Assembly: GCF_009858175.1 (NCBI RefSeq)
Contig: NZ_CP047393.1
Coordinates: forward strand, 1,178,001-1,242,000
DNA: 64,000 nt
Direction: 5' to 3'
From: Pontibacillus sp. HMF3514
GTDB taxonomy: Bacteria; Bacillota; Bacilli; Bacillales; BH030062
The notes beneath the pieces are model-generated. The model ran no database searches. It was not told the origin of the DNA and worked only from the letters and a program-made list of their open reading frames with translations. Numbering within the stretch: the first letter of the stretch is position 1; every line of letters starts with the position of its first letter. This document shows, piece by piece, positions 1 through 64,000 of this stretch. The translations under genes were made by a program, and so were the position numbers.

Positions 1-1304
1 TAGCGATCATAGCAGACGATCTAACAGGAGCTAGTGACACAGGAGTACAATTTGCTAAGCAAGATCTTAAAACAACAGTACTGTTTTCTGAATCTCAGCT
101 TGTACCCTCAAACATTACAGGAGATGTGATTGTCATAAATTCTGACAGTCGCGCAATCGAATCTGAAATGGCTTACAATCGAGTCCGAAACATTGCGTCA
201 ACGTTACATAACAGTGGCGTTAAGAAGATCTTCAAGAAAATTGACTCGACGATGAGAGGAAATGTTGGTGCAGAAATTGATGGAGTGATGGATGAATCTT
301 CCTTCGATGTGGCACTTGTAGTACCTGCATTTCCAAGCAGTCACCGCATTACAGAACAAGGATTTCATTATGTAAACGGTGTACCACTCAAAGAATCCGA
401 GTTCTCAAATGATCCGACTTGCCCGGTAACAGATAGTCATCTTCAGAGGTTATTAGAGAAGCAAAGCAAACGTAAAGTCGGCTTAATTACGCTCGAAGAT
501 GTACGAAATGGATCGGAGCACTTGTCAGTCAAGCTGAAAGAATTTGCTGAAGCGAATCCATCATCGGTTATCGTACTTGATGCAAAAACCGATGAGGATC
601 TAAAACTCATTTCAAAAGCTGGAGCTTCACTAGAGCAAAAAGCATTATGGGTAGGATCAGCTGGAATCGCAGCTCATTTGAGTAAGAATGTAGAAAAGTT
701 TGAGCCAAATCAACTTGAAAAAAGAAAAGCACGTCACCCCATCTTATTCGTAGCGGGTAGCATGAGTATGGTGACGCACAATCAAATTCAAGCTTTAAAA
801 GAAAACAATAAGCTTAATGAAATTATTATTAATCCTAGTAAGTTTTTTAACAAAGAGGAGAAAGAACAAGAAGTTCAGCGTATTGTCCAAGAAGGGATTG
901 GTCTTCTACAAGAAGGAGACTTGATTATCTCAACGAATCGTGACCCTATTATTTTCGATGAAGTGAAAGCGCTTCAGAAGTCAATGAATCTATCAAACTT
1001 TGAACTTGGACAACTCATAGCTAAAACCATAGGGGAAATCACACGTATTCTCCTTAAGAAGCAAAACATTCAAGGTCTCGTCTTAACAGGAGGCGACATT
1101 GCAGGAGTTACTTGTAATGAGTTAGATGGAAAAGGCATTCGAGTCATGGGAGAGGTTGAAGCTGGTATTCCTTATGGGGAATTATTCGGAGGACCTCATG
1201 ACGGTCTCCCCCTTGTTACGAAGGCAGGAGCATTTGGGCGTGAGCATGCTTTAATTCACGCATTAGAAACACTTTTGGGTGAAAAAGAACACTCATTTAA
1301 ATAA
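1..1304 (+). CDS. Four-carbon acid sugar kinase (DUF1537), 5' end outside window
   Basis: The reading frame is open from base 3, so the gene starts before the window. The first visible residues contain ADDLTGASDTG, the N-terminal signature of the DUF1537 kinases (OtnK/DtnK/LtnK family). The C-terminal half has the second family signature, LTGGDIAGVTC near residue 330 of the visible part, which belongs to the nucleotide-binding domain. These cytosolic enzymes phosphorylate four-carbon sugar acids such as threonate or erythronate using ATP. The downstream TRAP transporter and PdxA2-type dehydrogenase fit a D-threonate-like route in which the 4-phosphate is then oxidised and decarboxylated. The exact substrate cannot be read from sequence. 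The family call is firm; the substrate is an inference from context. Confidence 0.9.
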   Translation, partial: AIIADDLTGASDTGVQFAKQDLKTTVLFSESQLVPSNITGDVIVINSDSRAIESEMAYNRVRNIASTLHNSGVKKIFKKIDSTMRGNVGAEIDGVMDESSFDVALVVPAFPSSHRITEQGFHYVNGVPLKESEFSNDPTCPVTDSHLQRLLEKQSKRKVGLITLEDVRNGSEHLSVKLKEFAEANPSSVIVLDAKTDEDLKLISKAGASLEQKALWVGSAGIAAHLSKNVEKFEPNQLEKRKARHPILFVAGSMSMVTHNQIQALKENNKLNEIIINPSKFFNKEEKEQEVQRIVQEGIGLLQEGDLIISTNRDPIIFDEVKALQKSMNLSNFELGQLIAKTIGEITRILLKKQNIQGLVLTGGDIAGVTCNELDGKGIRVMGEVEAGIPYGELFGGPHDGLPLVTKAGAFGREHALIHALETLLGEKEHSFK

Positions 1305-1351
1305 GTGAGTTCTTTAACATAATTTTTTTCTATTCTAAAGGAGGAAGAAAC

Positions 1352-2392
1352 ATGAAGGGATTTAAAAAGAGTTTATTTTTAATGGTAACAGTACTTGTAT
1401 TTGGCTTACTAGCTGCTTGTGGAGGAAATAGCGAAGAAGCGAGTGGTAGTGAAAGTGAAGGGAAAGAAGAGGGTAAGTCAGAAAAGAAAACCCTACAAGT
1501 TGGTATGACTCTAGCGGAAGACTCTCACTATTACAAAGGTTTAGAGAAGTTTGCTGAACTAGTGAAAGAAAAATCTGATGGTGAACTTACAATTGAAATC
1601 TTCCCGAACGGTTCTCTTGGCGGAGAGCGTGACATGGTTGAAAGTCTGCAAGTAGGTACATTAGATATGGTTCTATCTTCAACAGGACCTCTTGGTGGAT
1701 TCGCACCTGAAATCAACGTGGTAGACCTACCTTTCCTTTTTGAAGATCGTGAACATGCTTACAAAGTGCTAGACGGTGAAGTTGGACAAGATTTACTAAC
1801 GAAACTAGAAGATTCTAACATCAAAGGCCTTGCTTGGTGGGAGAACGGTTTCCGTAACGTAACAAACAGTAAACGTCCTATTGAAAAGCCAGAAGATTTA
1901 GAAGGTCTTAAGATTCGTACGATGGAAAATGAAGTACACATGGATTCCTTTGAAGCAATGGGCGCTAATCCAACACCGATGTCATTCACTGAGCTGTTTA
2001 CAGCACTTCAACAAGGTGTAGTAGATGGCCAAGAAAACCCAGTACCAATCATCAAGACTTCTCAGTTCTTTGAAGTACAGGATCACTTAACACTTACAGG
2101 TCATTTCTATTCTCCAGCAGCTCTTCTAGTGAGCTCTAAAGTATTTGACGGTCTTTCTAAAGAGCATCAAAAAGTACTTCAAGAAGCAGCTCAAGAAGGC
2201 GCAGAGTATGAACGTCAACTTGTTAAAAAGATGGACAAAGAAATGGTTGCTGACCTGAAAGAAGAAGGTATGAAAGTTGTTGAAGATGTAGATAAAGATG
2301 CATTCCGTAAAGCAACGAAGAGTGTTTATAAGAAGTATGAAGAGAAATTTGGTAAAGAATTAATTCAAAAAATTCAAGACGCTGCAAAATAA
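1352..2392 (+). CDS. dctP: TRAP transporter substrate-binding lipoprotein DctP
   Basis: A 346-residue extracytoplasmic binding protein of the DctP family. It starts with a lipoprotein signal peptide (KSLFLMVTVLVFGLLAACGG, lipobox LAAC with Cys23), followed by a low-complexity Ser/Glu/Lys linker and the binding domain. The family features RNVTNSKRPI, LKIRTMEN and QQGVVDGQENP are present; the Arg of the KIR segment normally binds the substrate carboxylate. A good AAGGAGG lies just upstream of the ATG. It delivers an acid to the DctQM permease encoded next. By context the ligand is probably a four-carbon sugar acid. A hairpin after the stop probably lets this gene be expressed above the permease genes. 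Confidence 0.92.
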   Translation: MKGFKKSLFLMVTVLVFGLLAACGGNSEEASGSESEGKEEGKSEKKTLQVGMTLAEDSHYYKGLEKFAELVKEKSDGELTIEIFPNGSLGGERDMVESLQVGTLDMVLSSTGPLGGFAPEINVVDLPFLFEDREHAYKVLDGEVGQDLLTKLEDSNIKGLAWWENGFRNVTNSKRPIEKPEDLEGLKIRTMENEVHMDSFEAMGANPTPMSFTELFTALQQGVVDGQENPVPIIKTSQFFEVQDHLTLTGHFYSPAALLVSSKVFDGLSKEHQKVLQEAAQEGAEYERQLVKKMDKEMVADLKEEGMKVVEDVDKDAFRKATKSVYKKYEEKFGKELIQKIQDAAK

Positions 2393-2403
2393 GTAGTCTT
2401 ATA

Positions 2404-2442
2404 GAAGGTGTGGGGAAGCGTACTCCCCCACATCTTCCTTTT
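2404..2442 (+). terminator. Intercistronic hairpin between dctP and dctQ
   Basis: GAAGGTGTGGGG at 2404-2415 pairs with CCCCACATCTTC near 2426-2437 and is followed by CTTTT. The position directly after the binding-protein gene and before the permease genes suggests a partial terminator or a 3'-end stabiliser that keeps dctP mRNA in excess. Confidence 0.65.
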
Positions 2443-2539
2443 ATGAAGAGAAGATTTAAAGAATGGGACCTTAATAGAAAAGCATCTTGCCACTCCCTAA
2501 TTAGGGAAAGGCCAAACTTTTCTAAGAAGGAGGGGTATG

Positions 2540-3031
2540 ATGAGAGCAATAATCAAATCAATCGATGGATTTAATAAAATCTTAGGCGTTTTACTAGCTG
2601 TATTATTAATGGTGATGTCCGCAGTCGTATTCTATCAAGTGTTCTCAAGGTTTGTTCTCGATGAGTCACTACGTTGGTCTGAGGAATTAGCTCGCTACAT
2701 TATGATCTGGGCGGTGTTCATTGGTTCAGCCTTGGCCATACGAAAGATGGAACTCATATCAGTAGATGCAATCAAAGAGCTATTGCCTGAAAAAGCTATC
2801 AAGGTTTTAAACATTTTAGTATATCTAGGTTCAATTGTATTTTTAGCAGTTCTCGTTCAATACGGGTTTGAAATGGTTTCAAATGTATCAACTCAAACAT
2901 CTCCAGCCATGAGGATACCAATGGCATGGGCATATGCAGCAATTCCTGTTGGATCTATTTTCATGATCATCAATTGTATCGCAATTGTGATCGAGAACAT
3001 TATGAATTTTAAAGGAGGGGAACAAACATGA
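2540..3031 (+). CDS. dctQ: TRAP transporter small permease DctQ
   Basis: About 163 residues with four predicted membrane segments and the family motif around LRWSEELARYIMIW in the second helix region. Two adjacent ATGs exist at 2537 and 2540. The strong AAGGAGGGG ends one base before 2537, so 2540 has the better spacing. The stop overlaps the dctM start (ATGA), which indicates translational coupling. It forms the membrane complex with DctM for sodium-driven uptake of the substrate captured by DctP. Confidence 0.9.
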   Translation: MRAIIKSIDGFNKILGVLLAVLLMVMSAVVFYQVFSRFVLDESLRWSEELARYIMIWAVFIGSALAIRKMELISVDAIKELLPEKAIKVLNILVYLGSIVFLAVLVQYGFEMVSNVSTQTSPAMRIPMAWAYAAIPVGSIFMIINCIAIVIENIMNFKGGEQT

Positions 3032-4305
3032 CAGTCACATTATTAGTATCCATGCTCATTATGTTTGTTCTCACAGTTCCGATAGCGTTAGCGATTGGGG
3101 GAGCTTCTACGTTAGCCATTACCACAAGTGGTGATTTACCTTTACTCGTAGTGGTTCAACGAATCTTTACGTCACTTGATTCATTCCCTCTTATGGCAAT
3201 TCCATTTTTCATTTTAGCTGGTTCGTTAATGGAGTCTGGTGGTATTTCAAAAAGACTTGTTCATTTTGCAAACACATTAGTTGGTTCAATGACTGGTGGT
3301 TTAGCAGGGGTAACGGTTGTCACATCCATGTTCTTTGCAGCTATTTCTGGTTCAAGTCCAGCAACGGTTGCGGCAATCGGTTCCATTATGATTCCAGCGA
3401 TGGTAGCCAAGCATTATGACGTCAACTTTGCGGCTGCTGTTCAATCTGTAGCGGGAGCGCTAGGGGTTATCATCCCGCCTAGTATTCCAATGATTTTATA
3501 TGGAGTTGTAGTAGGAGTTTCCATTGGAGATTTATTCCTAGCAGGAATTGTGCCAGGCATTTTAATTGGTGGTTCCTTAGTATTAACAGCCTTTATCATC
3601 TCGAAACGGAAAGGTTACAAAGGAACGAAGTCTTATACAAATGAAGAACGACTCAAGGCTTTCTTAGATGCTATATTTGCTATGCTTATGCCAGTGATTA
3701 TCCTAGGCGGAATTTATGGTGGGATCTTCACACCGACTGAAGCGGCTGTTGTAGCTGTAGCTTATGCTCTTCTTATTGGAACAGTTGTATATCGAGAAAT
3801 TACATTTAAGAATATTATCCCGATCTTCGTGAAGTCCGGGATTACGACAGCTATCATTATGCTTATTATCGGAAATGCAGGACTGTTAGGTTGGCTCTTA
3901 ACAAAGGAACGCATTCCTCAGACGGTTGCACAATCCTTTATTGAGTTCTCAGACAGCCCGATTGTCTTCTTATTAATTGTGAATCTATTTTTACTTATCG
4001 TAGGAATGTTCTTTGAGACCTCTGCGTCCGTAATCATTCTTGCACCGATTCTTGCACCGATTGCGATGCAATTAGGGATTGATCCGATCCATTTTGGAAT
4101 CATTATGGTCGTTAACCTAGCCATCGGAATGGTGACGCCACCACTTGGGGTTAACCTATTTGTTGCCATGCAAATATCCAAGGTAAAGCTCGAACAGTTA
4201 TCGAAAGCGGTCTTGATATTCTTAGCTGTATTAATCGTCGATGTAATGTTAATCAGTTATGTACCAGAAAATTCCATGTTCCTAGTTGAAATGTTCAAAG
4301 ATTAG
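3028..4305 (+). CDS. dctM: TRAP transporter large permease DctM
   Basis: A 425-residue, very hydrophobic protein with 11-12 predicted membrane helices, the usual length of DctM. Family motifs include PLMAIPFFILAGSLMESGG near the N-terminus, AAISGSSPATVAAIGSIMIP, and VTPPLGVNLFVAMQIS near the C-terminus. It is the ion-coupled channel subunit of the tripartite transporter. Its ATG overlaps the dctQ stop by four bases. The next gene follows after 26 bases with an AAAGGAGG site, so transporter and PdxA2 enzyme are probably co-transcribed. Confidence 0.93.
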   Translation: MTVTLLVSMLIMFVLTVPIALAIGGASTLAITTSGDLPLLVVVQRIFTSLDSFPLMAIPFFILAGSLMESGGISKRLVHFANTLVGSMTGGLAGVTVVTSMFFAAISGSSPATVAAIGSIMIPAMVAKHYDVNFAAAVQSVAGALGVIIPPSIPMILYGVVVGVSIGDLFLAGIVPGILIGGSLVLTAFIISKRKGYKGTKSYTNEERLKAFLDAIFAMLMPVIILGGIYGGIFTPTEAAVVAVAYALLIGTVVYREITFKNIIPIFVKSGITTAIIMLIIGNAGLLGWLLTKERIPQTVAQSFIEFSDSPIVFLLIVNLFLLIVGMFFETSASVIILAPILAPIAMQLGIDPIHFGIIMVVNLAIGMVTPPLGVNLFVAMQISKVKLEQLSKAVLIFLAVLIVDVMLISYVPENSMFLVEMFKD

Positions 4306-4331
4306 ATCGAACTAAAGGAGGACGTAATACA

Positions 4332-5342
4332 ATGACTCAAAAGCCTACCATCGCCATTACTATGGGTGATCCTTCCGGAATAGGAGCCGAAATCACGGTT
4401 AAATCCTTACAAGATGCAGCCCTATACGAACAATGTAAACCATTTGTCATTGGCGATAAAAAAATCTTAGAACGTGCATTGGATGTAACCAATGTAAACT
4501 TAGATTTAAATTCAATTCAGGAGCCAAAAGACGGAAAGTACACACATGGAACAATTGATGTGTTAGATTTAGAATTGGTTTCCGATGACCTGAAGTGGGG
4601 AGAGGTTTCCGCTGAAGCAGGGAATGCGGCATTTCATTATTTGAAAACTGCTATTACACTAACAAACGAGAACAAAATACATGGGATTTGCACAGCACCG
4701 TTGAATAAAGAAGCTCTTCATAAAGCTGGTCATATCTACCCGGGTCATACTGAGATTCTAGCAGAGTTAACAAATACGAAAGACTTTGCAATGATGTTGT
4801 CAGCTCCTGACCTCCGAGTGATTCACGTCACAACGCATATTGGGCTTATGGATGCGATCAAGAAGATTGATTCTGAACGTGTGTATAAAGTCATTGGAAT
4901 GGCCCACGAGACCCTTCAGAAAGCAGGCATCGAGTCACCACGTATCGCGGTATGTGGGATTAATCCACACGCTGGAGAGAATGGTCTCTTTGGAAATGGG
5001 GAAGAGGAAGAGAAAGTAATTCCAGGCGTTGAAAAGGCTCAGGAGGAAGGCATTAATGTTGTTGGTCCTCTACCAGCCGATACCCTATTCTTCCGAGCGA
5101 AAAGAGGAGACTTTGATATCGTTGTCGCCCAGTATCATGACCAAGGACATGGTCCGATTAAGGTATTAGGATTAGAAGCTGGGGTTAATATAACAGTAGG
5201 TCTCCCGATTATTCGCACAAGTGTTGATCATGGCACAGCTTTTGATATTGCTGGTAAAAATATTGCAGATGAGTTATCACTGAAAGAAGCCCTTCGTATT
5301 GCGATTGACTTAGCTCCGCGTGATAAAGCTCTTCAAGAATAA
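4332..5342 (+). CDS. pdxA2: PdxA2-type 4-phospho-four-carbon-acid 3-dehydrogenase
   Basis: A 336-residue PdxA-family NAD-dependent metal enzyme. GDPSGIGAEI is near residue 12, the metal-ligand histidines lie in YPGHTEIL, THIGLMDAI and QYHDQGHGPIK, and the C-terminal signature TSVDHGTAFDIAG is present. True PdxA makes pyridoxal phosphate. Copies next to a DUF1537 kinase are usually PdxA2, which oxidises 4-phospho-D-threonate or -erythronate to a 3-keto acid that decarboxylates to dihydroxyacetone phosphate. The kinase and TRAP genes alongside support the catabolic role. A member acting in vitamin B6 synthesis cannot be excluded by sequence alone. Confidence 0.88.
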   Translation: MTQKPTIAITMGDPSGIGAEITVKSLQDAALYEQCKPFVIGDKKILERALDVTNVNLDLNSIQEPKDGKYTHGTIDVLDLELVSDDLKWGEVSAEAGNAAFHYLKTAITLTNENKIHGICTAPLNKEALHKAGHIYPGHTEILAELTNTKDFAMMLSAPDLRVIHVTTHIGLMDAIKKIDSERVYKVIGMAHETLQKAGIESPRIAVCGINPHAGENGLFGNGEEEEKVIPGVEKAQEEGINVVGPLPADTLFFRAKRGDFDIVVAQYHDQGHGPIKVLGLEAGVNITVGLPIIRTSVDHGTAFDIAGKNIADELSLKEALRIAIDLAPRDKALQE

Positions 5343-5352
5343 AAAAGAGAGG

Positions 5353-5394
5353 GCAAGAGATCATAGTGGTCTCTTGCTTTCTTGCTGTTTTTTA
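5353..5394 (+). terminator. Probable rho-independent terminator after pdxA2
   Basis: GCAAGAGA (5353-5360) pairs with TCTCTTGC (5370-5377). A mixed T-rich stretch follows, ending in six T near 5393. It lies between pdxA2 and the larA-like gene and may be leaky. Confidence 0.5.
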
Positions 5395-5437
5395 TTGGAT
5401 ACATTCCGAAAATCATAAACATGAGAGGAAGTTTTTC

Positions 5438-6687
5438 ATGACGTTTCCAAAGATGGCTAAAATCAAACAAAAGTTTCAGACTACCCCCATACAAGATATT
5501 CCAAAGATCGTGGCTGAACAATTCGCTAAAGTTGGTGCAGATGATTCCATTAAACCTGGTATGGAAGTGGCTATTACAGTCGGGAGTCGAGGGATTGCAA
5601 ACATTCCCTCATTGTAAAGTCTGCTGGTGAAGAAGTGAAAAAGCGTGGTGCGACCCCATTCATCATACCGGCAATGGGAAGCCATGGTGGCGCAACAGCA
5701 GAAGGGCAAGTGGAGGTCCTAGAAGGCTTAGGGGTAACAGAAGAAGCAACAGGATGTGAAATCCGTTCATCTATGGATGTCGTTGAAGTGGGACAAACAG
5801 ATGATGGTGTACCTGTTTATACAGACAAACACGCATATAATGCTGATGGAATTATTGTAATGGGACGAGTGAAAGCTCATACCGATTTTAAGAGCACATT
5901 TGAAAGCGGTATTTTGAAAATGGCTTCCATTGGAATGGGGAAGCATAAGCAGGCGCTTGCTCTACATACACACGGAATCAAGGGGATTCGTGACATGATG
6001 CCCGATGTTGGTCGCGTTGCGATTTCCAATACAAACACCCTTTTTGGATTTGCTATTGTAGAGAATGCCCACGAAGAAACCACTATACTGGAAGCTATTT
6101 CACCTCAAGATATTGATGATCGTGAACCAAAATTATTGACCGAATCCGTTGAGCTTATGCCAAGTTTACCTGTAAATGAGATGGATATTTTAGTTGTTGA
6201 TGAAATTGGCAAAAACTATAGTGGAACAGGGATGGATACCAATATTATAGGAAGAATTCGTGTACTAGGTGTTGAAGAGCCTGAAAGCCCTTCTGTTAAA
6301 TACCTTATTGCTTCAGACCTTAGTGAAGCGAGCCATGGGAATGCGCTAGGCATTGGCTTAGCGGATTTAACGACGAAACGTTTATTTGACAAAATCCACT
6401 TCCAAGCGATGAATGAAAACGTGATTACAAGTACCTTTCTAGATCGTGCAAAGATTCCGATTGTCTTAGATAGTGATCGGGAAGCTTTACAAGCAGCATT
6501 AAGAGCTACTTGGGGAGTTAATGATGAAGAAGCTCGGATTGTGCGAATTCCGAATACGTTACACATTGGGGAGTTATATGTTTCTGAGGTCATTTTTAAT
6601 GAGGTTAAAGACCAAGAGCATATTGAAGTGTTAGAAGAACCAGTGGACATGAAGTTTGATGAAGCGGGTTATTTTTATCCAATGTAA
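5438..6687 (+). pseudogene. larA: LarA-like nickel-pincer racemase/epimerase (DUF2088), frameshifted
   Basis: Two adjacent frames together encode one LarA/DUF2088 protein of about 416 residues. The first runs from ATG 5438 (site GAGAGGAAG upstream) to a premature stop at 5615-5617 and ends GSRGIANIPSL. The second is open from just before 5611 and continues IVKSAGEEVKKRG. One extra base in the CCC at 5606-5608 would join them as GSRGIANIPLIVKSAGEE. The remainder has the family's MGSHGGATAEGQ, KAHTDFKS and SIGMGKHKQA segments, where cofactor and catalytic histidines lie. LarA enzymes invert alpha-hydroxy acids with the NPN nickel cofactor; homologues differ in substrate. Here a four-carbon sugar acid is plausible from context. 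The break could be a real mutation or a sequencing error. Confidence 0.82.
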
Positions 6688-6770
6688 GGCTTTTGCTCAA
6701 TAAATTGACAGAAGAAACTATGGACGGTTAATTTTATAGAGATAGAAGAATGTGAGAAGGAAGTGAACCC

Positions 6771-7235
6771 ATGAGTCAACGTTTCCATCACTATGATGAA
6801 CATGAGGATGCTAACATGATAAAAGTTGAAGTGAATTTAGATGATACACCACCAGAGTGGTTAGGTTATGTAATGGATAAGCTGTTTGAACTTGGGGCAA
6901 ATGACGTGTATTACATTCCCATCTTTATGAAGAAAAATCGTCCTGGGATTCTTCTGCAACTTTTGTGTGATCAGTCGAAGTTAGATTCCTTGAAAGAGGT
7001 ACTATTCAAAGAAACGACAACCCTAGGGGTACGATACTACCCACTATCTGTTCATAGGCTTGAAAGAAGGTTCCAGACACTTACAACCCCTTGGGGAGAT
7101 ATTCAAATTAAAGAAGGTCTACATAATGGTGAAGTGATGCAACGGTCCCCGGAGTATGATGAATGTAAACAGATTGCCGAGCAAAATGATATTCCATTGA
7201 AGGAAGTTTATAATAGGGTCTGGCAGTTGTTATAA
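6771..7235 (+). CDS. LarC C-terminal-domain protein (nickel insertion for NPN cofactor)
   Basis: A 154-residue protein that matches only the C-terminal (LarC2) part of LarC, the CTP-dependent nickel insertase that completes the nickel-pincer cofactor. Recognisable segments are EVNLDDTPPEWLGYVMDKL, FMKKNRPGILLQLLC, FKETTTLGVRYY and SPEYDECKQIA. Full LarC is about 400 residues. The 83 bases before this gene are too short to hold the N-terminal part, so it is a stand-alone domain here. It follows the larA-like gene on the same strand, which supports a joint role. The ATG at 6771 has a GAAGGAAGTG site. No larB or larE is present in the window. Confidence 0.8.
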   Translation: MSQRFHHYDEHEDANMIKVEVNLDDTPPEWLGYVMDKLFELGANDVYYIPIFMKKNRPGILLQLLCDQSKLDSLKEVLFKETTTLGVRYYPLSVHRLERRFQTLTTPWGDIQIKEGLHNGEVMQRSPEYDECKQIAEQNDIPLKEVYNRVWQLL

Positions 7236-7313
7236 AGGTGCCTGTCACCACACGGTATTTGTCGAATGGGATAGAGCATGCGACAAAATTCGGGTGGTGA
7301 CAGGCACTTTTTT
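7234..7313. repeat. Nested palindromic repeat, family A copy 1
   Basis: The outer stem is GTGCCTGTCACCAC / GTGGTGACAGGCAC, the inner stem TTGTCG / CGACAA, and a T run follows. It sits immediately after the LarC-like stop codon and probably also terminates transcription. Two more copies of the same element lie at 8145-8224 and 9882-9962. Confidence 0.85.
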
Positions 7314-7327
7314 AGGAGGCGAACATT

Positions 7328-8146
7328 ATGAAAATCATAACAATCGGCAATAACGTAGCAGATGTGTACCTTGATCAAGAAACCATGTACCCAGGCGGAA
7401 ACGCGTTGAATGTAGCGGTGATGTCAAAAATATATGGTGCCAAGAAATCTTCTTATATTGGCATTATCGGAAGTGATGATATTGGTGATCATATGTTACA
7501 AACCTTACAAAAACAAAATGTTACGATATCGCGAGTAAGAAGAGCTTATGGGGAAAGCGGTAAAGCATTTGTTAATCTGGATAGTCGTCATGATCGTATC
7601 TTTGTTGATAACAATAAAGGGGGCATTCAAAACGATCTGTCCATAAAAATAAATGAAAAGGATTTAAATCTCATTAAAGAACACGATATTCTTCATACAA
7701 GTCTTTATAGTAATAGTGATGAACACATTCCTTTGTTAAGTAAACACATTCCTATTTCTTATGACTTTTCGAACCACTATACCTTTGATCACCTTGAAAA
7801 AATCTGTCCTTATGTATCATTTGGTTTTATATCTGGTAGTCACTTGAGTGAGCAAGAAATAGAGGAAACGATTAATCTCATACATGGTTATGGAACGAAT
7901 GTTGTCGTCGTAACTAGAAGTGATAGGGGAGCAATTGCATCTTTAAATGGGAAAATCTGTTATAAAGATATCAAAACAGTTGATGTCGTAGACACATTAG
8001 GGGCAGGAGATTCCTTTATTGCTGGATTTTTAAAGGATTATATCGAATATAATCAAATGACAAAAGCACTGGAGACAGGGGCGCAAAAAGCTGCAACTAC
8101 CTGCACAGTAAATGGAGCATTTGGGAATGGTAAACGGTATCAATAA
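7328..8146 (+). CDS. PfkB-family sugar kinase, FrlD-like
   Basis: A 272-residue ribokinase-superfamily kinase. The N-terminal substrate-site motif PGGNALNVAV is near residue 21 and the C-terminal signature DTLGAGDSFIAGFLKDY near residue 223, with the catalytic Asp in GAGD. Size and the short N-terminus resemble fructoselysine 6-kinase (FrlD) of Bacillus. No fructoselysine deglycase or transporter lies nearby, so the substrate is uncertain. The gene is bracketed by two copies of the family A palindrome and appears to be a single-gene unit. A strong AGGAGG lies before the ATG. Confidence 0.75.
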   Translation: MKIITIGNNVADVYLDQETMYPGGNALNVAVMSKIYGAKKSSYIGIIGSDDIGDHMLQTLQKQNVTISRVRRAYGESGKAFVNLDSRHDRIFVDNNKGGIQNDLSIKINEKDLNLIKEHDILHTSLYSNSDEHIPLLSKHIPISYDFSNHYTFDHLEKICPYVSFGFISGSHLSEQEIEETINLIHGYGTNVVVVTRSDRGAIASLNGKICYKDIKTVDVVDTLGAGDSFIAGFLKDYIEYNQMTKALETGAQKAATTCTVNGAFGNGKRYQ

Positions 8147-8224
8147 AGGTGCCTGTCACCACCCGGTATTTGTCGAATGAGATGAGGTATACGACAAATT
8201 CCGGGGAGTGACAGGCACTTTTTT
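8145..8224. repeat. Nested palindromic repeat, family A copy 2
   Basis: The same architecture as the copy at 7234: an outer GTGCCTGTCACC stem, an inner TTTGTCG / CGACAAA stem, then TTTTTT. It begins at the kinase stop codon and could act as its terminator. Confidence 0.85.
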
Positions 8225-8355
8225 CTTCATCTTCTAAAATCCTCTGTATTAATCGTTTTCATTCTCTACATCGAAGTCCATTTTTAAGTTTCATATTTTC
8301 CATAATTATAGGTGAAAAGATTTATATAAAATTCATGTTTTAATAAGAGACTATA

Positions 8356-8382
8356 TAAATTTCTGATGTAAACTGACGATAT
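8356..8382 (+). promoter_or_regulatory. Sigma-D (motility) type promoter for the chemotaxis receptor
   Basis: TAAA at 8356-8359 is followed after exactly 15 bases by GACGATAT at 8375-8382. The Bacillus sigma-D consensus is TAAA-N(14-16)-GCCGATAT, so only one base of the -10 differs. The site lies 35 bases upstream of the receptor start, the usual arrangement for motility genes. Confidence 0.7.
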
Positions 8383-8416
8383 AAAAGAAAAAGAGAATAT
8401 TGAAGAGGTGGACAAT

Positions 8417-9880
8417 TTGGAAAACTACAGTGTGAGGTATGAGGCGCTGTTGCGTAAGAACAGAGTTATGTTCATTATGTTAGGGATTTCAACCGTATTA
8501 GCTACAGGGATAGATATTAGTTTAAAGGCTGGTTTACCTACTATTTTAACGCTTCTATTAGGTGGATTGACTTTAACAGGTATTGTAGGCTTTTCCTATT
8601 TTAAAAAGGCTTATGTTACCGTTGCTCCATATATAGCCATAGTTGGTTTAGCTGCTATTGTAGCAACTCTTATGCACAACACACCGTCTGACCAAAATGC
8701 ATTTATTGTTTATTATTTATTAGTTTGCTCGGCCCTTTACTTAGAGAAAACAAAGTTTATCCTAGGTGCTACGCTATCGTTAGGTCTCATTATTACTTAT
8801 TACATCATGTACGACCCTATTTTAACGACGACACTTGGGAAAACATTACTTGTATTTACGCTTGTGTTAGTAGTCTTATACTTACAAATGATTGTGAGCC
8901 AAAGTGTGACAGATAAAATGAATGATCTTCAAGTTGAAGTGGAAGAGCGTCTGAAACAGGAAGAGGTAAATCATAATCATATGACAAACCAAACAGAAGA
9001 CATTGCTCAACGCTTACACAACCTATCACAAGAGAGTGAACATAACCAACAATCGTTTGTGGAAATGAATAGCGCCATTCAAGAAATAGCATCAGGAACC
9101 CAAGCTCAAAGTCATACAATCACGGATATTATGAATTCAATTGAAAATACGAATACCATGGTTCAAAATATGATGGGAAGTGCTGAACAAACCCTTGAAC
9201 GTACCCAGGAAACAGGGGAGAGCTCACAACTGGGGCGTGAACGTATGCAGAATCTTCAATTACAAATGGATACGTTTAAAAATCATATTGAATCGATGGC
9301 AGAGGATATGCATACGCTTAGTCAACACGTAAGCGAATCTGTAGCGTCACTTGAGTCCATTCAACAGGTCACTTCCCAAACGAATCTATTGGCACTTAAT
9401 GCGTCGATTGAAGCAGCAAGAGCTGGAGAAGCTGGTAAGGGCTTTGCAGTTGTTGCAGAAGAGATACGGAAGTTAGCTGAAATGACAGAAAACACTGCAA
9501 AAGAGATTTCAAATAATCTATCCGAAGTGTACGCAAGTAACGATAAGTCCCAGACTCAGATGAGCAGCATCGCGACTCAAATGGATGAAAACATCCGAGA
9601 AACCGATGCCACGAAAGTTATTTTCGATGACATTTACGAATCTATCCAAACGCTTAATCAAGATATGACCGATGTCCAAAATATTGCAGCTCAAGTCAAT
9701 AAAGAAACCCAAAACGTGGAGATTTCCGTAAACGAATTTGCAGCAGTAATCGAACAAAGTACCGCATCAACAGAAGAAATCTCAGCATCTATTGACCAAC
9801 ACACCACCCAAAACAAACAAGTCGTCGAGCAAATCGAAATCATTAATCAGCAAGTGAATCGCTTGGTAGAGAAAAGGTAA
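8417..9880 (+). CDS. Methyl-accepting chemotaxis protein, N-terminal membrane type
   Basis: About 487 residues. The first ~165 residues carry five or six hydrophobic helices with no extracellular sensor loop. A cytoplasmic coiled-coil signalling domain follows, with the hairpin tip [19 protein letters not shown] near residue 330 that binds CheA and CheW. No HAMP domain is evident. The TTG at 8417 is preferred over GTG 8408 because the GAGGTGG site overlaps 8408 and sits five bases before 8417. It probably senses a membrane-related or energy signal. A sigma-D-like promoter upstream supports a chemotaxis role. Confidence 0.88.
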
Positions 9881-9881
9881 T

Positions 9882-9962
9882 AAAAGTGCCTGTCACCACC
9901 CGGTTTTTGTCGAATGGGATGATGAATCCGACAAATTCCGGGGAGTGACAGGCACTTTTTTT
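9882..9962. repeat. Nested palindromic repeat, family A copy 3
   Basis: GTGCCTGTCACCACCCGG pairs with CCGGGGAGTGACAGGCAC, with inner TTGTCG / CGACAA and a terminal T run. It directly follows the receptor stop codon. Confidence 0.85.
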
Positions 9963-10066
9963 CTCAGCCTTTTGAATGAGAAAAACTCCATACCTTCGTA
10001 CAAAGCAGGGGGGAGTAGGAGTCTGTATAATGAGATGTATGATAAGAAAAGTAAGGAGACATATAC

Positions 10067-11311
10067 ATGGGACGATTACGAGACAACCCAAACTTTAAAT
10101 GGTTTTTTACAGCAAATCTGGTTTCTCACATAGGTACAGGATTAACCATGATCGGAGTGCCGTGGTTTTTGGTGAATCAGGATGGGGGAGAGCAACTACT
10201 TGGTGTTATTACACTCATCGCAACCATTCTCGGTTTTTTTATATCACCTTATGCAGGAGTGTTAATTGATCGGTTTCATCGAGTGAAGCTACACCGAGGT
10301 TATGATTTGTCAGGATTCCTTCTTTTGACGGGACTTGGGATTTCGGGTTGGTACATTGAAGAATACTCGAGTTTTTTATTAATGGTCATTTTTCTGGTCA
10401 GTATTCTTTATAATATGTTTCACTACCCAACAATTTTTGCGATTAGCCAGGAGATCTTCTCGAAGAAGAACTTTGGAAAGATTAATAGTGTGATGGAAGT
10501 GCAAGGGCAGGCGGGTACCATGGTGGCCGGAGCCGTTGGAACGATTTTGATTACGGCATTTGGACTGAAAACCATCTTAATTCTGGATGGCATTACCTTT
10601 TTGGTTGCATTTATTCTTTTCGGATTCATTAAATACCAACCTCAAGTAAAACGAGATAAAAATGTTAAGCAGCCAACCATGGTAGCGGACTTCATTGAAG
10701 GATGGCAATTTCTGAAGGAAAAGCCGAAGATGCTCGTCTTTTTCCTATCGGCTTCGATGCCGTTTATTGTGGTGATGGGATTGAACTATGTCCTGCCGAT
10801 CTACATTGCCAATTCACTAGAAACAGATGCATCAGTGTACGCCTCGTTTGAAATGATATTTGCAGGAGGAGCGGTGTTGGCAGGTTTTACGGTGAATACC
10901 TTGGTCAAAAAATTCACACCAATCCTATCAATCTATATAACGATTACCCTGTTTGCGCTGGCTGTCGTCAGTGTATCACAAATCCCGGCTGTAGGACTGT
11001 TCTTATTCATGGCCGTGCTTATGGGATGGGGGAATGCTGGAACGCGTATTAATATGAAGACGCTTCAGATGAATTTGATTCCAACCACGCTAATGGGAAG
11101 AGTTCAGAGCTTTATTCGAGCTACGGGTGTTGGTATACGTGTTCTGTTGATAGGGGGATTTACGCTATTCATTCCTACAATAGGAGCTTCCATGGCGCTT
11201 CTTATCTTATCGGGGATCCTCGTTTTTGCACTCTTGGGTGTGTATTTGACTAAAGACGTTAATGAGTCTACTGAAGTAAGTAATGTGAAAAAGGCAGAAT
11301 TCCCATCTTAA
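10067..11311 (+). CDS. MFS transporter (MFS_3 / macrolide-efflux-like)
   Basis: A 414-residue membrane protein with about 12 predicted helices. The start resembles MFS_3 exporters: NFKWFFTANLVSHIGTGL in helix 1 and PYAGVLIDRFHRVK in the loop between helices 2 and 3. The signature loop residue Asp/Arg (IDRFHR) is present. Such proteins export drugs or other small molecules using the proton gradient. The substrate cannot be predicted. A TAAGGAG site precedes the ATG and a TATAAT-like hexamer lies about 40 bases upstream. It stands alone between hairpin elements. Confidence 0.8.
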   Translation: MGRLRDNPNFKWFFTANLVSHIGTGLTMIGVPWFLVNQDGGEQLLGVITLIATILGFFISPYAGVLIDRFHRVKLHRGYDLSGFLLLTGLGISGWYIEEYSSFLLMVIFLVSILYNMFHYPTIFAISQEIFSKKNFGKINSVMEVQGQAGTMVAGAVGTILITAFGLKTILILDGITFLVAFILFGFIKYQPQVKRDKNVKQPTMVADFIEGWQFLKEKPKMLVFFLSASMPFIVVMGLNYVLPIYIANSLETDASVYASFEMIFAGGAVLAGFTVNTLVKKFTPILSIYITITLFALAVVSVSQIPAVGLFLFMAVLMGWGNAGTRINMKTLQMNLIPTTLMGRVQSFIRATGVGIRVLLIGGFTLFIPTIGASMALLILSGILVFALLGVYLTKDVNESTEVSNVKKAEFPS

Positions 11312-11330
11312 ATGGAATTCTGCCTTTGTT
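11290..11330 (+). terminator. Terminator overlapping the MFS gene 3' end
   Basis: AAGGCAGAATTCC pairs with GGAATTCTGCCTT around a short loop that contains the stop codon, followed by TGTT. The stem therefore uses coding bases of the last MFS codons. Confidence 0.7.
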
Positions 11331-11332
11331 AT

Positions 11333-11382
11333 GGAGTGCCTGACCCCAACCGCTTTAAAGTAGTGGGGGTCAGGCACTTTTT
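11333..11382. repeat. Palindromic repeat, family B copy 1
   Basis: GTGCCTGACCCC pairs with GGGGTCAGGCAC around a CGCTTTAAAGTAGTG loop, ending in TTTTT. It lies just after the MFS terminator. Confidence 0.85.
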
Positions 11383-11656
11383 AGGCACTTTTTCTGGGGA
11401 GAGACACTCGAAATCGAAAAAAATCAAACAAATCTAAGAAAATTATATGTTTTGTGAGACGTGAATAACGAATCTATCTAAACAATCAAAAGGATTTGTT
11501 GAAGATCAAAAGATATCTACCTTTCTTAAAAATATCTGAATATTATATAATTTCAGTATATTTCAATGAAGGAGCTAATTGGGATCAAGACCAATGAAAT
11601 AGCTATCTTTATCGGCTTCTTTATCTTAATCAAATCGGAGAAAGGGGAAAAGGAAG
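11383..11656 (+). other. Gene-free leader of the BCCT transporter gene
   Basis: AT-rich spacer. A TATAAT at 11546-11551 with a poor -35 could be the BCCT promoter. A 38-codon open frame starts at ATG 11566 and overlaps the BCCT start; it has no recognisable feature. Nothing else was seen. Confidence 0.4.
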
Positions 11657-13237
11657 ATGTCATTAGAACCAGAGCGGAATAGTAATACGGAGCTCCAACA
11701 AAATGTAGACAAGAACACGCGTAAAGGAGTGTTTATCCCAGCATTTTTTGTCGTTGGAGGAGGAGCTCTTCTAGGGATTGTTAACAATGAGTTGTTAGCT
11801 GAACTCTCTAAGGATGGATTTTATGGTTCTTTAAAAGGGCTTGGGTGGCTCTATCAAATTATATCTATAGTTGCTCTAATACTAGTGAGTATTGTTACGT
11901 TTTCGAAGATTGGTAATATCCGCTTGGGAGGGGCAGACGCAAAACCTAAACACCCTTTTCGTTCTTGGTTTGCTATGGCTTTAACAGGTGGAATTGCCAC
12001 AGGAGTTATCACCTATGGAGTGAATGAGCCCATCATTTATTTTGGCAATATCTATGGGGAAATGGCTAAAACGGGCGTGGAACCCGGAACGAATATGGCA
12101 GCCATTTTCGCAATGGGGCGCTCATTATACAACTGGAGCTTTATTCCATATGCGATGTATTCATTAAGTGGACTGGTAATCGCTTATGTGTATTTTAATC
12201 GAAAACACAATTTATCTGTATCAGGCTCTCTTACACCATTATTCGGTAATCGAATAACAAAGGGAATATGGCCTGCCATTATTGATACACTTGCTGTTTT
12301 AGCTATAGCACTTGGCTTGGCTTCTTCTTTAGGAGCAGGGCTAGCATTAATTGGATCAGGTATTGAAGCGACTTATGGCATTCAACAAGGACCTATGGTT
12401 TGGCTATTGGTGGCATTCTTGATTACGGGAATATTTACCCTGTCGGCACTTAAAGGGTTAGATAAAGGAATTCGTCGAGTGGCAACGCTCAATGCGAACG
12501 TGTTTTATGTTCTTCTAGTCGTACTTATTGTGATCGGTCCGACTCTATATATCTTACAATCTTCAACTGCCGGACTTGGGTATTGGTTCCAAAACTTCTG
12601 GGAGTGGGGTCTTGATCCAGGAATTATTGGTGGAGAAGCACTTGTTACATGGTGGACCCTATATGACTGGGCGATTTGGATCGCTTATGCACCGCTAATG
12701 GGAATTTTCCTTGCTGTTATTTCATATGGGCGTACGATTCGCCAGTTTATGCTCATCAACTGGATTTTACCAGCTTTCTTCAGCGTTCTTTGGTTCGGTA
12801 TTTTTGGTGGAACAGCTTTACATTGGCAACAGAATGGAGTTGTTGACCTAGTATCTATAATTAAAGAAAACGGGGCAGTTGCAGGTTTATGGACATTCTT
12901 AGCGAATATGCCTTTAGCTCCTATCATCATCCCTGTTGTCATGATCGCGCTCATTCTTTCTTTCGCGACAGCAGCCGATTCAATGGTACGAGCGATTGCT
13001 ATGTTGTCTACCAAGAAAATTCGTTACGATGAAGAACCAGCAAAATGGAAGATGCTTATTTGGGCTTTCTCCATTGCAATCATCGCCTATATCATGGTTG
13101 CTTTCGCTGGAGGAGCACAAGGTGTAGATGGGGTGAAGTACTTGGCTGCATTAGGCGGATCCAGTGTCCTATTCGTCTTTGTCCTTCAAGTGGCCTCAGC
13201 CATCAAAATGTTCTTTGTAGATAAAATAGAAGATTAA
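11657..13237 (+). CDS. BCCT-family transporter
   Basis: A 526-residue protein with about 12 predicted membrane helices. The betaine/choline/carnitine transporter signature appears as TWWTLYDWAIWIAYAPLMG near residue 333, where the aromatic box that binds a trimethylammonium or other cationic group is formed. The following GRTIRQF segment and the FGIFGGTAL stretch also fit the family. It mediates sodium- or proton-coupled uptake. The gene lies between an MFS gene and an AraC-type regulator followed by the hut operon. A role in importing a histidine-related or quaternary-amine compound is possible but not shown. Confidence 0.88.
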   Translation: MSLEPERNSNTELQQNVDKNTRKGVFIPAFFVVGGGALLGIVNNELLAELSKDGFYGSLKGLGWLYQIISIVALILVSIVTFSKIGNIRLGGADAKPKHPFRSWFAMALTGGIATGVITYGVNEPIIYFGNIYGEMAKTGVEPGTNMAAIFAMGRSLYNWSFIPYAMYSLSGLVIAYVYFNRKHNLSVSGSLTPLFGNRITKGIWPAIIDTLAVLAIALGLASSLGAGLALIGSGIEATYGIQQGPMVWLLVAFLITGIFTLSALKGLDKGIRRVATLNANVFYVLLVVLIVIGPTLYILQSSTAGLGYWFQNFWEWGLDPGIIGGEALVTWWTLYDWAIWIAYAPLMGIFLAVISYGRTIRQFMLINWILPAFFSVLWFGIFGGTALHWQQNGVVDLVSIIKENGAVAGLWTFLANMPLAPIIIPVVMIALILSFATAADSMVRAIAMLSTKKIRYDEEPAKWKMLIWAFSIAIIAYIMVAFAGGAQGVDGVKYLAALGGSSVLFVFVLQVASAIKMFFVDKIED

Positions 13238-13250
13238 TGGAGTGACTAAT

Positions 13251-13299
13251 GGAGTGCCTGACCCCACCGCTTTAAAGTAGTGGGGGTCAGGCACTTTTT
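13251..13299. repeat. Palindromic repeat, family B copy 2
   Basis: GTGCCTGACCCCACCGC...GTGGGGGTCAGGCAC followed by TTTTT, 13 bases after the BCCT stop codon. Probable terminator. Confidence 0.85.
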
Positions 13300-13387
13300 A
13301 TCGACACTTTTTATCTCGCTCAAACCCACTTACGCATGGTAAAATGCCATATATTCAGAAAATTCAACAAATATGAGGGGACAAACG

Positions 13388-14860
13388 ATGAAGCTTCTTA
13401 TTGCAGATCGAGACCACAATGAACGGGTCGGCATCAATTGGATGATCCAAGCTTATTCGATTCCGATTGAAGAAACGATTCTTGTTGATTCTTATGATGA
13501 ACTCATAACGAGTATTGAAAATAAACAACCTGAAATTATTTGTGTTGAACTTGATATGATTTCGAAAGATGGCTGGAACGATTTTAAGCGGTGTGTGTAC
13601 AGCTATGTGAAATTTATAATTTTAACGACGACGGAATCAACGTTTGCAAGAGCCATGCAAGCGATTGAGGTCAAGGCAGAAGAGCTATTGGTGAAGCCGA
13701 ATACACCAGACACGATCAAACATGCCGTTGAGAATTGTGTTCAAAAGGTGCAACGCCAACCCTATGCCACTAATAGTGTAAGTCTTCAGCAAGAGACGGT
13801 AATTTCGTATCATGCCTTATTTTTAAATGACGAAAAGATCGGGGAGGAGTATCATCTTCTCTTATTACAAACCGAAAGTCCAAGCCGTTTAAAAGATTTG
13901 CGCTACTTCCTAAAGCAGTATCATATTCAACATCCATGGTTTCAGTTTCCTGTAACAGATGTGATTGCGGTTGTGATGAATACATCGATTGAACAAATGA
14001 TTCAAGATGCCCAACACTTATTAAAAGCTTGGGAATCGTCATACGATGAGCCTCTTGTCATCGTGCATGACTGTGATGAGAAAGAAAGCCAGTCCATTTA
14101 CAGAAAATATCAGGACGCAAGAAATGCTGTAGGGTTAACGTTTTACACAGGGTACCGCCAGATCATCCCCTCTAATTTAGAGGAACAATGGCAAGCCATT
14201 GATCCCTTTTTAAGCTCGGGTGAACAACGCGAATGGGTGGACATGCTTTCAGAAGGAGACAAAGAACAGCTGAAAGATTGGATGTACCGTGAATTTTTGC
14301 AGATGGATCAACCTTATCCAGACCCAGGACTCGTCCGAACGCGGCTCACCAGCATCTTGGCTCAGATCCGTCGGTTTATGAAAAACCATTACTTAGACAC
14401 GGGTTCCTATGAGACAAGTTACCATCGAGTATTTGAAACGATCCTTTATAACCCCGTTCTGTATAGAATTGTGCAAGAGCTTATTCTGTTTATTTATGAC
14501 GTGATTGATGGTGTTGCAAAACAACAGGAGCGCTCTCGCTTGGATATTACGGAGCAAGCGCTTCGTTATATAGAAGAAAACTTTCATCTAACGGATCTCG
14601 ATTTAAACACGATAGCCATATCTGTTGATCGCAGTCCAGCCTATATGAGTCATTTACTAGGTAAAAAACATGGGAAATCGTTCCGCGAATTACTCCGTGA
14701 TATCAGAATAAAAGAGGCCAAACGATTGCTGCTTCAAACGGATTTTCCAATTCAAAGCATCGCTGAAAAATCAGGCTTTCATAACGCGAATTACTTTAGC
14801 CGGATTTTTAAGGAGCATACAGGTGTGAGCCCAAGGTTATTTCGCCAGCAGAGAAATTAA
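13388..14860 (+). CDS. AraC-type response regulator with Glu in place of the phospho-acceptor Asp
   Basis: About 490 residues. The N-terminal receiver-like domain (1-120) has the acidic pair in LLIADRD and the conserved Lys in ELLVKP. The residue that should be the phosphorylated Asp is Glu54 (CVEL; the usual pattern is xLLD). A linker of about 250 residues follows. The C-terminal ~100 residues are a double HTH AraC/XylS domain (LDLNTIAISVDRSPAYMSHL; IAEKSGFHNANYFSRIFKEH). The ATG at 13388 is chosen because GAGGGG lies seven bases upstream and overlaps the alternative ATG at 13373. No sensor kinase is nearby. It may control the BCCT gene or the hut operon. Confidence 0.82.
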   Translation: MKLLIADRDHNERVGINWMIQAYSIPIEETILVDSYDELITSIENKQPEIICVELDMISKDGWNDFKRCVYSYVKFIILTTTESTFARAMQAIEVKAEELLVKPNTPDTIKHAVENCVQKVQRQPYATNSVSLQQETVISYHALFLNDEKIGEEYHLLLLQTESPSRLKDLRYFLKQYHIQHPWFQFPVTDVIAVVMNTSIEQMIQDAQHLLKAWESSYDEPLVIVHDCDEKESQSIYRKYQDARNAVGLTFYTGYRQIIPSNLEEQWQAIDPFLSSGEQREWVDMLSEGDKEQLKDWMYREFLQMDQPYPDPGLVRTRLTSILAQIRRFMKNHYLDTGSYETSYHRVFETILYNPVLYRIVQELILFIYDVIDGVAKQQERSRLDITEQALRYIEENFHLTDLDLNTIAISVDRSPAYMSHLLGKKHGKSFRELLRDIRIKEAKRLLLQTDFPIQSIAEKSGFHNANYFSRIFKEHTGVSPRLFRQQRN

Positions 14861-15048
14861 AAAATGAATTCATCTAAAAAAATGAAAGATATCATGAGGA
14901 AATTATCATTCGAGATTCACAAAGATTCATGCGAACCATAATACATCTAAAAAAAGAAAAGGAAATCAAAATGCAACACCCTATAATCCAATAACACTCA
15001 TCTCTACAATATAATTATCAGAAAATTTAGAGGAGATGGGTGTTAGAC

Positions 15049-16707
15049 ATGACAAATACAAAGAATTCCAAGGAAACGTACACAGGAACAGAACTACATG
15101 CAAAAGGCTGGATCCAAGAAGCTGCGCTAAGGATGCTACAGAACAATTTGCACCCTGATGTTGCCGAGCGCCCTGAAGATCTTGTGGTCTATGGCGGAAT
15201 TGGAAAGGCAGCCCGAAATCAAGAGTCTTACGATGCCATTGTGAAGACGCTACTTGAACTGGAAGAGGATGAAACGATGCTGATCCAATCCGGAAAACCT
15301 GTAGCTGTCTTTAAGTCTCATAAGGATGCACCAAAAGTATTGATGGCGAACTCGAATCTAGTACCAGCCTGGGCGAACTGGGATCACTTTAATGAATTAG
15401 ACCAAAAAGGCTTAATGATGTATGGCCAAATGACCGCAGGAAGTTGGATCTATATTGGTAGTCAGGGCATTGTACAAGGAACGTACGAAACATTCGGTGA
15501 ATTAGCTCGCCAGCATTTTGACGGTTCTTTAAAAGGCACGATTTCCCTAACAGCTGGACTAGGAGGTATGGGAGGTGCACAACCACTTGCCGTAACGTTA
15601 AACGATGGAGTTTGTATCGCCATCGATGTGGATCAAACTCGTATCCAACGCCGACTCGACACGAGATATTTAGATACGCAAGCCAACACCCTTGATGAAG
15701 CGATTCACATGGCATTAGAAGCAAAGCAAAATAGAGAAGCTCTATCGATTGGATTACTTGGCAATGCAGCTGAACTTTTACCAGCTATGATCGAGAAAGG
15801 ATTTAATCCAGACGTCTTAACTGATCAAACGTCAGCTCATGATCCATTATACGGCTATGTACCAGAAGGCTATTCTCTAGAAGAAGCGGCTGATTTGCGT
15901 CAAAACGATCCTGATACCTACGTGAAGCTATCAAAGCAAAGCATGGCGACGCACGTAAAAGCGATGCTTCAAATGCAAAAGCTAGGCGCAATCACATTTG
16001 ATTATGGCAACAACATTCGTCAGGTTGCTCAAGATGAAGGCGTAGAAAATGCGTTTGATTTTCCAGGCTTCGTTCCAGCTTACATTCGACCACAGTTTTG
16101 TGAAGGAAAAGGCCCTTTCCGTTGGGTTGCTCTCTCAGGTGATCCAGAGGACATTTATAAAACGGATGAGTTAATCCTACAAGAATTCAGTGATAACGAA
16201 CATTTATGCAAGTGGATTAAAATGGCTCAGGAAAAAATTCAGTTCCAAGGCCTGCCTTCCCGCATTTGCTGGTTAGGTTACGGGGAGCGTGCTCGTTTCG
16301 GCAAAATCATTAACGATGCCGTTGCTAGAGGAGACCTAAAAGCCCCTATTGTCATTGGCCGTGACCACCTGGATTCAGGTTCCGTAGCGTCACCAAACCG
16401 TGAGACAGAAGGCATGAAAGATGGCAGTGACGCTGTAGCGGATTGGCCACTACTTAACGCAATGATTAATGGCGTAGGCGGAGCAAGCTGGGTTTCCATC
16501 CACCATGGCGGAGGCGTTGGCATGGGGTACTCCCTACACGCTGGAATGGTCATTGTAGCAGATGGAACAAAAGATGCGGAACAGCGTCTCGAGCGCGTGT
16601 TAACGACAGACCCTGGAATGGGCGTTGTCCGTCACGTTGACGCAGGATATGATCTTGCCATCGATACAGCCAAACAACACGGAATGAATATACCAATGCT
16701 TGACTAA
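15049..16707 (+). CDS. hutU: Urocanate hydratase HutU
   Basis: About 552 residues, the normal HutU length. It hydrates urocanate to 4-imidazolone-5-propionate using tightly bound NAD+, the second step of histidine breakdown. [18 protein letters not shown] is the NAD-binding glycine-rich motif near residue 170. The active-site Cys lies in [13 protein letters not shown]. Either GTG 15040 or ATG 15049 could start the protein: the GAGGAG site is four bases from the GTG and 13 from the ATG. It is the first gene of the hutUIGH set. No hutP-like antiterminator gene precedes it, unlike in B. subtilis. Confidence 0.96.
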
Positions 16708-16720
16708 GGAGGTTTTGACA

Positions 16721-17995
16721 ATGAGTAAGCCACTTTTTATACGAAATGCCAATCAAATTTTAACGTTCCAAGGAAGTTCAGAGTCCCCGTTAACGAAGGA
16801 AAAAATGGGGGAACCACACGTGATCGAAGGCGGTAGCGTGTGGGTTGAGGACGGAAAAATTCAAGATATCGGATCTGATGAAGAACTAGCCGGTCGCTAT
16901 AGAGAAAAGTTGACGGATGCTGAGGAGATCGACGCTACAGGGAAAGTATTGTCCCCAGGCCTTGTCGACCCGCACACGCATGTGGTTTATGGAGGAAGTC
17001 GGGAAGAAGAATTTCAGATGCGCCTGAACGGGAAGTCTTACATGGAGATCATGAATGCAGGCGGCGGCATCCATGCAACGACACGAGCAACACAAGATAC
17101 AGATGAAGAGCAATTGTATGAAGAGAGTAAAAGCCGACTAGATCAATTTTTCCTACATGGCGTTACAACGGTCGAAGCGAAAAGTGGTTATGGTCTATCT
17201 CTCGAGCATGAGTTAAAACAGTTGCGCGTTGCCAAGCGACTTAACGAAGATCACGCCATGGATGTCGTAAGCACGTTCATGGGGGCTCATGCGGTACCAA
17301 TGGACTTGAAGGAAACGCCAGAAGTTTTTGTGGATCACGTCATTAACGAGATGCTTCCAGAAGTAGCAAAAGAGGAGTTAGCTGAGTTTAATGATGTATT
17401 TTGTGAAAAAGGCGTTTTCACCCCAGAGCAATCCCGTCGAATTTTAGAAGCCGGGAAAGAATACGGGCTAAAACCGAAAATCCATGCTGATGAAATCGAG
17501 CCTTACGCTGGAGCCGAGTTAGCTGCTGAAGTAGGCGCAGTCTCCGCTGACCATTTATTAAAAGCATCTGACGAAGGTGTCAAACAAATGGCCGAACAAG
17601 GCGTTGTAGGCGTTTTGTTACCAGGAACCGCCTTTTTCCTTATGGCTGAATCAGCAAATGGAAGAAAAATGATTGATCAAGGTGTTCCGGTTGCCTTAGC
17701 AACAGATTGTAACCCAGGCTCTTCTCCAACAGTTTCACAGCCTTTCATTATGAATTTAGGCGCACTCAAAATGGGAATGACCATGGAAGAAGTGCTGAGT
17801 GCCGTAACGATTAATGCAGCTCATGCCATTAAACGCGGACAAGAAGTAGGAAGTATCGAAAAAGGGAAAAAAGCAGACCTTGTACTATTTGATGTACCAA
17901 ACTATATGAAATTGCAGTACCACTATGGCATGAACCATACCCATACCGTTGTGAAAAACGGAAATGTAGTCGTAGAGGGAGGGCAGTTAGTATAA
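16721..17995 (+). CDS. hutI: Imidazolonepropionase HutI
   Basis: A 424-residue amidohydrolase that opens the imidazolone ring to N-formimino-L-glutamate. Metal-binding HxH is seen in VDPHTHVVYGG near residue 85, with further histidines in MGAHAVP and IHADEIE and the Asp in ALATDCNPGSSPT. The start is ATG 16721 with AAGGAGG eight bases upstream; the open frame continues upstream to a TTG without a good site. It begins 13 bases after hutU, and its stop overlaps the ATG of hutG (TAATG), so the operon is translationally coupled. Confidence 0.96.
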   Translation: MSKPLFIRNANQILTFQGSSESPLTKEKMGEPHVIEGGSVWVEDGKIQDIGSDEELAGRYREKLTDAEEIDATGKVLSPGLVDPHTHVVYGGSREEEFQMRLNGKSYMEIMNAGGGIHATTRATQDTDEEQLYEESKSRLDQFFLHGVTTVEAKSGYGLSLEHELKQLRVAKRLNEDHAMDVVSTFMGAHAVPMDLKETPEVFVDHVINEMLPEVAKEELAEFNDVFCEKGVFTPEQSRRILEAGKEYGLKPKIHADEIEPYAGAELAAEVGAVSADHLLKASDEGVKQMAEQGVVGVLLPGTAFFLMAESANGRKMIDQGVPVALATDCNPGSSPTVSQPFIMNLGALKMGMTMEEVLSAVTINAAHAIKRGQEVGSIEKGKKADLVLFDVPNYMKLQYHYGMNHTHTVVKNGNVVVEGGQLV

Positions 17996-18989
17996 TGCAA
18001 TACCCTTATCCATTATTAACCCCCCATCTTTTGTTTGGACAAAAGATGGGGACAACCCAAACCCTAAGGTACATGAGTGGATTCAAGACCTAAGTCATCA
18101 CCAGGGCACCATAGATTGGGACACTTTTGACGTAGCGATTATGGGAATCCCGCTATCCAGATCTTCGATTAGCGCATCCTCAGCAAGTGAAAACCCGGAT
18201 GCGATTCGCAGAGCTTGGAAATCCTTTTATCCTTATAACATTGAGCATGATGTGGACCTAACGGAATTGAACGTGGTGGACTTGGGGGATGTGCGCCAGC
18301 ATGTAACAGATATTGCACAATGCCATCAAAACATTAAAGATGCTATGACTGCACAACAAACCCATCATCCAGATGTATTCCCCCTAACCATTGGGGGCGA
18401 TCATTCCATTACAGCCATGCTCGTGAAAGGGTGGAAAGAAGTTCACCCAGATCAGAAAGTGGGTGTTCTGCAGTTCGATACGCACTTTGATTTACGTAGT
18501 CTTGAAGAGTTTGGCCCTGCGAATGGAACGCCAATTCGTAACCTAATCGAAAGCGGTACGGTTCAAGGGTCGAATGTTCATAATATTGGACTGCACGGAT
18601 TTTTTAATAGCAAGTCCCTGAAAGACTATGCGGATGATGTAGGCCTTCACTATAAAACGATACGAGACGTCAGAAAAGAAGGCATCGTATCCATTGTAAA
18701 AGATGCGCTCGATCAATTATCAAAGAAAGTCGATGTCATTTATTTAACCGTGGATATGGACGTACTCGATATGTCTGGAGCACCTGGCGTACCGGCTTCA
18801 ACACCAGGTGGATTATGGACAAGTGAGCTGTTTGAAGCGGTCTATCAAGCAGGACAGCATCCAAGCGTAAAAGCGATGGATCTGGTTTGTCTCGATCCAG
18901 TTAAAGATGTGGCACAAATGACGGTGAAAACAGGCGTTCATGTCATGCTATCCTTTTTAACCGGCTATAGACAACGTAAGAAAGCCTAA
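17995..18989 (+). pseudogene. hutG: Formimidoylglutamase HutG, frameshifted near the 5' end
   Basis: An arginase-superfamily enzyme that hydrolyses N-formimino-glutamate to glutamate and formamide. The manganese-site motifs GGDHSIT, DTHFDLR and TVDMDVLDMSGAPG are intact. The natural start is ATG 17995, overlapping the hutI stop, which reads MQYPYPLLTP. The frame that encodes the rest continues PSFVWTKDGDNPNPKVHEW with no start codon of its own before ATG 18141. A tract of six C at 18020-18025 sits exactly at the change. Seven C would give one uninterrupted protein of about 331 residues. This may be a sequencing error, a real mutation or slippage. Translation from 18141 would lack about 50 N-terminal residues. 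Confidence 0.85.
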
Positions 18990-19021
18990 GACGTACCAAC
19001 CAAGAAGGAGGAGGTGTCTCA

Positions 19022-20554
19022 ATGCATTCGTCACCCGTTCTTATTTCAGGAGAAGATCTAACCATTGATGAATTAGTCGATGTGGCAAAAGCTTCCCGAT
19101 CTGTCCAACTTTCAGAAGAATCAAAGGAACTGATTCAAAAAGGGCGCGAAATGGTCCAGCAATTTGTTGAGGAAGAGCGTGTCGTGTATGGTATCACGAC
19201 AGGTGTCGGGGAGAATTCGAAAATCAAGATCTCCACAGCTGATTCAAAACAACTGCAAAAAAACTTAATCATGAGCCATGCTTGTGGTGTAGGTGATTTG
19301 CTAGATCAAGAACAAGTCCGAGCGATTATGTTGATGATGGTGAAGAACTTATCCCATGGCCATTCAGGAGTTCGGTTGGAAACGGTCGAAAAGCTCATTG
19401 AACTTCTGAATCATAACGTCATTCCCGTCGTCCCAAGTGAAGGATCACTTGGATATCTCATCTATCAATCTCATATTAGCTTAGTTCTAATGGGGATGGG
19501 AGAAGCGATCGTGAATGGTGAACGGATCGATGGGGACCAAGCCCTTAAGCTAGCAGGTATTGAACCGATCGAGTTGTATGAAAAAGAAGGGCTTTCGCTC
19601 ATAAATGGAACGGTTGATATGACCGCACTAGGAGCTTTAGCTATTGACCGAACGATGAATCTATTAAAAACAGCTGATGTCATATCGATGCTATCGTTTG
19701 AAGCGGTAAAAGGGACTAAATATGCTTATGATCCTCGACTGAACAAGGTGAAACCTCACCCTGGTCAGGAAAAAACAACCGACAACATTCATGAGATTAT
19801 TCGTGGCAGTGAGATCGCTGAAAAGTATAAGGACTATCGAACACAGGATGCCTTAAGTATAAGGTCGATCCCACAAGTTCACGGAGCAAGTAAAGATGCA
19901 GTCGACTATGCCAAAACTGTGGTTGAAAGGGAAATGAATGCAGCAACAGACAACCCATTGCTCTTTGAAGAGGACGGTGGTGGTGTAGCGATCTCCTCAT
20001 CGAACTGTCATGGAGAAGCGGTTTCCATGGCGATGGACTTTCTTGCGATTGCCATCGCTGAAATCGGAAACATCTCAGAACGAAGAACGTATCGCTTAAT
20101 TACCTCGGAAATGAGCGATTTACCATCTAATCTAATTGAAAAAAATGGCCTCCATTCCGGGTACATGATCCCTCAATATGTAGCGGCATCACTCGTATCA
20201 AATAATAAGGTCGATGCCCATCCAAATTCAGTCGATTCGATCACAACCACAGGTGGCCAAGAAGACCATGTCAGCATGGGAACCTCAGCTGCATTAAAAG
20301 CTCTTCAAACCATCTATAAAACGGAGAAAATCGTTGGGATTGAGTTGTTGAATGGAGCGCAAGGAATTGATTTGTTAAAAGAAAGTAAGCTTGGTGCTGG
20401 TACTCAAGTTGCTTACGATCAACTGAGACAATATGTACCGAAGTTAGTGGAAGATCGCGTGCTGTATAAAGAAATGGACCGGGCGATTAGTTTGGTGAGT
20501 GATGGAACCATTTTGGGAGAAGTTGAAGAGAAAATCGGACATCTGAACGTATAG
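19022..20554 (+). CDS. hutH: HutH-family aromatic amino acid lyase without the MIO motif
   Basis: A 510-residue member of the histidine ammonia-lyase family: VYGITTGVGENSK, SHACGVG, LINGT, PHPGQ, MNAATDNPL and GGQEDHVSMGTSAALK all match. The segment that normally reads GSxGASGDLAPLxH, whose Ala-Ser-Gly cyclises to the MIO electrophile, reads GSLGYLIYQSHIS here and is three residues shorter. The Tyr of the YSLR motif is also replaced (ALSIR). No local indel in the DNA restores the motif. It is the last gene of hutUIGH with an AAGGAGGAGG site, so position says HutH, but the chemistry is doubtful. It may be inactive, act differently, or be regulatory. Confidence 0.85.
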   Translation: MHSSPVLISGEDLTIDELVDVAKASRSVQLSEESKELIQKGREMVQQFVEEERVVYGITTGVGENSKIKISTADSKQLQKNLIMSHACGVGDLLDQEQVRAIMLMMVKNLSHGHSGVRLETVEKLIELLNHNVIPVVPSEGSLGYLIYQSHISLVLMGMGEAIVNGERIDGDQALKLAGIEPIELYEKEGLSLINGTVDMTALGALAIDRTMNLLKTADVISMLSFEAVKGTKYAYDPRLNKVKPHPGQEKTTDNIHEIIRGSEIAEKYKDYRTQDALSIRSIPQVHGASKDAVDYAKTVVEREMNAATDNPLLFEEDGGGVAISSSNCHGEAVSMAMDFLAIAIAEIGNISERRTYRLITSEMSDLPSNLIEKNGLHSGYMIPQYVAASLVSNNKVDAHPNSVDSITTTGGQEDHVSMGTSAALKALQTIYKTEKIVGIELLNGAQGIDLLKESKLGAGTQVAYDQLRQYVPKLVEDRVLYKEMDRAISLVSDGTILGEVEEKIGHLNV

Positions 20555-20606
20555 GAGGTGCCTGACCCCCACTGCTTTAAAGCGGTGGGGGTCAGGCACT
20601 TTTTTT
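20555..20606. repeat. Palindromic repeat, family B copy 3
   Basis: GTGCCTGACCCCCACTGCTTTAAAGCGGTGGGGGTCAGGCAC-type palindrome (stem read in two halves), then seven T. It starts right after the hutH stop codon and probably ends the hut operon transcript. Confidence 0.88.
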
Positions 20607-20681
20607 GGGGTATAGGTATAAGAAAATTCACCATACTAAAAGGAGATGATTTCTGAAAATATCTACGAGAGGAATTTATAT

Positions 20682-21665
20682 ATGCGATTATCTTTTATCA
20701 TTTTAACCTTTATGCTCGCTTTTACTTATCATACAGTTGACGCGGCCTCGCAAGACCCAACTCAATTGTATGACGTGAAGGCAGGGGACACGTTATGGAA
20801 GGTTGCTTCCAAATATGGTACGACAGTAGAAGATTTAAAAATAACGAATGGGTTACCGTCTAATCTGATATTCGTAGGTCAGCGATTGAAAGTGCCCAAG
20901 TCCTATCAGGTGAATGCAGGTGATACACTTTGGAAACTGTCCCAAGCTCATGATGTGAGTGTCCAGCGAATAAAATCGATCAACAAATTATCATCCAACA
21001 TCATCTACATTGGCCAGACCTTACGCATTCCACCTAAGAAACTTGAGATGGAAGCTCAGCACATCTTAATGACACGTGATGAATTTCAAGACTGGTTAAT
21101 GAATAAAGCATTTACTAGGAACATCGTCCGTTTACAAATGCATCATACTTGGTCGCCCTCCTACAGCCATTTCAACGGTTCTAATCATTTCACCCTGTTA
21201 AAAGGCATGCAGAACTACCATATGAATGAAATGGGATGGAATAATATTGCGCAAAACATAACGACATTTCCAGATGGAAGATTAGCTGTATCCAGACCCA
21301 TCAATCAGACCCCACAAGGGACGATTGGATCCATAGCGAATAATGGTGGCATCCTGATAGAGAACGTCGGAAACTTTAATAAGGGCAACGACCAAATGAC
21401 AAATGCACAAAAAGAGACGATCATCTTCGTCAATGCCATGCTTAGTTTAAAGTTCGGCCTATCCCCGTCCGTTAATTCCATTACGTATCATCATTGGTGG
21501 GATTTAAATACAGGAGAAAGAGTGTTAGATGACAGTAAAGGACATTCCGTTAAAACCTGTCCAGGAACGGGTTTCTTTGGCGGGAACACAACCGATCATG
21601 CTAAGCAAAATTTTTATCCTCTTGTGCGTGAAAGGATGAAAGAGTTACGAGGCGGAAGCCTTTGA
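20682..21665 (+). CDS. Secreted LysM / N-acetylmuramoyl-L-alanine amidase-like protein
   Basis: About 327 residues. A signal peptide is followed by two LysM repeats (YDVKAGDTLWKVASKYG and YQVNAGDTLWKLSQAHD) and a PGRP/amidase_2-type domain. Candidate zinc ligands are the His in QMHHTWSP, the His in TYHHWWD and the Cys in KTCPGTGFFGG. It probably binds peptidoglycan and cleaves the MurNAc-L-Ala bond outside the cell. The start ATG 20682 follows AGAGG by nine bases and opens directly with the signal peptide. The earlier ATG 20646 is too close to its AAAGGAG site. Confidence 0.85.
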   Translation: MRLSFIILTFMLAFTYHTVDAASQDPTQLYDVKAGDTLWKVASKYGTTVEDLKITNGLPSNLIFVGQRLKVPKSYQVNAGDTLWKLSQAHDVSVQRIKSINKLSSNIIYIGQTLRIPPKKLEMEAQHILMTRDEFQDWLMNKAFTRNIVRLQMHHTWSPSYSHFNGSNHFTLLKGMQNYHMNEMGWNNIAQNITTFPDGRLAVSRPINQTPQGTIGSIANNGGILIENVGNFNKGNDQMTNAQKETIIFVNAMLSLKFGLSPSVNSITYHHWWDLNTGERVLDDSKGHSVKTCPGTGFFGGNTTDHAKQNFYPLVRERMKELRGGSL

Positions 21666-21722
21666 AAAAGTGCCTAACCCCCGCTGCTTTACTGTGTTAA
21701 CAGGGTGGGGGTCAGGCACTTT
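21666..21722. repeat. Palindromic repeat, family B copy 4
   Basis: AAAAGTGCCTAACCCCC...GGGGGTCAGGCACTT with a slightly diverged left arm and a longer loop. It lies directly after the amidase stop codon and in front of the convergent dehydrogenase gene. Confidence 0.8.
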
Positions 21723-21737
21723 CTATTTAGGCACGTT

Positions 21738-22613
21738 CTATTTCATCATCTGATAATACTTATACAACGCCTGTGTCCCATTGTTATCCCCACCAGCTTC
21801 ACTCAGCTTATCATATAACTCTTTAGCCAGTTTCAACCCAGGAACAGGAACATCCATATCCTCAGCAGCATCAATCGCAATCTTCATATCTTTTATAAAG
21901 TGTTTTACATAAAAGCCAGGTTCAAAATCCTGATCAATCATGCGAGGTGCCAAGTTGGATAAGGACCAACTACCAGCTGCACCGTAGGAGATGCTTTCTA
22001 AAACGGTTTTGGGATCAAGGCCAGCGTGTTCTGCATAGGTAATCGCTTCACAAACTCCAAGCATGCCAGAGGCAATCGCAATCTGGTTACACATTTTCGT
22101 GTGCTGTCCAGAACCAGCTTCACCTTGCAGCACAATATTGCTCCCCATTGCTTCTAATGCAGGGCGAATGGTTTCGAATTGCTCTTCAGCTCCACCAACC
22201 ATTATGGCCAGGTTCCCGTTTCGAGCTCCAACATCTCCGCCAGATACAGGGGCATCGAAAGAATGAATTCCAGCTGCTTCAGCCTTTGTGTAAATCTCTT
22301 GAGCTAGTTTAGGAGAAGAAGTCGTCATATCGATCGTATATGTACCAGCTTTTGCATTTTCAATAATGCCATCTTCACCAAAATACACAGCTTCGACATC
22401 GCTTGGATAGCCGACAATGGTGATAATGATATCTAAGTCCTTAGCGAGATCTGCAACAGATTCCTTCCACGTCCCACCTTGATCAAGGACCTCTTGCGCC
22501 TTTTCTTTTGTTCTCGTAAACACATTAAGGCTAAAGCCCGCCTGCATAAGATTAATAGCCATGCTTTTTCCCATTACGCCTGAGCCGATGAATCCAATTG
22601 TTTTGTCTGACAT
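21738..22613 (-). CDS. Beta-hydroxyacid dehydrogenase (3-hydroxyisobutyrate dehydrogenase family)
   Basis: A 291-residue NAD(P)-dependent oxidoreductase. The Rossmann motif GFIGSGVMGKSMAINL is at residue 6. The family signature FDAPVSGGDVGARNGNLAI is near residue 119 and the catalytic Lys lies in GQHTKMCNQIA. Size and sequence resemble the uncharacterised Bacillus YkwC group as well as 3-hydroxyisobutyrate and tartronate semialdehyde reductases. Substrate is unknown. A GAGGAGG site precedes the ATG. It is transcribed alone and converges with the amidase gene. Confidence 0.85.
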   Translation of the reverse strand: MSDKTIGFIGSGVMGKSMAINLMQAGFSLNVFTRTKEKAQEVLDQGGTWKESVADLAKDLDIIITIVGYPSDVEAVYFGEDGIIENAKAGTYTIDMTTSSPKLAQEIYTKAEAAGIHSFDAPVSGGDVGARNGNLAIMVGGAEEQFETIRPALEAMGSNIVLQGEAGSGQHTKMCNQIAIASGMLGVCEAITYAEHAGLDPKTVLESISYGAAGSWSLSNLAPRMIDQDFEPGFYVKHFIKDMKIAIDAAEDMDVPVPGLKLAKELYDKLSEAGGDNNGTQALYKYYQMMK

Positions 22614-22780
22614 TGAGATGCCTCCTCATAATCTATTTAGAGGTAGGATATCATATTTTCCATTAAACAGTGTCTGTAACCACTTTTGTCGAACAGCTAC
22701 AGGGGCTGATCCCCGGTCCATTAACACATAAATGAACAGGGTCAGTCACCTTGTTGTAATTGAAGAAAATGAAGCTGCTC
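22614..22780. other. Intergenic region with a decayed family A/B palindrome
   Basis: Around 22668-22750 the sequence reads CAGTGTCTGTAACCAC...TTGTCGAA and later GGGTCAGTCACC. These are degenerate halves of the repeat families seen elsewhere, with a different middle. No gene was seen. Confidence 0.45.
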
Positions 22781-22806
22781 ATTTAGGGAGTTAGCTTCTT
22801 TTTGTT

Positions 22807-22822
22807 TGTGATATACATCACT
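22807..22822 (+). promoter_or_regulatory. Fnr-like box upstream of the DUF2249 operon
   Basis: TGTGA-N6-TCACT, the form known for the Bacillus Fnr binding site. Its centre (22814/22815) is about 41.5 bases upstream of the start expected from a TATCAT -10 at 22845-22850, the class II activator position. Confidence 0.55.
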
Positions 22823-22833
22823 CCACTCTTTAT

Positions 22834-22848
22834 TGAAAATCATTATCA
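22834..22848 (+). promoter_or_regulatory. Fur-family (7-1-7) box upstream of the DUF2249 operon
   Basis: TGAAAATCATTATCA differs at one base from the 7-1-7 Fur box TGATAATNATTATCA. It overlaps the presumed -10 region, where a repressor would block transcription. PerR or Zur boxes are related, so the regulator is not certain. Confidence 0.5.
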
Positions 22849-22892
22849 TAGAGGTATAGTTATTTCACATTTTAAAAGTGAGGTGTTCATGG

Positions 22893-23150
22893 ATGAGTAA
22901 CAGAGACAATGTAATTGAACTAGACGTTAGAGAAGATATAAAACTGAAAAATGAACCATTTCATAAGATTATGGGTGTGGTTAGTTCTTTGAAAGAAGGT
23001 GAAACGTTCGTTTTACATGCTCCATTTAATCCTGTCCCTCTTCTCAAGGTTATGAAGAACAAAGGGTTTGATCACGAAGTATTAAAAATAGACAGCAAGC
23101 ATTATCACGTCACCTTTTATAAAGAAGAAGAGGAGGCAAGCAAACTATGA
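22893..23150 (+). CDS. DUF2249 domain protein (first copy)
   Basis: A small 85-residue protein of the DUF2249 family, a TusA-like fold. VIELDVREDIKLKNEPFHKIM and the FVLHAPFNPVPLLKVMKNKG segment are typical. Function is not known; members are often found beside NnrS-like and DUF59 genes linked to nitric oxide or anaerobic respiration. ATG 22893 follows GTGAGG by nine bases. Its stop overlaps the next start (ATGA). Confidence 0.8.
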   Translation: MSNRDNVIELDVREDIKLKNEPFHKIMGVVSSLKEGETFVLHAPFNPVPLLKVMKNKGFDHEVLKIDSKHYHVTFYKEEEEASKL

Positions 23151-23359
23151 TATTAGATAATCGGGGATTAGAGCCGCCCCAACCTATGATGAAAACATTA
23201 GAAGCATTGGAGATCATCGATGTTGGAGAACAGGTGACGATTATCAATGACCGTCGTCCCATGTTTTTGTTTGCAGAATTAGATGAAAAAGGGTACACCT
23301 ATGAAACAAAAGAACAAGAGGATGGAAGTTTTAAAATCACGATAACGAAATCAAGGTGA
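23147..23359 (+). CDS. DUF2249 domain protein (second copy)
   Basis: A 70-residue second DUF2249 member: LEPPQPMMKTLEAL is the typical opening, and the NDRRPMFLFAELDEKG segment is the TusA-like strand-helix. It is shorter than its neighbour and differs from it in sequence, so the pair is not a recent duplication. The start overlaps the previous stop. Its own stop overlaps the next gene's upstream frame, indicating tight coupling. Confidence 0.8.
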   Translation: MILDNRGLEPPQPMMKTLEALEIIDVGEQVTIINDRRPMFLFAELDEKGYTYETKEQEDGSFKITITKSR

Positions 23360-23364
23360 TTGTC

Positions 23365-24612
23365 ATGATGCCAAGCATGAATGTAAAAACAGAGACAACG
23401 ATTCAATTACCACTAGCCTTTATCCTATACAGCTTAATCGCCTTTGTGGTATCCCAATGTATATTTCTCCTACATGTGGACACTTTTATTGGAGGCGTCT
23501 ATCGTACACCTAATTTATGGATGGGCACTCATTTTCTCCTACTCGGGTGGGCCGTAATGGTCGTTATGGGAGCCATGTACCAGCTTGTCCCCGTTGCATT
23601 TCTTACACCGATATGGAATGAACGGTTTGGTTATGTACAGTTTGGTATAACAGCGATGGGAATTACCACTTTTGCCATCTTTCTGAAGATAAGACCAGAT
23701 CTCGCTGTTCATGCTGGTGGATTTGCTGTCCTTGGAGTTGTCATGTTTTTATTTCAAATGGTGATGACCATAAGGAAACAACCACAGCCTAACACCATGA
23801 CTTGGTTTGTAGGAGCAGCCTTGTTGTCTTTTTTTACAGCAATCTTGGCAGGGTTTGGCTTATCCTGGAATATGGCTTTTGGTATAAATATAGATCATAA
23901 AGCACTTCTACAAAGTCACCTTGTATTTGGGCTAATCGGGTGGTTCAGCTTATTAATTTTCGGCTTTTCTTATAAAATGGTTCCGATGTTTAGTTTGAGT
24001 CATGGCTTCTCGATGAAGTGGGCCAAACCTGCCTTTTTCGTGTACATCGCAGGGATGGTCTCGCTGCTTAGCTCCTTTTGGCTAGACGTTTCGGTATTAC
24101 CTGTATTTGGATGGTTCCTGTTATGGACCGGCTTTACTTGTTTTGGATTAGATATAAAAGAGATCGTACGAAAAAGAATAAAGAAGAAACTTGATCAGCC
24201 ATTTCGATTCTCTCTATTATCGATTCTGTTTGGTTGGTTTCTTCACAGTGGAGCATTCATCTTAGCCCTTGTTGCTCCAACGAATCAAAAGCTATGGGGA
24301 TTAATCATTTATCTTTACCTAATGATCTGGATCATCTTTAGTATTGTAGGCTATTTGTTCAAAATTGTCCCTTTCTTATGGTGGACACACAAATATTCAA
24401 GCCGAATGGGACAAGAAAACGTACCAACATTAAAAGAAATGATGAACGAAAAGGTAGGGAGTATGATATATATTAGCTTTATTATAGGAGTCTTTGGAAT
24501 AACATTCGCCTCTGTAATCCAAAGCTCAATCATGGCCCAAGTCTTTCAATTCATGATACTTATAACGACAATCCTTTATAGTATGACCATCGCTCGTGTC
24601 TTATGGAAATAA
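23365..24612 (+). CDS. NnrS / haem-copper oxidase subunit I-like membrane protein
   Basis: About 415 residues with some 12 predicted membrane helices. Conserved histidines fall inside helices: GTHFLLLGW, LQSHLVFGLIGWF and GWFLHSGAF, each candidate haem or copper ligands. Similar proteins are annotated as NnrS-like or short cbb3-type subunit I-like and are associated with NO metabolism. It lacks the full set of oxidase motifs. The start may be ATG 23365 or 23368 behind AAGGTGAT. It is the third gene of an operon with DUF2249 and DUF59 proteins behind Fnr- and Fur-like sites, which suggests expression at low oxygen or under iron/NO stress. Confidence 0.65.
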   Translation: MMPSMNVKTETTIQLPLAFILYSLIAFVVSQCIFLLHVDTFIGGVYRTPNLWMGTHFLLLGWAVMVVMGAMYQLVPVAFLTPIWNERFGYVQFGITAMGITTFAIFLKIRPDLAVHAGGFAVLGVVMFLFQMVMTIRKQPQPNTMTWFVGAALLSFFTAILAGFGLSWNMAFGINIDHKALLQSHLVFGLIGWFSLLIFGFSYKMVPMFSLSHGFSMKWAKPAFFVYIAGMVSLLSSFWLDVSVLPVFGWFLLWTGFTCFGLDIKEIVRKRIKKKLDQPFRFSLLSILFGWFLHSGAFILALVAPTNQKLWGLIIYLYLMIWIIFSIVGYLFKIVPFLWWTHKYSSRMGQENVPTLKEMMNEKVGSMIYISFIIGVFGITFASVIQSSIMAQVFQFMILITTILYSMTIARVLWK

Positions 24613-24653
24613 CCTTGAGGCTGTACATGTTTTTGAAGGGAAGGATGTTCAGT

Positions 24654-24953
24654 ATGGAACTTAAAGATAAGGTGAAAGAAGCTTTGTATCAGGTAATAGA
24701 CCCTGAACTGGGGATCAATATTGTTGACCTCGGGTTAGTTTATGATATTGATCTAAATGAACAGCACGATGTAAATGTGAAGATGACCCTTACTACACCA
24801 GGGTGTCCCCTTCATGACAGTATTACAAATGCGGTAAAATCCATGGTTTTATTTTTCGATGAGGTAAATGACGTAAACATTGACCTTGTTTGGGAGCCTG
24901 CCTGGAGCCCTGAAAAAATGAGTGATAAAGCGAGGGAAATGTTATCTTATTAG
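24654..24953 (+). CDS. MIP18/DUF59 iron-sulfur assembly protein, SufT-like
   Basis: A 99-residue DUF59 protein. VIDPELGINIVDLGLVYD and MTLTTPGCPLHDS are the family hallmarks, the latter with the conserved Cys. Members such as SufT/YitW help mature Fe-S proteins. The ATG at 24654 follows GGGAAGGA by eight bases; the open frame extends upstream into the previous gene. It closes the DUF2249/NnrS-like operon, so it may serve Fe-S or haem-iron repair in that pathway. Confidence 0.88.
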   Translation: MELKDKVKEALYQVIDPELGINIVDLGLVYDIDLNEQHDVNVKMTLTTPGCPLHDSITNAVKSMVLFFDEVNDVNIDLVWEPAWSPEKMSDKAREMLSY

Positions 24954-24971
24954 CCTTGTTTCGTATAAAGT

Positions 24972-25015
24972 AATCCCCCATTGCGTTAATCAAATAACGC
25001 TTTCGGGGGATTTTT
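24972..25015 (+). terminator. Rho-independent terminator after the DUF59 gene
   Basis: AATCCCCC (24972-24979) pairs with GGGGGATT (25005-25012), with inner GCGTTA / TAACGC pairs, followed by TTTTT. Confidence 0.88.
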
Positions 25016-25227
25016 ATTGTATAGCAAATTATAGAATGGGCTGCTAGTATATAACGCATTTATGAGAGCATGACCACACACAGCTCCAGCGCCCTAGCAA
25101 CGTTGGGACTTCTCCATGTGTTCATCTCTACTTAAACGAAAAACACCGTTCTATTAAATGCTCTTATGACATCTACTTAATATATGAGGATTTTTAATAA
25201 AGTAGATCTCTTATAGGAGTGAAAACA

Positions 25228-25746
25228 ATGAAAAAACTGATCAATCTGAAAAATGCATGTGAAGCTGCACTAGAACATTTTCATGAATCTTGTTTTGAAC
25301 TTATAACAGAATATCGAGCCTACCATGGTGAACTATTAAAAGGAGATATTAAAAAACAAGAACTAGAAACGATCCAATCCTTAGCCAATGAAATCCAAGA
25401 TGAATTGAATACATTTGAGGATTATCCCCGCTTATCCCATTGGCGTAATACTATTTCAGCTCTTTGCCAAGATGTCATAGACAAGACAGAAGTTGGGGGC
25501 GGATTGTATCAACTAGCAATATTTAAGGAGGATTTTCACTCAGACTTTTATGATGAGGAGGGATTACATTATGAAGATATCGACTCCTTCCTTCATGATG
25601 CTCAGGTGGAAGCGGATTTAGAGAAGGAACGCATGTTGGAGAGTGGGAAAGAGAGTATTTATGAGGTGGAGGAGAAGTTGAAGCAGATTGTTTTTCTACT
25701 GGATCAGGTCATTCAATATCCGGTTGGGGAGTTGAGTAAGGGGTAG
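25228..25746 (+). CDS. Hypothetical helical protein
   Basis: I do not recognise this 172-residue protein. It is acidic, rich in Glu, Leu, Ile and His and almost wholly helical in appearance, with a probable coiled coil at the C-terminus (IYEVEEKLKQIVFLLDQVI). No signal peptide or membrane segment is visible. ATG 25228 follows AGGAG by eight bases. It is a single gene between a terminator and a long spacer. Confidence 0.65.
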   Translation: MKKLINLKNACEAALEHFHESCFELITEYRAYHGELLKGDIKKQELETIQSLANEIQDELNTFEDYPRLSHWRNTISALCQDVIDKTEVGGGLYQLAIFKEDFHSDFYDEEGLHYEDIDSFLHDAQVEADLEKERMLESGKESIYEVEEKLKQIVFLLDQVIQYPVGELSKG

Positions 25747-26088
25747 ATTTATAGGAGAAGGTATTAGGATATAATCTATTATCTTTTTAACATAGGGAAG
25801 GTTCAAGTTTTGGTTCATGACTTCACTAAAGCGAGAACCGCCCCTTTGTTTTCGGGGGTGCGAGTTATTCCTGAAATTTACTTGATTTTTTTATTGAATA
25901 TGAGGTGATGTATTGATATCTTGACAATAAATCGAAGTGTTTAACGGAGTAAATGGTTAAAGTACTTCAAGAATCATAGTTTATTTGAGCGTTGACTAAC
26001 GATAAAAATCGTTAACCTGATCATAGAAGGTTAAATAGGATAAGATAAGTGGCATGATCATAGAAACATTTTGGATTGGAGCTTCTAA
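25747..26088. other. Gene-free spacer with two overlapping hairpins
   Basis: No coding signal was seen. TAACGAT-AAAA-ATCGTTA (25998-26015) forms a hairpin, and the overlapping GTTAACC / AGGTTA (about 26012-26034) can form a competing one. Upstream, GAACCGCCCC...CGGGGG near 25835-25860 is another weak stem. The EamA gene follows. Confidence 0.4.
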
Positions 26089-26961
26089 TTGAAAAAACTT
26101 GGTGTAGGCTTAGTAGTGCTGGCAGCTATTTTTTGGGGTCTTTCTGGTGGTTTGGCGGGCATATTAATGGAAAAAGGTTGGAATCCTCTAGTCATCACTT
26201 TTTATAGAGGGGCTGTAGGGTTCATTTGTGTAGTGATTTGGATGATTGCCCGGACCAAATATTACTCTTATGGTAGTTTGAGAAAGATGATTTTCTGGTC
26301 ATTGTTAGCTGGATTAGGGGTAACAGGTAATTTCAGTTTTTATTTCACGAGCATCTCTCATTCTGGTGTAGCCATAGCCTCAGTGTTGATGTACACAGCA
26401 CCTATCTTTGTTTTCATCATATCTTTTATTCTTAAGATGGAACGAGTCACCCTATTTAAAATCATCGCTATGCTTATTGTATTGGGGGGCATGGGATTAT
26501 TAACAGGGGTAATCCCAAATGGAATTGGGCAGTTAAATCTATTAGGAATTACGGCAGGCTTATTATCAGGCCTTTCCTACGCCATTTTTATTTTTGCTTT
26601 TAACTATGCCCTTAAGTACGGAGAACCTCCAGCTATTTTAAGTACAGCGCTTTTTGCTTTTTCACTGATTTTATTCCCATTTATCGATCATGAACAAGCT
26701 ATTTCTGTGTTTTATTCTGAAGATATCTTTTGGTTCATCGTACTTGGACTAATAGGAGCTGGCTTATCATTCTTCTTCTATGTAAAAGGATTGAGAGCCA
26801 CTTTACCTTCTGTGGCCTCTGTAGTAGCTATGGCAGAACCTGTTACAGCTTCTTTATTTGGGGGTTTGTTCTTAGGACAATTCCTCACTCTAACCCAAAT
26901 CATAGGGATGGCTGTTATATTAATCACCATAACAATTTTAAGTACAAGAAAGAGTGCTTGA
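26089..26961 (+). CDS. EamA/DMT-family transporter
   Basis: A 290-residue protein with ten predicted membrane helices arranged as two EamA repeats. The first begins LVVLAAIFWGLSGGLAGILM; the second ends VVAMAEPVTASLFGGLFLGQ, the usual EamA closing motif. It exports or exchanges metabolites, substrate unknown. Translation starts at TTG 26089, about eight bases after GGAG. A clear terminator follows, so it is probably monocistronic. Confidence 0.85.
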   Translation: MKKLGVGLVVLAAIFWGLSGGLAGILMEKGWNPLVITFYRGAVGFICVVIWMIARTKYYSYGSLRKMIFWSLLAGLGVTGNFSFYFTSISHSGVAIASVLMYTAPIFVFIISFILKMERVTLFKIIAMLIVLGGMGLLTGVIPNGIGQLNLLGITAGLLSGLSYAIFIFAFNYALKYGEPPAILSTALFAFSLILFPFIDHEQAISVFYSEDIFWFIVLGLIGAGLSFFFYVKGLRATLPSVASVVAMAEPVTASLFGGLFLGQFLTLTQIIGMAVILITITILSTRKSA

Positions 26962-26975
26962 TCTTGATCGGAACG

Positions 26976-27008
26976 CAGGGACAACGTTTACTGTCCCTGT
27001 TTTTTTTG
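26976..27008 (+). terminator. Rho-independent terminator after the EamA gene
   Basis: CAGGGACA (26976-26983) pairs with TGTCCCTG (26992-26999), followed by nine T. Confidence 0.92.
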
Positions 27009-27186
27009 TGCATTCTAGGGAATCGAAATAACTAAGAATTAACAAGGGGACGGTTCTGCTGTTTGTTGGTTTTGATATATGAACACGTCCGGGTAGACCC
27101 TTTTCTACTTTTTATAGGAGTTTTGTTATAAAATGACAAGATTGATATACTTTAAGGAAAAGAAGTAAACAAAGGGAGAGTTATTG

Positions 27187-27510
27187 ATGCCTACATACAA
27201 CAAATTAGTACGAGATTTAATCCCTAACATTATTGAGAAAACTGGTAAAAATTATAGCACAACCATTCTATCGGATGAAGAATTCATAAAAGAATTAAAA
27301 ACGAAGCTGCAAGAGGAAGTAAATGAATACCTTGAAGCTGAGCATAATCAAGATGCTATAGAAGAATTAGCAGACATCATGGAATTAATGAAAGCTCTAG
27401 CTGATCACCATAACTCCTCTTTAGAACAAGTAGAGAAAGTACGTAAAAAGAAGGAGGAAAAGCGAGGGGCATTTAACGATAAAGTATTTTTAGTAGAGGT
27501 AGAGGATTGA
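27187..27510 (+). CDS. MazG-like NTP pyrophosphohydrolase
   Basis: A 107-residue all-alpha NTP pyrophosphohydrolase (MazG/HisE-like). NKLVRDLIPNIIEKTGK is the typical opening. The metal-binding motif EEVNEYLEA ... EELADIMELMKAL (ExxE then ExxD) is complete. It hydrolyses a nucleoside triphosphate to monophosphate and pyrophosphate. Its stop overlaps the start of the next helicase gene, so the two are coupled. ATG 27187 follows AAAGGGAG by eight bases. MazG-like enzymes in defence contexts may adjust nucleotide pools or remove alarm nucleotides. Confidence 0.85.
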   Translation: MPTYNKLVRDLIPNIIEKTGKNYSTTILSDEEFIKELKTKLQEEVNEYLEAEHNQDAIEELADIMELMKALADHHNSSLEQVEKVRKKKEEKRGAFNDKVFLVEVED

Positions 27511-29939
27511 TGACAGACACGAAACTTATCACCCAAGATCTACAGAACGAAATCATCTACCATATTCAGCATTCATCTACGATTTACTTACTTAGTGCTT
27601 TTGTGATGAAGTCAGGGGTGAGTATGATGTTGCCTGCTCTTCAAGAAGCGGCTCATAGAGGTGCTGATATAAAAATCTTAGCTGGTGATTATTTGTTCGT
27701 TAGTCAACCAGAAGCTATGGAGTTACTAACAGAGCTCCCTAATGATCAGGTAGAAGTTCGATTGTGGCAAAGTAACGGACGTTCATTTCACCCCAAAGCC
27801 TTTTTATTTAAACAAGAAGATGAGGGCTCTCTAATTGTGGGATCCTCAAACTTGTCACGTTCAGCTTTAACGAGCGGAGTAGAGTGGAACCTCTTTTTGA
27901 ATAAATCTGTATCTGAGGAGACCTACCAAGATTCTTTGGATCAATTTATTCACTTATTTTATGAATTCAATACAATGGAGATTAATAAAGAAACGGTAAA
28001 ACAATATAAAGTTCGATATGATGCCTTTCATGTGAAGCATCCAGATTTAGCTCGCAAATGGACGAAGAGTGAAGAAATTGAAATGACATTAGGTCCTGAA
28101 AATGAGTCCATTAAGTTAGTCAAATCTGAAGAAGAAACCTATACAACTAATCGAGACAAGCCTGAACCACGATTTGCTCAGCCAGAGGCGCTTGATTCTT
28201 TACATAACACAGTAGAGGAAGGCTATGACAAGGCCATGGTCGTTATGGCAACTGGGCTAGGGAAGACGTATCTAGCAGCTTTTTTTGCCGAGCACTTTGA
28301 TAGTGTCTTGTTCATTGCTCATCGGGAAGAAATTCTTCACCAGGCCAAAGCTTCTTTTGAGCATGTAAACCAGGGTAAGTCGGGCGGCATTTTTAATGGG
28401 AAAGTAAAAGATGGAGATCACCCAATGGTATTTGCATCGATTTTCACATTAAGCATTCGTGATCACTTATCTAATTTTAACCCAGATAGCTTTGACCTCA
28501 TTATCATCGATGAATTTCACCATGCATCCAGTAAGTCGTATCAAAACGTAATCCAGTACTTCCAACCGAAGTTTCTAATGGGAATAACCGCAACACCAGA
28601 ACGTACAGATGGCCAAGATGTGTTTGCGATTTGTGATGGGAATGTGGCCTATGAAATGAACTTTATCCAAGCGATCCAAAGAGGTTGGTTAGCTCCATTT
28701 CAGTATTATGGTGTTTATGATGAGATCGACTATGCTCAAATTACGTGGCTAGGAAACAAATATGACGAAGAAGAACTAGCTGAAGCACAATTACAGGAAA
28801 GCACAGCTGAGAACATTTTAGATAACTGGAAGAAACATAAACAAACTCGAACGCTGGTATTTTGTTCATCTATTAAACAGGCAACGTTTTTATCTGAGTA
28901 TTTTAATGAGCAAGGATACCAAACGATTAGCCTGCATTCCAAAACGAAGGATATTAGTAGAAAAGAAGCTATCCAAAAGCTAGAAACGAAACAAATTGAT
29001 GCCATATTTACTGTGGATGTATTCAATGAAGGTGTTGATATACCTGCAGTAGATACGATTTTATTTGTCCGTCCGACTGAATCATTAGTGGTGTTCACAC
29101 AGCAAATTGGTCGTGGTTTGAGAAAGCATCTAGAGAAAAATCACTGTACGATTATTGATTTGATTGGGAATTATCGAAATGCTGATGTGAAGTTAAGGCT
29201 TTTTGATACGAGTGATCAAGAGAGAAAAGGCAAGAAGGAATTCGAACCCATAACGCCTGATGGCTGTACAGTGCACCTAGATCCAAAAGCTATTGATCTG
29301 TTGGAGCATCTGCGTAAGAAAAGAAGCCCTCGAAAAGAACGTGTGAAAATGGACTTTGAGGAAGTGAAAAACCATCTGGGTCGACGTCCAACTTATTTGG
29401 AGATGCATTTGAATGGAACCGTGAATTCCAAAGAAATTAAAAACAACTTTAAGAGTTATGCTGGTTTTCTTGCGTGGGCAGAAGAACTTTCTGAGGAAGA
29501 GAAGCGAGTGTATCTTGATTATAAGAATTGGCTTGAAGAAGTAGAGTCAACTGGGATGAGTAAGAGTTATAAGATGGTTGTTTTGAAGTATATGTTGGAA
29601 CGAGGTCCTAGGGAATGGTATAAGCCTGTAACACCTACGGAAGTTGCGCCATACTTTCATAGATTTTTGATGGAGAAGCCTTATAGGAAACTTGCTGATT
29701 TTAATGATAAAGATTCAAGAAAGCTGTGGGAATATGATGAAAATAAAGTTGCTAGGTTAATCGCGAGAATGCCTATGACAAAATGGAGTGGATCTAGTAA
29801 AGAACTAGTCCTATTTGATGGAGAAACTTTCTCACTAGCTTTTAATATTGCTCCAGAAGATACCTTAATGTTGTATGAGATGACAAATGAGATTTGTGAA
29901 TATAGACTACACTGGCATTTTGAAAGAAAAAGTAAATAG
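27510..29939 (+). CDS. PLD-domain DEAD/DEAH (SF2) helicase
   Basis: An 809-residue protein. Residues 1-150 are a PLD-like nuclease-type domain with HPKAFLF near 93 and GSSNLSRSAL near 110, an HxK-type half site. The SF2 helicase core follows: Walker A ATGLGKT near 246, DEFHH near 333, TATPERTDG near 361, and the C-terminal helicase domain with QQIGRGLRK. The last ~230 residues (RRPTYLEMHLNG... onward) are a tail seen in this helicase group. It is coupled to the MazG-like gene by an ATGA overlap. It is likely a DNA-processing or defence enzyme; the biochemical activity is unproven. Confidence 0.85.
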   Translation: MTDTKLITQDLQNEIIYHIQHSSTIYLLSAFVMKSGVSMMLPALQEAAHRGADIKILAGDYLFVSQPEAMELLTELPNDQVEVRLWQSNGRSFHPKAFLFKQEDEGSLIVGSSNLSRSALTSGVEWNLFLNKSVSEETYQDSLDQFIHLFYEFNTMEINKETVKQYKVRYDAFHVKHPDLARKWTKSEEIEMTLGPENESIKLVKSEEETYTTNRDKPEPRFAQPEALDSLHNTVEEGYDKAMVVMATGLGKTYLAAFFAEHFDSVLFIAHREEILHQAKASFEHVNQGKSGGIFNGKVKDGDHPMVFASIFTLSIRDHLSNFNPDSFDLIIIDEFHHASSKSYQNVIQYFQPKFLMGITATPERTDGQDVFAICDGNVAYEMNFIQAIQRGWLAPFQYYGVYDEIDYAQITWLGNKYDEEELAEAQLQESTAENILDNWKKHKQTRTLVFCSSIKQATFLSEYFNEQGYQTISLHSKTKDISRKEAIQKLETKQIDAIFTVDVFNEGVDIPAVDTILFVRPTESLVVFTQQIGRGLRKHLEKNHCTIIDLIGNYRNADVKLRLFDTSDQERKGKKEFEPITPDGCTVHLDPKAIDLLEHLRKKRSPRKERVKMDFEEVKNHLGRRPTYLEMHLNGTVNSKEIKNNFKSYAGFLAWAEELSEEEKRVYLDYKNWLEEVESTGMSKSYKMVVLKYMLERGPREWYKPVTPTEVAPYFHRFLMEKPYRKLADFNDKDSRKLWEYDENKVARLIARMPMTKWSGSSKELVLFDGETFSLAFNIAPEDTLMLYEMTNEICEYRLHWHFERKSK

Positions 29940-30079
29940 AAATTTGTAAAAACTTTGCTGGATAAACATTCCCACTCATTAAAGTAAATTAAAGAAATGT
30001 TTAGGAGATACATGCGGGAAATCGCTGAAAAACTAGAAGCTTCGTTATATCACTCCACAATACCAATATCTAGGTTTAT

Positions 30080-30163
30080 AACCGGTTTGAAGAAGTATGG
30101 GAGAATGCCATCACTTTAAGTGATGAGTGGATCTGTGAATATGAGCGAGATTATACATTTTAA
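30080..30163 (+). pseudogene. Short C-terminal remnant of a lost gene
   Basis: A frame reading NRFEEVWENAITLSDEW then CEYERDY to a stop at 30161-30163 looks like a real protein tail, similar in style to ends of PLD-like or helicase-associated domains. Upstream in the same frame it is quickly closed. The rest of the 299-base gap 29940-30238 shows no other gene. Confidence 0.35.
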
Positions 30164-30238
30164 GATTCTAAACAAGAATTAAGCCAAGTAAAGGTTACCT
30201 TCAAAGTATAATTTAAATGTTATTGAAGAGGTGTTTTT

Positions 30239-31132
30239 TTGTTTATTATAATTGGGCAGAGAATTGACTATAATTCAAGTTATAAAGATATACCATTTAA
30301 AGAGTATCACTTTCCTAAGAAATATAGATATCAGGTCCAACAAGGAGATATATTTATTTATTACCAAGGTGATAGACATAAAAAGGAAAATAGATATTAT
30401 TATGGATGTGGATTAATAGGAGAAATCACAGTTTCTAACAATGGAGAGGATTACTTTGCTAAGATAGAAAAAGCATATAGATTTCCAAATAATGTTCCGA
30501 TTTATAATCCTGATGGAGGCTATTATGAATCAATAGGTTATCAACAAATTAGAAAAAAGGAAATTCCCGCATGGCAAAACTCTATAAGAAAATTATCTAT
30601 TACTGCATTTGAAGAGATTATACTGGCATCAAATTTAGAAAAAAGGTATATAGCAGAACTTTTTAATTCACCAATTAGGATAAAACCAAAAGAAAAAAGT
30701 AGTATTAAGGAAGTAATGAAAGGGATTACTGAACAAAAATTAGAGGGGATAATAGAAAATACGGGTGATGAAGAAATTAATGAAATACTTTCGACTCTAG
30801 ATAGTAAGGGTTCTATTGATATAAAACATGCCTTTCAAAAAGTTCGGAAAGCTAGTCGTAAAACAATTATCTCTTTAAAAGAGTTATATAATTATTCGTG
30901 TCAAATTTGCGGTTTCAATCATTCCGAACACTACGAAGTAAATGTATCTGAGGCACATCATATTGAATACTTTTCTGAAACTCAAAATCATCACCCAAAT
31001 AATTTGGTAATATTGTGCCCAACACACCATCGGTTAGTCCATGCAGGGGAAGCTATCTTTGATCGTGAAAGAAAAGTATTTATTTATAAGAATGGGTTCG
31101 AGGAACCTTTAATATTAAATTTCCATTTATAA
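30239..31132 (+). CDS. HNH endonuclease with PUA/EVE-like N-terminal domain
   Basis: A 297-residue protein. The first ~100 residues (GDIFIYYQG..., YYYGCGLIGEI) resemble PUA/EVE-type modified-base-reading folds. The C-terminal part is a zinc HNH nuclease: CQICGF near 220, EAHHIEYF near 237 and CPTHHRLVHAGE near 259. Translation starts at TTG 30239 behind GAAGAGGTG. It probably cuts DNA carrying a particular modification, a type IV-like role. It lies just upstream of the SNF2/GHKL system but is separated by about 500 bases, so it may be independent. Confidence 0.75.
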   Translation: MFIIIGQRIDYNSSYKDIPFKEYHFPKKYRYQVQQGDIFIYYQGDRHKKENRYYYGCGLIGEITVSNNGEDYFAKIEKAYRFPNNVPIYNPDGGYYESIGYQQIRKKEIPAWQNSIRKLSITAFEEIILASNLEKRYIAELFNSPIRIKPKEKSSIKEVMKGITEQKLEGIIENTGDEEINEILSTLDSKGSIDIKHAFQKVRKASRKTIISLKELYNYSCQICGFNHSEHYEVNVSEAHHIEYFSETQNHHPNNLVILCPTHHRLVHAGEAIFDRERKVFIYKNGFEEPLILNFHL

Positions 31133-31645
31133 TTTTAAAGTGAGAGAGTGCATTAGTTTATGCAGTTAGATATTATTCCAAATCCACCTTATTTAATATT
31201 AATGTACGAGAAGTTGTTTACTTATTCTAATCATGGCGAAAACCTAAGTATACAATGTGAAGTACGATTAACCTCTCGAATACGTATAAATCGAAATAGG
31301 CAATACTAGCTTTTCGTTTTAAAAATATATAATCTGTACATGCCTGCCATAAGCTTTTTTGACTGTAGTCTAATTATGTTACCATAGCTTAGCGGCTGCC
31401 ACTATATACTTTTCCAACTTTTAGAAACGTAAGAAACGTAAACCTCCCCGTGTTTATTATCTATAATTTTGGCTCCATTGATTTCCTGAGAGATAGGGAG
31501 GATAGCCATTGTTATGTGGCGCTAATAGAACAAGATCGATAAAGTGATGCTAAAGGTCTTAGTGAAAAAAAGATAGATTTGAAGAAAATCAACATAGTGA
31601 CTTTGATTTTCAAATATTTTATAATTATTATAAAATATTTGAAAA
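31133..31645. other. AT-rich gene-free spacer before the SNF2 gene
   Basis: No convincing gene. A 49-codon frame at 31160-31309 has no good ribosome-binding site and no recognisable similarity. The end (31590-31640) contains TATTTTATAATTATTATAAAATAT, shown here as a self-complementary AT-rich stretch, which could be part of the SNF2 operon promoter. Confidence 0.4.
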
Positions 31646-32368
31646 ATGGGGGTGGTAGAAATTAGTAACTACTGGGAAGTGGAGAACAATGACTATTTAG
31701 TTCTGGTGTCACAAGATGGGAGTAAACATTATCTTACAGCTCAAGAAATTTATTCAGTAGAATTTAAAGATAAGAAGGAAGTACATAACCTCGAAGTAAG
31801 TAAGCCATCCACTGATCTAGAAAAAGTGAATTTCTCCAAAGTTCCAATTGATATAAAACTTTTTTTGGAACCAATTGAAGAGAATGGTGAAATAAGGATA
31901 AACATCAGAATAGTTGAAGAACAAAACAAGGTAGAAATACCTATAAAAGACATAGACAGTTACAACAGAAGCCACGTGATTATTGATAATGTATGGCGCC
32001 CTTTTGTAAAAGGAGCTTTAAGAGAAATAAAGTCAATTCTGGAAAAGGCTTCAATTAATAATATAGGTAAAATAACAATTAAAGAATATATGGAATTGTT
32101 GAAGTTAGATAGTCCACTTGTAATAGATAATATTGACAATATTCCTCAGAAGAATTTTTATAAATCCCCTGATAAAAATATTTCTAACCCACTCTTCAAT
32201 GGACAATTGTATCCTTATCAAAAACAAGGTGTTAAGTGGTTGAATATGATTGTTAAAGATGAAGCGGGGTGTATATTAGCTGATGAGATGGGGCTGGGCA
32301 AAACAGCTCAGGTAATTGCAGTTTTAACCTCAGAATATCAAATGAATAAAAGTCCATCCCTGGTAGTT
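31646..32368 (+). pseudogene. SNF2-family helicase, N-terminal part (interrupted by IS)
   Basis: The first 241 codons of a SWI2/SNF2 ATPase. About 190 residues of an uncharacterised N-terminal domain lead into the helicase core: YPYQKQGVKWL (Q-like motif) and LADEMGLGKTAQVI (motif I, near 210), ending SPSLVV. Then an IS3-family element begins, adding about ten foreign residues before a stop at 32401. Removing the element and one TAGTT copy joins this part in frame to the second half. The start ATG 31646 lacks a good site; the GGGGGTGG at 31648 might serve a slightly later start. The intact protein would have about 645 residues. Confidence 0.88.
32364..32368. repeat. Target-site duplication, left copy
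   Basis: TAGTT at 32364-32368 is repeated at 33694-33698. The bases belong to the SNF2 codons for Val-Val and are duplicated on each side of the element. Confidence 0.8.
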
Positions 32369-32421
32369 TATAATGGACCCATAAATCTAGACACGAAATA
32401 AGGAGATGTTAAGGTAGGTTT

Positions 32422-32718
32422 ATGGGTAGAAGAAAAAGATATACATCAGAATTTAAATCCAAAATCGTGCTAGAAATCTTAAAAGAAGAGAAATCCATTT
32501 CCGAGATCTCTTCTGAACATGGAATTCATGTGAATCAACTACGCCAATGGCGGAAAGCAGCACTGGAACAAATGCCACAAATCTTTGAGACCAATAATAA
32601 GAAAGTGGATCAGATGAAAGAGGAGTATGAAAACCAAATTGAGAACCTATACGCCGAAGTAGGTCGTTTAACCACGCAGTTGTCGTGGCTTAAAAAAAAA
32701 TCTGGCATTAAAGACTAG
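32422..32718 (+). CDS. IS3-family transposase OrfA
   Basis: A 98-residue helix-turn-helix protein (RRKRYTSEFKSKIVLEILKE; ISEISSEHGIHVNQLRQWRK) followed by a leucine-zipper-like coiled coil. It is the DNA-binding part of an IS3 transposase. It ends beyond a run of nine A at 32692-32700, where the OrfB frame is already open; slippage there could make an OrfAB fusion. Confidence 0.92.
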   Translation: MGRRKRYTSEFKSKIVLEILKEEKSISEISSEHGIHVNQLRQWRKAALEQMPQIFETNNKKVDQMKEEYENQIENLYAEVGRLTTQLSWLKKKSGIKD

Positions 32719-32734
32719 AGCTGAACGAGTCTCC

Positions 32735-33541
32735 ATGATCGATTGGGAAGGCTCTGACCTCTCCATTAAAGCGCAAGCAGAATTACTCAGCTTAAATCGA
32801 ACCAGTCTTTATTATAAGCCTGTGGAGCCTTCACCTGAGGAGTTGATGATTAAGCATAAGATTGATGAAATCTACACTAAATATCCGTTTTTTGGATCCA
32901 GGCGAATCAAGGAGTTTCTTAAAAACGAAAAGATTTTCGTTAATCGAAAAACTGTGCAAGGTCATATGCGAGAAATGGGTATCGCTGGTATTTCACCTGG
33001 TCCAAACCTCAGTAAAAGGAATCAGCAGCATCGCATTTATCCTTATTTACTCAGAGGTCTGGCCATCACGCACCCCAATCACGTTTGGGGGATTGATATT
33101 ACCTATATTCGATTAGAGAAAAACTGGATGTATTTAGTCGCAATCATAGACTGGTATTCTCGGTATGTAATCAGTTGGGAACTGGATCAAACACTTGAAA
33201 TGGACTTTGTATTAGAAACTGTTAATAGGGCGCTATCTAATCATCAACCGATTATTTTAAACAGCGATCAGGGAAGCCATTTTACGAGCCCGCAATATAC
33301 AGATTTACTTAAGGAAAACGATATTAAAATCAGTATGGATGGGAAAGGGCGAGCCCTTGATAATATTATTACTGAGCGACTCTGGCGAACAGTCAAGTAT
33401 GAAGAAGTCTATTTAAAAGATTATACGAGCCCGAGAGAAGCCCGCAATGAGATTAATAGTTTTTTACATTTTTACAACCAAGAACGCCCTCACCAATCTT
33501 TAGGCTATCAACCCCCTGCCACTGTTTTTAGCCAATCTTAG
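32735..33541 (+). CDS. IS3-family transposase OrfB (DDE integrase core)
   Basis: A 268-residue catalytic part with an rve integrase domain. DDE residues are visible in WGIDITYI, LNSDQGSHFTSPQY and IITERLWRTVKYEEVYL. The N-terminal HTH_21 segment FFGSRRIKEFL is present. The frame is open upstream through the A9 tract (KKNLALKTRAERVSM), so the active form is probably an OrfAB fusion. The element appears complete and may still move. Confidence 0.92.
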   Translation: MIDWEGSDLSIKAQAELLSLNRTSLYYKPVEPSPEELMIKHKIDEIYTKYPFFGSRRIKEFLKNEKIFVNRKTVQGHMREMGIAGISPGPNLSKRNQQHRIYPYLLRGLAITHPNHVWGIDITYIRLEKNWMYLVAIIDWYSRYVISWELDQTLEMDFVLETVNRALSNHQPIILNSDQGSHFTSPQYTDLLKENDIKISMDGKGRALDNIITERLWRTVKYEEVYLKDYTSPREARNEINSFLHFYNQERPHQSLGYQPPATVFSQS

Positions 33542-33693
33542 GAGAGTCCTCCTCTCGTAAGAATCTATGATAGACATGAATCATCAAAGGTGGAATAATA
33601 CAATAAACCCCAGAACTCTCCTAGGTTCGTGTCATAGAAGTATTACCCCACCTTAAAAATTCAAATTCCGTGTCTTGACGAAAGGGTCCACCT

Positions 33694-33698
33694 TAGTT
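33694..33698. repeat. Target-site duplication, right copy
   Basis: TAGTT, identical to 32364-32368, at the right junction of the IS3 element. Confidence 0.8.
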
Positions 33699-34913
33699 GC
33701 TCCAGTATCATTATTAGAAAACTGGCGGAGAGAATTTGAAAAATTTGCTCCGAGTCTAAAAGTCTGTATCCATCAGGGTGGAAACCGTACAGGCTTTTAT
33801 AAAGATTTTTTAAATTTTAATGTAATACTAACTTCGTATGAAACCATTTTAAGAGACAATTCTTTATTTATGATGCTTAATTGGCATATAGTTATTGCAG
33901 ATGAAGCACAAGCTATTAAAAATCCAGTAGCAAGAAGAACAATAGCTATAAAAAATTTAAATAAAAAAATTAGTTTAGCAGTTACCGGCACCCCCATTGA
34001 AAATAACTTAATCGATTTATGGTCATTACTTGATTTTGTTTTGCCAGGATATATAGGTGAATTAAATCATTTTAAGAAGACTTATACTCAAGATGTTGAA
34101 AGTGCTTTGGAATTAGAGCCCTTAGTCTCACCATTAATACTTAAAAGGACTGTTACAGAAGTTGCAGGAGATCTTCCGGATAAGATTGAAGTACCTCAAG
34201 TGATTGAACTTAGACATCAAGAAGCTAAACTTTATGAGGATATAAGAGAGCAAATATTTGATGAATATGGGGATAATGCTAATTTAGTGTCATTAATTAA
34301 ACTTAGAATGTTTTGTGCACACCCTAATTTACAAACCAAAAGTGTATATAATCAACTACATGAATTCAGTAAATATGAGAGGTTAATAGAAATAGTTGAG
34401 GAAATAAGAGATAACAACGAAAAACTTATTATATTCACTTCATATAAAAAGATGACTGATTATATGGTTGATGACCTTAGTTCTAGGTTTGGTTTGTATT
34501 GTGATTTTATTGATGGGAGAGTAGATGTTACAGAAAGGCAAAAAATACTAGATGCATTTAGCGAAAGAAATGGAACTGCAATCTTAGTACTGAATCCTAA
34601 AGCAGCTGGTTCGGGTTTGAACATTACAGCTGCAAACCATGTAATACATTATAATTTAGAATGGAATCCAGCTATAGAGGATCAAGCTTCAGCTAGAGCT
34701 TATAGAAGAGGACAACAAAGACCTGTTACAATACATCGGCTTTTCTGCTCAGGAACTGTAGAAGAAATAATAAATGATAGGTTGAATAGAAAAAGAGATA
34801 TATCTAGTGCGGCTATAATAGGTACTGATGGTAGTGATGATGATAAAGCTGATATTTTACAAGGATTAGTTATGTCTCCTTTAACTAAAAAAAGAGCAGG
34901 TGATAGTTATTAA
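33699..34913 (+). pseudogene. SNF2-family helicase, C-terminal part (interrupted by IS)
   Basis: The second half of the split SNF2 ATPase. It opens APVSLLENWRREFEKFAP (motif Ia), then IVIADEAQAIK (DEAQ box, motif II), AVTGTPIENN (motif III), FTSYKKMTDYM, NPKAAGSGLNITAANHVIHY (motif V) and ASARAYRRGQQRPVTIHRL (motif VI). All catalytic motifs are intact, so only the insertion disables it. A stand-alone product from an internal ATG would lack Walker A. The next gene overlaps its end. Confidence 0.88.
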
Positions 34914-35337
34914 AACTTATAAAAATTATAAATTACAAATTATAAGCAAAATTTTAAGTCCAAACGACACCGGAGAAACGGGGGGACACCAAGCAGGGAT
35001 TTTAATTCCTAAGAGTAATCAAGTAATCAACTTTTTTCCGAATTTAGGTAATGATAAAAAGAATCCGAGAGTTAAGCTTCGATTTTATGATGATTATGGT
35101 GATTACTGGGATTTTATGTTTATTCATTATAATAATAAATTTTTTGAAGGAACTAGAGATGAGTACAGATTAACTGGGATGACATCTTTTATCAAACAAA
35201 ATAATTTAACTTCTGGAGACGAAATATTTTTATCACGTGATAACGATCAATTACATCTCAGTTACAAACAATCAAGCAATGAAGATTCACAAACAATTAT
35301 GAAATTAAGTAAAAGTTGGAAGGTGATTAAATTATGA
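34900..35337 (+). CDS. EcoRII-N / B3-like DNA-binding protein
   Basis: A 145-residue protein that resembles the N-terminal effector-binding pseudobarrel of EcoRII and the plant-B3-like fold of BfiI. GETGGHQAGILIPKSN and the end RLTGMTSFIKQNNLTSGDEI fit that domain. It would recognise a DNA sequence and give the system its target specificity. It starts at GTG 34900 inside the SNF2 3' end and its stop overlaps the next gene's ATG (ATGA). It is one of five same-direction, tightly packed genes. Confidence 0.7.
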   Translation: MIVIKTYKNYKLQIISKILSPNDTGETGGHQAGILIPKSNQVINFFPNLGNDKKNPRVKLRFYDDYGDYWDFMFIHYNNKFFEGTRDEYRLTGMTSFIKQNNLTSGDEIFLSRDNDQLHLSYKQSSNEDSQTIMKLSKSWKVIKL

Positions 35338-36941
35338 CAGTAACGAAAACTAAAAAAGTACCTCCTCATGCCAAAAGAACTATAGAAGGTTTAAGAGATA
35401 CTGGGTATGATTTTAATACAGCAATAGCTGATATAATTGATAACTCTATCGCCGCTAATGCCTCTTTAATAAATATTGATTCAGAGATGGACTTCGAAGG
35501 AAATATAACAATTTACATATGTGATAATGGTACTGGCATGTCAGAAGAGGGTCTCGATAAGGCAATGACATATGGTTCACCAGAAAGAAACAATCCTAAA
35601 AGTTTAGGTAAATTTGGGTTAGGATTAAAAACTTCATCTACTTCATTTTGTAGAAGGTTGTCAGTTACTACTAGAAACGAAGAATCCGAAGGTATCTATA
35701 AGGCTTGTTGGGATTTAGATCATGTAGGTGATGTAGGGGATTGGGAACTGCTTTATTTGGAACCTACAAATGAAGAACTTGAATTACTTTATAAAACTGC
35801 AAAAGGTAATTCAGGTACAGTAGTTACATGGGAAAAAGTTGATAGATTATTGAAAGATTATCAAGACCCAGGAGGCACCTATGCAAGAAGAGCTATGGAT
35901 AAGTTAATAGCAAGTTTGAAAGAACATATTGCCATGGTTTATCAAAGGTTCTTAGATAATAATAATCCAACTGCTGAGAATGTAAGTATATTTGTACAAG
36001 GTGAAGAAATAGAGGCTTGGGATCCATTTTGTACTCAAGAAGAAAATACAGAATTAGTAGGAGAGCATACTCAAAACGTGGAATTTGAGGATGGTACTCA
36101 AACTTCATTTACAGTTAAAGCATATGTTTTACCAAGGAAAGAAGAATTTTCAACAGAAGAAAGTTGGAAGAATGCTAAACTCAGAAATGATTTGCAAGGA
36201 TTTTATATCTATAGAGAGAACAGATTGATTCATTTTGGTAACTGGTTAGGGATGTTTTCTAATGAACCTCACGGTACTCTTCTTAGAGTTGAATTTTCAT
36301 TCGATTACTTAATGGATGAAGCATTTGATGTAGATATAAAAAAATCAAGAGTTTTGTTAAATAGAGATTTGTTTGATTGGTTAAAGAAGGAATTTCTTCC
36401 AGCACCAAGAAGAGCTGCTAATGATAGATATAGAGTAGGAAAAAAACAAAATGTTAAAAGTGCTTCTAAGAATGCTCACACTACATCAAATGTAAGCATT
36501 GGTAACCATGAGAAAGAAGTTCAGATATCTAATGTAGAAGTAACTAATAAAGAAAATAATAATGCTGAGGTAACGAACTCAAAAGGTAAAGTTCACATTA
36601 ATTTACCAATTTTAGATCCAGTAAAAGATGGGGAATTCCATGTATCTGCAGTAGACTCAATTGAAGATGGGGTTTTATGGGAGCCTGCATTAATTGGTAA
36701 ACATCATGCTGTAAGAATAAATACAAATCATGATTATTACCAAAAAGTGTATCTTCCCAATTTAAACTCTGGTGTTACTATACAAGGGATGGATTCTCTG
36801 CTGTGGGCAATATGTGAAGCTGAATTAGGCACAATAAATGAAGATACTAAGTTTTACTTACGAGAATTAAGGATTGAAGTGTCCAGAATTTTAAGAAGGT
36901 TGGTTCAGGATCTCCCCGAACCTGAATTAGAAGATGAGTAA
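35334..36941 (+). CDS. MORC/MutL-like GHKL ATPase
   Basis: A 535-residue protein. The Bergerat ATP-binding fold is clear: N-box DIIDNSIAANA near residue 31 (with Asp where many members have the catalytic Glu), G1 DNGTGMSEEG near 63, G2 LGKFGLGLKTSS near 91, and G3 SGTVVTW near 159. A S5-like transducer region and a low-complexity Asn-rich stretch near 390-420 follow. Such ATPases clamp on DNA and act with nucleases. In predicted restriction systems related MORC-like ATPases occur with SNF2, HNH, Vsr and 5mC-methyltransferase genes, as here. The ATG overlaps the previous stop and the next gene overlaps its own stop. Confidence 0.85.
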   Translation: MTVTKTKKVPPHAKRTIEGLRDTGYDFNTAIADIIDNSIAANASLINIDSEMDFEGNITIYICDNGTGMSEEGLDKAMTYGSPERNNPKSLGKFGLGLKTSSTSFCRRLSVTTRNEESEGIYKACWDLDHVGDVGDWELLYLEPTNEELELLYKTAKGNSGTVVTWEKVDRLLKDYQDPGGTYARRAMDKLIASLKEHIAMVYQRFLDNNNPTAENVSIFVQGEEIEAWDPFCTQEENTELVGEHTQNVEFEDGTQTSFTVKAYVLPRKEEFSTEESWKNAKLRNDLQGFYIYRENRLIHFGNWLGMFSNEPHGTLLRVEFSFDYLMDEAFDVDIKKSRVLLNRDLFDWLKKEFLPAPRRAANDRYRVGKKQNVKSASKNAHTTSNVSIGNHEKEVQISNVEVTNKENNNAEVTNSKGKVHINLPILDPVKDGEFHVSAVDSIEDGVLWEPALIGKHHAVRINTNHDYYQKVYLPNLNSGVTIQGMDSLLWAICEAELGTINEDTKFYLRELRIEVSRILRRLVQDLPEPELEDE

Positions 36942-37764
36942 CATTGATGTTTTCAATATATTAAATAAACTACAAATGAATTATGATGTAAACCTTGAAG
37001 TAAAAAACTTATCCCCTCTTGAAATCAGACCAACTGATTTGGAAAAGGGAGAAGGTTTTATGCTTAGATTAATGATTGATTGGAGAAGTATCTCCGCAGA
37101 ATTTATTCCCGATAATTTTTCGGCTAAATTAATTCAAACAATGGGGAGAACCACAAATAAAAACGTATTTAATGTTATAGCTAGAAAAGTGTTAGAAGAC
37201 CAAAAAAAAATAGATATGAAGATTAACCATAAGGACGTGAGTCCTATATCATCCACTTTATGGGATGATCATTGGTCTCTCATGGAGCTAAAGGTTGAAA
37301 ATCACAATATTATCGTTAATGAAAAAACAGTAGAAACAATTGAGGATAAGTTATTTGATGTAGGGAATGATTTATTGGGATTAATTTTATCACTACTTCC
37401 TCTTGATTATTCTCGAGATATAGAGTTTGAATTATTGCCAGAGGGTGCTGTTTCGCGCGTGAAAGTTAATAAATATGAAAGATCTCCTGCTAATAGACAA
37501 GCATGTATAGCCATACATGGTACAGTATGCAAGGTTTGTGAATTTGATTTTGAATCTATGTATGGGAGAGAATTAGGGAAAGGGTATATTCATGTACATC
37601 ACTTAACTCCAATATCTGAAATGGGGGAAGGCTATATAATTAATCCAACTACTGATTTAGTACCTATTTGCCCTAACTGTCACGCAATGATTCATAGAAG
37701 GAATCCACCTTATAGTATAAGTGATTTAAAATCGATAATAAGATCTAATAAAATATATAAATAG
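36934..37764 (+). CDS. HNH endonuclease of the GHKL/SNF2 system
   Basis: A 276-residue protein. The N-terminal ~190 residues are an unassigned alpha/beta region. The C-terminal zinc HNH domain has CKVC near 197, YIHVHHLTPISEMG near 219 and CPNCHAMIHRRNPPYS near 245, all ligands and the catalytic His present. It overlaps the GHKL gene by eight bases, so it is translationally coupled and is the likely DNA-cutting subunit of the system. Codon use is AT-rich like its neighbours. Confidence 0.85.
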   Translation: MSNIDVFNILNKLQMNYDVNLEVKNLSPLEIRPTDLEKGEGFMLRLMIDWRSISAEFIPDNFSAKLIQTMGRTTNKNVFNVIARKVLEDQKKIDMKINHKDVSPISSTLWDDHWSLMELKVENHNIIVNEKTVETIEDKLFDVGNDLLGLILSLLPLDYSRDIEFELLPEGAVSRVKVNKYERSPANRQACIAIHGTVCKVCEFDFESMYGRELGKGYIHVHHLTPISEMGEGYIINPTTDLVPICPNCHAMIHRRNPPYSISDLKSIIRSNKIYK

Positions 37765-37878
37765 TTAAAAATTATATATTCTAATTTTTAAGTGATTACA
37801 TGTTTGAATAGTTAAAAATCAAGTGTGTAATCACTAGTTTTCTAAAACTAATATACTTATACATCATTACCATAATAA

Positions 37879-38178
37879 TTAGATAATATCTGTATCATTT
37901 AAATAATCATAAATTCTCACTTTTTCAGCTTTACTTATACCTTTTAGAAATTGTAAATTAAATTCATTTTTTATATTTTCTATACTATAAAGTAATATAA
38001 TATCTGCTTTATTGGCTTCAATGCCAATTGATAGGTCTATTAACCTTTCTGATTCATCTAGACTATCTACAAAGCCATTTACTAATTCCAAATCTTTTTT
38101 GTTTATAAAAACCTTCAGTTCTTCTATTTTCTTTTGTATATTACTGTCTTCTTGACAATATATAACCACCCGATTCAT
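37879..38178 (-). CDS. Small resolvase-N-terminus-like protein inside the GHKL system
   Basis: A 99-residue protein transcribed against its neighbours. NRVVIYCQEDSN at the start and KADIILLYSIENI near residue 58 resemble the N-terminal strand pattern of serine recombinases, but the catalytic Ser-containing motif is not evident and no DNA-binding tail is present. A good AGGGGGA site lies eight bases before the ATG, so it is probably a real gene. It is divergent from the methyltransferase gene with 98 bases between. It could be a small control protein or a decayed recombinase. Confidence 0.5.
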   Translation of the reverse strand: MNRVVIYCQEDSNIQKKIEELKVFINKKDLELVNGFVDSLDESERLIDLSIGIEANKADIILLYSIENIKNEFNLQFLKGISKAEKVRIYDYLNDTDII

Positions 38179-38276
38179 TGTTATATTCCCCCTAAAAAAT
38201 CGAATTTAAAAATACGAATAAATTAAAGTTTCTGATATACTTAATATAAAGTATCAACTTACGGAAGGAAATAATA

Positions 38277-39263
38277 ATGTCATATGATTTTATAGATTTG
38301 TTTGCAGGAATAGGCGGAATGAGGTTAGCTTTTGAACCTTATGGAAGATGCGTATTTTCATGTGAATGGGATACAAAAGCTCAAGAGACCTATGAAAAAA
38401 ACTTTGGAGACAAGCCTGTAGGTGATATAAAGAAAATAGACGAAAAAGCTGTTCCTGGACATGATATTCTACTAGCAGGATTCCCATGTCAGCCATTTTC
38501 TCTTGCTGGAGTCTCAAAGAAAAAAAGCCTAGGTAAAGAACATGGATTTTTAGATGAAACACAAGGAACTCTGTTTTTTGACATTGCTAGAATTTTAAAA
38601 GAAAAGCAACCTCAAGCCTTCCTTTTAGAGAATGTAAAAAATTTAAGAACTCATGACAAAGGAAAGACATTCAATAAAATTATGAAGGTCTTAGAAGAAG
38701 AGCTAGGTTATACCGTATATGCTAAAGTTCTTAATGCTAAAGGATTAGTTCCTCAAAGAAGAGAAAGAATATATATTGTAGGTTTTAAAAAGCCTATAAA
38801 ATTTAATTTTCCAGATATACCTGAAAATGGTCCTGCTATTATCTCTATTTTACAAAAAAATGTAGATCCGAAGTACACTTTATCTGATAAACTGTGGGAA
38901 TACCTTAAATCTTATAAAGAAAAACATTCTAAAAAGGGGAATGGTTTTGGATATGGATTGGCAGATTTAGATAGCTTTAGTAGAACACTCTCAGCAAGGT
39001 ATCATAAAGACGGATCTGAAATTCTTATACCACAAAAAGGGAGAAACCCAAGAAAACTTACCCCAAGGGAATGTGCAAGGCTTCAAGGGTTTCCTGATAG
39101 CTTTGAAATCCCAGTAAGTAATACAGCTGCATATAAACAGTTTGGTAATAGTGTCCCTGTTCCTGTGGTAAAAAAAGTTGCAGAACAAATTATACATGCA
39201 TTGGAAAGAAATGAAACTATACAGACTGATATTGATATTAAAAAGAATGCTGTTGTAGATTAG
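38277..39263 (+). CDS. DNA (cytosine-5-)-methyltransferase
   Basis: A 328-residue 5mC methyltransferase with all main motifs: I DLFAGIGGMRLAFE, IV GFPCQPFSLAG (catalytic Cys near 69), VI ENVKN, VIII QRRERIYIVG, IX RKLTPRECARLQGFP and X QFGNSVPVPV. It would protect host sites against the neighbouring GHKL/HNH/SNF2 nuclease. Its own promoter region lies between it and the divergent small gene. ATG 38277 follows GGAAGGA. The Vsr gene follows convergently. The recognition sequence cannot be read from sequence. Confidence 0.93.
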   Translation: MSYDFIDLFAGIGGMRLAFEPYGRCVFSCEWDTKAQETYEKNFGDKPVGDIKKIDEKAVPGHDILLAGFPCQPFSLAGVSKKKSLGKEHGFLDETQGTLFFDIARILKEKQPQAFLLENVKNLRTHDKGKTFNKIMKVLEEELGYTVYAKVLNAKGLVPQRRERIYIVGFKKPIKFNFPDIPENGPAIISILQKNVDPKYTLSDKLWEYLKSYKEKHSKKGNGFGYGLADLDSFSRTLSARYHKDGSEILIPQKGRNPRKLTPRECARLQGFPDSFEIPVSNTAAYKQFGNSVPVPVVKKVAEQIIHALERNETIQTDIDIKKNAVVD

Positions 39264-39403
39264 TGAACCCTATATAAAGGTTGCACGTTGCACAATTTTT
39301 ATTGTGTTATGACTTTTTTGTAGAGGATTTCGCCAATATCAATAGCTTAGTCTATAAATAAAGTAATTCGCTTAAATAATCTACTTATAATTTTGATTAT
39401 TGA

Positions 39404-39856
39404 TCATTGTTTAATTTTAATGTAACTCTTTATCTCTTCCCGCTTTTTCGCTTCTTCAATAAACTCCACAATCGAATTCACAGTCAAAGTCAAATTTTTT
39501 CTAATATCGTGCTCCCAGACCCTCAACAGATGCCAACCATTATTTAAATAATGGTTGTTTACCTCTTCGTCTCTTTCCTTATTCCTCTTAAGCTTATGAA
39601 ACCAAAACTCTTGATTGTTTTTAGGCATATTAGCATGGAGCTCACAACCGTGCCAAAAACAAGAGTCTAAGAAGATAACTATTTTATATTTTTTTATAGC
39701 TATATCAGGACTACCAAATAGTGATTGTACGTTTTTACGAAATCTATAACCTCGTCTCCATAATTCTTTAGATACTTGATTCTCTATAGAGGTATCTTTG
39801 CTTTTAATAGCACGCATATTTTTTTGGCGAGTTGATTTGGAGTGAACGTCTGCCAT
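39404..39856 (-). CDS. vsr: Very short patch repair endonuclease Vsr
   Basis: A 150-residue Vsr family nuclease. KSTRQKNMRAIKSKDTSIE is the typical opening, the metal-site Asp lies in GSPDIA, and the zinc/His cluster in FLDSCFWHGCELH is intact. It nicks beside T:G mismatches that arise when 5-methylcytosine deaminates. It converges with the methyltransferase gene across 140 bases. In this gene group Vsr may act only in repair or may be part of the nuclease system. Confidence 0.93.
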   Translation of the reverse strand: MADVHSKSTRQKNMRAIKSKDTSIENQVSKELWRRGYRFRKNVQSLFGSPDIAIKKYKIVIFLDSCFWHGCELHANMPKNNQEFWFHKLKRNKERDEEVNNHYLNNGWHLLRVWEHDIRKNLTLTVNSIVEFIEEAKKREEIKSYIKIKQ

Positions 39857-40127
39857 AAAATTCTCCTCTAATACTCTAATAGATGATATTTTTAATATTA
39901 TACCTTTGGTGGAATGTTATAAAACTTAATGTAAATCAATACTCGAACGTATGTTTGTGTGGTATAATCTATTATAGATAAAAGGAATATATTTTATACT
40001 TTCATTACTTAAATTTTGCTCTGAAATCAGTTATAATATCAAGATGTTCGTTAACTGATACGATAAGTTTTTAAATACACACAATGGTGATTTAGATAGA
40101 TTAGAAAAGTATGGAGGTGCTGTTGAG

Positions 40128-41381
40128 ATGGGATTGGGAGAACAACAGTTCAACTTTATAGACTTGTTTGCCGGGTGTGGGGGATTTAGTGAAGGTTTCT
40201 ATCAAGCTGGCTTTAGAGCATTGGCTCACGTTGAAATCGATTCTCATGCTTGTGAAACAATTAAAGAACGTATGCGCTATTATGGTTATAGTGAGGAAGA
40301 AATTCAGGCTTCCGTACTTAATGAAGACTTGACAGATCCAGGGATTAAGTTTCAACTGGCTAACTTAGTTGAAGAACAAGACGTGGATATTGTGGTTGGT
40401 GGACCACCATGCCAATCCTTTTCATCATTAGGACGTGCTAAGGATCCGGATTCAATGAAACATGATCCGAGGAATTTCTTGTTTGAAAACTATATAGATA
40501 TTATCAATTATTTTAATCCTAAAATTTTCGTTTTTGAAAATGTAAAAGGGATTTTAAATGCAAATGTAAATGATGAACGAATCATAGATACTATACTCGA
40601 CCGTATGTCTGAGAACTACAAGGTGACCAAAGACTTAAAGAAAATTGTTCTGAATTCTGTAAACTATGGTGTCCCACAAACACGTGAACGTGTCATTATA
40701 GTCGGAGTTCGTCATGATCTAACTGTGACACCAGAAGAGATTTATGAATCGATTGAGTACACACATCATGATGTGAATGGATTCCCTGATGAAAGTCTTG
40801 AATCATATGTAACCGTTGGAGAGGCGATCAGTGATCTTCCTAAGCTACGACCAGGAGAAGGCGCTGAACAGTTTGATTTTAAACCTGAAGCGTTGAATCG
40901 ATATACGAAAAAGCTAAGAGATCCTGAGTTTGGATATCTTTATAATCATTATGCTCGTGGACATAATGAGCAAGATATGGAACGTTACAGACTAATGAGT
41001 AAAAACCTATGGACACTAGGGGAACTGTATGAAAATGTTCCAAGCTTGGTCCATGCGAAAAAACGCTTATTTAATAATAGCTATGTTGTTCAACAAAAGG
41101 ACAAACCTGGGCGTACTATTATTGCGCATCTGTATAAGGATGGAAACCAGTTTATTCATCCCGACCACACGCAGGCGAGGACTTTTACCGTTAGAGAAGC
41201 TGCCCGTATTCAGTCTTTTCCAGATGATTTTAAATTCATGGGATCCCGTACGCAGCAGTATAAGCAAGTAGGAAATGCTGTGCCTCCTTTAATGGCAAAA
41301 CAGATAGCCGAGAGTATCAAAAAGTATTTGATGCAGATTGAGGAAACCAATGATGTAAGGAGTAAGACAAATGCTTTTTAA
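40128..41381 (+). CDS. DNA (cytosine-5-)-methyltransferase M1 of a LlaJI-like system
   Basis: A 417-residue 5mC methyltransferase. Motif I is DLFAGCGGFSEGFYQAGF, motif IV GGPPCQSFSSLG with the catalytic Cys, motif VI FENVKGI, motif VIII QTRERVIIVG, and the C-terminal motifs are REAARIQSFPDDF and QVGNAVPPLMAKQ. It is the first of two tandem methyltransferases followed by McrB/McrC-type genes, the layout of LlaJI, where two enzymes methylate the two strands of an asymmetric site. GGAGGTG lies nine bases before the ATG. It overlaps the next gene by 11 bases. Confidence 0.93.
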   Translation: MGLGEQQFNFIDLFAGCGGFSEGFYQAGFRALAHVEIDSHACETIKERMRYYGYSEEEIQASVLNEDLTDPGIKFQLANLVEEQDVDIVVGGPPCQSFSSLGRAKDPDSMKHDPRNFLFENYIDIINYFNPKIFVFENVKGILNANVNDERIIDTILDRMSENYKVTKDLKKIVLNSVNYGVPQTRERVIIVGVRHDLTVTPEEIYESIEYTHHDVNGFPDESLESYVTVGEAISDLPKLRPGEGAEQFDFKPEALNRYTKKLRDPEFGYLYNHYARGHNEQDMERYRLMSKNLWTLGELYENVPSLVHAKKRLFNNSYVVQQKDKPGRTIIAHLYKDGNQFIHPDHTQARTFTVREAARIQSFPDDFKFMGSRTQQYKQVGNAVPPLMAKQIAESIKKYLMQIEETNDVRSKTNAF

Positions 41382-42927
41382 ACATGTTTCAGAAGAATCT
41401 GCTAAGGAGCGAAAAAAGTTCTTTCTTGAAAAGATCAACATGATTATTCGTATGGTAGAAGAGTATTGCAGTTTGCATGATACTAATGTGAATCAATATG
41501 AACCGGATTCAAACAAGGCTGCCATTGAATTGAATGAGATGGGGATACTTGATTCAAAGAAAGACGATTTAACGCAGTTAAGAAAGACTATTGGTGCTCC
41601 TGAGTATGAACGTCTATTGCAGGTTCTATCTTATTACCACGATCATAAAGAACAGATGAATCATCTGTTGAAAAAGTTCTATAATAGCTATCGTTCTGAG
41701 CTTCAGAGAAAGACCAGAGAAAAGGAATCTTTTACAGTCGCAGATTTTTTTGCAGGAGCAGGCGGATTGAGCTTAGGGTTCTCTCAGGAAGGATTTAGGA
41801 TTGAACTGGCAAATGAAATTGATGAGTTGAGTGCTAAAAGTTATGAATTCAATCATCCTGAAGTTCCGAACCATAAAATCATTAATGACGATATAAAAAA
41901 CATTGTTGATCATATGGAAGATTATATCGATACGGATATTGATGTTGTGATCGGTGGACCTCCATGCCAATCTTTCAGTACCGCAAACCAACAGAGAATC
42001 ATTGAGGATCCACGTAATGTTCTCTATAAGCATTTCGTACGTGCAGTAGAGAAGATTAAACCTAAGTTTGTGATTATGGAGAATGTTAAGGGGATGAAGA
42101 AAGTAGCTGACCAGGTTGTCGAGGACTTTCATAGAATCCAGGTAGATGTGGATGGAGAAGATGTTCACTACAACATGGACTATAAAATCTTCAGCTCCTA
42201 TGATTTCAGTGTCCCCCAGAATAGAGAGCGCTTGATTTACATCGGTGTTCGGTCTGATGTCGAAAAAACGATTGATATTAATTATGACAAGATCGCAGCT
42301 GATATTATGGAACAAACAGAAGGAACTCCTCGTTACGCTCTAAAGGATGCTCTTGATCAAATCAAGCCCCTTGAGTCCGGCGAAATGAAGAACATGACTG
42401 AAAAGGATAGTGAAATATCAGGCAAAAAAGTAGCTGGTAATGAGTATGGATCGAACGATTACCTAGATCTCATTAACGGAGGAGAACATTATCCGATTGT
42501 TTTCAATCATAAAGCTCGTTATGCTAATGAGAATAACCTTCAGATCTATGGACGAATGGATCAAGGAGACGACAGTACCAGTGAACGGATTGCTGACATT
42601 ATGCCTTATAAGCACCGTAGTCATATCTTTAAGGATAAGTATTTTAAACTAGTGGCTGACAAACCTTCTCGTACGATTACAGCTCATATGAAAATGGATT
42701 GTCATTCTCATATTCACCCAACGCAAGTTCGTAGTCTTACCCCGAGAGAAGCAGCGCGAGTTCAATCGTTTCCGGATGATTTTGTGTTTTTAGGCCCTTA
42801 CCTGAAAACATACATGCAAATTGGTAATGCTGTCCCCCCTCTTATGGCTAGAGGGTTTGCCGCAGTTATCAAGAAATACTTGGAGCGTTTAAAGAAAACA
42901 TCAGAACAAATTGAATTAAGCTTATAG
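41371..42927 (+). CDS. DNA (cytosine-5-)-methyltransferase M2 of a LlaJI-like system
   Basis: A 518-residue 5mC methyltransferase with a ~125-residue N-terminal helical extension before motif I (DFFAGAGGLSLGFSQEGF). Motif IV is IGGPPCQSFSTANQ, VI MENVKGM, VIII QNRERLIYIG, and the C-terminal motifs are SLTPREAARVQSFP and QIGNAVPPLMARG. It overlaps M1 and is followed by a terminator hairpin. With M1 it would mark both strands of a non-palindromic target, protecting it from the McrBC-like nuclease downstream. Confidence 0.93.
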   Translation: MLFKHVSEESAKERKKFFLEKINMIIRMVEEYCSLHDTNVNQYEPDSNKAAIELNEMGILDSKKDDLTQLRKTIGAPEYERLLQVLSYYHDHKEQMNHLLKKFYNSYRSELQRKTREKESFTVADFFAGAGGLSLGFSQEGFRIELANEIDELSAKSYEFNHPEVPNHKIINDDIKNIVDHMEDYIDTDIDVVIGGPPCQSFSTANQQRIIEDPRNVLYKHFVRAVEKIKPKFVIMENVKGMKKVADQVVEDFHRIQVDVDGEDVHYNMDYKIFSSYDFSVPQNRERLIYIGVRSDVEKTIDINYDKIAADIMEQTEGTPRYALKDALDQIKPLESGEMKNMTEKDSEISGKKVAGNEYGSNDYLDLINGGEHYPIVFNHKARYANENNLQIYGRMDQGDDSTSERIADIMPYKHRSHIFKDKYFKLVADKPSRTITAHMKMDCHSHIHPTQVRSLTPREAARVQSFPDDFVFLGPYLKTYMQIGNAVPPLMARGFAAVIKKYLERLKKTSEQIELSL

Positions 42928-42933
42928 TAGTTG

Positions 42934-42965
42934 AACCTTCGCATTTTATATGTGAAGGTTTTTTT
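42934..42965 (+). terminator. Terminator after the two methyltransferase genes
   Basis: AACCTTCGCA pairs with TGTGAAGGTT across a short AT loop, followed by seven T. It separates the methyltransferase unit from the nuclease unit, which could allow methylation to be established first. Confidence 0.8.
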
Positions 42966-43046
42966 ATGAAGGTGATGCTAATAATGGAAGTTATCGAATT
43001 ATGTTAAAATTAACAAGCCAAGATTAAATAACAAGGAGACTTATAT

Positions 43047-43711
43047 ATGAGAATCATTTCATTTATTAAACAGCTTAGTTTAACAAATGTCGGAAGATCT
43101 GGGATGAATGATAGGTACTTCCTTTTCCCTCAAAAAGATGATGACGTAATAAAAGCTTTCTTCACCCGAGGTCACTCAGAAGAATTTGAGGTTATTGATA
43201 AGGAGACTTTGGAGGTTTATAAGTTGAAGGTTACATTCCCTAAGAACGGTGAATGTCGCATTACCAAGTTTGGTGACTATGTTAGGAATAAGAATTTGTA
43301 TGCAGGAGATGAATTAATCTTGGAAAAAAGGAGTGAAGGGATGGGGGGAATAGAATACTTTATCGACTATATTAGATATGAAACACGCATTATTCTAAGA
43401 TACAACCGGAATACTAAAGCCTATTACACTTGGAATCAAGAACGATTTCACTCTTTTTTCCCTGACTTGCCACAGAATGTTCGAGTAAAGGATAAAGATA
43501 ACTTCATAAATATAGAAATATCTTTTAAGGATTCTATAATGTTGAGGGCAAATGCCAAAGAAAAAACACCAGTTTACCATTTGGAGGGGTAAGCCACTTT
43601 TCTGATCAAGAAGCATTAAAGCAAATTATCTTGGAAAAGGAAAACGATGGAACATACCGCTTGTATAAACCGTTTGAATGGAAGTTTCATGATATTGAAA
43701 CATTTAAATAA
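43047..43711 (+). CDS. B3/EcoRII-N-like DNA-binding protein, frameshifted near the C-terminus
   Basis: The uninterrupted frame runs to 43592 (181 residues). NVGRSGMNDRYFLFPQKDD and GDYVRNKNLYAGDELIL resemble the EcoRII-N/B3-like pseudobarrel seen in restriction proteins. The stop at 43590-43592 follows GGGG (43586-43589). In the -1 frame the protein continues VSHFSDQEALKQIILEKEN ... to a natural stop at 43709-43711, giving about 221 residues. One missing G explains the break. It lies between M2 and the McrB-like gene and probably supplies sequence recognition to the nuclease. It could be a separate DNA-reading subunit; LlaJI-type McrB proteins usually carry this domain themselves. Confidence 0.65.
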
Positions 43712-43753
43712 TTTAAATAGATGAATTAATTACATAGAATAAGGAGCATAAAC

Positions 43754-45130
43754 ATGAATTTTTGGATTTTATCTATTGATTCGTTGATGACCACCTTTTC
43801 CACAACGGAATCAAAGTACAGTATCAATTATAAAATGAAACTTAATTCAACCATTGAACATGGAAACATTTTGAATGGTAAAAACATTTACCCTAAGGAC
43901 AAAATACTTGGTTACTTAAACAAACCTATCGGTGAAATTCGTTTTGTATTTGAAGTTATCGAGGTGAAAGATGGTCATCTAGTTCTACAAAAGATATATG
44001 AAACGAAATATGGAGTAAACCTAAGTACATTAGAACAAATAGATAAAGAGACTTATGATCTTTTAGAGAGCAACGACCAATATCAACTTCAGAATTTGTC
44101 AGAAAATACTTATCATGCCTTATTTAATGCTCTCTTTAATAAGGTTAAAAGCATTGATAGTTCACCACAAGAAATAAGAGAAAAACCAGAAGGCTATACA
44201 GTACCTCAGAGAGATCCAAAGCAAGACTCACTTCCTCATAACTGGATCGTATTTGGTGCACCAGGCACAGGAAAAAGCTATGAAATAGATCAACAACGCT
44301 TTGATTATTTTGGAACGAATTATGAGCGTGTCACGTTCCATCCAAATTTCTCTTATGGTCAGTTCGTCGGTGCATATAAACCACGTCCCCAAAAAGGTGA
44401 TAAAAGCACGATTACCTATGAACTTGTGCCAGGTCCTTTACTCCGTATGTTAACCAAAGCAATGAATGCAAAAGCTCAAAATTTTGTATTAGTGGTTGAA
44501 GAGATTAACCGTGCGAATACTGCTGCAGTTTTTGGTGACATATTCCAATTACTAGACCGCAATGAGGAAGGAAGAAGTGAATACAGTATTGTGGCATCTG
44601 AGGAAGTAAAAGATTATATTGAACAAGAGACAGGGACTGCATTACAAAACTATGAATTACGCTTACCATCAAACCTCTATATATGGGCAACTATGAACAC
44701 CTCAGATCAAGGCGTTTTTCCATTGGATAGTGCCTTTAAGAGGCGCTTTGACTTTGAATACATTGGTATTAATTCTAGTGAGGAGAAAATTGATGAGATA
44801 GACATTACGGTTAATGGGATTGGAACGTTAAATTGGAATCATTTTCGAAGAACCTTAAATGATTACCTTTTAAATAACGTACGTAATATGAAAGATGACA
44901 AGCTAGTAGGCCCATTCTTTATTAAGAAGACGGATCTAGAAGGTTCAGAGAGACATTTCCAAAGAGTTTTCCAAAACAAGCTGCTAATGTATTTGGCTGA
45001 GGATATTCTTAAGACCGATAAAACAAAGCTGTTTAAGTATCGTTCCTTTTCACATATCATGAATGAATATGTTGAAGGTAACAATGTATTTACAGAGGAA
45101 TTCACAAACTTTTTACTAGAGCAGGGATAA
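43754..45130 (+). CDS. McrB-like AAA+ GTPase with EVE-like N-terminal domain (R1)
   Basis: A 458-residue protein. Residues 1-130 look like an EVE/PUA-type domain (ILGYLNKPIGEIRFVFEVIE). The McrB-type motor follows: Walker A VFGAPGTGKSYEID near 167, Walker B VVEEINRANTAAVFGDIFQ near 245, and ATMNTSDQGVFPLDSAFKRR near 313, the McrB signature for GTP. It forms the ring that translocates DNA and drives the McrC nuclease. It is one base apart from mcrC. The gene order M1-M2-reader-McrB-McrC marks a LlaJI-like restriction system. Modified-base reading by the N-terminal domain is an inference. Confidence 0.88.
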   Translation: MNFWILSIDSLMTTFSTTESKYSINYKMKLNSTIEHGNILNGKNIYPKDKILGYLNKPIGEIRFVFEVIEVKDGHLVLQKIYETKYGVNLSTLEQIDKETYDLLESNDQYQLQNLSENTYHALFNALFNKVKSIDSSPQEIREKPEGYTVPQRDPKQDSLPHNWIVFGAPGTGKSYEIDQQRFDYFGTNYERVTFHPNFSYGQFVGAYKPRPQKGDKSTITYELVPGPLLRMLTKAMNAKAQNFVLVVEEINRANTAAVFGDIFQLLDRNEEGRSEYSIVASEEVKDYIEQETGTALQNYELRLPSNLYIWATMNTSDQGVFPLDSAFKRRFDFEYIGINSSEEKIDEIDITVNGIGTLNWNHFRRTLNDYLLNNVRNMKDDKLVGPFFIKKTDLEGSERHFQRVFQNKLLMYLAEDILKTDKTKLFKYRSFSHIMNEYVEGNNVFTEEFTNFLLEQG

Positions 45131-45131
45131 T

Positions 45132-46430
45132 ATGGTGATTTTTCTAAAAGAACTTCAGCCATATACGGAATTGGAACTCAAAAGGAACTTAAACCTGAAT
45201 GATCAGGAGTGGGGTTCTTTTATACTTGATATGCAGCGCAAGGGAATGTTGGAGTGGAAGAGAGATGCTGTGTACAGCTTTTCCTATGTAGGGTTTATGG
45301 AATGGGGTCAGCGCTTTGTCTTTTTCTTTCCAAAATACAAAGCGACTCAAGATCCTTATTATATGGAATTATTGATCAATCTCTTCATGGAATATGCTAA
45401 GCGTGAAAATTTAGATGAACATGAAGTAGAGACACTAGGAGATATGACAGCTGAAAAGGATTTTAATTTTCTCACCACAGCTGATTTTCTTCTTCAGGAT
45501 TACTTTGAGAATGGTCTGTATATAAATGAAAAGATGACTCATGAACTGAATGGAGAAGGTGAGATCAACTGGAATCAAACGATTGAGGAGCACGAAGCTT
45601 ATATAAGTAAAGGAAGACCGTTTTATCTTGATCTGGTTACAGTAGCCACGTTGAACGATGAAGAGGACTTTATTCGTTTGATTCATAAGTACGTACTTAC
45701 AGTATGTAGTCGGTATATGAAACAATTATCTTTTATAGATATATTTGACTATCCGCCTCTTGAGTTTGAAGTGGAATGGGAAGATATCGGAACTTTAGAG
45801 CATGCGCTTTATATGATTGAAAATGAAATGCAGCAGCAATTTTCCGACCAAAAACTTTTAATCCTCAAAACTTTATATTTCTTCCTGACTAGAGAGAAGG
45901 GTGCAAATGCTGATGACCAACTAAAGCTCCTTGGAACGAGGACTTTTCATGTTGTTTGGGAAAAAGTTTTAGGTTATGTATTACAAAATCAGTATGACCA
46001 TTACAAAAAATTTATTCCTAACCCTATATGGACTGATGCGAAAACAGGGCGTCAGAGTGAAACAGACACGCTAATTCCGGATATACTGCATGATAATAAG
46101 GCAAAGAAGCACTTTTATATTATAGATGCAAAGTACTATACAACTACTTTTGATGAAAATGGCAAGTTAAAGAATAATGTACCAGGTGTAGGAGATGTTT
46201 CTAAGCAATACTTGTATGAGCAAGCGTTGAAGCAATCTTCGCAATTTGAAGGGTATGAGTGGTTTAATATTTTTGCTATGCCAACTGAGCAGATGACGGA
46301 AAAGTTTGGGTCTGTCCATTTATCTTTTATGGGGTACATGAAGGATATAGAGTTAATTCGAGTTAATACAAGTTTTATATACAATCAATATTTGAAAAGA
46401 AAGCAAGTATTTGAATTTTTATATCTTTAA
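45132..46430 (+). CDS. McrC-like nuclease subunit (R2)
   Basis: A 432-residue McrC homologue. The PD-(D/E)xK site is visible: TLIPDIL near 315 and IIDAKYY near 331. The N-terminal half is the helical part that docks on the McrB ring. It cuts DNA when activated by McrB GTP hydrolysis. ATG 45132 follows the McrB stop immediately. A terminator follows, so this ends the nuclease operon. Confidence 0.88.
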   Translation: MVIFLKELQPYTELELKRNLNLNDQEWGSFILDMQRKGMLEWKRDAVYSFSYVGFMEWGQRFVFFFPKYKATQDPYYMELLINLFMEYAKRENLDEHEVETLGDMTAEKDFNFLTTADFLLQDYFENGLYINEKMTHELNGEGEINWNQTIEEHEAYISKGRPFYLDLVTVATLNDEEDFIRLIHKYVLTVCSRYMKQLSFIDIFDYPPLEFEVEWEDIGTLEHALYMIENEMQQQFSDQKLLILKTLYFFLTREKGANADDQLKLLGTRTFHVVWEKVLGYVLQNQYDHYKKFIPNPIWTDAKTGRQSETDTLIPDILHDNKAKKHFYIIDAKYYTTTFDENGKLKNNVPGVGDVSKQYLYEQALKQSSQFEGYEWFNIFAMPTEQMTEKFGSVHLSFMGYMKDIELIRVNTSFIYNQYLKRKQVFEFLYL

Positions 46431-46475
46431 TTTTAGTAGATGATCATATGAATTTATAGGTGAATAACTAAACAA

Positions 46476-46514
46476 GGACTTCTGCATAAAAAAATAATGT
46501 GGAAGTCTTTTTTT
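46476..46514 (+). terminator. Terminator after mcrC-like gene
   Basis: GGACTTCTGCAT pairs imperfectly with ATGTGGAAGTC, followed by seven T. Confidence 0.75.
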
Positions 46515-46635
46515 ATATTAGCTAAGTCCATTGTCTGAGAACTTTTATACCATTTTATTGTAATTCCATATTCTATAACCAATTTATGCTAAAATAACCA
46601 ATAACAATGCATGCATCGACAAAAGAGGTGGGAAT

Positions 46636-48540
46636 ATGGCGCAAACTGTACCTGAAACCATACGTAGTTCGGCAACTTCTGGTGAGCGTATCCTTTTTCA
46701 TACGTTAAAGAATCATTTGGATGACGATTATATTATCTATTATGAACCTGATATTGATGGAAAGCGTCCTGATTTTGTGATTATTGGACCAAACTTGGGT
46801 TTGCTTGTGTTAGAAGTGAAGGATTATACCATGAACACATTGCACCAAATCAATGTGGATGAATGGTTAATTAATACATCTAGTAATGGGCTGCAAAAAG
46901 AGAAGTCACCTTTAAAGCAGGCTATGGAGTATATGTTTACGATTCAAAATAAATTGAAGAAGGATACTAATTTGATTCATCACGAAGGGAAGTACCAATC
47001 AAAGCTAAAGTTTCCTTGTGGATATGGCACGGTGTTTACACGCTTATCCCAGGAACAATGCTTGCGTTCTGATTTATATGAAGTGATCGATCCGATGTTT
47101 GTTTTAACAAGAGAGGAAATGGATCCGGATAAAGAGGAATTCTCGGAGGACAATTTAGTAGAGAAGCTATTGAACATGTTCAAGATTCCATTTCGCTTAA
47201 AGGAGCCTTTGCAGCCGAGTGAAATCAATGCAATTCGCTATCACTTATTCCCGGAAGTGCGTATTAGCCGAGAATATAAGCAACCTTCTCCATATCGAGA
47301 TCAGCTTTTGCTTTCCTTGCATGATTTGAAGACGATGGATATTCATCAGGAAAAGCTAGCAAAACAATTAGGGGATAAGAACCGTTTGATCCGAGGTGTT
47401 GCTGGAAGTGGGAAGACACTTATTTTGGCAAGTCGCGCTCGTATAATCAAACAAGAGCATCCTGACTGGAACATTTTAATTCTTTGCTATAACATCTCGT
47501 TGTCCAGATCTATTGAGTCCATGGTTCGCACCAAAATGGAAGACCCAGCTGATCTTTTTGAAGCGGCTGATGAAAACCGAAATTCAATGGATGGTATCAC
47601 AGTTCGTAATTTTCACGAATGGTTAAAATATGACCTTAAGACTTCAGAGAAAGACCTGCCAGCCGTGCTAGAAAAATTAGAAAAAGGTGAGACGATCTTA
47701 CCGAAATATGATGCTATCATGATCGATGAGGGACAAGATTTTGCTCCTGATTGGCTAAGGCTTGTCAGTCTATTATTAAACGAAGATACATATTCAATGC
47801 TTTTGGTAGAAGATCGTGCCCAAAATATCTATCGCCGTAAAAGAAGCTATGTTCAGGATACGGGATTGGATTTTAGAGGACGGTCGAAGATTCTGCAAAT
47901 CAATTATCGAAACACAGCTCAGATCATTAAGTTCGCTTGGGAATTCTTCCAAACATTTTCCGAAACCAGTAAAGTCGTAGCAGGAGATTTAGAAGGCCAA
48001 GAAATTATCCCACCTCAAAGTACAAGACGTAAAGGGCCTGACCCTGCGATCATCCAAGCCACAAGTTGGACAGAAGAAGTCCGAAAAGTAGCCTCCACCA
48101 TGAAAAAGCTCCATGAACAGAAGAAAGTACCATATGAAGATATGCTTGTCCTATACCGAGTAAAGAGAACCTACAAAGTGGATGCCATCGGCACGATTAA
48201 ACGAATTTTTGAAGAAATGAACATTCCTTTTACGTGGATTACAGAAAATCAAGAGACAAAGAGGCTTTATAAAAAAGAAGATGGAACAGCCAAGATCTCT
48301 ACGATTGATAGTAGTAAGGGGATGGACTTCCAGGCTGTATTTATGGTGAATACAGATAATATGCCGTTCGCCCTTGAGGAAGATGAGAATCGTGAAGTGG
48401 CTCTAATGTATATCGGGATGACACGCGCTATTGAGTATTTAACCATCTCTTATTCTGGTGAGTCGAAGTTTACGGAGTATTTTGATGAGGTTTTGGAAAA
48501 GAGAAAGAGGATGGATTACGATGAAGAAGTTTTAAAGTGA
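46636..48540 (+). CDS. NERD nuclease-domain plus UvrD-like SF1 helicase
   Basis: A 634-residue fusion. The N-terminal ~120 residues are a NERD domain: SGERILFHTL, RPDFVIIGPNLGLLVLEVKD with the Asp and ExK of a PD-(D/E)xK-type site. The SF1 helicase core follows: GVAGSGKTLILA near 254, MIDEGQDFAPDWLR near 362, INYRNTAQI near 430, STIDSSKGMDFQAVF near 555 and ALMYIGMTRA near the end. It likely unwinds and degrades foreign or damaged DNA. The promoter region after the mcrC terminator makes it a separate unit. A small unknown gene follows 22 bases later. Confidence 0.88.
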   Translation: MAQTVPETIRSSATSGERILFHTLKNHLDDDYIIYYEPDIDGKRPDFVIIGPNLGLLVLEVKDYTMNTLHQINVDEWLINTSSNGLQKEKSPLKQAMEYMFTIQNKLKKDTNLIHHEGKYQSKLKFPCGYGTVFTRLSQEQCLRSDLYEVIDPMFVLTREEMDPDKEEFSEDNLVEKLLNMFKIPFRLKEPLQPSEINAIRYHLFPEVRISREYKQPSPYRDQLLLSLHDLKTMDIHQEKLAKQLGDKNRLIRGVAGSGKTLILASRARIIKQEHPDWNILILCYNISLSRSIESMVRTKMEDPADLFEAADENRNSMDGITVRNFHEWLKYDLKTSEKDLPAVLEKLEKGETILPKYDAIMIDEGQDFAPDWLRLVSLLLNEDTYSMLLVEDRAQNIYRRKRSYVQDTGLDFRGRSKILQINYRNTAQIIKFAWEFFQTFSETSKVVAGDLEGQEIIPPQSTRRKGPDPAIIQATSWTEEVRKVASTMKKLHEQKKVPYEDMLVLYRVKRTYKVDAIGTIKRIFEEMNIPFTWITENQETKRLYKKEDGTAKISTIDSSKGMDFQAVFMVNTDNMPFALEEDENREVALMYIGMTRAIEYLTISYSGESKFTEYFDEVLEKRKRMDYDEEVLK

Positions 48541-48562
48541 TCTAATCTATTGAGGTGATGAC

Positions 48563-48820
48563 ATGGAGGATATAAGCCAATCTCTAATAATCGAACCTTT
48601 GCAGGGAGATGTATCTGAAGAGGTTAATTTATTTCGGTTACGTGTTTTTTTGTCTGGGGAATGGTCTGCGAAAATCATTGCAGTAAAAGGTGATAAGATA
48701 GCTATTTTGGATGAAGAAACCAAGCAAATAAAAGAAGAACATGTTGCCAAAAATACGATAAATAACATCGCCCAATTGAAAGAAGAGATCATTTGGAATG
48801 GACTTTGGAAGATAGACTAA
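48563..48820 (+). CDS. Small hypothetical protein after the NERD-helicase
   Basis: An 85-residue acidic protein I do not recognise. It begins after GAGGTGATGAC and lies 22 bases after the helicase gene, so it is probably co-transcribed. FLSGEWSAKIIAVKGDKIAIL suggests a small beta-rich fold. No membrane segment or signal peptide is visible. Confidence 0.6.
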   Translation: MEDISQSLIIEPLQGDVSEEVNLFRLRVFLSGEWSAKIIAVKGDKIAILDEETKQIKEEHVAKNTINNIAQLKEEIIWNGLWKID

Positions 48821-48954
48821 TAACTGTGTGAGCCTTCCCCACTATACTTTGTATTCCTAAAACCTATAAAAATTTTATAAAACATTGAAAGAGTATTGGG
48901 TGAATCTTGATGAAAGTAAAAAACGTTAATTGTACAGATAGGGGGGGATGTTAA

Positions 48955-49134
48955 ATGCCAAAAGTATTCGCAATCATTATCCCTATTTTTACAATTATTA
49001 TTACCATGTCTATAGTTTTACTCATGCAAAACAATTCGAATAAAGCTATAAACCATAACAAAAGTTTGACCCTTTTAGGCGTAGGGTTCTTAGGAATTAT
49101 TATTCTCATAGTGTTTTATTTTGGATTAAAGTGA
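48955..49134 (+). CDS. Small two-helix membrane protein
   Basis: A 59-residue protein with two hydrophobic segments (FAIIIPIFTIIITMSIVLLM and LLGVGFLGIIILIVFYFGL) joined by a short polar loop. A strong GGGGGGGA lies eight to nine bases before the ATG. Function is unknown. In a defence island a small membrane protein could be an effector, but nothing here proves it. Confidence 0.6.
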   Translation: MPKVFAIIIPIFTIIITMSIVLLMQNNSNKAINHNKSLTLLGVGFLGIIILIVFYFGLK

Positions 49135-49184
49135 CAAAAGAACTTGAGTGGAATATCTAAAACTTGTAAGAAGAGGAGAATTTA

Positions 49185-49673
49185 ATGCAAACAGACATAG
49201 GAGAATACATAGTAGGAGCCTACCTAAAAAGCATCAAGGGCTGTGACTTTGTCGATTACAATGTCCGTATTCCTGGTGGTGGATTAAGAGGGTTATCAGA
49301 ACTCGATGTGATTGGACTAGATTTGAAGAATAATATTGCCTATTTGTGTGAAGTTACCACTCATATTAGAGGGTTATATTACGGTAATAATCAACAGACA
49401 GTCGAAAAGATCAAACAAAAGCATGGTGTTCAAAAGGAATATGCTGATATGATGCTACAGAACTTCCCTGAGAAAGTGTATATGTTTTGGTCTCCTTATG
49501 TTCCGGTTGGTTATATGACTGAACACTTAGGAGAGATCGATTCACTCGAGTTGGTTATCAATCAGGATTACACTGCATGTGTCGAGGAGATGAAACAGTT
49601 GGCTTCTGAAAACACGAATGATCTAGGGAATCCTTTTTTACGCGTTTTGCAGATTCTAGAGCATTTGAGATGA
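49185..49673 (+). CDS. PD-(D/E)xK-like nuclease-fold protein
   Basis: A 162-residue protein. The region ELDVIGLDLKNNIAYLCEVT around residues 38-58 has the strand-hairpin pattern of restriction-nuclease folds, with Asp and Glu in place. The usual Lys of the ExK motif reads Thr (EVT), so activity is uncertain. The C-terminal part is helical. GAGGAG lies before the ATG, and a strong terminator follows the stop. It marks the downstream limit of the defence island. Confidence 0.55.
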   Translation: MQTDIGEYIVGAYLKSIKGCDFVDYNVRIPGGGLRGLSELDVIGLDLKNNIAYLCEVTTHIRGLYYGNNQQTVEKIKQKHGVQKEYADMMLQNFPEKVYMFWSPYVPVGYMTEHLGEIDSLELVINQDYTACVEEMKQLASENTNDLGNPFLRVLQILEHLR

Positions 49674-49694
49674 ATGGTATTTTACACAGCAAAA

Positions 49695-49740
49695 AACCTG
49701 TCCTTCCTTTCAACAAAACAAAGGGAAGACAGGCTTTTTT
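49695..49740 (+). terminator. Rho-independent terminator at the island's end
   Basis: AACCTGTCCTTCCTTT pairs with AAAGGGAAGACAGG with few mismatches, followed by six T. Confidence 0.85.
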
Positions 49741-49788
49741 AAATTCAGGATATTTTCGGGAAATGTAATACATTATCTATAATGATCT

Positions 49789-50247
49789 TTAACGGAATAC
49801 TTTTATTTGATTTTCAGTGATCCCTTTAATTAATTTCAGTTCACTAATTAAAAATTTATGTGCGTTGTCAAACAATTGTTTTTCGCTTGTATTAAGTGAA
49901 GTCTCTTTCTTTATACGCATTAAATCACGTACAACTTCAGCAGCTTCTTGTAATTTACCTGTTTTTATTTTGTCTGTGTTCACTTTAAACCTTTGTTTCA
50001 TTGGCACTTTCTCTGATTCTCCGTGCTGAAAAATGTGTATGATGTGTTTTAACGCATTTATTTCAGTAACTGGGCGGATATTTGAATTCGATATTTTATC
50101 CTTAGGAATCATGACTTGCATATTACTGGCTGACATTCTTATGATATAGTACTGTTTTGTTTCTCCTAAGATTTCCTTTTCTTCTATGGCTTCAATTATA
50201 CCTGCACCGTGCATTGGATAAACAATGTTATCGCCAATTTGAAACAA
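49789..50247 (-). CDS. CarD/CdnL-like RNA polymerase-binding protein (YdeB type)
   Basis: A 152-residue protein of the CarD family. The start is the TTG at 50247 with GGAGGTGG five bases upstream, giving MFQIGDNIVYPMHGAGIIE, the known beginning of YdeB-like proteins. The N-terminal Tudor-like domain binds the RNA polymerase beta subunit; the C-terminal helices contact promoter DNA. It is a global transcription regulator that stabilises open complexes. It is transcribed alone, opposite to the prs gene. Confidence 0.85.
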   Translation of the reverse strand: MFQIGDNIVYPMHGAGIIEAIEEKEILGETKQYYIIRMSASNMQVMIPKDKISNSNIRPVTEINALKHIIHIFQHGESEKVPMKQRFKVNTDKIKTGKLQEAAEVVRDLMRIKKETSLNTSEKQLFDNAHKFLISELKLIKGITENQIKVFR

Positions 50248-50709
50248 AAAATCCACCTCCATATATGGTAACACTATTAAGTTTAACATACATGTTGTGT
50301 TTTGCCAAATTTTTAATAATAACAAATCTTGTGTTATCAGTCAATACACTTTATTTAGAAATTAGAAAAAATTCATGAACAGAAAAAATACCCTATGAAG
50401 AAATGCTCGTCCTATCTCTTCTTAAAATAGGGGGAAGGTACACGCGTTTGTTCTAATTTCACAAAACGTAAATACCGTCTCCTTATTTTTGTGATATAGG
50501 TGCACGTGAAATATATGTCTTATTTAAGTATCAAAGAGAGAATTTTTAGAATCAAGTCAGTCTTTTGTTCAAAAATAAAGATCGTGGATAGATTCTTGAT
50601 GTTATGACTTGTATCATGAGCTAAAAGATAAGATAATATGGGGATGGATTGAACGTCTTTGAAGAGCACTAGAAAAAAGCCTATTACATCTGTGTAATGA
50701 ATTCTACAT
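50248..50709. other. Gene-free spacer between carD-like and prs genes
   Basis: Apart from the helicase fragment at 50365-50415, no coding signal was seen. The AT-rich sequence before 50725 would carry the divergent promoters. No clear sigma-A hexamer pair stood out. Confidence 0.4.
50365..50415 (+). pseudogene. Fragment of a NERD-helicase-like gene
   Basis: About 50 bases here match 48105-48157 of the NERD-helicase gene: AAATTCATGAACAGAAAAA versus AGCTCCATGAACAGAAGAA, then CCTATGAAGAAATGCTCGTC versus CATATGAAGATATGCTTGTC. The encoded segment is HEQKK.PYE.MLVL with a one-base loss in the A run. It is a small decayed remnant of a paralogue. Confidence 0.6.
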
Positions 50710-50724
50710 ATGGAGGAATTTAAA

Positions 50725-51669
50725 ATGACTCACCCCTCAGAAATGAAGATTTTTACATTAAATTCAAATCAGCCACTAGCCAAGGAAATTTCTGATACAT
50801 TAGAAATCCCATTAGGAGAAAGTTCGGTCATCCGTTTCAGTGATGGGGAAGTTCAGGTCAATATTGAGGAAAGTGTAAGAGGTTATGATGTTTATCTTGT
50901 ACAATCAACATCCCAGCCTGCAAATGAATATTTAATGGAATTATTGATTATGGTTGATGCGTTGAAAAGAGCTTCAGCAAAATCGATCAATGTTGTCATG
51001 CCTTATTATGGCTATGCCAGACAAGACCGCAAGGCACGTTCTCGTGAACCCATTACCGCTAAACTTATTGCCGATCTACTAGAAACTGCAGGGGTCTCTC
51101 GTGTTGTTACCTTAGATTTACATGCTCCTCAAATACAAGGTTTCTTTGATATTCCAGTAGACCAATTGCATGGGGTTCCACTACTAGCAAAACACTTTAA
51201 AGAAAAATCTCTTGATGATGTCGTAGTTGTCGCACCTGATATTGGTGGTGTTGTACGTGCAAGGAAAATGGCCAGATTACTAAATACACCTATTGCTTTT
51301 ATAGATAAACGGAGGCCTGAGCCTAATGTCTCCGAGGTTATGAATATTGTTGGGTCTATTGAAGGGAAAACAGCCATTATGGTTGATGACCTTATTGATA
51401 CGGCTGGAACTATAACATCCGCTGCAAATGCCCTAATTGAAAGTGGCGCTAAGGAAGTTTACGCAAGCTGTACACATCCAGTACTCTCTGGACCAGCGAT
51501 GAGTAGGATCGAAGACTCCATGATTAAAGAATTAGTGATAACCAATTCTATTTCACTTCCAGAGGAAAAACAAATAGATAAGATCAAGACACTCTCTGTA
51601 GCACCACTCTTATCAGAAGCAATATCACGAATCCAAAACAAGCTTCCAGTCAGTGTGTTATTTGACTGA
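50725..51669 (+). CDS. prs: Ribose-phosphate pyrophosphokinase
   Basis: A 314-residue PRPP synthetase. It makes phosphoribosyl pyrophosphate from ribose 5-phosphate and ATP for nucleotide, histidine and tryptophan synthesis. ATP/ribose-binding motifs are [17 protein letters not shown] near 100, the flexible loop and the PRPP-binding [18 protein letters not shown] near 220. ATG 50725 follows GGAGG by eight bases. In Bacillus the main prs lies beside glmU; this copy does not, so it may be a second paralogue. A family B palindrome follows. Confidence 0.93.
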
Positions 51670-51676
51670 TAGATAT

Positions 51677-51726
51677 CGTGCCTGACCCCCAGTGCTTTAA
51701 AGCGGTAGGGGACAGGCACCTCTTTT
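51677..51726. repeat. Palindromic repeat, family B copy 5
   Basis: GTGCCTGACCCCCAGTGC...GGGGACAGGCAC then TCTTTTT; the right arm has one change. It follows the prs stop by seven bases. Confidence 0.8.
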
Positions 51727-51740
51727 TAAATCAATTAAGC

Positions 51741-51778
51741 AAAAAAAGAAACCTCAAAGGCTTCACTGAGGTTTCTTT
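51741..51778. terminator. Bidirectional terminator between prs and the CBS-domain gene
   Basis: AAAGAAACCTCA (51745-51756) pairs perfectly with TGAGGTTTCTTT (51767-51778). A-rich and T-rich flanks allow termination in both directions. Confidence 0.85.
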
Positions 51779-51793
51779 ACTTATATAGAAGCT

Positions 51794-52216
51794 TTAATTG
51801 TTTCCAAATCCTTTCGAAACTTCACTCACGACATGACCAGATATCGAGTTCTCACCCTCTGCGCTAAAATCACCTAGACTGACAACACCTTTTAAATGCT
51901 CATTTTCGATCACTAATAAACGTTTGATTTGGTTTTCCTGCATTAAGCGTGCGGCATCTTCCACATTCATATCAGGATTACCTGTCACAACATGATCTGT
52001 CATAACTTGAGAAGCAGTAACATCCTCTGGAGATCCTTTCGTAAGACCATTCACTACAATATCCCGATCTGTTACCACCCCAGCGTATTTATCATTTTCT
52101 ATAACGGGTAGAAACCCAACATCGTGTTCCTTCATCTCATTAGCTAATGTGTTTAGATCATCAGATAAATGTACAGAGATAAAACTTGTCGTCATATATT
52201 CTCTCAATGTAGGCAT
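51794..52216 (-). CDS. CBS-domain protein
   Basis: About 140 residues made of two CBS motifs (TLANEMKEHDVGFLPVIEN...GVVTDRDI and EDAARLMQENQIKRLLVIEN...GVVSLGDFS). CBS pairs bind adenosine nucleotides and act as energy or stress sensors; stand-alone proteins of this type are common in Bacillaceae. ATG 52216 follows AAGGGTG by nine bases; the frame extends seven codons upstream to another ATG. Cytosolic, partner unknown. Confidence 0.85.
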   Translation of the reverse strand: MPTLREYMTTSFISVHLSDDLNTLANEMKEHDVGFLPVIENDKYAGVVTDRDIVVNGLTKGSPEDVTASQVMTDHVVTGNPDMNVEDAARLMQENQIKRLLVIENEHLKGVVSLGDFSAEGENSISGHVVSEVSKGFGNN

Positions 52217-52371
52217 TGAAGTCACCCTTTTCTTCATGATCTTTCACAAATTGTTTTCCTTTTGTTTCTTTGGACTAAACAGATAAATTGAAAATATGAT
52301 GATGTACTTAGGGTGTTGGATAGATGGAGTGAAAAAACTAAATGGTAAGTATTATATACTCCACAAACGCT

Positions 52372-52556
52372 CAGATCCCCTCTCAAAAGTTTTCTTTCCG
52401 ATTATTTTACGAGATATCTAGTGAAAGGGATGAACGGTGAAGGTAAGAGAATGACCTTCCTTACGTTGAGGGGAGGAGATCTGTTAACGAAGCAGAGATT
52501 TATTTTAATAAGTGCAAATGAAAATTCCTTATGCAACTAGGCATGAGGAATTTTTT
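52372..52556 (+). ncRNA. Candidate structured or small RNA ending in an orphan terminator
   Basis: A long-range stem (52372-52385 with 52466-52483), an internal hairpin GAAGGT-AAGAGAATG-ACCTTC, and a terminal rho-independent hairpin suggest a transcribed non-coding RNA. It resembles no riboswitch class I know. It could equally be a remnant leader. Confidence 0.3.
52521..52556 (+). terminator. Orphan rho-independent terminator
   Basis: AAAATTCCTTATGC pairs with GCATGAGGAATTTT, followed by T. No gene on this strand lies in the 280 bases before it. Confidence 0.85.
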
Positions 52557-52675
52557 ACAACATTCTTCTCTAGAAGCATACTTGAAAATGTGTTGTGAGT
52601 CGATAAAATTCCCGGAAGTGAGTAGTTGGCAACAAAGGTACCTACAATTTTTTAAAATAAATTTATTTAAATTTA

Positions 52676-52704
52676 TTGTATTTTCAGAATATTGCTGATA
52701 TATT
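52676..52704 (+). promoter_or_regulatory. Sigma-A promoter of the first iol gene group
   Basis: TTGTAT (52676-52681), a 17-base spacer, and TATATT (52699-52704). The operator at 52717 lies just after the expected start point, as for a repressed promoter. Confidence 0.55.
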
Positions 52705-52716
52705 AATAATCAACAG

Positions 52717-52736
52717 TTAGGAAAGCGCTTACCTAA
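52717..52736. promoter_or_regulatory. LacI-type operator 1 (iol)
   Basis: TTAGGAAAGCGCTTACCTAA, a 20-base near-perfect palindrome around AAGCGCTT. It resembles the IolQ operator of Geobacillus and cre-like LacI-family sites. Confidence 0.8.
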
Positions 52737-52770
52737 AATGCTTACTACTTAAATTTAAGGAGGTTGATGG

Positions 52771-53622
52771 ATGGAAATTGCCTTTAATGAAGCAACAACC
52801 TTATCTTCTTCAACGCTAGAGCAAGACTTACAGCTATGTGAACAATTTGGGTATGACTATATTGAGATTCGTTTAGATAAGTTAAAAGAATATTTAATCC
52901 ATCACACTGTGGAAGATTTAGTTAATTTTTTTAATACGTCTAATTTAAAGCCTTTATCATTAAATGCCATTGAGTTTTTCACATTTCAGAATAAGACAAG
53001 CTTTGCCCTGATGGAAAAGGATCTACGCCTACTAGCGGAAATTGGTGAAAGGATTGGCTGCTCCACAATAGTGGTGGTACCTTCCTTTGATATTGGCCAT
53101 AAGACTAAAACGGAAATTAAAGAAGAAACCGTTCAATGTTTAGAAAGGCTTGTAAGCATTATAGAACATACATCGATGAAGCTTGCATTGGAGTTTGTTG
53201 GATATCCGAATTGCTCTATTAATACAATCCATCAGGCTAATGAAATTATTGAGACAATGGATCATCCGCAAATCGGCTTGGTAGTAGATTGTTTTCATGT
53301 TTATGCAATGAATTCAAATTTAGAGGATCTTAGACATGTTAAAGATGAAAACATATTGTTGTTCCATATTGATGATTGTGAGGATTTACCTCAAGGAAGT
53401 TTAAGGGATTGGCATCGTTTATGGCCCGGTGATGGCGTAATTCCTATAGAAGAAATCTATAACATTTTGAGGGAAAAGGGTTTTAAAGGGCCTGCATCAG
53501 TTGAATTATTTCGCCCGGCTTATTGGGAATTGCCTCCAGAACAATGTATTCAAGTAGCGAAACAGAGAGTAGCAGATGTTTTGGAAACATGCAATTCTAA
53601 TTATTTTTTGCAAAAAGGTTAA
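52771..53622 (+). CDS. iolI: IolI-like inosose isomerase (sugar phosphate isomerase/epimerase family)
   Basis: A 283-residue TIM-barrel protein. The opening FNEATTLSSSTLEQDLQLCE and DYIEIRLDKLKEYL closely follow Bacillus IolI, and LALEFVGYPNCSINT, LVVDCFHVYAMNSN and SVELFRPAYW carry the metal-binding Glu, Asp, His set. IolI interconverts 2-keto-myo-inositol and 1-keto-D-chiro-inositol. It is the first gene after the iol promoter and operator. GGAGG precedes the ATG. An operator overlaps its stop codon. Confidence 0.85.
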   Translation: MEIAFNEATTLSSSTLEQDLQLCEQFGYDYIEIRLDKLKEYLIHHTVEDLVNFFNTSNLKPLSLNAIEFFTFQNKTSFALMEKDLRLLAEIGERIGCSTIVVVPSFDIGHKTKTEIKEETVQCLERLVSIIEHTSMKLALEFVGYPNCSINTIHQANEIIETMDHPQIGLVVDCFHVYAMNSNLEDLRHVKDENILLFHIDDCEDLPQGSLRDWHRLWPGDGVIPIEEIYNILREKGFKGPASVELFRPAYWELPPEQCIQVAKQRVADVLETCNSNYFLQKG

Positions 53623-53631
53623 GCGCTTAAC
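53618..53631. promoter_or_regulatory. LacI-type operator 2 (iol)
   Basis: GTTAAGCGCTTAAC, a perfect palindrome that overlaps the iolI stop codon and precedes the ABC-transporter binding-protein gene. Confidence 0.7.
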
Positions 53632-53651
53632 TAAAAAAGGAGTGAACGAAT

Positions 53652-54941
53652 TTGAGAAAACTCGCAAGTATAGTAATGGCATTGGTAATTATGGTTGCAG
53701 CAGGTTGTTCGGATTCAAGTTCTGGTTCAGCTAATTCTGAGGGTGATTCGAAAACGATTTCAATTGCGATGGTTGCAGGTGCTGAATCAACGGCCATTAA
53801 AGAAATGGTTTCGCAATTTGAAAAAGAATCTGGGGTTAAAGTGGAATGGAATGAATTTGATTACAACACACTCTATGAACGAATTTATAATGACTTGAGA
53901 ACAGAAAGTGGCACATATGATGTCATTTTTGCAGATGATCCATGGATGCCGATGTTTGCAGGGGGAGGATTCCTGACACCATTAGGGGAGTTAGGATACG
54001 AACCGAGTGATGATTTTGCCAAGCTTTCTCGTCAGGTAAGCATGTGGCCAGCTCCAGAAGGTCCAAGATTACCAAGTGGTAACTCAGATGAAGAGCCTAA
54101 ATTTTATGGAGTTCCTCAAGTAGGAAATGTTCAGTTGTACTTTTATCGAAAAGATATTTTAAGTGAAGCTCCGGAAACTTGGAATGATGTAGAAAAAGCT
54201 ATTGCGAAGCATAAAGACGATATCAAATATGGTTTCATACATAGAGGAGCGCGTGGAAATCCAATTGCTACTAACTTCAACGCTTTCCTATGGTCTCATG
54301 GAGCTGACTTCTTTGATGAGGAATGGAACGTAACGCTAGACAGTCCAAAGGCAATTAAAGCTCTAGAACAGTATGTTAGTTTTAAAGAAAATGCCCCAGA
54401 AGGAATTGCAAACTATAATGCAGACTCTCTTGGCCGTGTGATGACTAAAGGTGACGGACTGATGTCCATCAATTGGCCAGCGTGGGGACAAACCATGGAG
54501 AACCCTGATAAATCTGAGGTTGTCGGCAAAATGGGATATTCTCTTGTTCCAAAAGCAGAAGGTGAAGAACACGCACCGATGGTTGGTAATTGGATCTTCG
54601 GAATACCGAAAGCATCTGATTCAAAAGATGCAGCTTTAAAATTCATCAAATGGGCATCTTCTAAAGAAGTCCAGAAAGAGATGACAAAACGCGGGGGAAT
54701 CCCAACCCGTACTAGTGTATTAACAGATTCTGAATTGCAAAAAGAATATCCTTACCTTGAAGCGGTAAAAGAAGGGCTAGAAAACGGAAAAATGCGCCCG
54801 CGTACACCACTTTATTCAGAAATTGAATCCATTTATGGAACCCATCTGAATCGTGCATTGATCGGTGAATTGAGTCCAGAAGAAGCACTAACCAAGGCTG
54901 CAAATAAGATTCGTAAACTGATGGAGGAGAATGGTTACTGA
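53652..54941 (+). CDS. ABC sugar transporter substrate-binding lipoprotein
   Basis: A 429-residue extracellular solute-binding protein (family 1). A lipoprotein signal peptide ends in MVAAGC with the lipidated Cys at about residue 19. SIAMVAGAESTAIKEMVSQF and the DVIFADDPWMPMFAGGG segment are typical. It starts at TTG 53652 behind AAAGGAGTG. It works with the two permeases encoded next; no ATPase gene is in the group, so a shared MsmK-type ATPase elsewhere is likely. Context points to inositol or a related polyol as ligand. Confidence 0.88.
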   Translation: MRKLASIVMALVIMVAAGCSDSSSGSANSEGDSKTISIAMVAGAESTAIKEMVSQFEKESGVKVEWNEFDYNTLYERIYNDLRTESGTYDVIFADDPWMPMFAGGGFLTPLGELGYEPSDDFAKLSRQVSMWPAPEGPRLPSGNSDEEPKFYGVPQVGNVQLYFYRKDILSEAPETWNDVEKAIAKHKDDIKYGFIHRGARGNPIATNFNAFLWSHGADFFDEEWNVTLDSPKAIKALEQYVSFKENAPEGIANYNADSLGRVMTKGDGLMSINWPAWGQTMENPDKSEVVGKMGYSLVPKAEGEEHAPMVGNWIFGIPKASDSKDAALKFIKWASSKEVQKEMTKRGGIPTRTSVLTDSELQKEYPYLEAVKEGLENGKMRPRTPLYSEIESIYGTHLNRALIGELSPEEALTKAANKIRKLMEENGY

Positions 54942-55017
54942 TTAGGAAAAGGGGCATAGCGGCTATTTGGCGTTGTGCCCTACTAATCTTTCATTAATTT
55001 CTGGAAGGAGCTATAAC

Positions 55018-55968
55018 ATGAGTGAGAAGTCTTCCGTAACAGAAGTATTAAGCTCTAAAAATATTGCTGAGAAAAAAAGAAAAAGTGGAAATGCATTTCT
55101 TAAATCGGAAAGAAGATTACCTTATTATCTATTGTTACCAACATTTATTATTTTGGTGATTTTAACCGTTTTCCCTATAGGTTATTCCATTGTTGTATCC
55201 TTTTCTGGATTTGATACATTTGGGAACTCAACTGGATTTCAAGGGCTGCAAAACTATATAGATATCTTTAAAAGCATACCTTTTTGGAATGCTTTAATGA
55301 TTACCTTAATTTACACTGTTTTAGCCGTATCTTTGGAAATGTTTTTAGGTTTTAATCTGGCTTTAATGGTTTCAAATGACGGAAAGATGATGAACTATTT
55401 ACGCTGGTTTTTAATCATTCCTATGATGCTTTCTCCACTTGTTGTAGCAGTCGTGTTCAAATTAATGCTAAATACAGACATGGGGATCATTAATTATATG
55501 CTTCAAAGTCTAGGATTTTCAAAGGTGAATTTCCTTGGAGATTCCATGACAGCCTTTCTTTCGTTGGTTGCAGTTGATATATGGCAATGGACACCAATGT
55601 GTTTCCTAATCTTACTAGCAGGGTTGCAGTCTTTACCAAAGGACCCATTTGAGGCCGCAGAAATTGATGGGGCATCAAAGTTTCAGATCGTTCGGTTTGT
55701 AACACTTCCTATGTTAAAACCTATCATCATTGTTGCGCTTGTCATTAGAACTATGGATGCGTTGCGTACATTTGACCAAGTTTTCGTCCTAACACAGGGT
55801 GGTCCAGGAAGGTCGACTGAAACGATTAGTTTCTTAATGTATCGTTCTGCTATGAAATTCTCTGATTTTGGTTTTTCTTCAGCAGGTCTATTGATTGTTC
55901 TCGTAGTCACGATATTGATTTCTACGTTCTTAATTAAACTAATGAATCGTTCTCAAGCAGCGAATTAA
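55018..55968 (+). CDS. ABC sugar transporter permease, MalF type
   Basis: A 316-residue permease with six predicted helices after a ~35-residue cytoplasmic start. The EAA loop FEAAEIDGASKFQIVRFVTLP near residue 205 is the contact with the ATPase. ATG 55018 follows AAGGAG; the frame extends upstream without a site. It pairs with the MalG-type permease that begins 15 bases after it. Confidence 0.9.
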   Translation: MSEKSSVTEVLSSKNIAEKKRKSGNAFLKSERRLPYYLLLPTFIILVILTVFPIGYSIVVSFSGFDTFGNSTGFQGLQNYIDIFKSIPFWNALMITLIYTVLAVSLEMFLGFNLALMVSNDGKMMNYLRWFLIIPMMLSPLVVAVVFKLMLNTDMGIINYMLQSLGFSKVNFLGDSMTAFLSLVAVDIWQWTPMCFLILLAGLQSLPKDPFEAAEIDGASKFQIVRFVTLPMLKPIIIVALVIRTMDALRTFDQVFVLTQGGPGRSTETISFLMYRSAMKFSDFGFSSAGLLIVLVVTILISTFLIKLMNRSQAAN

Positions 55969-55983
55969 AGGAGTGTGTCAACC

Positions 55984-56853
55984 ATGTCTCAAGCTGTAAA
56001 ACCAAAGGGAGAATGGAAAACTAAAATCTTTCGAGGGGTTTTCTTAACAGGCACAATTATGTTTATTTTCTTTCCACTCTATTGGATGGTCATTACAAGT
56101 TTGAAGAAGGAAAGAGAATTATTCTCAGATACTCAAACATTTTTTCCTAAAGAGCTAACTTGGGAATATTATTTCGATCCCGTTAATGGAATTTTTGCAC
56201 CAGGAAGTCCTTTTATCGATTTCTTTATTAACAGTACCATTGTATCTTTTACATCGATGCTATTGTGCGTGTTAATAGGATCTTATGCAGCATATAGCCT
56301 TGCTCGGTTTACATTGAAGAAAAATAGAAATGAAAAAATAGCTTTTATTATTTTAACAGCTAGGATGCTACCCCCTATTGTATTAGTTATTCCGTTGTAT
56401 TTAATTATGCAGAAGTTAGGTCTCGTTAATACATTGTGGGCTATGCTTATTGTCTATACTGGATTTAATTTACCTTTTGTGGTTTGGATGATGAAAGCAT
56501 TTTTCGAAGAGGTTCCACAAAGTCTAGAAGAATCTGCTATGATTGACGGTTATTCCAGAATTATGGCGTTTTACAAAATTGTATTACCACTTGCCCTACC
56601 TGGTTTAGTAGCAACATCAATCTTCACAGTAATATTGACGTGGAATGAATTTTTATTCAGCATGTTCCTCTTAAACTCTACTGATGTGATGACGTTGCCA
56701 GCGGGTATATCTACCTTTATTACACAATATCAAACCAATTGGGGTGCATTAACGGGTGCTGCCACCGTTTCTATCATTCCGGTATTAGTGTTCTCGTTTG
56801 TTGTTCAGAAACACCTTGTTAAAGGGATGACTTTAGGTGCAGTAAAAGGATAA
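55984..56853 (+). CDS. ABC sugar transporter permease, MalG type
   Basis: A 289-residue permease with six predicted helices. The EAA loop SLEESAMIDGYSRIMAFYKI is near residue 180. AAAGGAG overlaps the stop of the previous gene; ATG 55984 is ten bases away and preferred over GTG 55975. It forms the membrane channel with the MalF-type partner. Confidence 0.9.
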   Translation: MSQAVKPKGEWKTKIFRGVFLTGTIMFIFFPLYWMVITSLKKERELFSDTQTFFPKELTWEYYFDPVNGIFAPGSPFIDFFINSTIVSFTSMLLCVLIGSYAAYSLARFTLKKNRNEKIAFIILTARMLPPIVLVIPLYLIMQKLGLVNTLWAMLIVYTGFNLPFVVWMMKAFFEEVPQSLEESAMIDGYSRIMAFYKIVLPLALPGLVATSIFTVILTWNEFLFSMFLLNSTDVMTLPAGISTFITQYQTNWGALTGAATVSIIPVLVFSFVVQKHLVKGMTLGAVKG

Positions 56854-56899
56854 TCAATCAAAATAAAAATTAACTTTTTATGAAAGGAGCGGTTTAAAC

Positions 56900-57928
56900 T
56901 TGTCAAAAGAAAAAGCCGTTGTCGCTATTATTGGTGGAGGAAGAATAGGACAATTACATGCTGACCACGCATTAAAATCCGACAAAGTTGAATTGAAAAC
57001 CTTGGCAGATATTAATCTAGAAGGCTTAAGAGGTACAAAATACGAAGAAAACATCCCCATTCTAACAACTGATACAGAAACGATTTTTAACGATTCTACT
57101 ATTGATGCAGTATTTATTTGCTCTAGTACAGATACACATTTAACTTACATCAAAAGAGCTACACAAACAGGGAAACATATTTTCTGTGAAAAGCCGATTA
57201 GCTTTAATGTTGAAGAAACACGAGAAGTTCTACAATTAGTCAAAATCTCTGGTGTCAAGTTTCAAGTTGGTTTTAACCGCCGATATGACAAACATTTCAG
57301 GAAAGTATATGAAACAATACGTGATGGAAAAGTAGGAAACCCTCATGTGATTAAGGTTACATCTCGTGATCCAGAACCACCCCCAGAGGAATATATTAAA
57401 CGTTCGGGTGGCATGTTTATGGATATGACCATTCACGACTTTGATATGGTCCGTTTTCTTTCAGGGAGTGAAGTAAAAGATATCACTGTAAAAGCTGCTA
57501 ATTTAGTGGATCCAAAATTTGGGCGTAACGGTGATGTGGATACAGCTATTATAACCTTAACGTTTCAAGATGGTTCACTAGGCGTGATTGACAATAGTCG
57601 CGAAGCAGTTTATGGGTATGATCAACGAATTGAAGTATTTGGTGATCAAGGTGTTGTGTCTGCTGACAATGAATCCCCAACAAATGTGCAAATTAGTACT
57701 AAAGATATCGTGTCTATCGATCATCCAAAATACTTTTTCATAGAGCGTTATCTAGACGCTTACATTGAGGAACTTGATGAATTTATCACTTCCATATTAG
57801 AAAATAAAACGTTACTAACCACTGGGGAAGATGGGTTAAAAGCAGAAATGTTGGCAAAAGCAGCGCAAATATCCTGGGAAGAAAAGCGTACCGTTCAGTT
57901 AGAAGAACTGGAAAAGGTTGTTCAGTAG
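56900..57928 (+). CDS. iolG: Inositol 2-dehydrogenase-like oxidoreductase (Gfo/Idh/MocA)
   Basis: A 342-residue NAD-dependent dehydrogenase. The Rossmann motif IGGGRIGQLHAD is at residue 11, the CEKPISF motif with the catalytic Lys near 97, and the IHDFDMVRF motif with catalytic His/Asp near 178. RRYDKHFRKVYE and NSREAVYGYDQRIEVFG agree closely with inositol 2-dehydrogenases, which oxidise myo-inositol to scyllo-inosose, the first step of the pathway. It starts at TTG 56900 behind GAAAGGAG. Confidence 0.82.
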   Translation: MSKEKAVVAIIGGGRIGQLHADHALKSDKVELKTLADINLEGLRGTKYEENIPILTTDTETIFNDSTIDAVFICSSTDTHLTYIKRATQTGKHIFCEKPISFNVEETREVLQLVKISGVKFQVGFNRRYDKHFRKVYETIRDGKVGNPHVIKVTSRDPEPPPEEYIKRSGGMFMDMTIHDFDMVRFLSGSEVKDITVKAANLVDPKFGRNGDVDTAIITLTFQDGSLGVIDNSREAVYGYDQRIEVFGDQGVVSADNESPTNVQISTKDIVSIDHPKYFFIERYLDAYIEELDEFITSILENKTLLTTGEDGLKAEMLAKAAQISWEEKRTVQLEELEKVVQ

Positions 57929-57970
57929 TACTATGAAATTCTAAATTTTCCAAATATATAAACTCAACTG

Positions 57971-57999
57971 TTGAAGTGATACAGGGAGTCAAGTATACT
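57971..57999 (+). promoter_or_regulatory. Sigma-A promoter for iolB
   Basis: TTGAAG (57971-57976), 17-base spacer, TATACT (57994-57999). The operator at 58011 covers the expected start-site region. Confidence 0.7.
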
Positions 58000-58010
58000 T
58001 GGTTTCAATA

Positions 58011-58032
58011 TTAAGGAAAGCGCTTACCTTAA
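58011..58032. promoter_or_regulatory. LacI-type operator 3 (iol)
   Basis: TTAAGGAAAGCGCTTACC plus TTAA, a 22-base palindrome with one mismatched pair, directly downstream of the iolB promoter. Confidence 0.82.
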
Positions 58033-58054
58033 TAATGTTTATAGGAGGTTTATA

Positions 58055-58873
58055 ATGGCGAACTTAACTGTAAAGCCGAACGAAAGGGATCAAGAGGGAA
58101 AAATCCTATCTGTAACTCCAGAAACAGCAGGGTGGGATTATGTAGGCTTTGATGTACATGTTTTAAGGCAAGGAGAGGATATATCAAAGCTAACGAACGA
58201 TAAAGAAGTTTGCCTCGTGTTATTAAGTGGCAAGGCAACTGTAAACACAAAAAATGATACTTTTGCAGAAATTGGAGAACGGAAGAATGTTTTCGAGAAA
58301 ATTCCTCCATATTCCGTATATATTCCAAGTAATGACGAATACACAGTAACGGCACATACAGAAGTAGAATTAGCTGTATGCTCTGCTCCAGGTAAAGGCA
58401 ACTATGAGGCTCGATTAATTTCCCCATCTGATGTAGGGGTAGCAGATCGAGGGCATGGTAAAATGTCTAGAAAAATTCATAATATCTTACCAGAGCAAGA
58501 ACCAGCGGATAGTTTATTAGTGGTTGAGGTGTACACTCCTGATGGTAATACTTCTAGCTATCCTCCTCATAAGCATGATACGGACAATTTACCGAATGAA
58601 TCTTATTTAGAAGAAACCTATTATCATAAAATTAACCCAGAGCAAGGGTTTGTATTTCAAAGGGTCTATAACGACGATCGTAGTCTAGATGAAGCTTTAA
58701 GTGTAGAAAATTGTAATGTAGTCCTTGTACCAGAAGGATATCACCCTGTCTCTTCAGTACCAGGGTATGAATCCTACTATTTAAATGTAATGGCTGGGCC
58801 AACCCGAGCATGGAAGTTTCACAATGATCCAGATCACGAGTGGTTATTTAAAAATGTTATGGAAACAAAATAG
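58055..58873 (+). CDS. iolB: 5-deoxy-glucuronate isomerase IolB
   Basis: A 272-residue cupin-fold isomerase that converts 5-deoxy-D-glucuronate to 2-deoxy-5-keto-D-gluconate. WDYVGFDVHVLRQGED near the start and SSYPPHKHDTDNLPNESYL with the metal-binding His/Glu cluster near residue 170 are diagnostic. AGGAGG precedes the ATG. It has its own promoter and operator. Confidence 0.93.
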   Translation: MANLTVKPNERDQEGKILSVTPETAGWDYVGFDVHVLRQGEDISKLTNDKEVCLVLLSGKATVNTKNDTFAEIGERKNVFEKIPPYSVYIPSNDEYTVTAHTEVELAVCSAPGKGNYEARLISPSDVGVADRGHGKMSRKIHNILPEQEPADSLLVVEVYTPDGNTSSYPPHKHDTDNLPNESYLEETYYHKINPEQGFVFQRVYNDDRSLDEALSVENCNVVLVPEGYHPVSSVPGYESYYLNVMAGPTRAWKFHNDPDHEWLFKNVMETK

Positions 58874-58904
58874 AAACGCATTGCCTTTTTATTTTTAGAT
58901 TTTA

Positions 58905-58918
58905 GTTAAGCGCTTAAC
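58905..58918. promoter_or_regulatory. LacI-type operator 4 (iol)
   Basis: GTTAAGCGCTTAAC within TTAGTTAAGCGCTTAACC, about 25 bases before the iolC start. Confidence 0.75.
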
Positions 58919-58942
58919 CTAATCAAAAAAGGAGGGTTCGAT

Positions 58943-59941
58943 ATGTACGATCTCAACTTTAAGCAAGATCGTCCAATCGATTTAATAGGTGTAGGTCGAC
59001 TATGTATTGATTTAAATACAAATCAAATAAATACACCAATGGAAGAGACGGTTTCTTTTACTAAATATGTTGGTGGGTCTCCTGCTAATATCGCCATCGG
59101 AGCTTCTCGACTTGGTCTTAAAAGTGGGTTTATTGGTAAAGTCTCAGATGACCAAATGGGAAGGTTTATTACAAAGTATTTAGATGACAACAATATTGAT
59201 ACTTCAGGTGTTTCTATTGATGACACCGGTGCGGTAACAGGGCTTGCTTTTACAGAAATCAAAAGTCCTGAAGACTGTAGTATTCTCATGTATCGAGATA
59301 ATGTAGCTGATTTAAAACTAGATACAGCTGAAGTCTCAGAGGACTATATTAAACAATCTAAATCCATTTTAATTTCGGGTACAGCTCTTTCAGCAAGTCC
59401 TTCTAGAGAAGCAGTCTTTCTTGCACTCGAGTACGCTAGAAAACATGGGGTAGTGGTTGTGTTCGATTTGGATTATCGTCCGTATTCATGGAATTCAGAA
59501 CAAGAAACTGCAACGTATTTTAATTTAGCAGCTGAAAAGTGCGACGTCATCATTGGAACAAGAGATGAATTTGATGTAATGGAACAATTCGAAGGAGATA
59601 AGCAATCTTCTGATCGGGATACTGCGCAAAAGTGGTTCGACCATCATGCTGAAATTGTTGTCATTAAACATGGGGGAGAAGGTTCAATTGCCTATACGAA
59701 ATCTGGTTTTTCTCATAAAGGTGACATTTTCAAAACAAAGGTACTAAAAACCTTTGGAGCAGGTGATTCATATGCTTCAGCTTTTATATACGGTTTGTTA
59801 AATCAATGGGATATACCTAGTGCGATGGAGTTTGGAAGTGCCTCGGCATCTATTGTTATTTCCAAGCATAGCTGCTCAGAAGCGATGCCAACGAAAAATG
59901 AGATTGATACGTTCATAGATTCAGCTGTAAAAGCTAGGTGA
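58943..59941 (+). CDS. iolC: 5-dehydro-2-deoxygluconokinase IolC
   Basis: A 332-residue PfkB-family kinase. YVGGSPANIAIGASRLG near residue 38 is the substrate site and TFGAGDSYASAFIYGLL near 270 the ATP/catalytic signature. The opening DLIGVGRLCIDLNTNQ is typical of IolC. It phosphorylates 2-deoxy-5-keto-D-gluconate. AAAGGAGG precedes the ATG. iolA follows after 51 bases. Confidence 0.93.
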   Translation: MYDLNFKQDRPIDLIGVGRLCIDLNTNQINTPMEETVSFTKYVGGSPANIAIGASRLGLKSGFIGKVSDDQMGRFITKYLDDNNIDTSGVSIDDTGAVTGLAFTEIKSPEDCSILMYRDNVADLKLDTAEVSEDYIKQSKSILISGTALSASPSREAVFLALEYARKHGVVVVFDLDYRPYSWNSEQETATYFNLAAEKCDVIIGTRDEFDVMEQFEGDKQSSDRDTAQKWFDHHAEIVVIKHGGEGSIAYTKSGFSHKGDIFKTKVLKTFGAGDSYASAFIYGLLNQWDIPSAMEFGSASASIVISKHSCSEAMPTKNEIDTFIDSAVKAR

Positions 59942-59992
59942 TCAATATACTGATTTATAAATTTGAAAGATCTAAATATAGGAGGTAATTGA

Positions 59993-61453
59993 ATGACTCA
60001 AACCACATTTGAAAAGGTGAATAATTATGTCGGTGGTAAGTGGATAGAATCCAATACAGATAAAACAGAATCTGTTTTCAATCCTGCAACTGGAGAAGTG
60101 ATTGCAGAAGTACCTATATCTACAAGAGAAGACTTGGACCATGCGGCAAGCGTTGCAAGTGAGGCTTTTAAAACGTGGAGTGAGGTCCCAGTTCCAAAAC
60201 GGGCTAGAATTCTATTTAAGTACCAACAACTATTAGTAGAACATTGGGATGAATTAGCTGAATTAATAACTATAGAGAATGGGAAAAACTTCAAAGAAGC
60301 GTATGGTGAAGTACAACGTGGAATTGAATGTGTGGAATTTGCAACTGGTGCACCTAGCCTAATGATGGGATCTCAATTACCTTCCATATCTTCAGGTATG
60401 GAGTCGGGTACGTACCGATATCCTATTGGAGTGGTAGGGGGGATCACTCCATTTAACTTCCCAATGATGGTGCCATGTTGGATGTTCCCAATGGCACTAG
60501 CTACAGGGAATACATTCATTTTGAAGCCTTCGGAGCGAACACCGTTACTGGCTAACCGCCTGGCTGAATTATTAGAGGAAGCAGGTTTACCAGACGGAGT
60601 GTTTAACATCGTTCACGGGGCTCATGATGTAGTGAATGGAATATTGGATAACAAGGATATTAAGGCTATTTCTTTCGTAGGTTCACAACCGGTAGCGGAG
60701 TATGTATATAAGCGTGGAACAGATAACCTAAAGAGAGTTCAAGCACTAGCAGGCGCTAAAAACCATTCTATTGTGTTAAGCGACGCTAATATTGAAAATG
60801 CTGTAACTCAAATTTTTAATGCTGCATTTGGGTCTGCAGGAGAACGCTGCATGGCGTGTTCTGTCGTTGCAGTGGAGGAGGATATAGCAGATGAATTTAT
60901 CCAGCGTCTCGTACAAAAATCAAATGAAATAAAAATAGGAAATGGACTTGAAGACGACGTTTTCCTTGGCCCTGTTATTCGTGATCAACATAAGGAACGT
61001 ACGATTCAATATATTCAAACAGGTGAAGAAGAAGGGGCGACCTTAGTTCGCGATGGACGAAAAGATGTCGAAGGTGAACAGGAAGGATATTTCGTAGGAC
61101 CGACAATTTTTGATGAGGTAACAAGTGAAATGAAAATCTGGCAGGATGAGATCTTTGCTCCCGTTCTCTCCATTGCTAGAGTTAAAAATCTTGAAGAGGC
61201 GGTTGAGCTAACGAACACTTCTCGTTTTGCTAATGGAGCTTGCATTTTCACTAAAGATGGAGGAAGTGTAAGGAATTTCCGTGAAACGATTGATGCTGGA
61301 ATGCTTGGAGTGAATATAGGGGTACCAGCTCCAATGGCATTCTTTCCATTCTCTGGTTGGAAAGATTCCTTCTATGGCGATCTACATGCTAACGGAAAAG
61401 ATGGTGTTGCATTTTACACGAGGCAAAAAGTTGTAACAGGCCGTTGGGTATAA
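59993..61453 (+). CDS. iolA: Methylmalonate-semialdehyde dehydrogenase IolA/MmsA
   Basis: A 486-residue CoA-acylating aldehyde dehydrogenase. It converts malonic or methylmalonic semialdehyde to acetyl- or propionyl-CoA. [19 protein letters not shown] near residue 153 is characteristic, KPSERTP carries the cofactor Lys, and the catalytic Cys lies in [10 protein letters not shown] near 286. It is the last step of inositol breakdown. GGAGG lies before the ATG. Confidence 0.93.
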
Positions 61454-61534
61454 GAGTGATAGCCGGATAGGGATTTCCTCTTTCCGGCTATATGTGCATC
61501 TTCTGACTTCCATAATAAAATGAGGTGAATGATA

Positions 61535-63460
61535 GTGAGATTAACAACTGCTCAAGCACTGATTTTGTTTTTAAATCAGCAATATATTGAGGTAGATGGA
61601 AAAGAGCAAAAACTTTTCAAAGGGATATTTACGATCTTTGGACATGGAAATGTTCTCGGTTTAGGGCAAGCATTAGAACAGGATAGTGGTGACCTTGAAG
61701 TGTACCAGGGACGAAATGAACAGGGAATGGCACATGCTGCTGTTGCTTATGCTAAACAAAACAATCAGAAGCAGTTAATGGCCTGCACATCTTCCATTGG
61801 TCCTGGTTCAGCTAATATGATTACAGCAGCATCCACTGCGACGGCAAATAATCTTCCAGTATTACTATTGCCTGGTGATACATTTGCCACACGACAGCCG
61901 GACCCAGCTTTACAGCAAATTGAGCAAATACATGATGCTTCTATCACAACGAATGATGCTTTCCGACCGGTTAGTAAGTACTGGGATCGAGTTTCACGAC
62001 CGGAACAGTTAATGAGTGCCTTAATTAATGCGATGCGTGTTTTAACAGACCAAGCAGATACAGGTGCCGTGACTCTATCGCTTCCTCAAGATGTTCAGGG
62101 CGAAGCTTTTGACTACCCAGAGTATTTCTTTAAAAAGCGTGTACATCGGATAGAACGTAGAAAACCAACGGATATGGAACTACATGATGCTCTAGAATTA
62201 ATGAAAAAGAAGAAAAAGCCTCTCATTGTAAGTGGCGGAGGCGTAAGGTATTCCGAATCGGGAGGAAAGCTTAAAGAGTTTGCAGAGAAGTATCATATAC
62301 CAATTGCAGAGACCCAAGCAGGTAAAGGTGCTGTGGAAGGTACGTTTCCCCTCAATCTCGGAGGAATAGGTGTTACTGGAAATTCTGCTTCTAATCAGCT
62401 AGCGAAAGAAGCAGATCTTGTGATTGGCATTGGGACAAAATTTGCAGATTTTACAACTGGATCGAAGGAACTGTTCCAACATCATGACGTTGATTTCTTG
62501 ACTATTAATCTATCAAAATATCATGCCAACAAGTTGGATGCCACAACAGTAGTCGCAGATGCCAAAACAACCCTAGAAGAGCTAGGTGATTTACTAGATA
62601 AAGAGAATTATTCTTCTGGCTATAACCAAGAGATCGAAGAAGCACGAAAAGGCTGGGAAGAAGAATTAAACCGACTTTATCATACAGATTATCATAAAGT
62701 AGGATATCAGCCGGAAGTAGCAGGGCATCTTGATGAAGTCATACCAGAATATACTGAAGCTCTTGAAACTTCTCTAACGCAAACGGCTGTTATAGGAGAA
62801 ATAAATCAATCCATTGCTGATGATTCTATTATAGTGGGCTCATCTGGTAGTCTGCCAGGTGATTTGCAACGAATGTGGGTTAGCAGACAACCGAACACGT
62901 ATCATATGGAGTATGGCTACTCTTGTATGGGTTATGAGGTTTCTGGGTCACTAGGCGTAAAAATGGCGGAACCCAATAAAGAAGTCTATGCCATGGTCGG
63001 AGATGGTAGCTATTTAATGCTTCACTCTGAGTTAGTTACAAGCATCCAAGAAGGATTGAAGTTGAATATTATTCTATTTGATAATGCAGGCTTTGGATGC
63101 ATTAATAACTTACAAATGGGAAATGGAATGGGGAGTTTTGGTACAGAATTTAGACATCGAAACAGTAAAACAGGTTCATTGAATGGTTCGATTGTTCCGG
63201 TGGATTTCGCCCAAAGTGCCGCAGGATACGGAGTGAAGACATACAAGGTGCATACCATAGAAGATTTGCGTTATGCATTAGAGGACTCTAAAAAACAAGA
63301 TGTATCTACTTTAATGGATATTAAAGTTTTACCCAAAACCATGTCAGATGGGTATGATGCATGGTGGAACGTAGGAGTAGCAGAAACCTCTAAAAGCGAA
63401 TCGGTAGAACAAGCTCATCAAGTACGAATGAAGCACCTCGAACAAGCTCGTAAATATTAG
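61535..63460 (+). CDS. iolD: 3D-(3,5/4)-trihydroxycyclohexane-1,2-dione acylhydrolase IolD
   Basis: About 641 residues, the usual IolD size. It is a thiamine-diphosphate enzyme that opens the ring to 5-deoxy-glucuronate. [15 protein letters not shown] at the start, [18 protein letters not shown] with the catalytic Glu near 60, and [13 protein letters not shown] with NNLQMGNG, the ThDP-binding motif, near 490 are intact. GTG 61535 is preferred over ATG 61529 because TGAGGTGA abuts the latter. Confidence 0.93.
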
Positions 63461-63481
63461 CAGGGTTAAAGGAGTGTCCCT

Positions 63482-64000
63482 ATGTTTAAGGAAAACACGA
63501 TTAAACTTGGAATTGCACCTATTGGATGGACCAACGATGATTTACCGGAGCTAGGGGGAGATATTCCATTTGAGCAATGTGTTAGTGAAATGGCACTAGC
63601 TGGCTTTGAAGGAACTGAGGTCGGGAATAAATACCCCCACAATAGGGATGAACTAAACAACGCTCTTACTTTACGTAATCTAAAAGTAGCAAGTGCGTGG
63701 TTTAGTGCATTTACGACCACAGAGCCCTTAGAAAATACAATAGAGGAATTTATAAAACACCGTGATTTCCTACATGATATGGGAGCTAAAGTGATTGTCG
63801 TATCTGAACAAGGTCATAGTATACAACATAAAGACGTATCTTTATTTGATGAAAAACCGATCTTTACTGAAGAAGAATGGGATCTACTAGCAGAAGGGAT
63901 GAATAAGCTAGGAGCTTTGGCAAAGGAAAAGGGAATGGAAGTCGTCTTTCACCATCATATGGGGACAGGAGTCCAAACGACGCAGGAAGTGGATCGTCTA
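63482..64000 (+). CDS. iolE: Inosose dehydratase IolE, 3' end outside window
   Basis: The first 173 codons of a TIM-barrel dehydratase that turns scyllo-inosose into the dione used by Iol[19 protein letters not shown] at the start and [14 protein letters not shown] near the window end, with the metal-binding His, are typical IolE. AAAGGAGTG lies before the ATG, 21 bases after iolD. The gene runs off the window. Confidence 0.92.

What the first reader, a model, noticed from the sequence alone, without database searches (positions are those of the whole stretch)
31646..39856. Predicted SNF2 / EcoRII-N-like / MORC-like GHKL ATPase / HNH / 5mC-methylase / Vsr defence system
Four overlapping genes (SNF2, B3-like reader, GHKL ATPase, HNH nuclease) form one unit, followed by a cytosine methyltransferase and a convergent Vsr nuclease. 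Visible motifs: SNF2 motifs I-VI, GHKL N-box DIIDNS with DNGTGM and GKFGLGLK, HNH zinc residues, all 5mC motifs and the Vsr core. Genome-context work (Iyer, Abhiman and Aravind, 2008, on MORC/MutL homologues in restriction-modification systems) predicted such combinations; I know of little experimental work on them. This exact gene set, with a stand-alone EcoRII-N-like reader and an extra small reverse gene, may be undescribed.
Basis: partly seen in the sequence, partly recalled or inferred. Interest (0 to 1): 0.85.

Follow-up and report, generated by a model that had tools for sequence, protein, structure and literature searches.

The report
Transposon-broken MORC restriction gene cluster
A bacterial gene cluster that looks like an energy-driven DNA-cutting defence, built around a bacterial cousin of the MORC proteins that silence DNA in animals and plants, sits here with one gene split by a jumping element; the cluster type was predicted in 2008, and the comparison here suggests which kind of short DNA word it reads.

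Summary
SNF2, EcoRII-N-like protein, MORC ATPase and HNH nuclease form one overlapping unit, followed by a 5mC methyltransferase and a convergent Vsr. SNF2 is split by an IS3-like element present in eight copies in this genome, so this copy is probably dead. Of 63 loci fetched by the ATPase (window not counted), 20 carry SNF2 (18 HNH, 16 reader, 20 methyltransferase, 16 Vsr), 36 carry Z1 (MZA-type), none both, 7 neither. Iyer et al. 2008 predicted the combination (SNF2 + HNH/EcoRII-like + VP1/RAV), so it is not undescribed; nine text searches listed no experimental study of it. New here: the ATPase passes the 2008 MORC motif test; SNF2 and Z1 kinds look like sister systems; the methyltransferase has the target-recognition core of Dcm/M.EcoRII, matching the EcoRII-N reader, and where no reader was found that core differs. 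Best reading: a restriction-modification system of EcoRII-like (CCWGG-type) specificity whose cutting arm is a reader-SNF2-MORC-HNH machine. Cutting, exact specificity and methylation sensitivity are inferred.

The parts
31646..32401 (+). SNF2 5' piece (unassigned N-terminal domain + motif I); ORF runs into the IS
   Evidence: Pfam SNF2-rel_dom 6.8e-12 at aa 191-237; own SNF2 profile positions 4-229
32369..33695 (+). IS3-like element splitting SNF2 (orfA 32422-32718, orfB 32735-33541; 3-base flanking repeat)
   Evidence: 8 copies in the genome, this one included, identical over the 1241 bases searched; terminal inverted repeats; ends common to 8 copies; a 3-base flanking repeat fits 7 of 8 (in 2 of these only 2 bases could be read), not L111
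33675..34913 (+). SNF2 3' piece (rest of the motor); the ORF's first bases lie in the IS
   Evidence: Pfam SNF2 4.4e-44, Helicase_C 5e-21; own profile positions 223-625
34900..35337 (+). stand-alone EcoRII-N-like (B3-fold) DNA reader
   Evidence: Pfam EcoRII-N 1.8e-15; PDB EcoRII 3hqf 2.8e-09; T-G-x-H and G-T-R-x-E-x-R invariant in the 14 sequences aligned
35334..36941 (+). prokaryotic MORC-family GHKL ATPase
   Evidence: Pfam HATPase_c_3 2.2e-26; motif GFYIYRENRLI; best PDB sequence hit human MORC2 8.1e-11; Foldseek best MORC2 and Morc3 1.1e-15, TM-score 0.41-0.44 by query length
36934..37764 (+). HNH nuclease with an unassigned N-terminal domain (about aa 1-155)
   Evidence: Pfam HNH 9e-06; C199, C202, H222, H223, C246, N248, C249, H250, H254 invariant in 10 sequences; model pLDDT 78
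37879..38178 (-). small reverse ORF, head to head with the methyltransferase; possibly a degenerate resolvase-like domain; membership in the system unproven
   Evidence: no Pfam hit; weak match to a similarly placed ORF in L074, 11 of 2000 shuffles as good
38277..39263 (+). 5mC methyltransferase with Dcm/M.EcoRII-type target recognition domain
   Evidence: Pfam 3.9e-95; TRD 40/87 identical to E. coli Dcm; the M.HhaI TRD does not align likewise
39404..39856 (-). Vsr-type endonuclease
   Evidence: NCBIfam vsr 143.2 bits, cut-off 97.85

Best explanation
A restriction-modification system of EcoRII-like (CCWGG-type) specificity in which the usual endonuclease is replaced by a four-protein ATP-driven machine. 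Proposed working: the methyltransferase marks the host's sites; Vsr repairs the T:G mismatches left when 5mC deaminates; on incoming DNA the EcoRII-N-like reader binds the unmarked site; SNF2 moves or pumps DNA from there; the MORC ATPase dimerises on ATP as a clamp that holds or loops the DNA; this licenses the HNH subunit to cut. Shown by sequence: the parts, their linkage, conserved catalytic residues, the split of SNF2, the shared recognition-domain core. Inferred: complex formation, specificity, block by methylation, translocation, clamping, cutting. In this genome the IS separates SNF2 motifs I and II, so restriction is probably off while methylation and Vsr may go on.
For: Linkage: SNF2-type loci hold SNF2 20/20, HNH 18/20, reader 16/20, methyltransferase 20/20, Vsr 16/20, in two gene orders. 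Matched recognition: all 17 reader-bearing systems (16 + window) have the Dcm/M.EcoRII core R-T-[LI]-S-A-R-Y-x-K-D-G; the 4 without a detected reader have S or N for that R and are less like Dcm (27-33% v 38-60% of aligned TRD residues). On the ATPase tree those 4 fall in two places, one nested among reader-bearing rows. Of 34 Z1 loci with a methyltransferase ORF, 33 lack the core; the other, L042, has an EcoRII cassette beside it. The window's LlaJI-type methyltransferases and M.HhaI are unlike it. Precedents: CglI/NgoAVII couple a B3-bearing nuclease to an SF2 ATPase active on unmethylated sites (PMC4267653, passages); in VcSduA, a GHKL-nuclease, ATPase and nuclease mutants lose defence (PMC12137116, passages).
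Against: No experiment. Seven of 20 loci also match the EcoRII endonuclease profile nearby (truncated in L025, only a short divergent ORF in L027), so there the site is guarded twice and the module might be an accessory. Four of 20 lack a detected reader; the same four lack Vsr. The covariation rests on two lineages. The TRD core may also fit CCNGG-type sites; exact specificity was not tested. The N-box holds Asp where MORC2 and MutL hold a Glu (21 of 21 SNF2-type incl. window; MORC2; MutL and the role of that Glu recalled). Whether EcoRII-N binding is blocked by methylation was not found: the key paper (PMC2770665) is not held.
Confidence: 0.55

Rival explanations
1. Silencing without cutting: the MORC clamp and SNF2 compact or entrap unmarked foreign DNA, as MORCs do in eukaryotes, and HNH is secondary.
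For: ATPase is of the MORC family; MORC-1 of C. elegans entraps and condenses DNA (abstract start of PMC8277788, in the listing).
Against: HNH zinc and catalytic residues are invariant in the 10 sequences aligned and HNH is found in 18 of 20 loci.
Confidence: 0.12
2. The four genes are an accessory of an ordinary EcoRII/Dcm-Vsr cassette, not the restriction arm itself.
For: 7 of 20 loci have a match to the EcoRII endonuclease profile nearby; an EcoRII-like cassette without these genes lies on E. coli plasmid stretch L107.
Against: 13 of 20 loci show no such match, nor do the 19 different window proteins scanned with Pfam or the window scan with the EcoRII profile (best 14.9 bits, elsewhere); the methyltransferase is kept in 20 of 20.
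Confidence: 0.12
3. Modification-dependent (type IV-like) attack: the reader or the nuclease acts on methylated or otherwise modified DNA.
For: The HNH protein has a weak PADLOC hit to type IV enzymes (1.6e-05). An HNH nuclease (PcaII) that restricts DNA methylated at CCWGG/CCNGG coexists with a methyltransferase of that site in one genome by being repressed (PMC8989522, passages).
Against: Here a methyltransferase with a matching TRD lies beside the module in 20 of 20 loci and would mark the host for attack unless the module is repressed.
Confidence: 0.1
4. Repair role: a MutL-like ATPase working with Vsr at deaminated 5mC.
For: GHKL kinship to MutL; Vsr nearby in 16 of 20.
Against: Vsr is missing from 4 of 20 loci that keep SNF2 and ATPase; patchy distribution, often on plasmids.
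Confidence: 0.05

Closest known systems
MORC operons, group 2 of Iyer, Abhiman and Aravind 2008 (PMC2292703; parts 1-3 of 4 read)
   Same: MORC ATPase, SWI2/SNF2 helicase, HNH or EcoRII-like nuclease, VP1/RAV-type DNA-binding protein, cytosine methylase, VSR.
   Different: Prediction only; no specificity or reader-methyltransferase match in the parts I read. This locus is a new, interrupted member.
MZA (mzaABCDE; called validated in PMC9523054, passages, citing Gao 2020, which I did not read)
   Same: Homologous MORC-type ATPase over about 340 N-terminal residues, 5mC methyltransferase nearby in 32 of 36 Z1 loci, Vsr in 15 of 36.
   Different: Z1, PD-(D/E)XK and AIPR proteins in place of SNF2, reader and HNH; window ATPase matches only 2-351 of 480 MzaB positions; methyltransferase core not Dcm-like in 33 of 34.
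CglI / NgoAVII (PMC4267653, passages)
   Same: 5mC methyltransferase, B3 reader, SF2 ATPase, nuclease; ATP-driven.
   Different: B3 fused to a PLD nuclease; ATPase has DEAD-Z1 domains; no MORC protein in the three-gene system described.
EcoRII (type IIE, CCWGG)
   Same: Reader homologous to EcoRII-N; methyltransferase TRD of the M.EcoRII/Dcm kind.
   Different: No EcoRII C-terminal nuclease found in this locus; reader is a separate protein; ATPases and HNH added.

Membership tests
Prokaryotic MORC family (Iyer 2008) | GhXhhpXXRhl motif in the S5 domain | tested here: met
   window and 20/20 SNF2-type, 36/36 Z1-type, 1/7 of the rest (that one, L053, is a contig-end relative of an SNF2-type row)
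Prokaryotic MORC family (Iyer 2008) | GHKL nucleotide-binding motifs and MORC-like fold | tested here: met
   DNGxGM, GKxGLGLK; MORC2 and Morc3 top, 1.1e-15. N-box base position is Asp, not Glu
MORC operon group 2 (Iyer 2008) | SWI2/SNF2 + HNH or EcoRII-like + VP1/RAV protein, with 5mC methylase and VSR | tested here: met
   read
MZA | Z1, PD-(D/E)XK and AIPR genes beside the ATPase | tested here: not met
   no Z1, MzaD or AIPR profile hit in the window at E 0.05
MZA | ATPase matches MzaB over its length | tested here: not met
   profile 2-351 of 480, 194 bits, cut-off 850; but the MZA-type ATPases L043 and L044 also miss that cut-off (440, 444 bits) though they match 2-479 and 1-446
EcoRII type IIE enzyme | N-terminal effector domain | tested here: met
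EcoRII type IIE enzyme | C-terminal EcoRII nuclease | tested here: not met
   (best window hit to own EcoRII profile 14.9 bits, at 1301-2389)
CglI/NgoAVII class | B3 domain fused to PLD nuclease, DEAD-Z1 ATPase | tested here: not met
   reader and HNH proteins have no PLD hit; no Z1
Zorya / DISARM (PADLOC hits of single genes) | ZorA-C, or DrmA/B/C, beside the SNF2 or methylase | tested here: not met
   10 proteins of the region only: SNF2 hits ZorD, DpdE and DrmD models, the methyltransferase DrmMII, the upstream HNH protein weakly ZorE (0.0014); no ZorA-C or DrmA/B/C among the hits shown (25 of 40 and 25 of 62 shown for two proteins)
Restriction-modification system | cuts unmodified DNA, own modification protects | not testable with these tools
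   needs the E. coli dcm+/dcm- test

The most novel reading that the evidence does not exclude
A class of ATP-dependent restriction system outside types I-IV: a 'split EcoRII' whose stand-alone recognition domain loads a SNF2 motor and a MORC clamp onto unmethylated CCWGG-type sites and only then licenses an HNH nuclease, making it the methylation-directed bacterial counterpart of eukaryotic MORC silencing and a sister of MZA made by swapping the motor and nuclease.
Probability: 0.35. Interest if true: 0.75.

Novelty: new member of a known kind. Interest (0 to 1): 0.5.

Why it matters
What bacterial MORC ATPases do is an old open question with consequences for MORC proteins in plants and animals. 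The predicted recognition match makes it testable in an ordinary laboratory strain, because E. coli K-12 already carries a methyltransferase (Dcm) of the same target class. It also places the SNF2-MORC-HNH class and MZA side by side as likely sister systems that differ in motor, nuclease and ATPase C-terminus.

Tried and rejected
Zorya or DISARM: single-gene PADLOC hits only. MzaB label: best hit but partial, and its cut-off does not separate the classes. Fold of the HNH protein's N-terminal domain: Foldseek gave no hit under E 0.001; a CBASS Cap5 structure came third (0.073, probability 0.99). A reader substitute in Fibrobacter (L002 7284-8081): no Pfam hit near a cut-off. Small reverse ORF: no match in plasmids and only itself in 61 relatives (G391 was not among them). 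Among 4,466 ORFs of 70-160 codons in the 68 loci, the three best scores to it were L082 7075-7536 (64), L074 7454-7759 (56) and L082 6449-6814 (47); the two L082 ORFs are Pfam resolvases, L074's gave no resolvase hit, and 11 of 2000 shuffles reach the L074 score. A profile comparison with resolvases was prepared but not run. A phage carrier: 3 partial hits in 50,697 records, none over 80% of the query. More genomes from other phyla through the genome search: not possible, 'of' takes only G handles. Two papers that the listings made look near, PMC11473606 and PMC8989522, were searched by term: neither holds 'helicase', 'ATPase' or 'Vsr'.
Full report
Observation. Every gene named is present at the stated place, with the stated domains. 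The four genes of the unit overlap by 14, 4 and 8 bases. The SNF2 gene is in two pieces: an IS3-like element occupies 32369-33695. The genome holds eight copies of it, this one included, identical over the 1241 bases searched. Comparing the eight flanks gives common ends and, at this site, a 3-base flanking repeat; 7 of 8 copies fit such a repeat (two of the 7 with only two bases readable) and L111 does not. The residues of motif I are in the left piece and those of motif II in the right one (motif numbers recalled). G391 (same order, ATPase 69% identical) has the same gene arrangement with SNF2 in one frame (L074), so intact copies exist.

Neighbourhood. I collected ATPase relatives from genomes of the order (19 of 397 genomes incl. 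the window's own), the phylum (5 of 398 incl. its own), one genome-collection scan (2 loci), plasmids (43 records with a match, of which I opened 13) and IMG/VR (29 loci). Not tabulated: the window itself, G105 (a fragment), G710, and L118, opened later (its annotation shows helicase, reader, ATPase, HNH, EcoRII-type endonuclease, Vsr and dcm). Within 8 kb of the ATPase and at 30 bits or more: SNF2 20, Z1 36, both 0, neither 7. In the SNF2 group of 20: methyltransferase 20, HNH 18, reader 16, Vsr 16, EcoRII-profile match 7, AIPR 4. In the Z1 group of 36: methyltransferase 32, MzaD 32, AIPR 31, Vsr 15, EcoRII 1, reader 0, HNH 0. One Z1 locus, L088, has a reader-like hit under that limit (25 bits). 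Of the 7 with neither, one (L053) is a contig-end relative of the SNF2 type and the other 6 lack the MORC motif. Two gene orders occur: SNF2-reader-ATPase-HNH, and ATPase-HNH-SNF2-reader in L026, L036 and L049-L051. Linkage kept through rearrangement speaks for one functional unit. The four loci without a detected reader (L002, L003, L027, L052) also lack Vsr; L027 and L052 lack a detected HNH.

Reader alone as a seed. Searching the EcoRII-N family in the order sample of 397 gave 13 genomes with a match: 9 in open frames of 393-420 codons, one of 184, and 3 of about 150, namely the window, G391, and G012 at a contig edge. So the two genomes with the full-length ATPase are the two with a clear stand-alone reader. 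Leaving out the window, which was chosen, that is one coincidence among 396 genomes. In plasmids, the 7 best reader hits are all records with the ATPase; of 2,466 records matched I saw 60 rows, mostly annotated as type II restriction endonuclease in enterobacteria (by organism Klebsiella 1509, Escherichia 364, Enterobacter 261).

Kinship of the ATPase. Iyer et al. 2008 define MORCs by a motif in the S5 domain; the window protein and all 56 others with SNF2 or Z1 neighbours carry it, 6 other GHKL proteins do not. The best solved structures by sequence and by fold are MORC2 and MORC3 (model pLDDT 82; TM-scores about 0.4-0.5, so a likeness of domains rather than a close match). A tree of 64 N-terminal domains puts all 21 SNF2-type proteins in one group of 27 (100/99) that also holds 6 of the 7 'neither' rows; one Z1 locus, L054, branches at its base, and the SNF2 rows are not a perfect clade (3 changes). 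Long branches among the 'neither' rows make their place unsure.

Recognition. I aligned the best methyltransferase hit of each locus. The target-recognition region of the window enzyme is 40/87 identical to E. coli Dcm, 48/87 to the methyltransferase beside an EcoRII-like endonuclease on an E. coli plasmid, and 64/87 to G391's. All 17 reader-bearing systems (window included) have GNGFG and R-T-[LI]-S-A-R-Y-x-K-D-G; the 4 reader-less ones have S or N for that arginine, two of them also GKGFG. A search of whole methyltransferase ORFs found this core in 1 of the 34 Z1 loci that have such an ORF; that one, L042, carries an EcoRII cassette. In the alignment only 18 of 34 Z1 rows had 50 or more residues in the region, which is why I searched the ORFs. 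L027, counted as reader-less, has a 114-residue ORF that matches the N-terminal part of my EcoRII profile (68.7 bits), without a Pfam hit; it may be a diverged reader. The covariation rests on two lineages and is suggestive only. That EcoRII-N reads CCWGG is the title claim of Golovenko 2009, seen only in a reference list.

Mechanism. The closest biochemical model is CglI/NgoAVII, in which a B3-bearing nuclease and an SF2 ATPase form a complex, hydrolyse ATP on DNA with unmethylated sites and cut (passages). Iyer et al. proposed DNA looping by MORCs between recognition and cleavage sites. I add the matched recognition and the exclusive choice between SNF2-reader-HNH and Z1-MzaD-AIPR on a related ATPase. 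In this genome the motor gene is broken.

Literature. Nine text searches of the held library ran. Listings were capped (e.g. 20 of 48, 20 of 1,140, 20 of 31, 20 of 68); no listed title or abstract start was an experimental study of this gene set. Subscription papers and preprints are mostly absent, so this is weak evidence. What I saw: PMC2292703 parts 1-3 of 4; PMC8011034, PMC4267653, PMC4081073, PMC12137116, PMC9523054, PMC11473606 and PMC8989522 passages; PMC8277788 abstract start in a listing; Gao et al. 2020 nothing.

Verdict. Ordinary in kind, since predicted in 2008, but untested as far as I could see and now sharply testable.

Noticed in passing
window 40128-46430: Neighbouring LlaJI-type restriction-modification set: two 5mC methyltransferases, a small ORF, an AAA ATPase (McrB-like by recall) and a LlaJI endonuclease (PF09563 4.7e-67).
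   Followed up: partly
window 43047-43592: A second small stand-alone protein with weak likeness to the EcoRII-N reader (26 bits, 6e-07 to my profile; no Pfam hit near a cut-off), inside the LlaJI-type set.
   Followed up: partly
window 27184-31132 and 46636-48540: More likely defence genes: MazG-like ORF, PLD + ResIII helicase, HNH protein with a sub-cut-off match to phosphorothioate-DNA restriction enzymes (41 bits, cut-off 180), NERD-UvrD helicase.
   Followed up: no
window 37879-38178; L074 7454-7759: Small reverse ORF head to head with the methyltransferase; a similarly placed reverse ORF lies in G391. The window ORF weakly resembles resolvase-domain ORFs near an MZA-type locus (L082); the L074 ORF had no resolvase hit in Pfam.
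   Followed up: partly
L026, L049, L050, L051: In 4 of the 5 loci with the permuted gene order an AIPR gene, a component of MZA, lies close by, a possible link between the two system types.
   Followed up: no
window 35334-36941, aa 33: Prokaryotic MORCs here have Asp at the N-box position where MORC2 has Glu: 21 of 21 SNF2-type incl. window and 35 of 36 Z1-type (one not read by the pattern).
   Followed up: partly
L025, L027: The ATPase gene is split into two frames in both plasmids, so decay of this system is not confined to the window.
   Followed up: no
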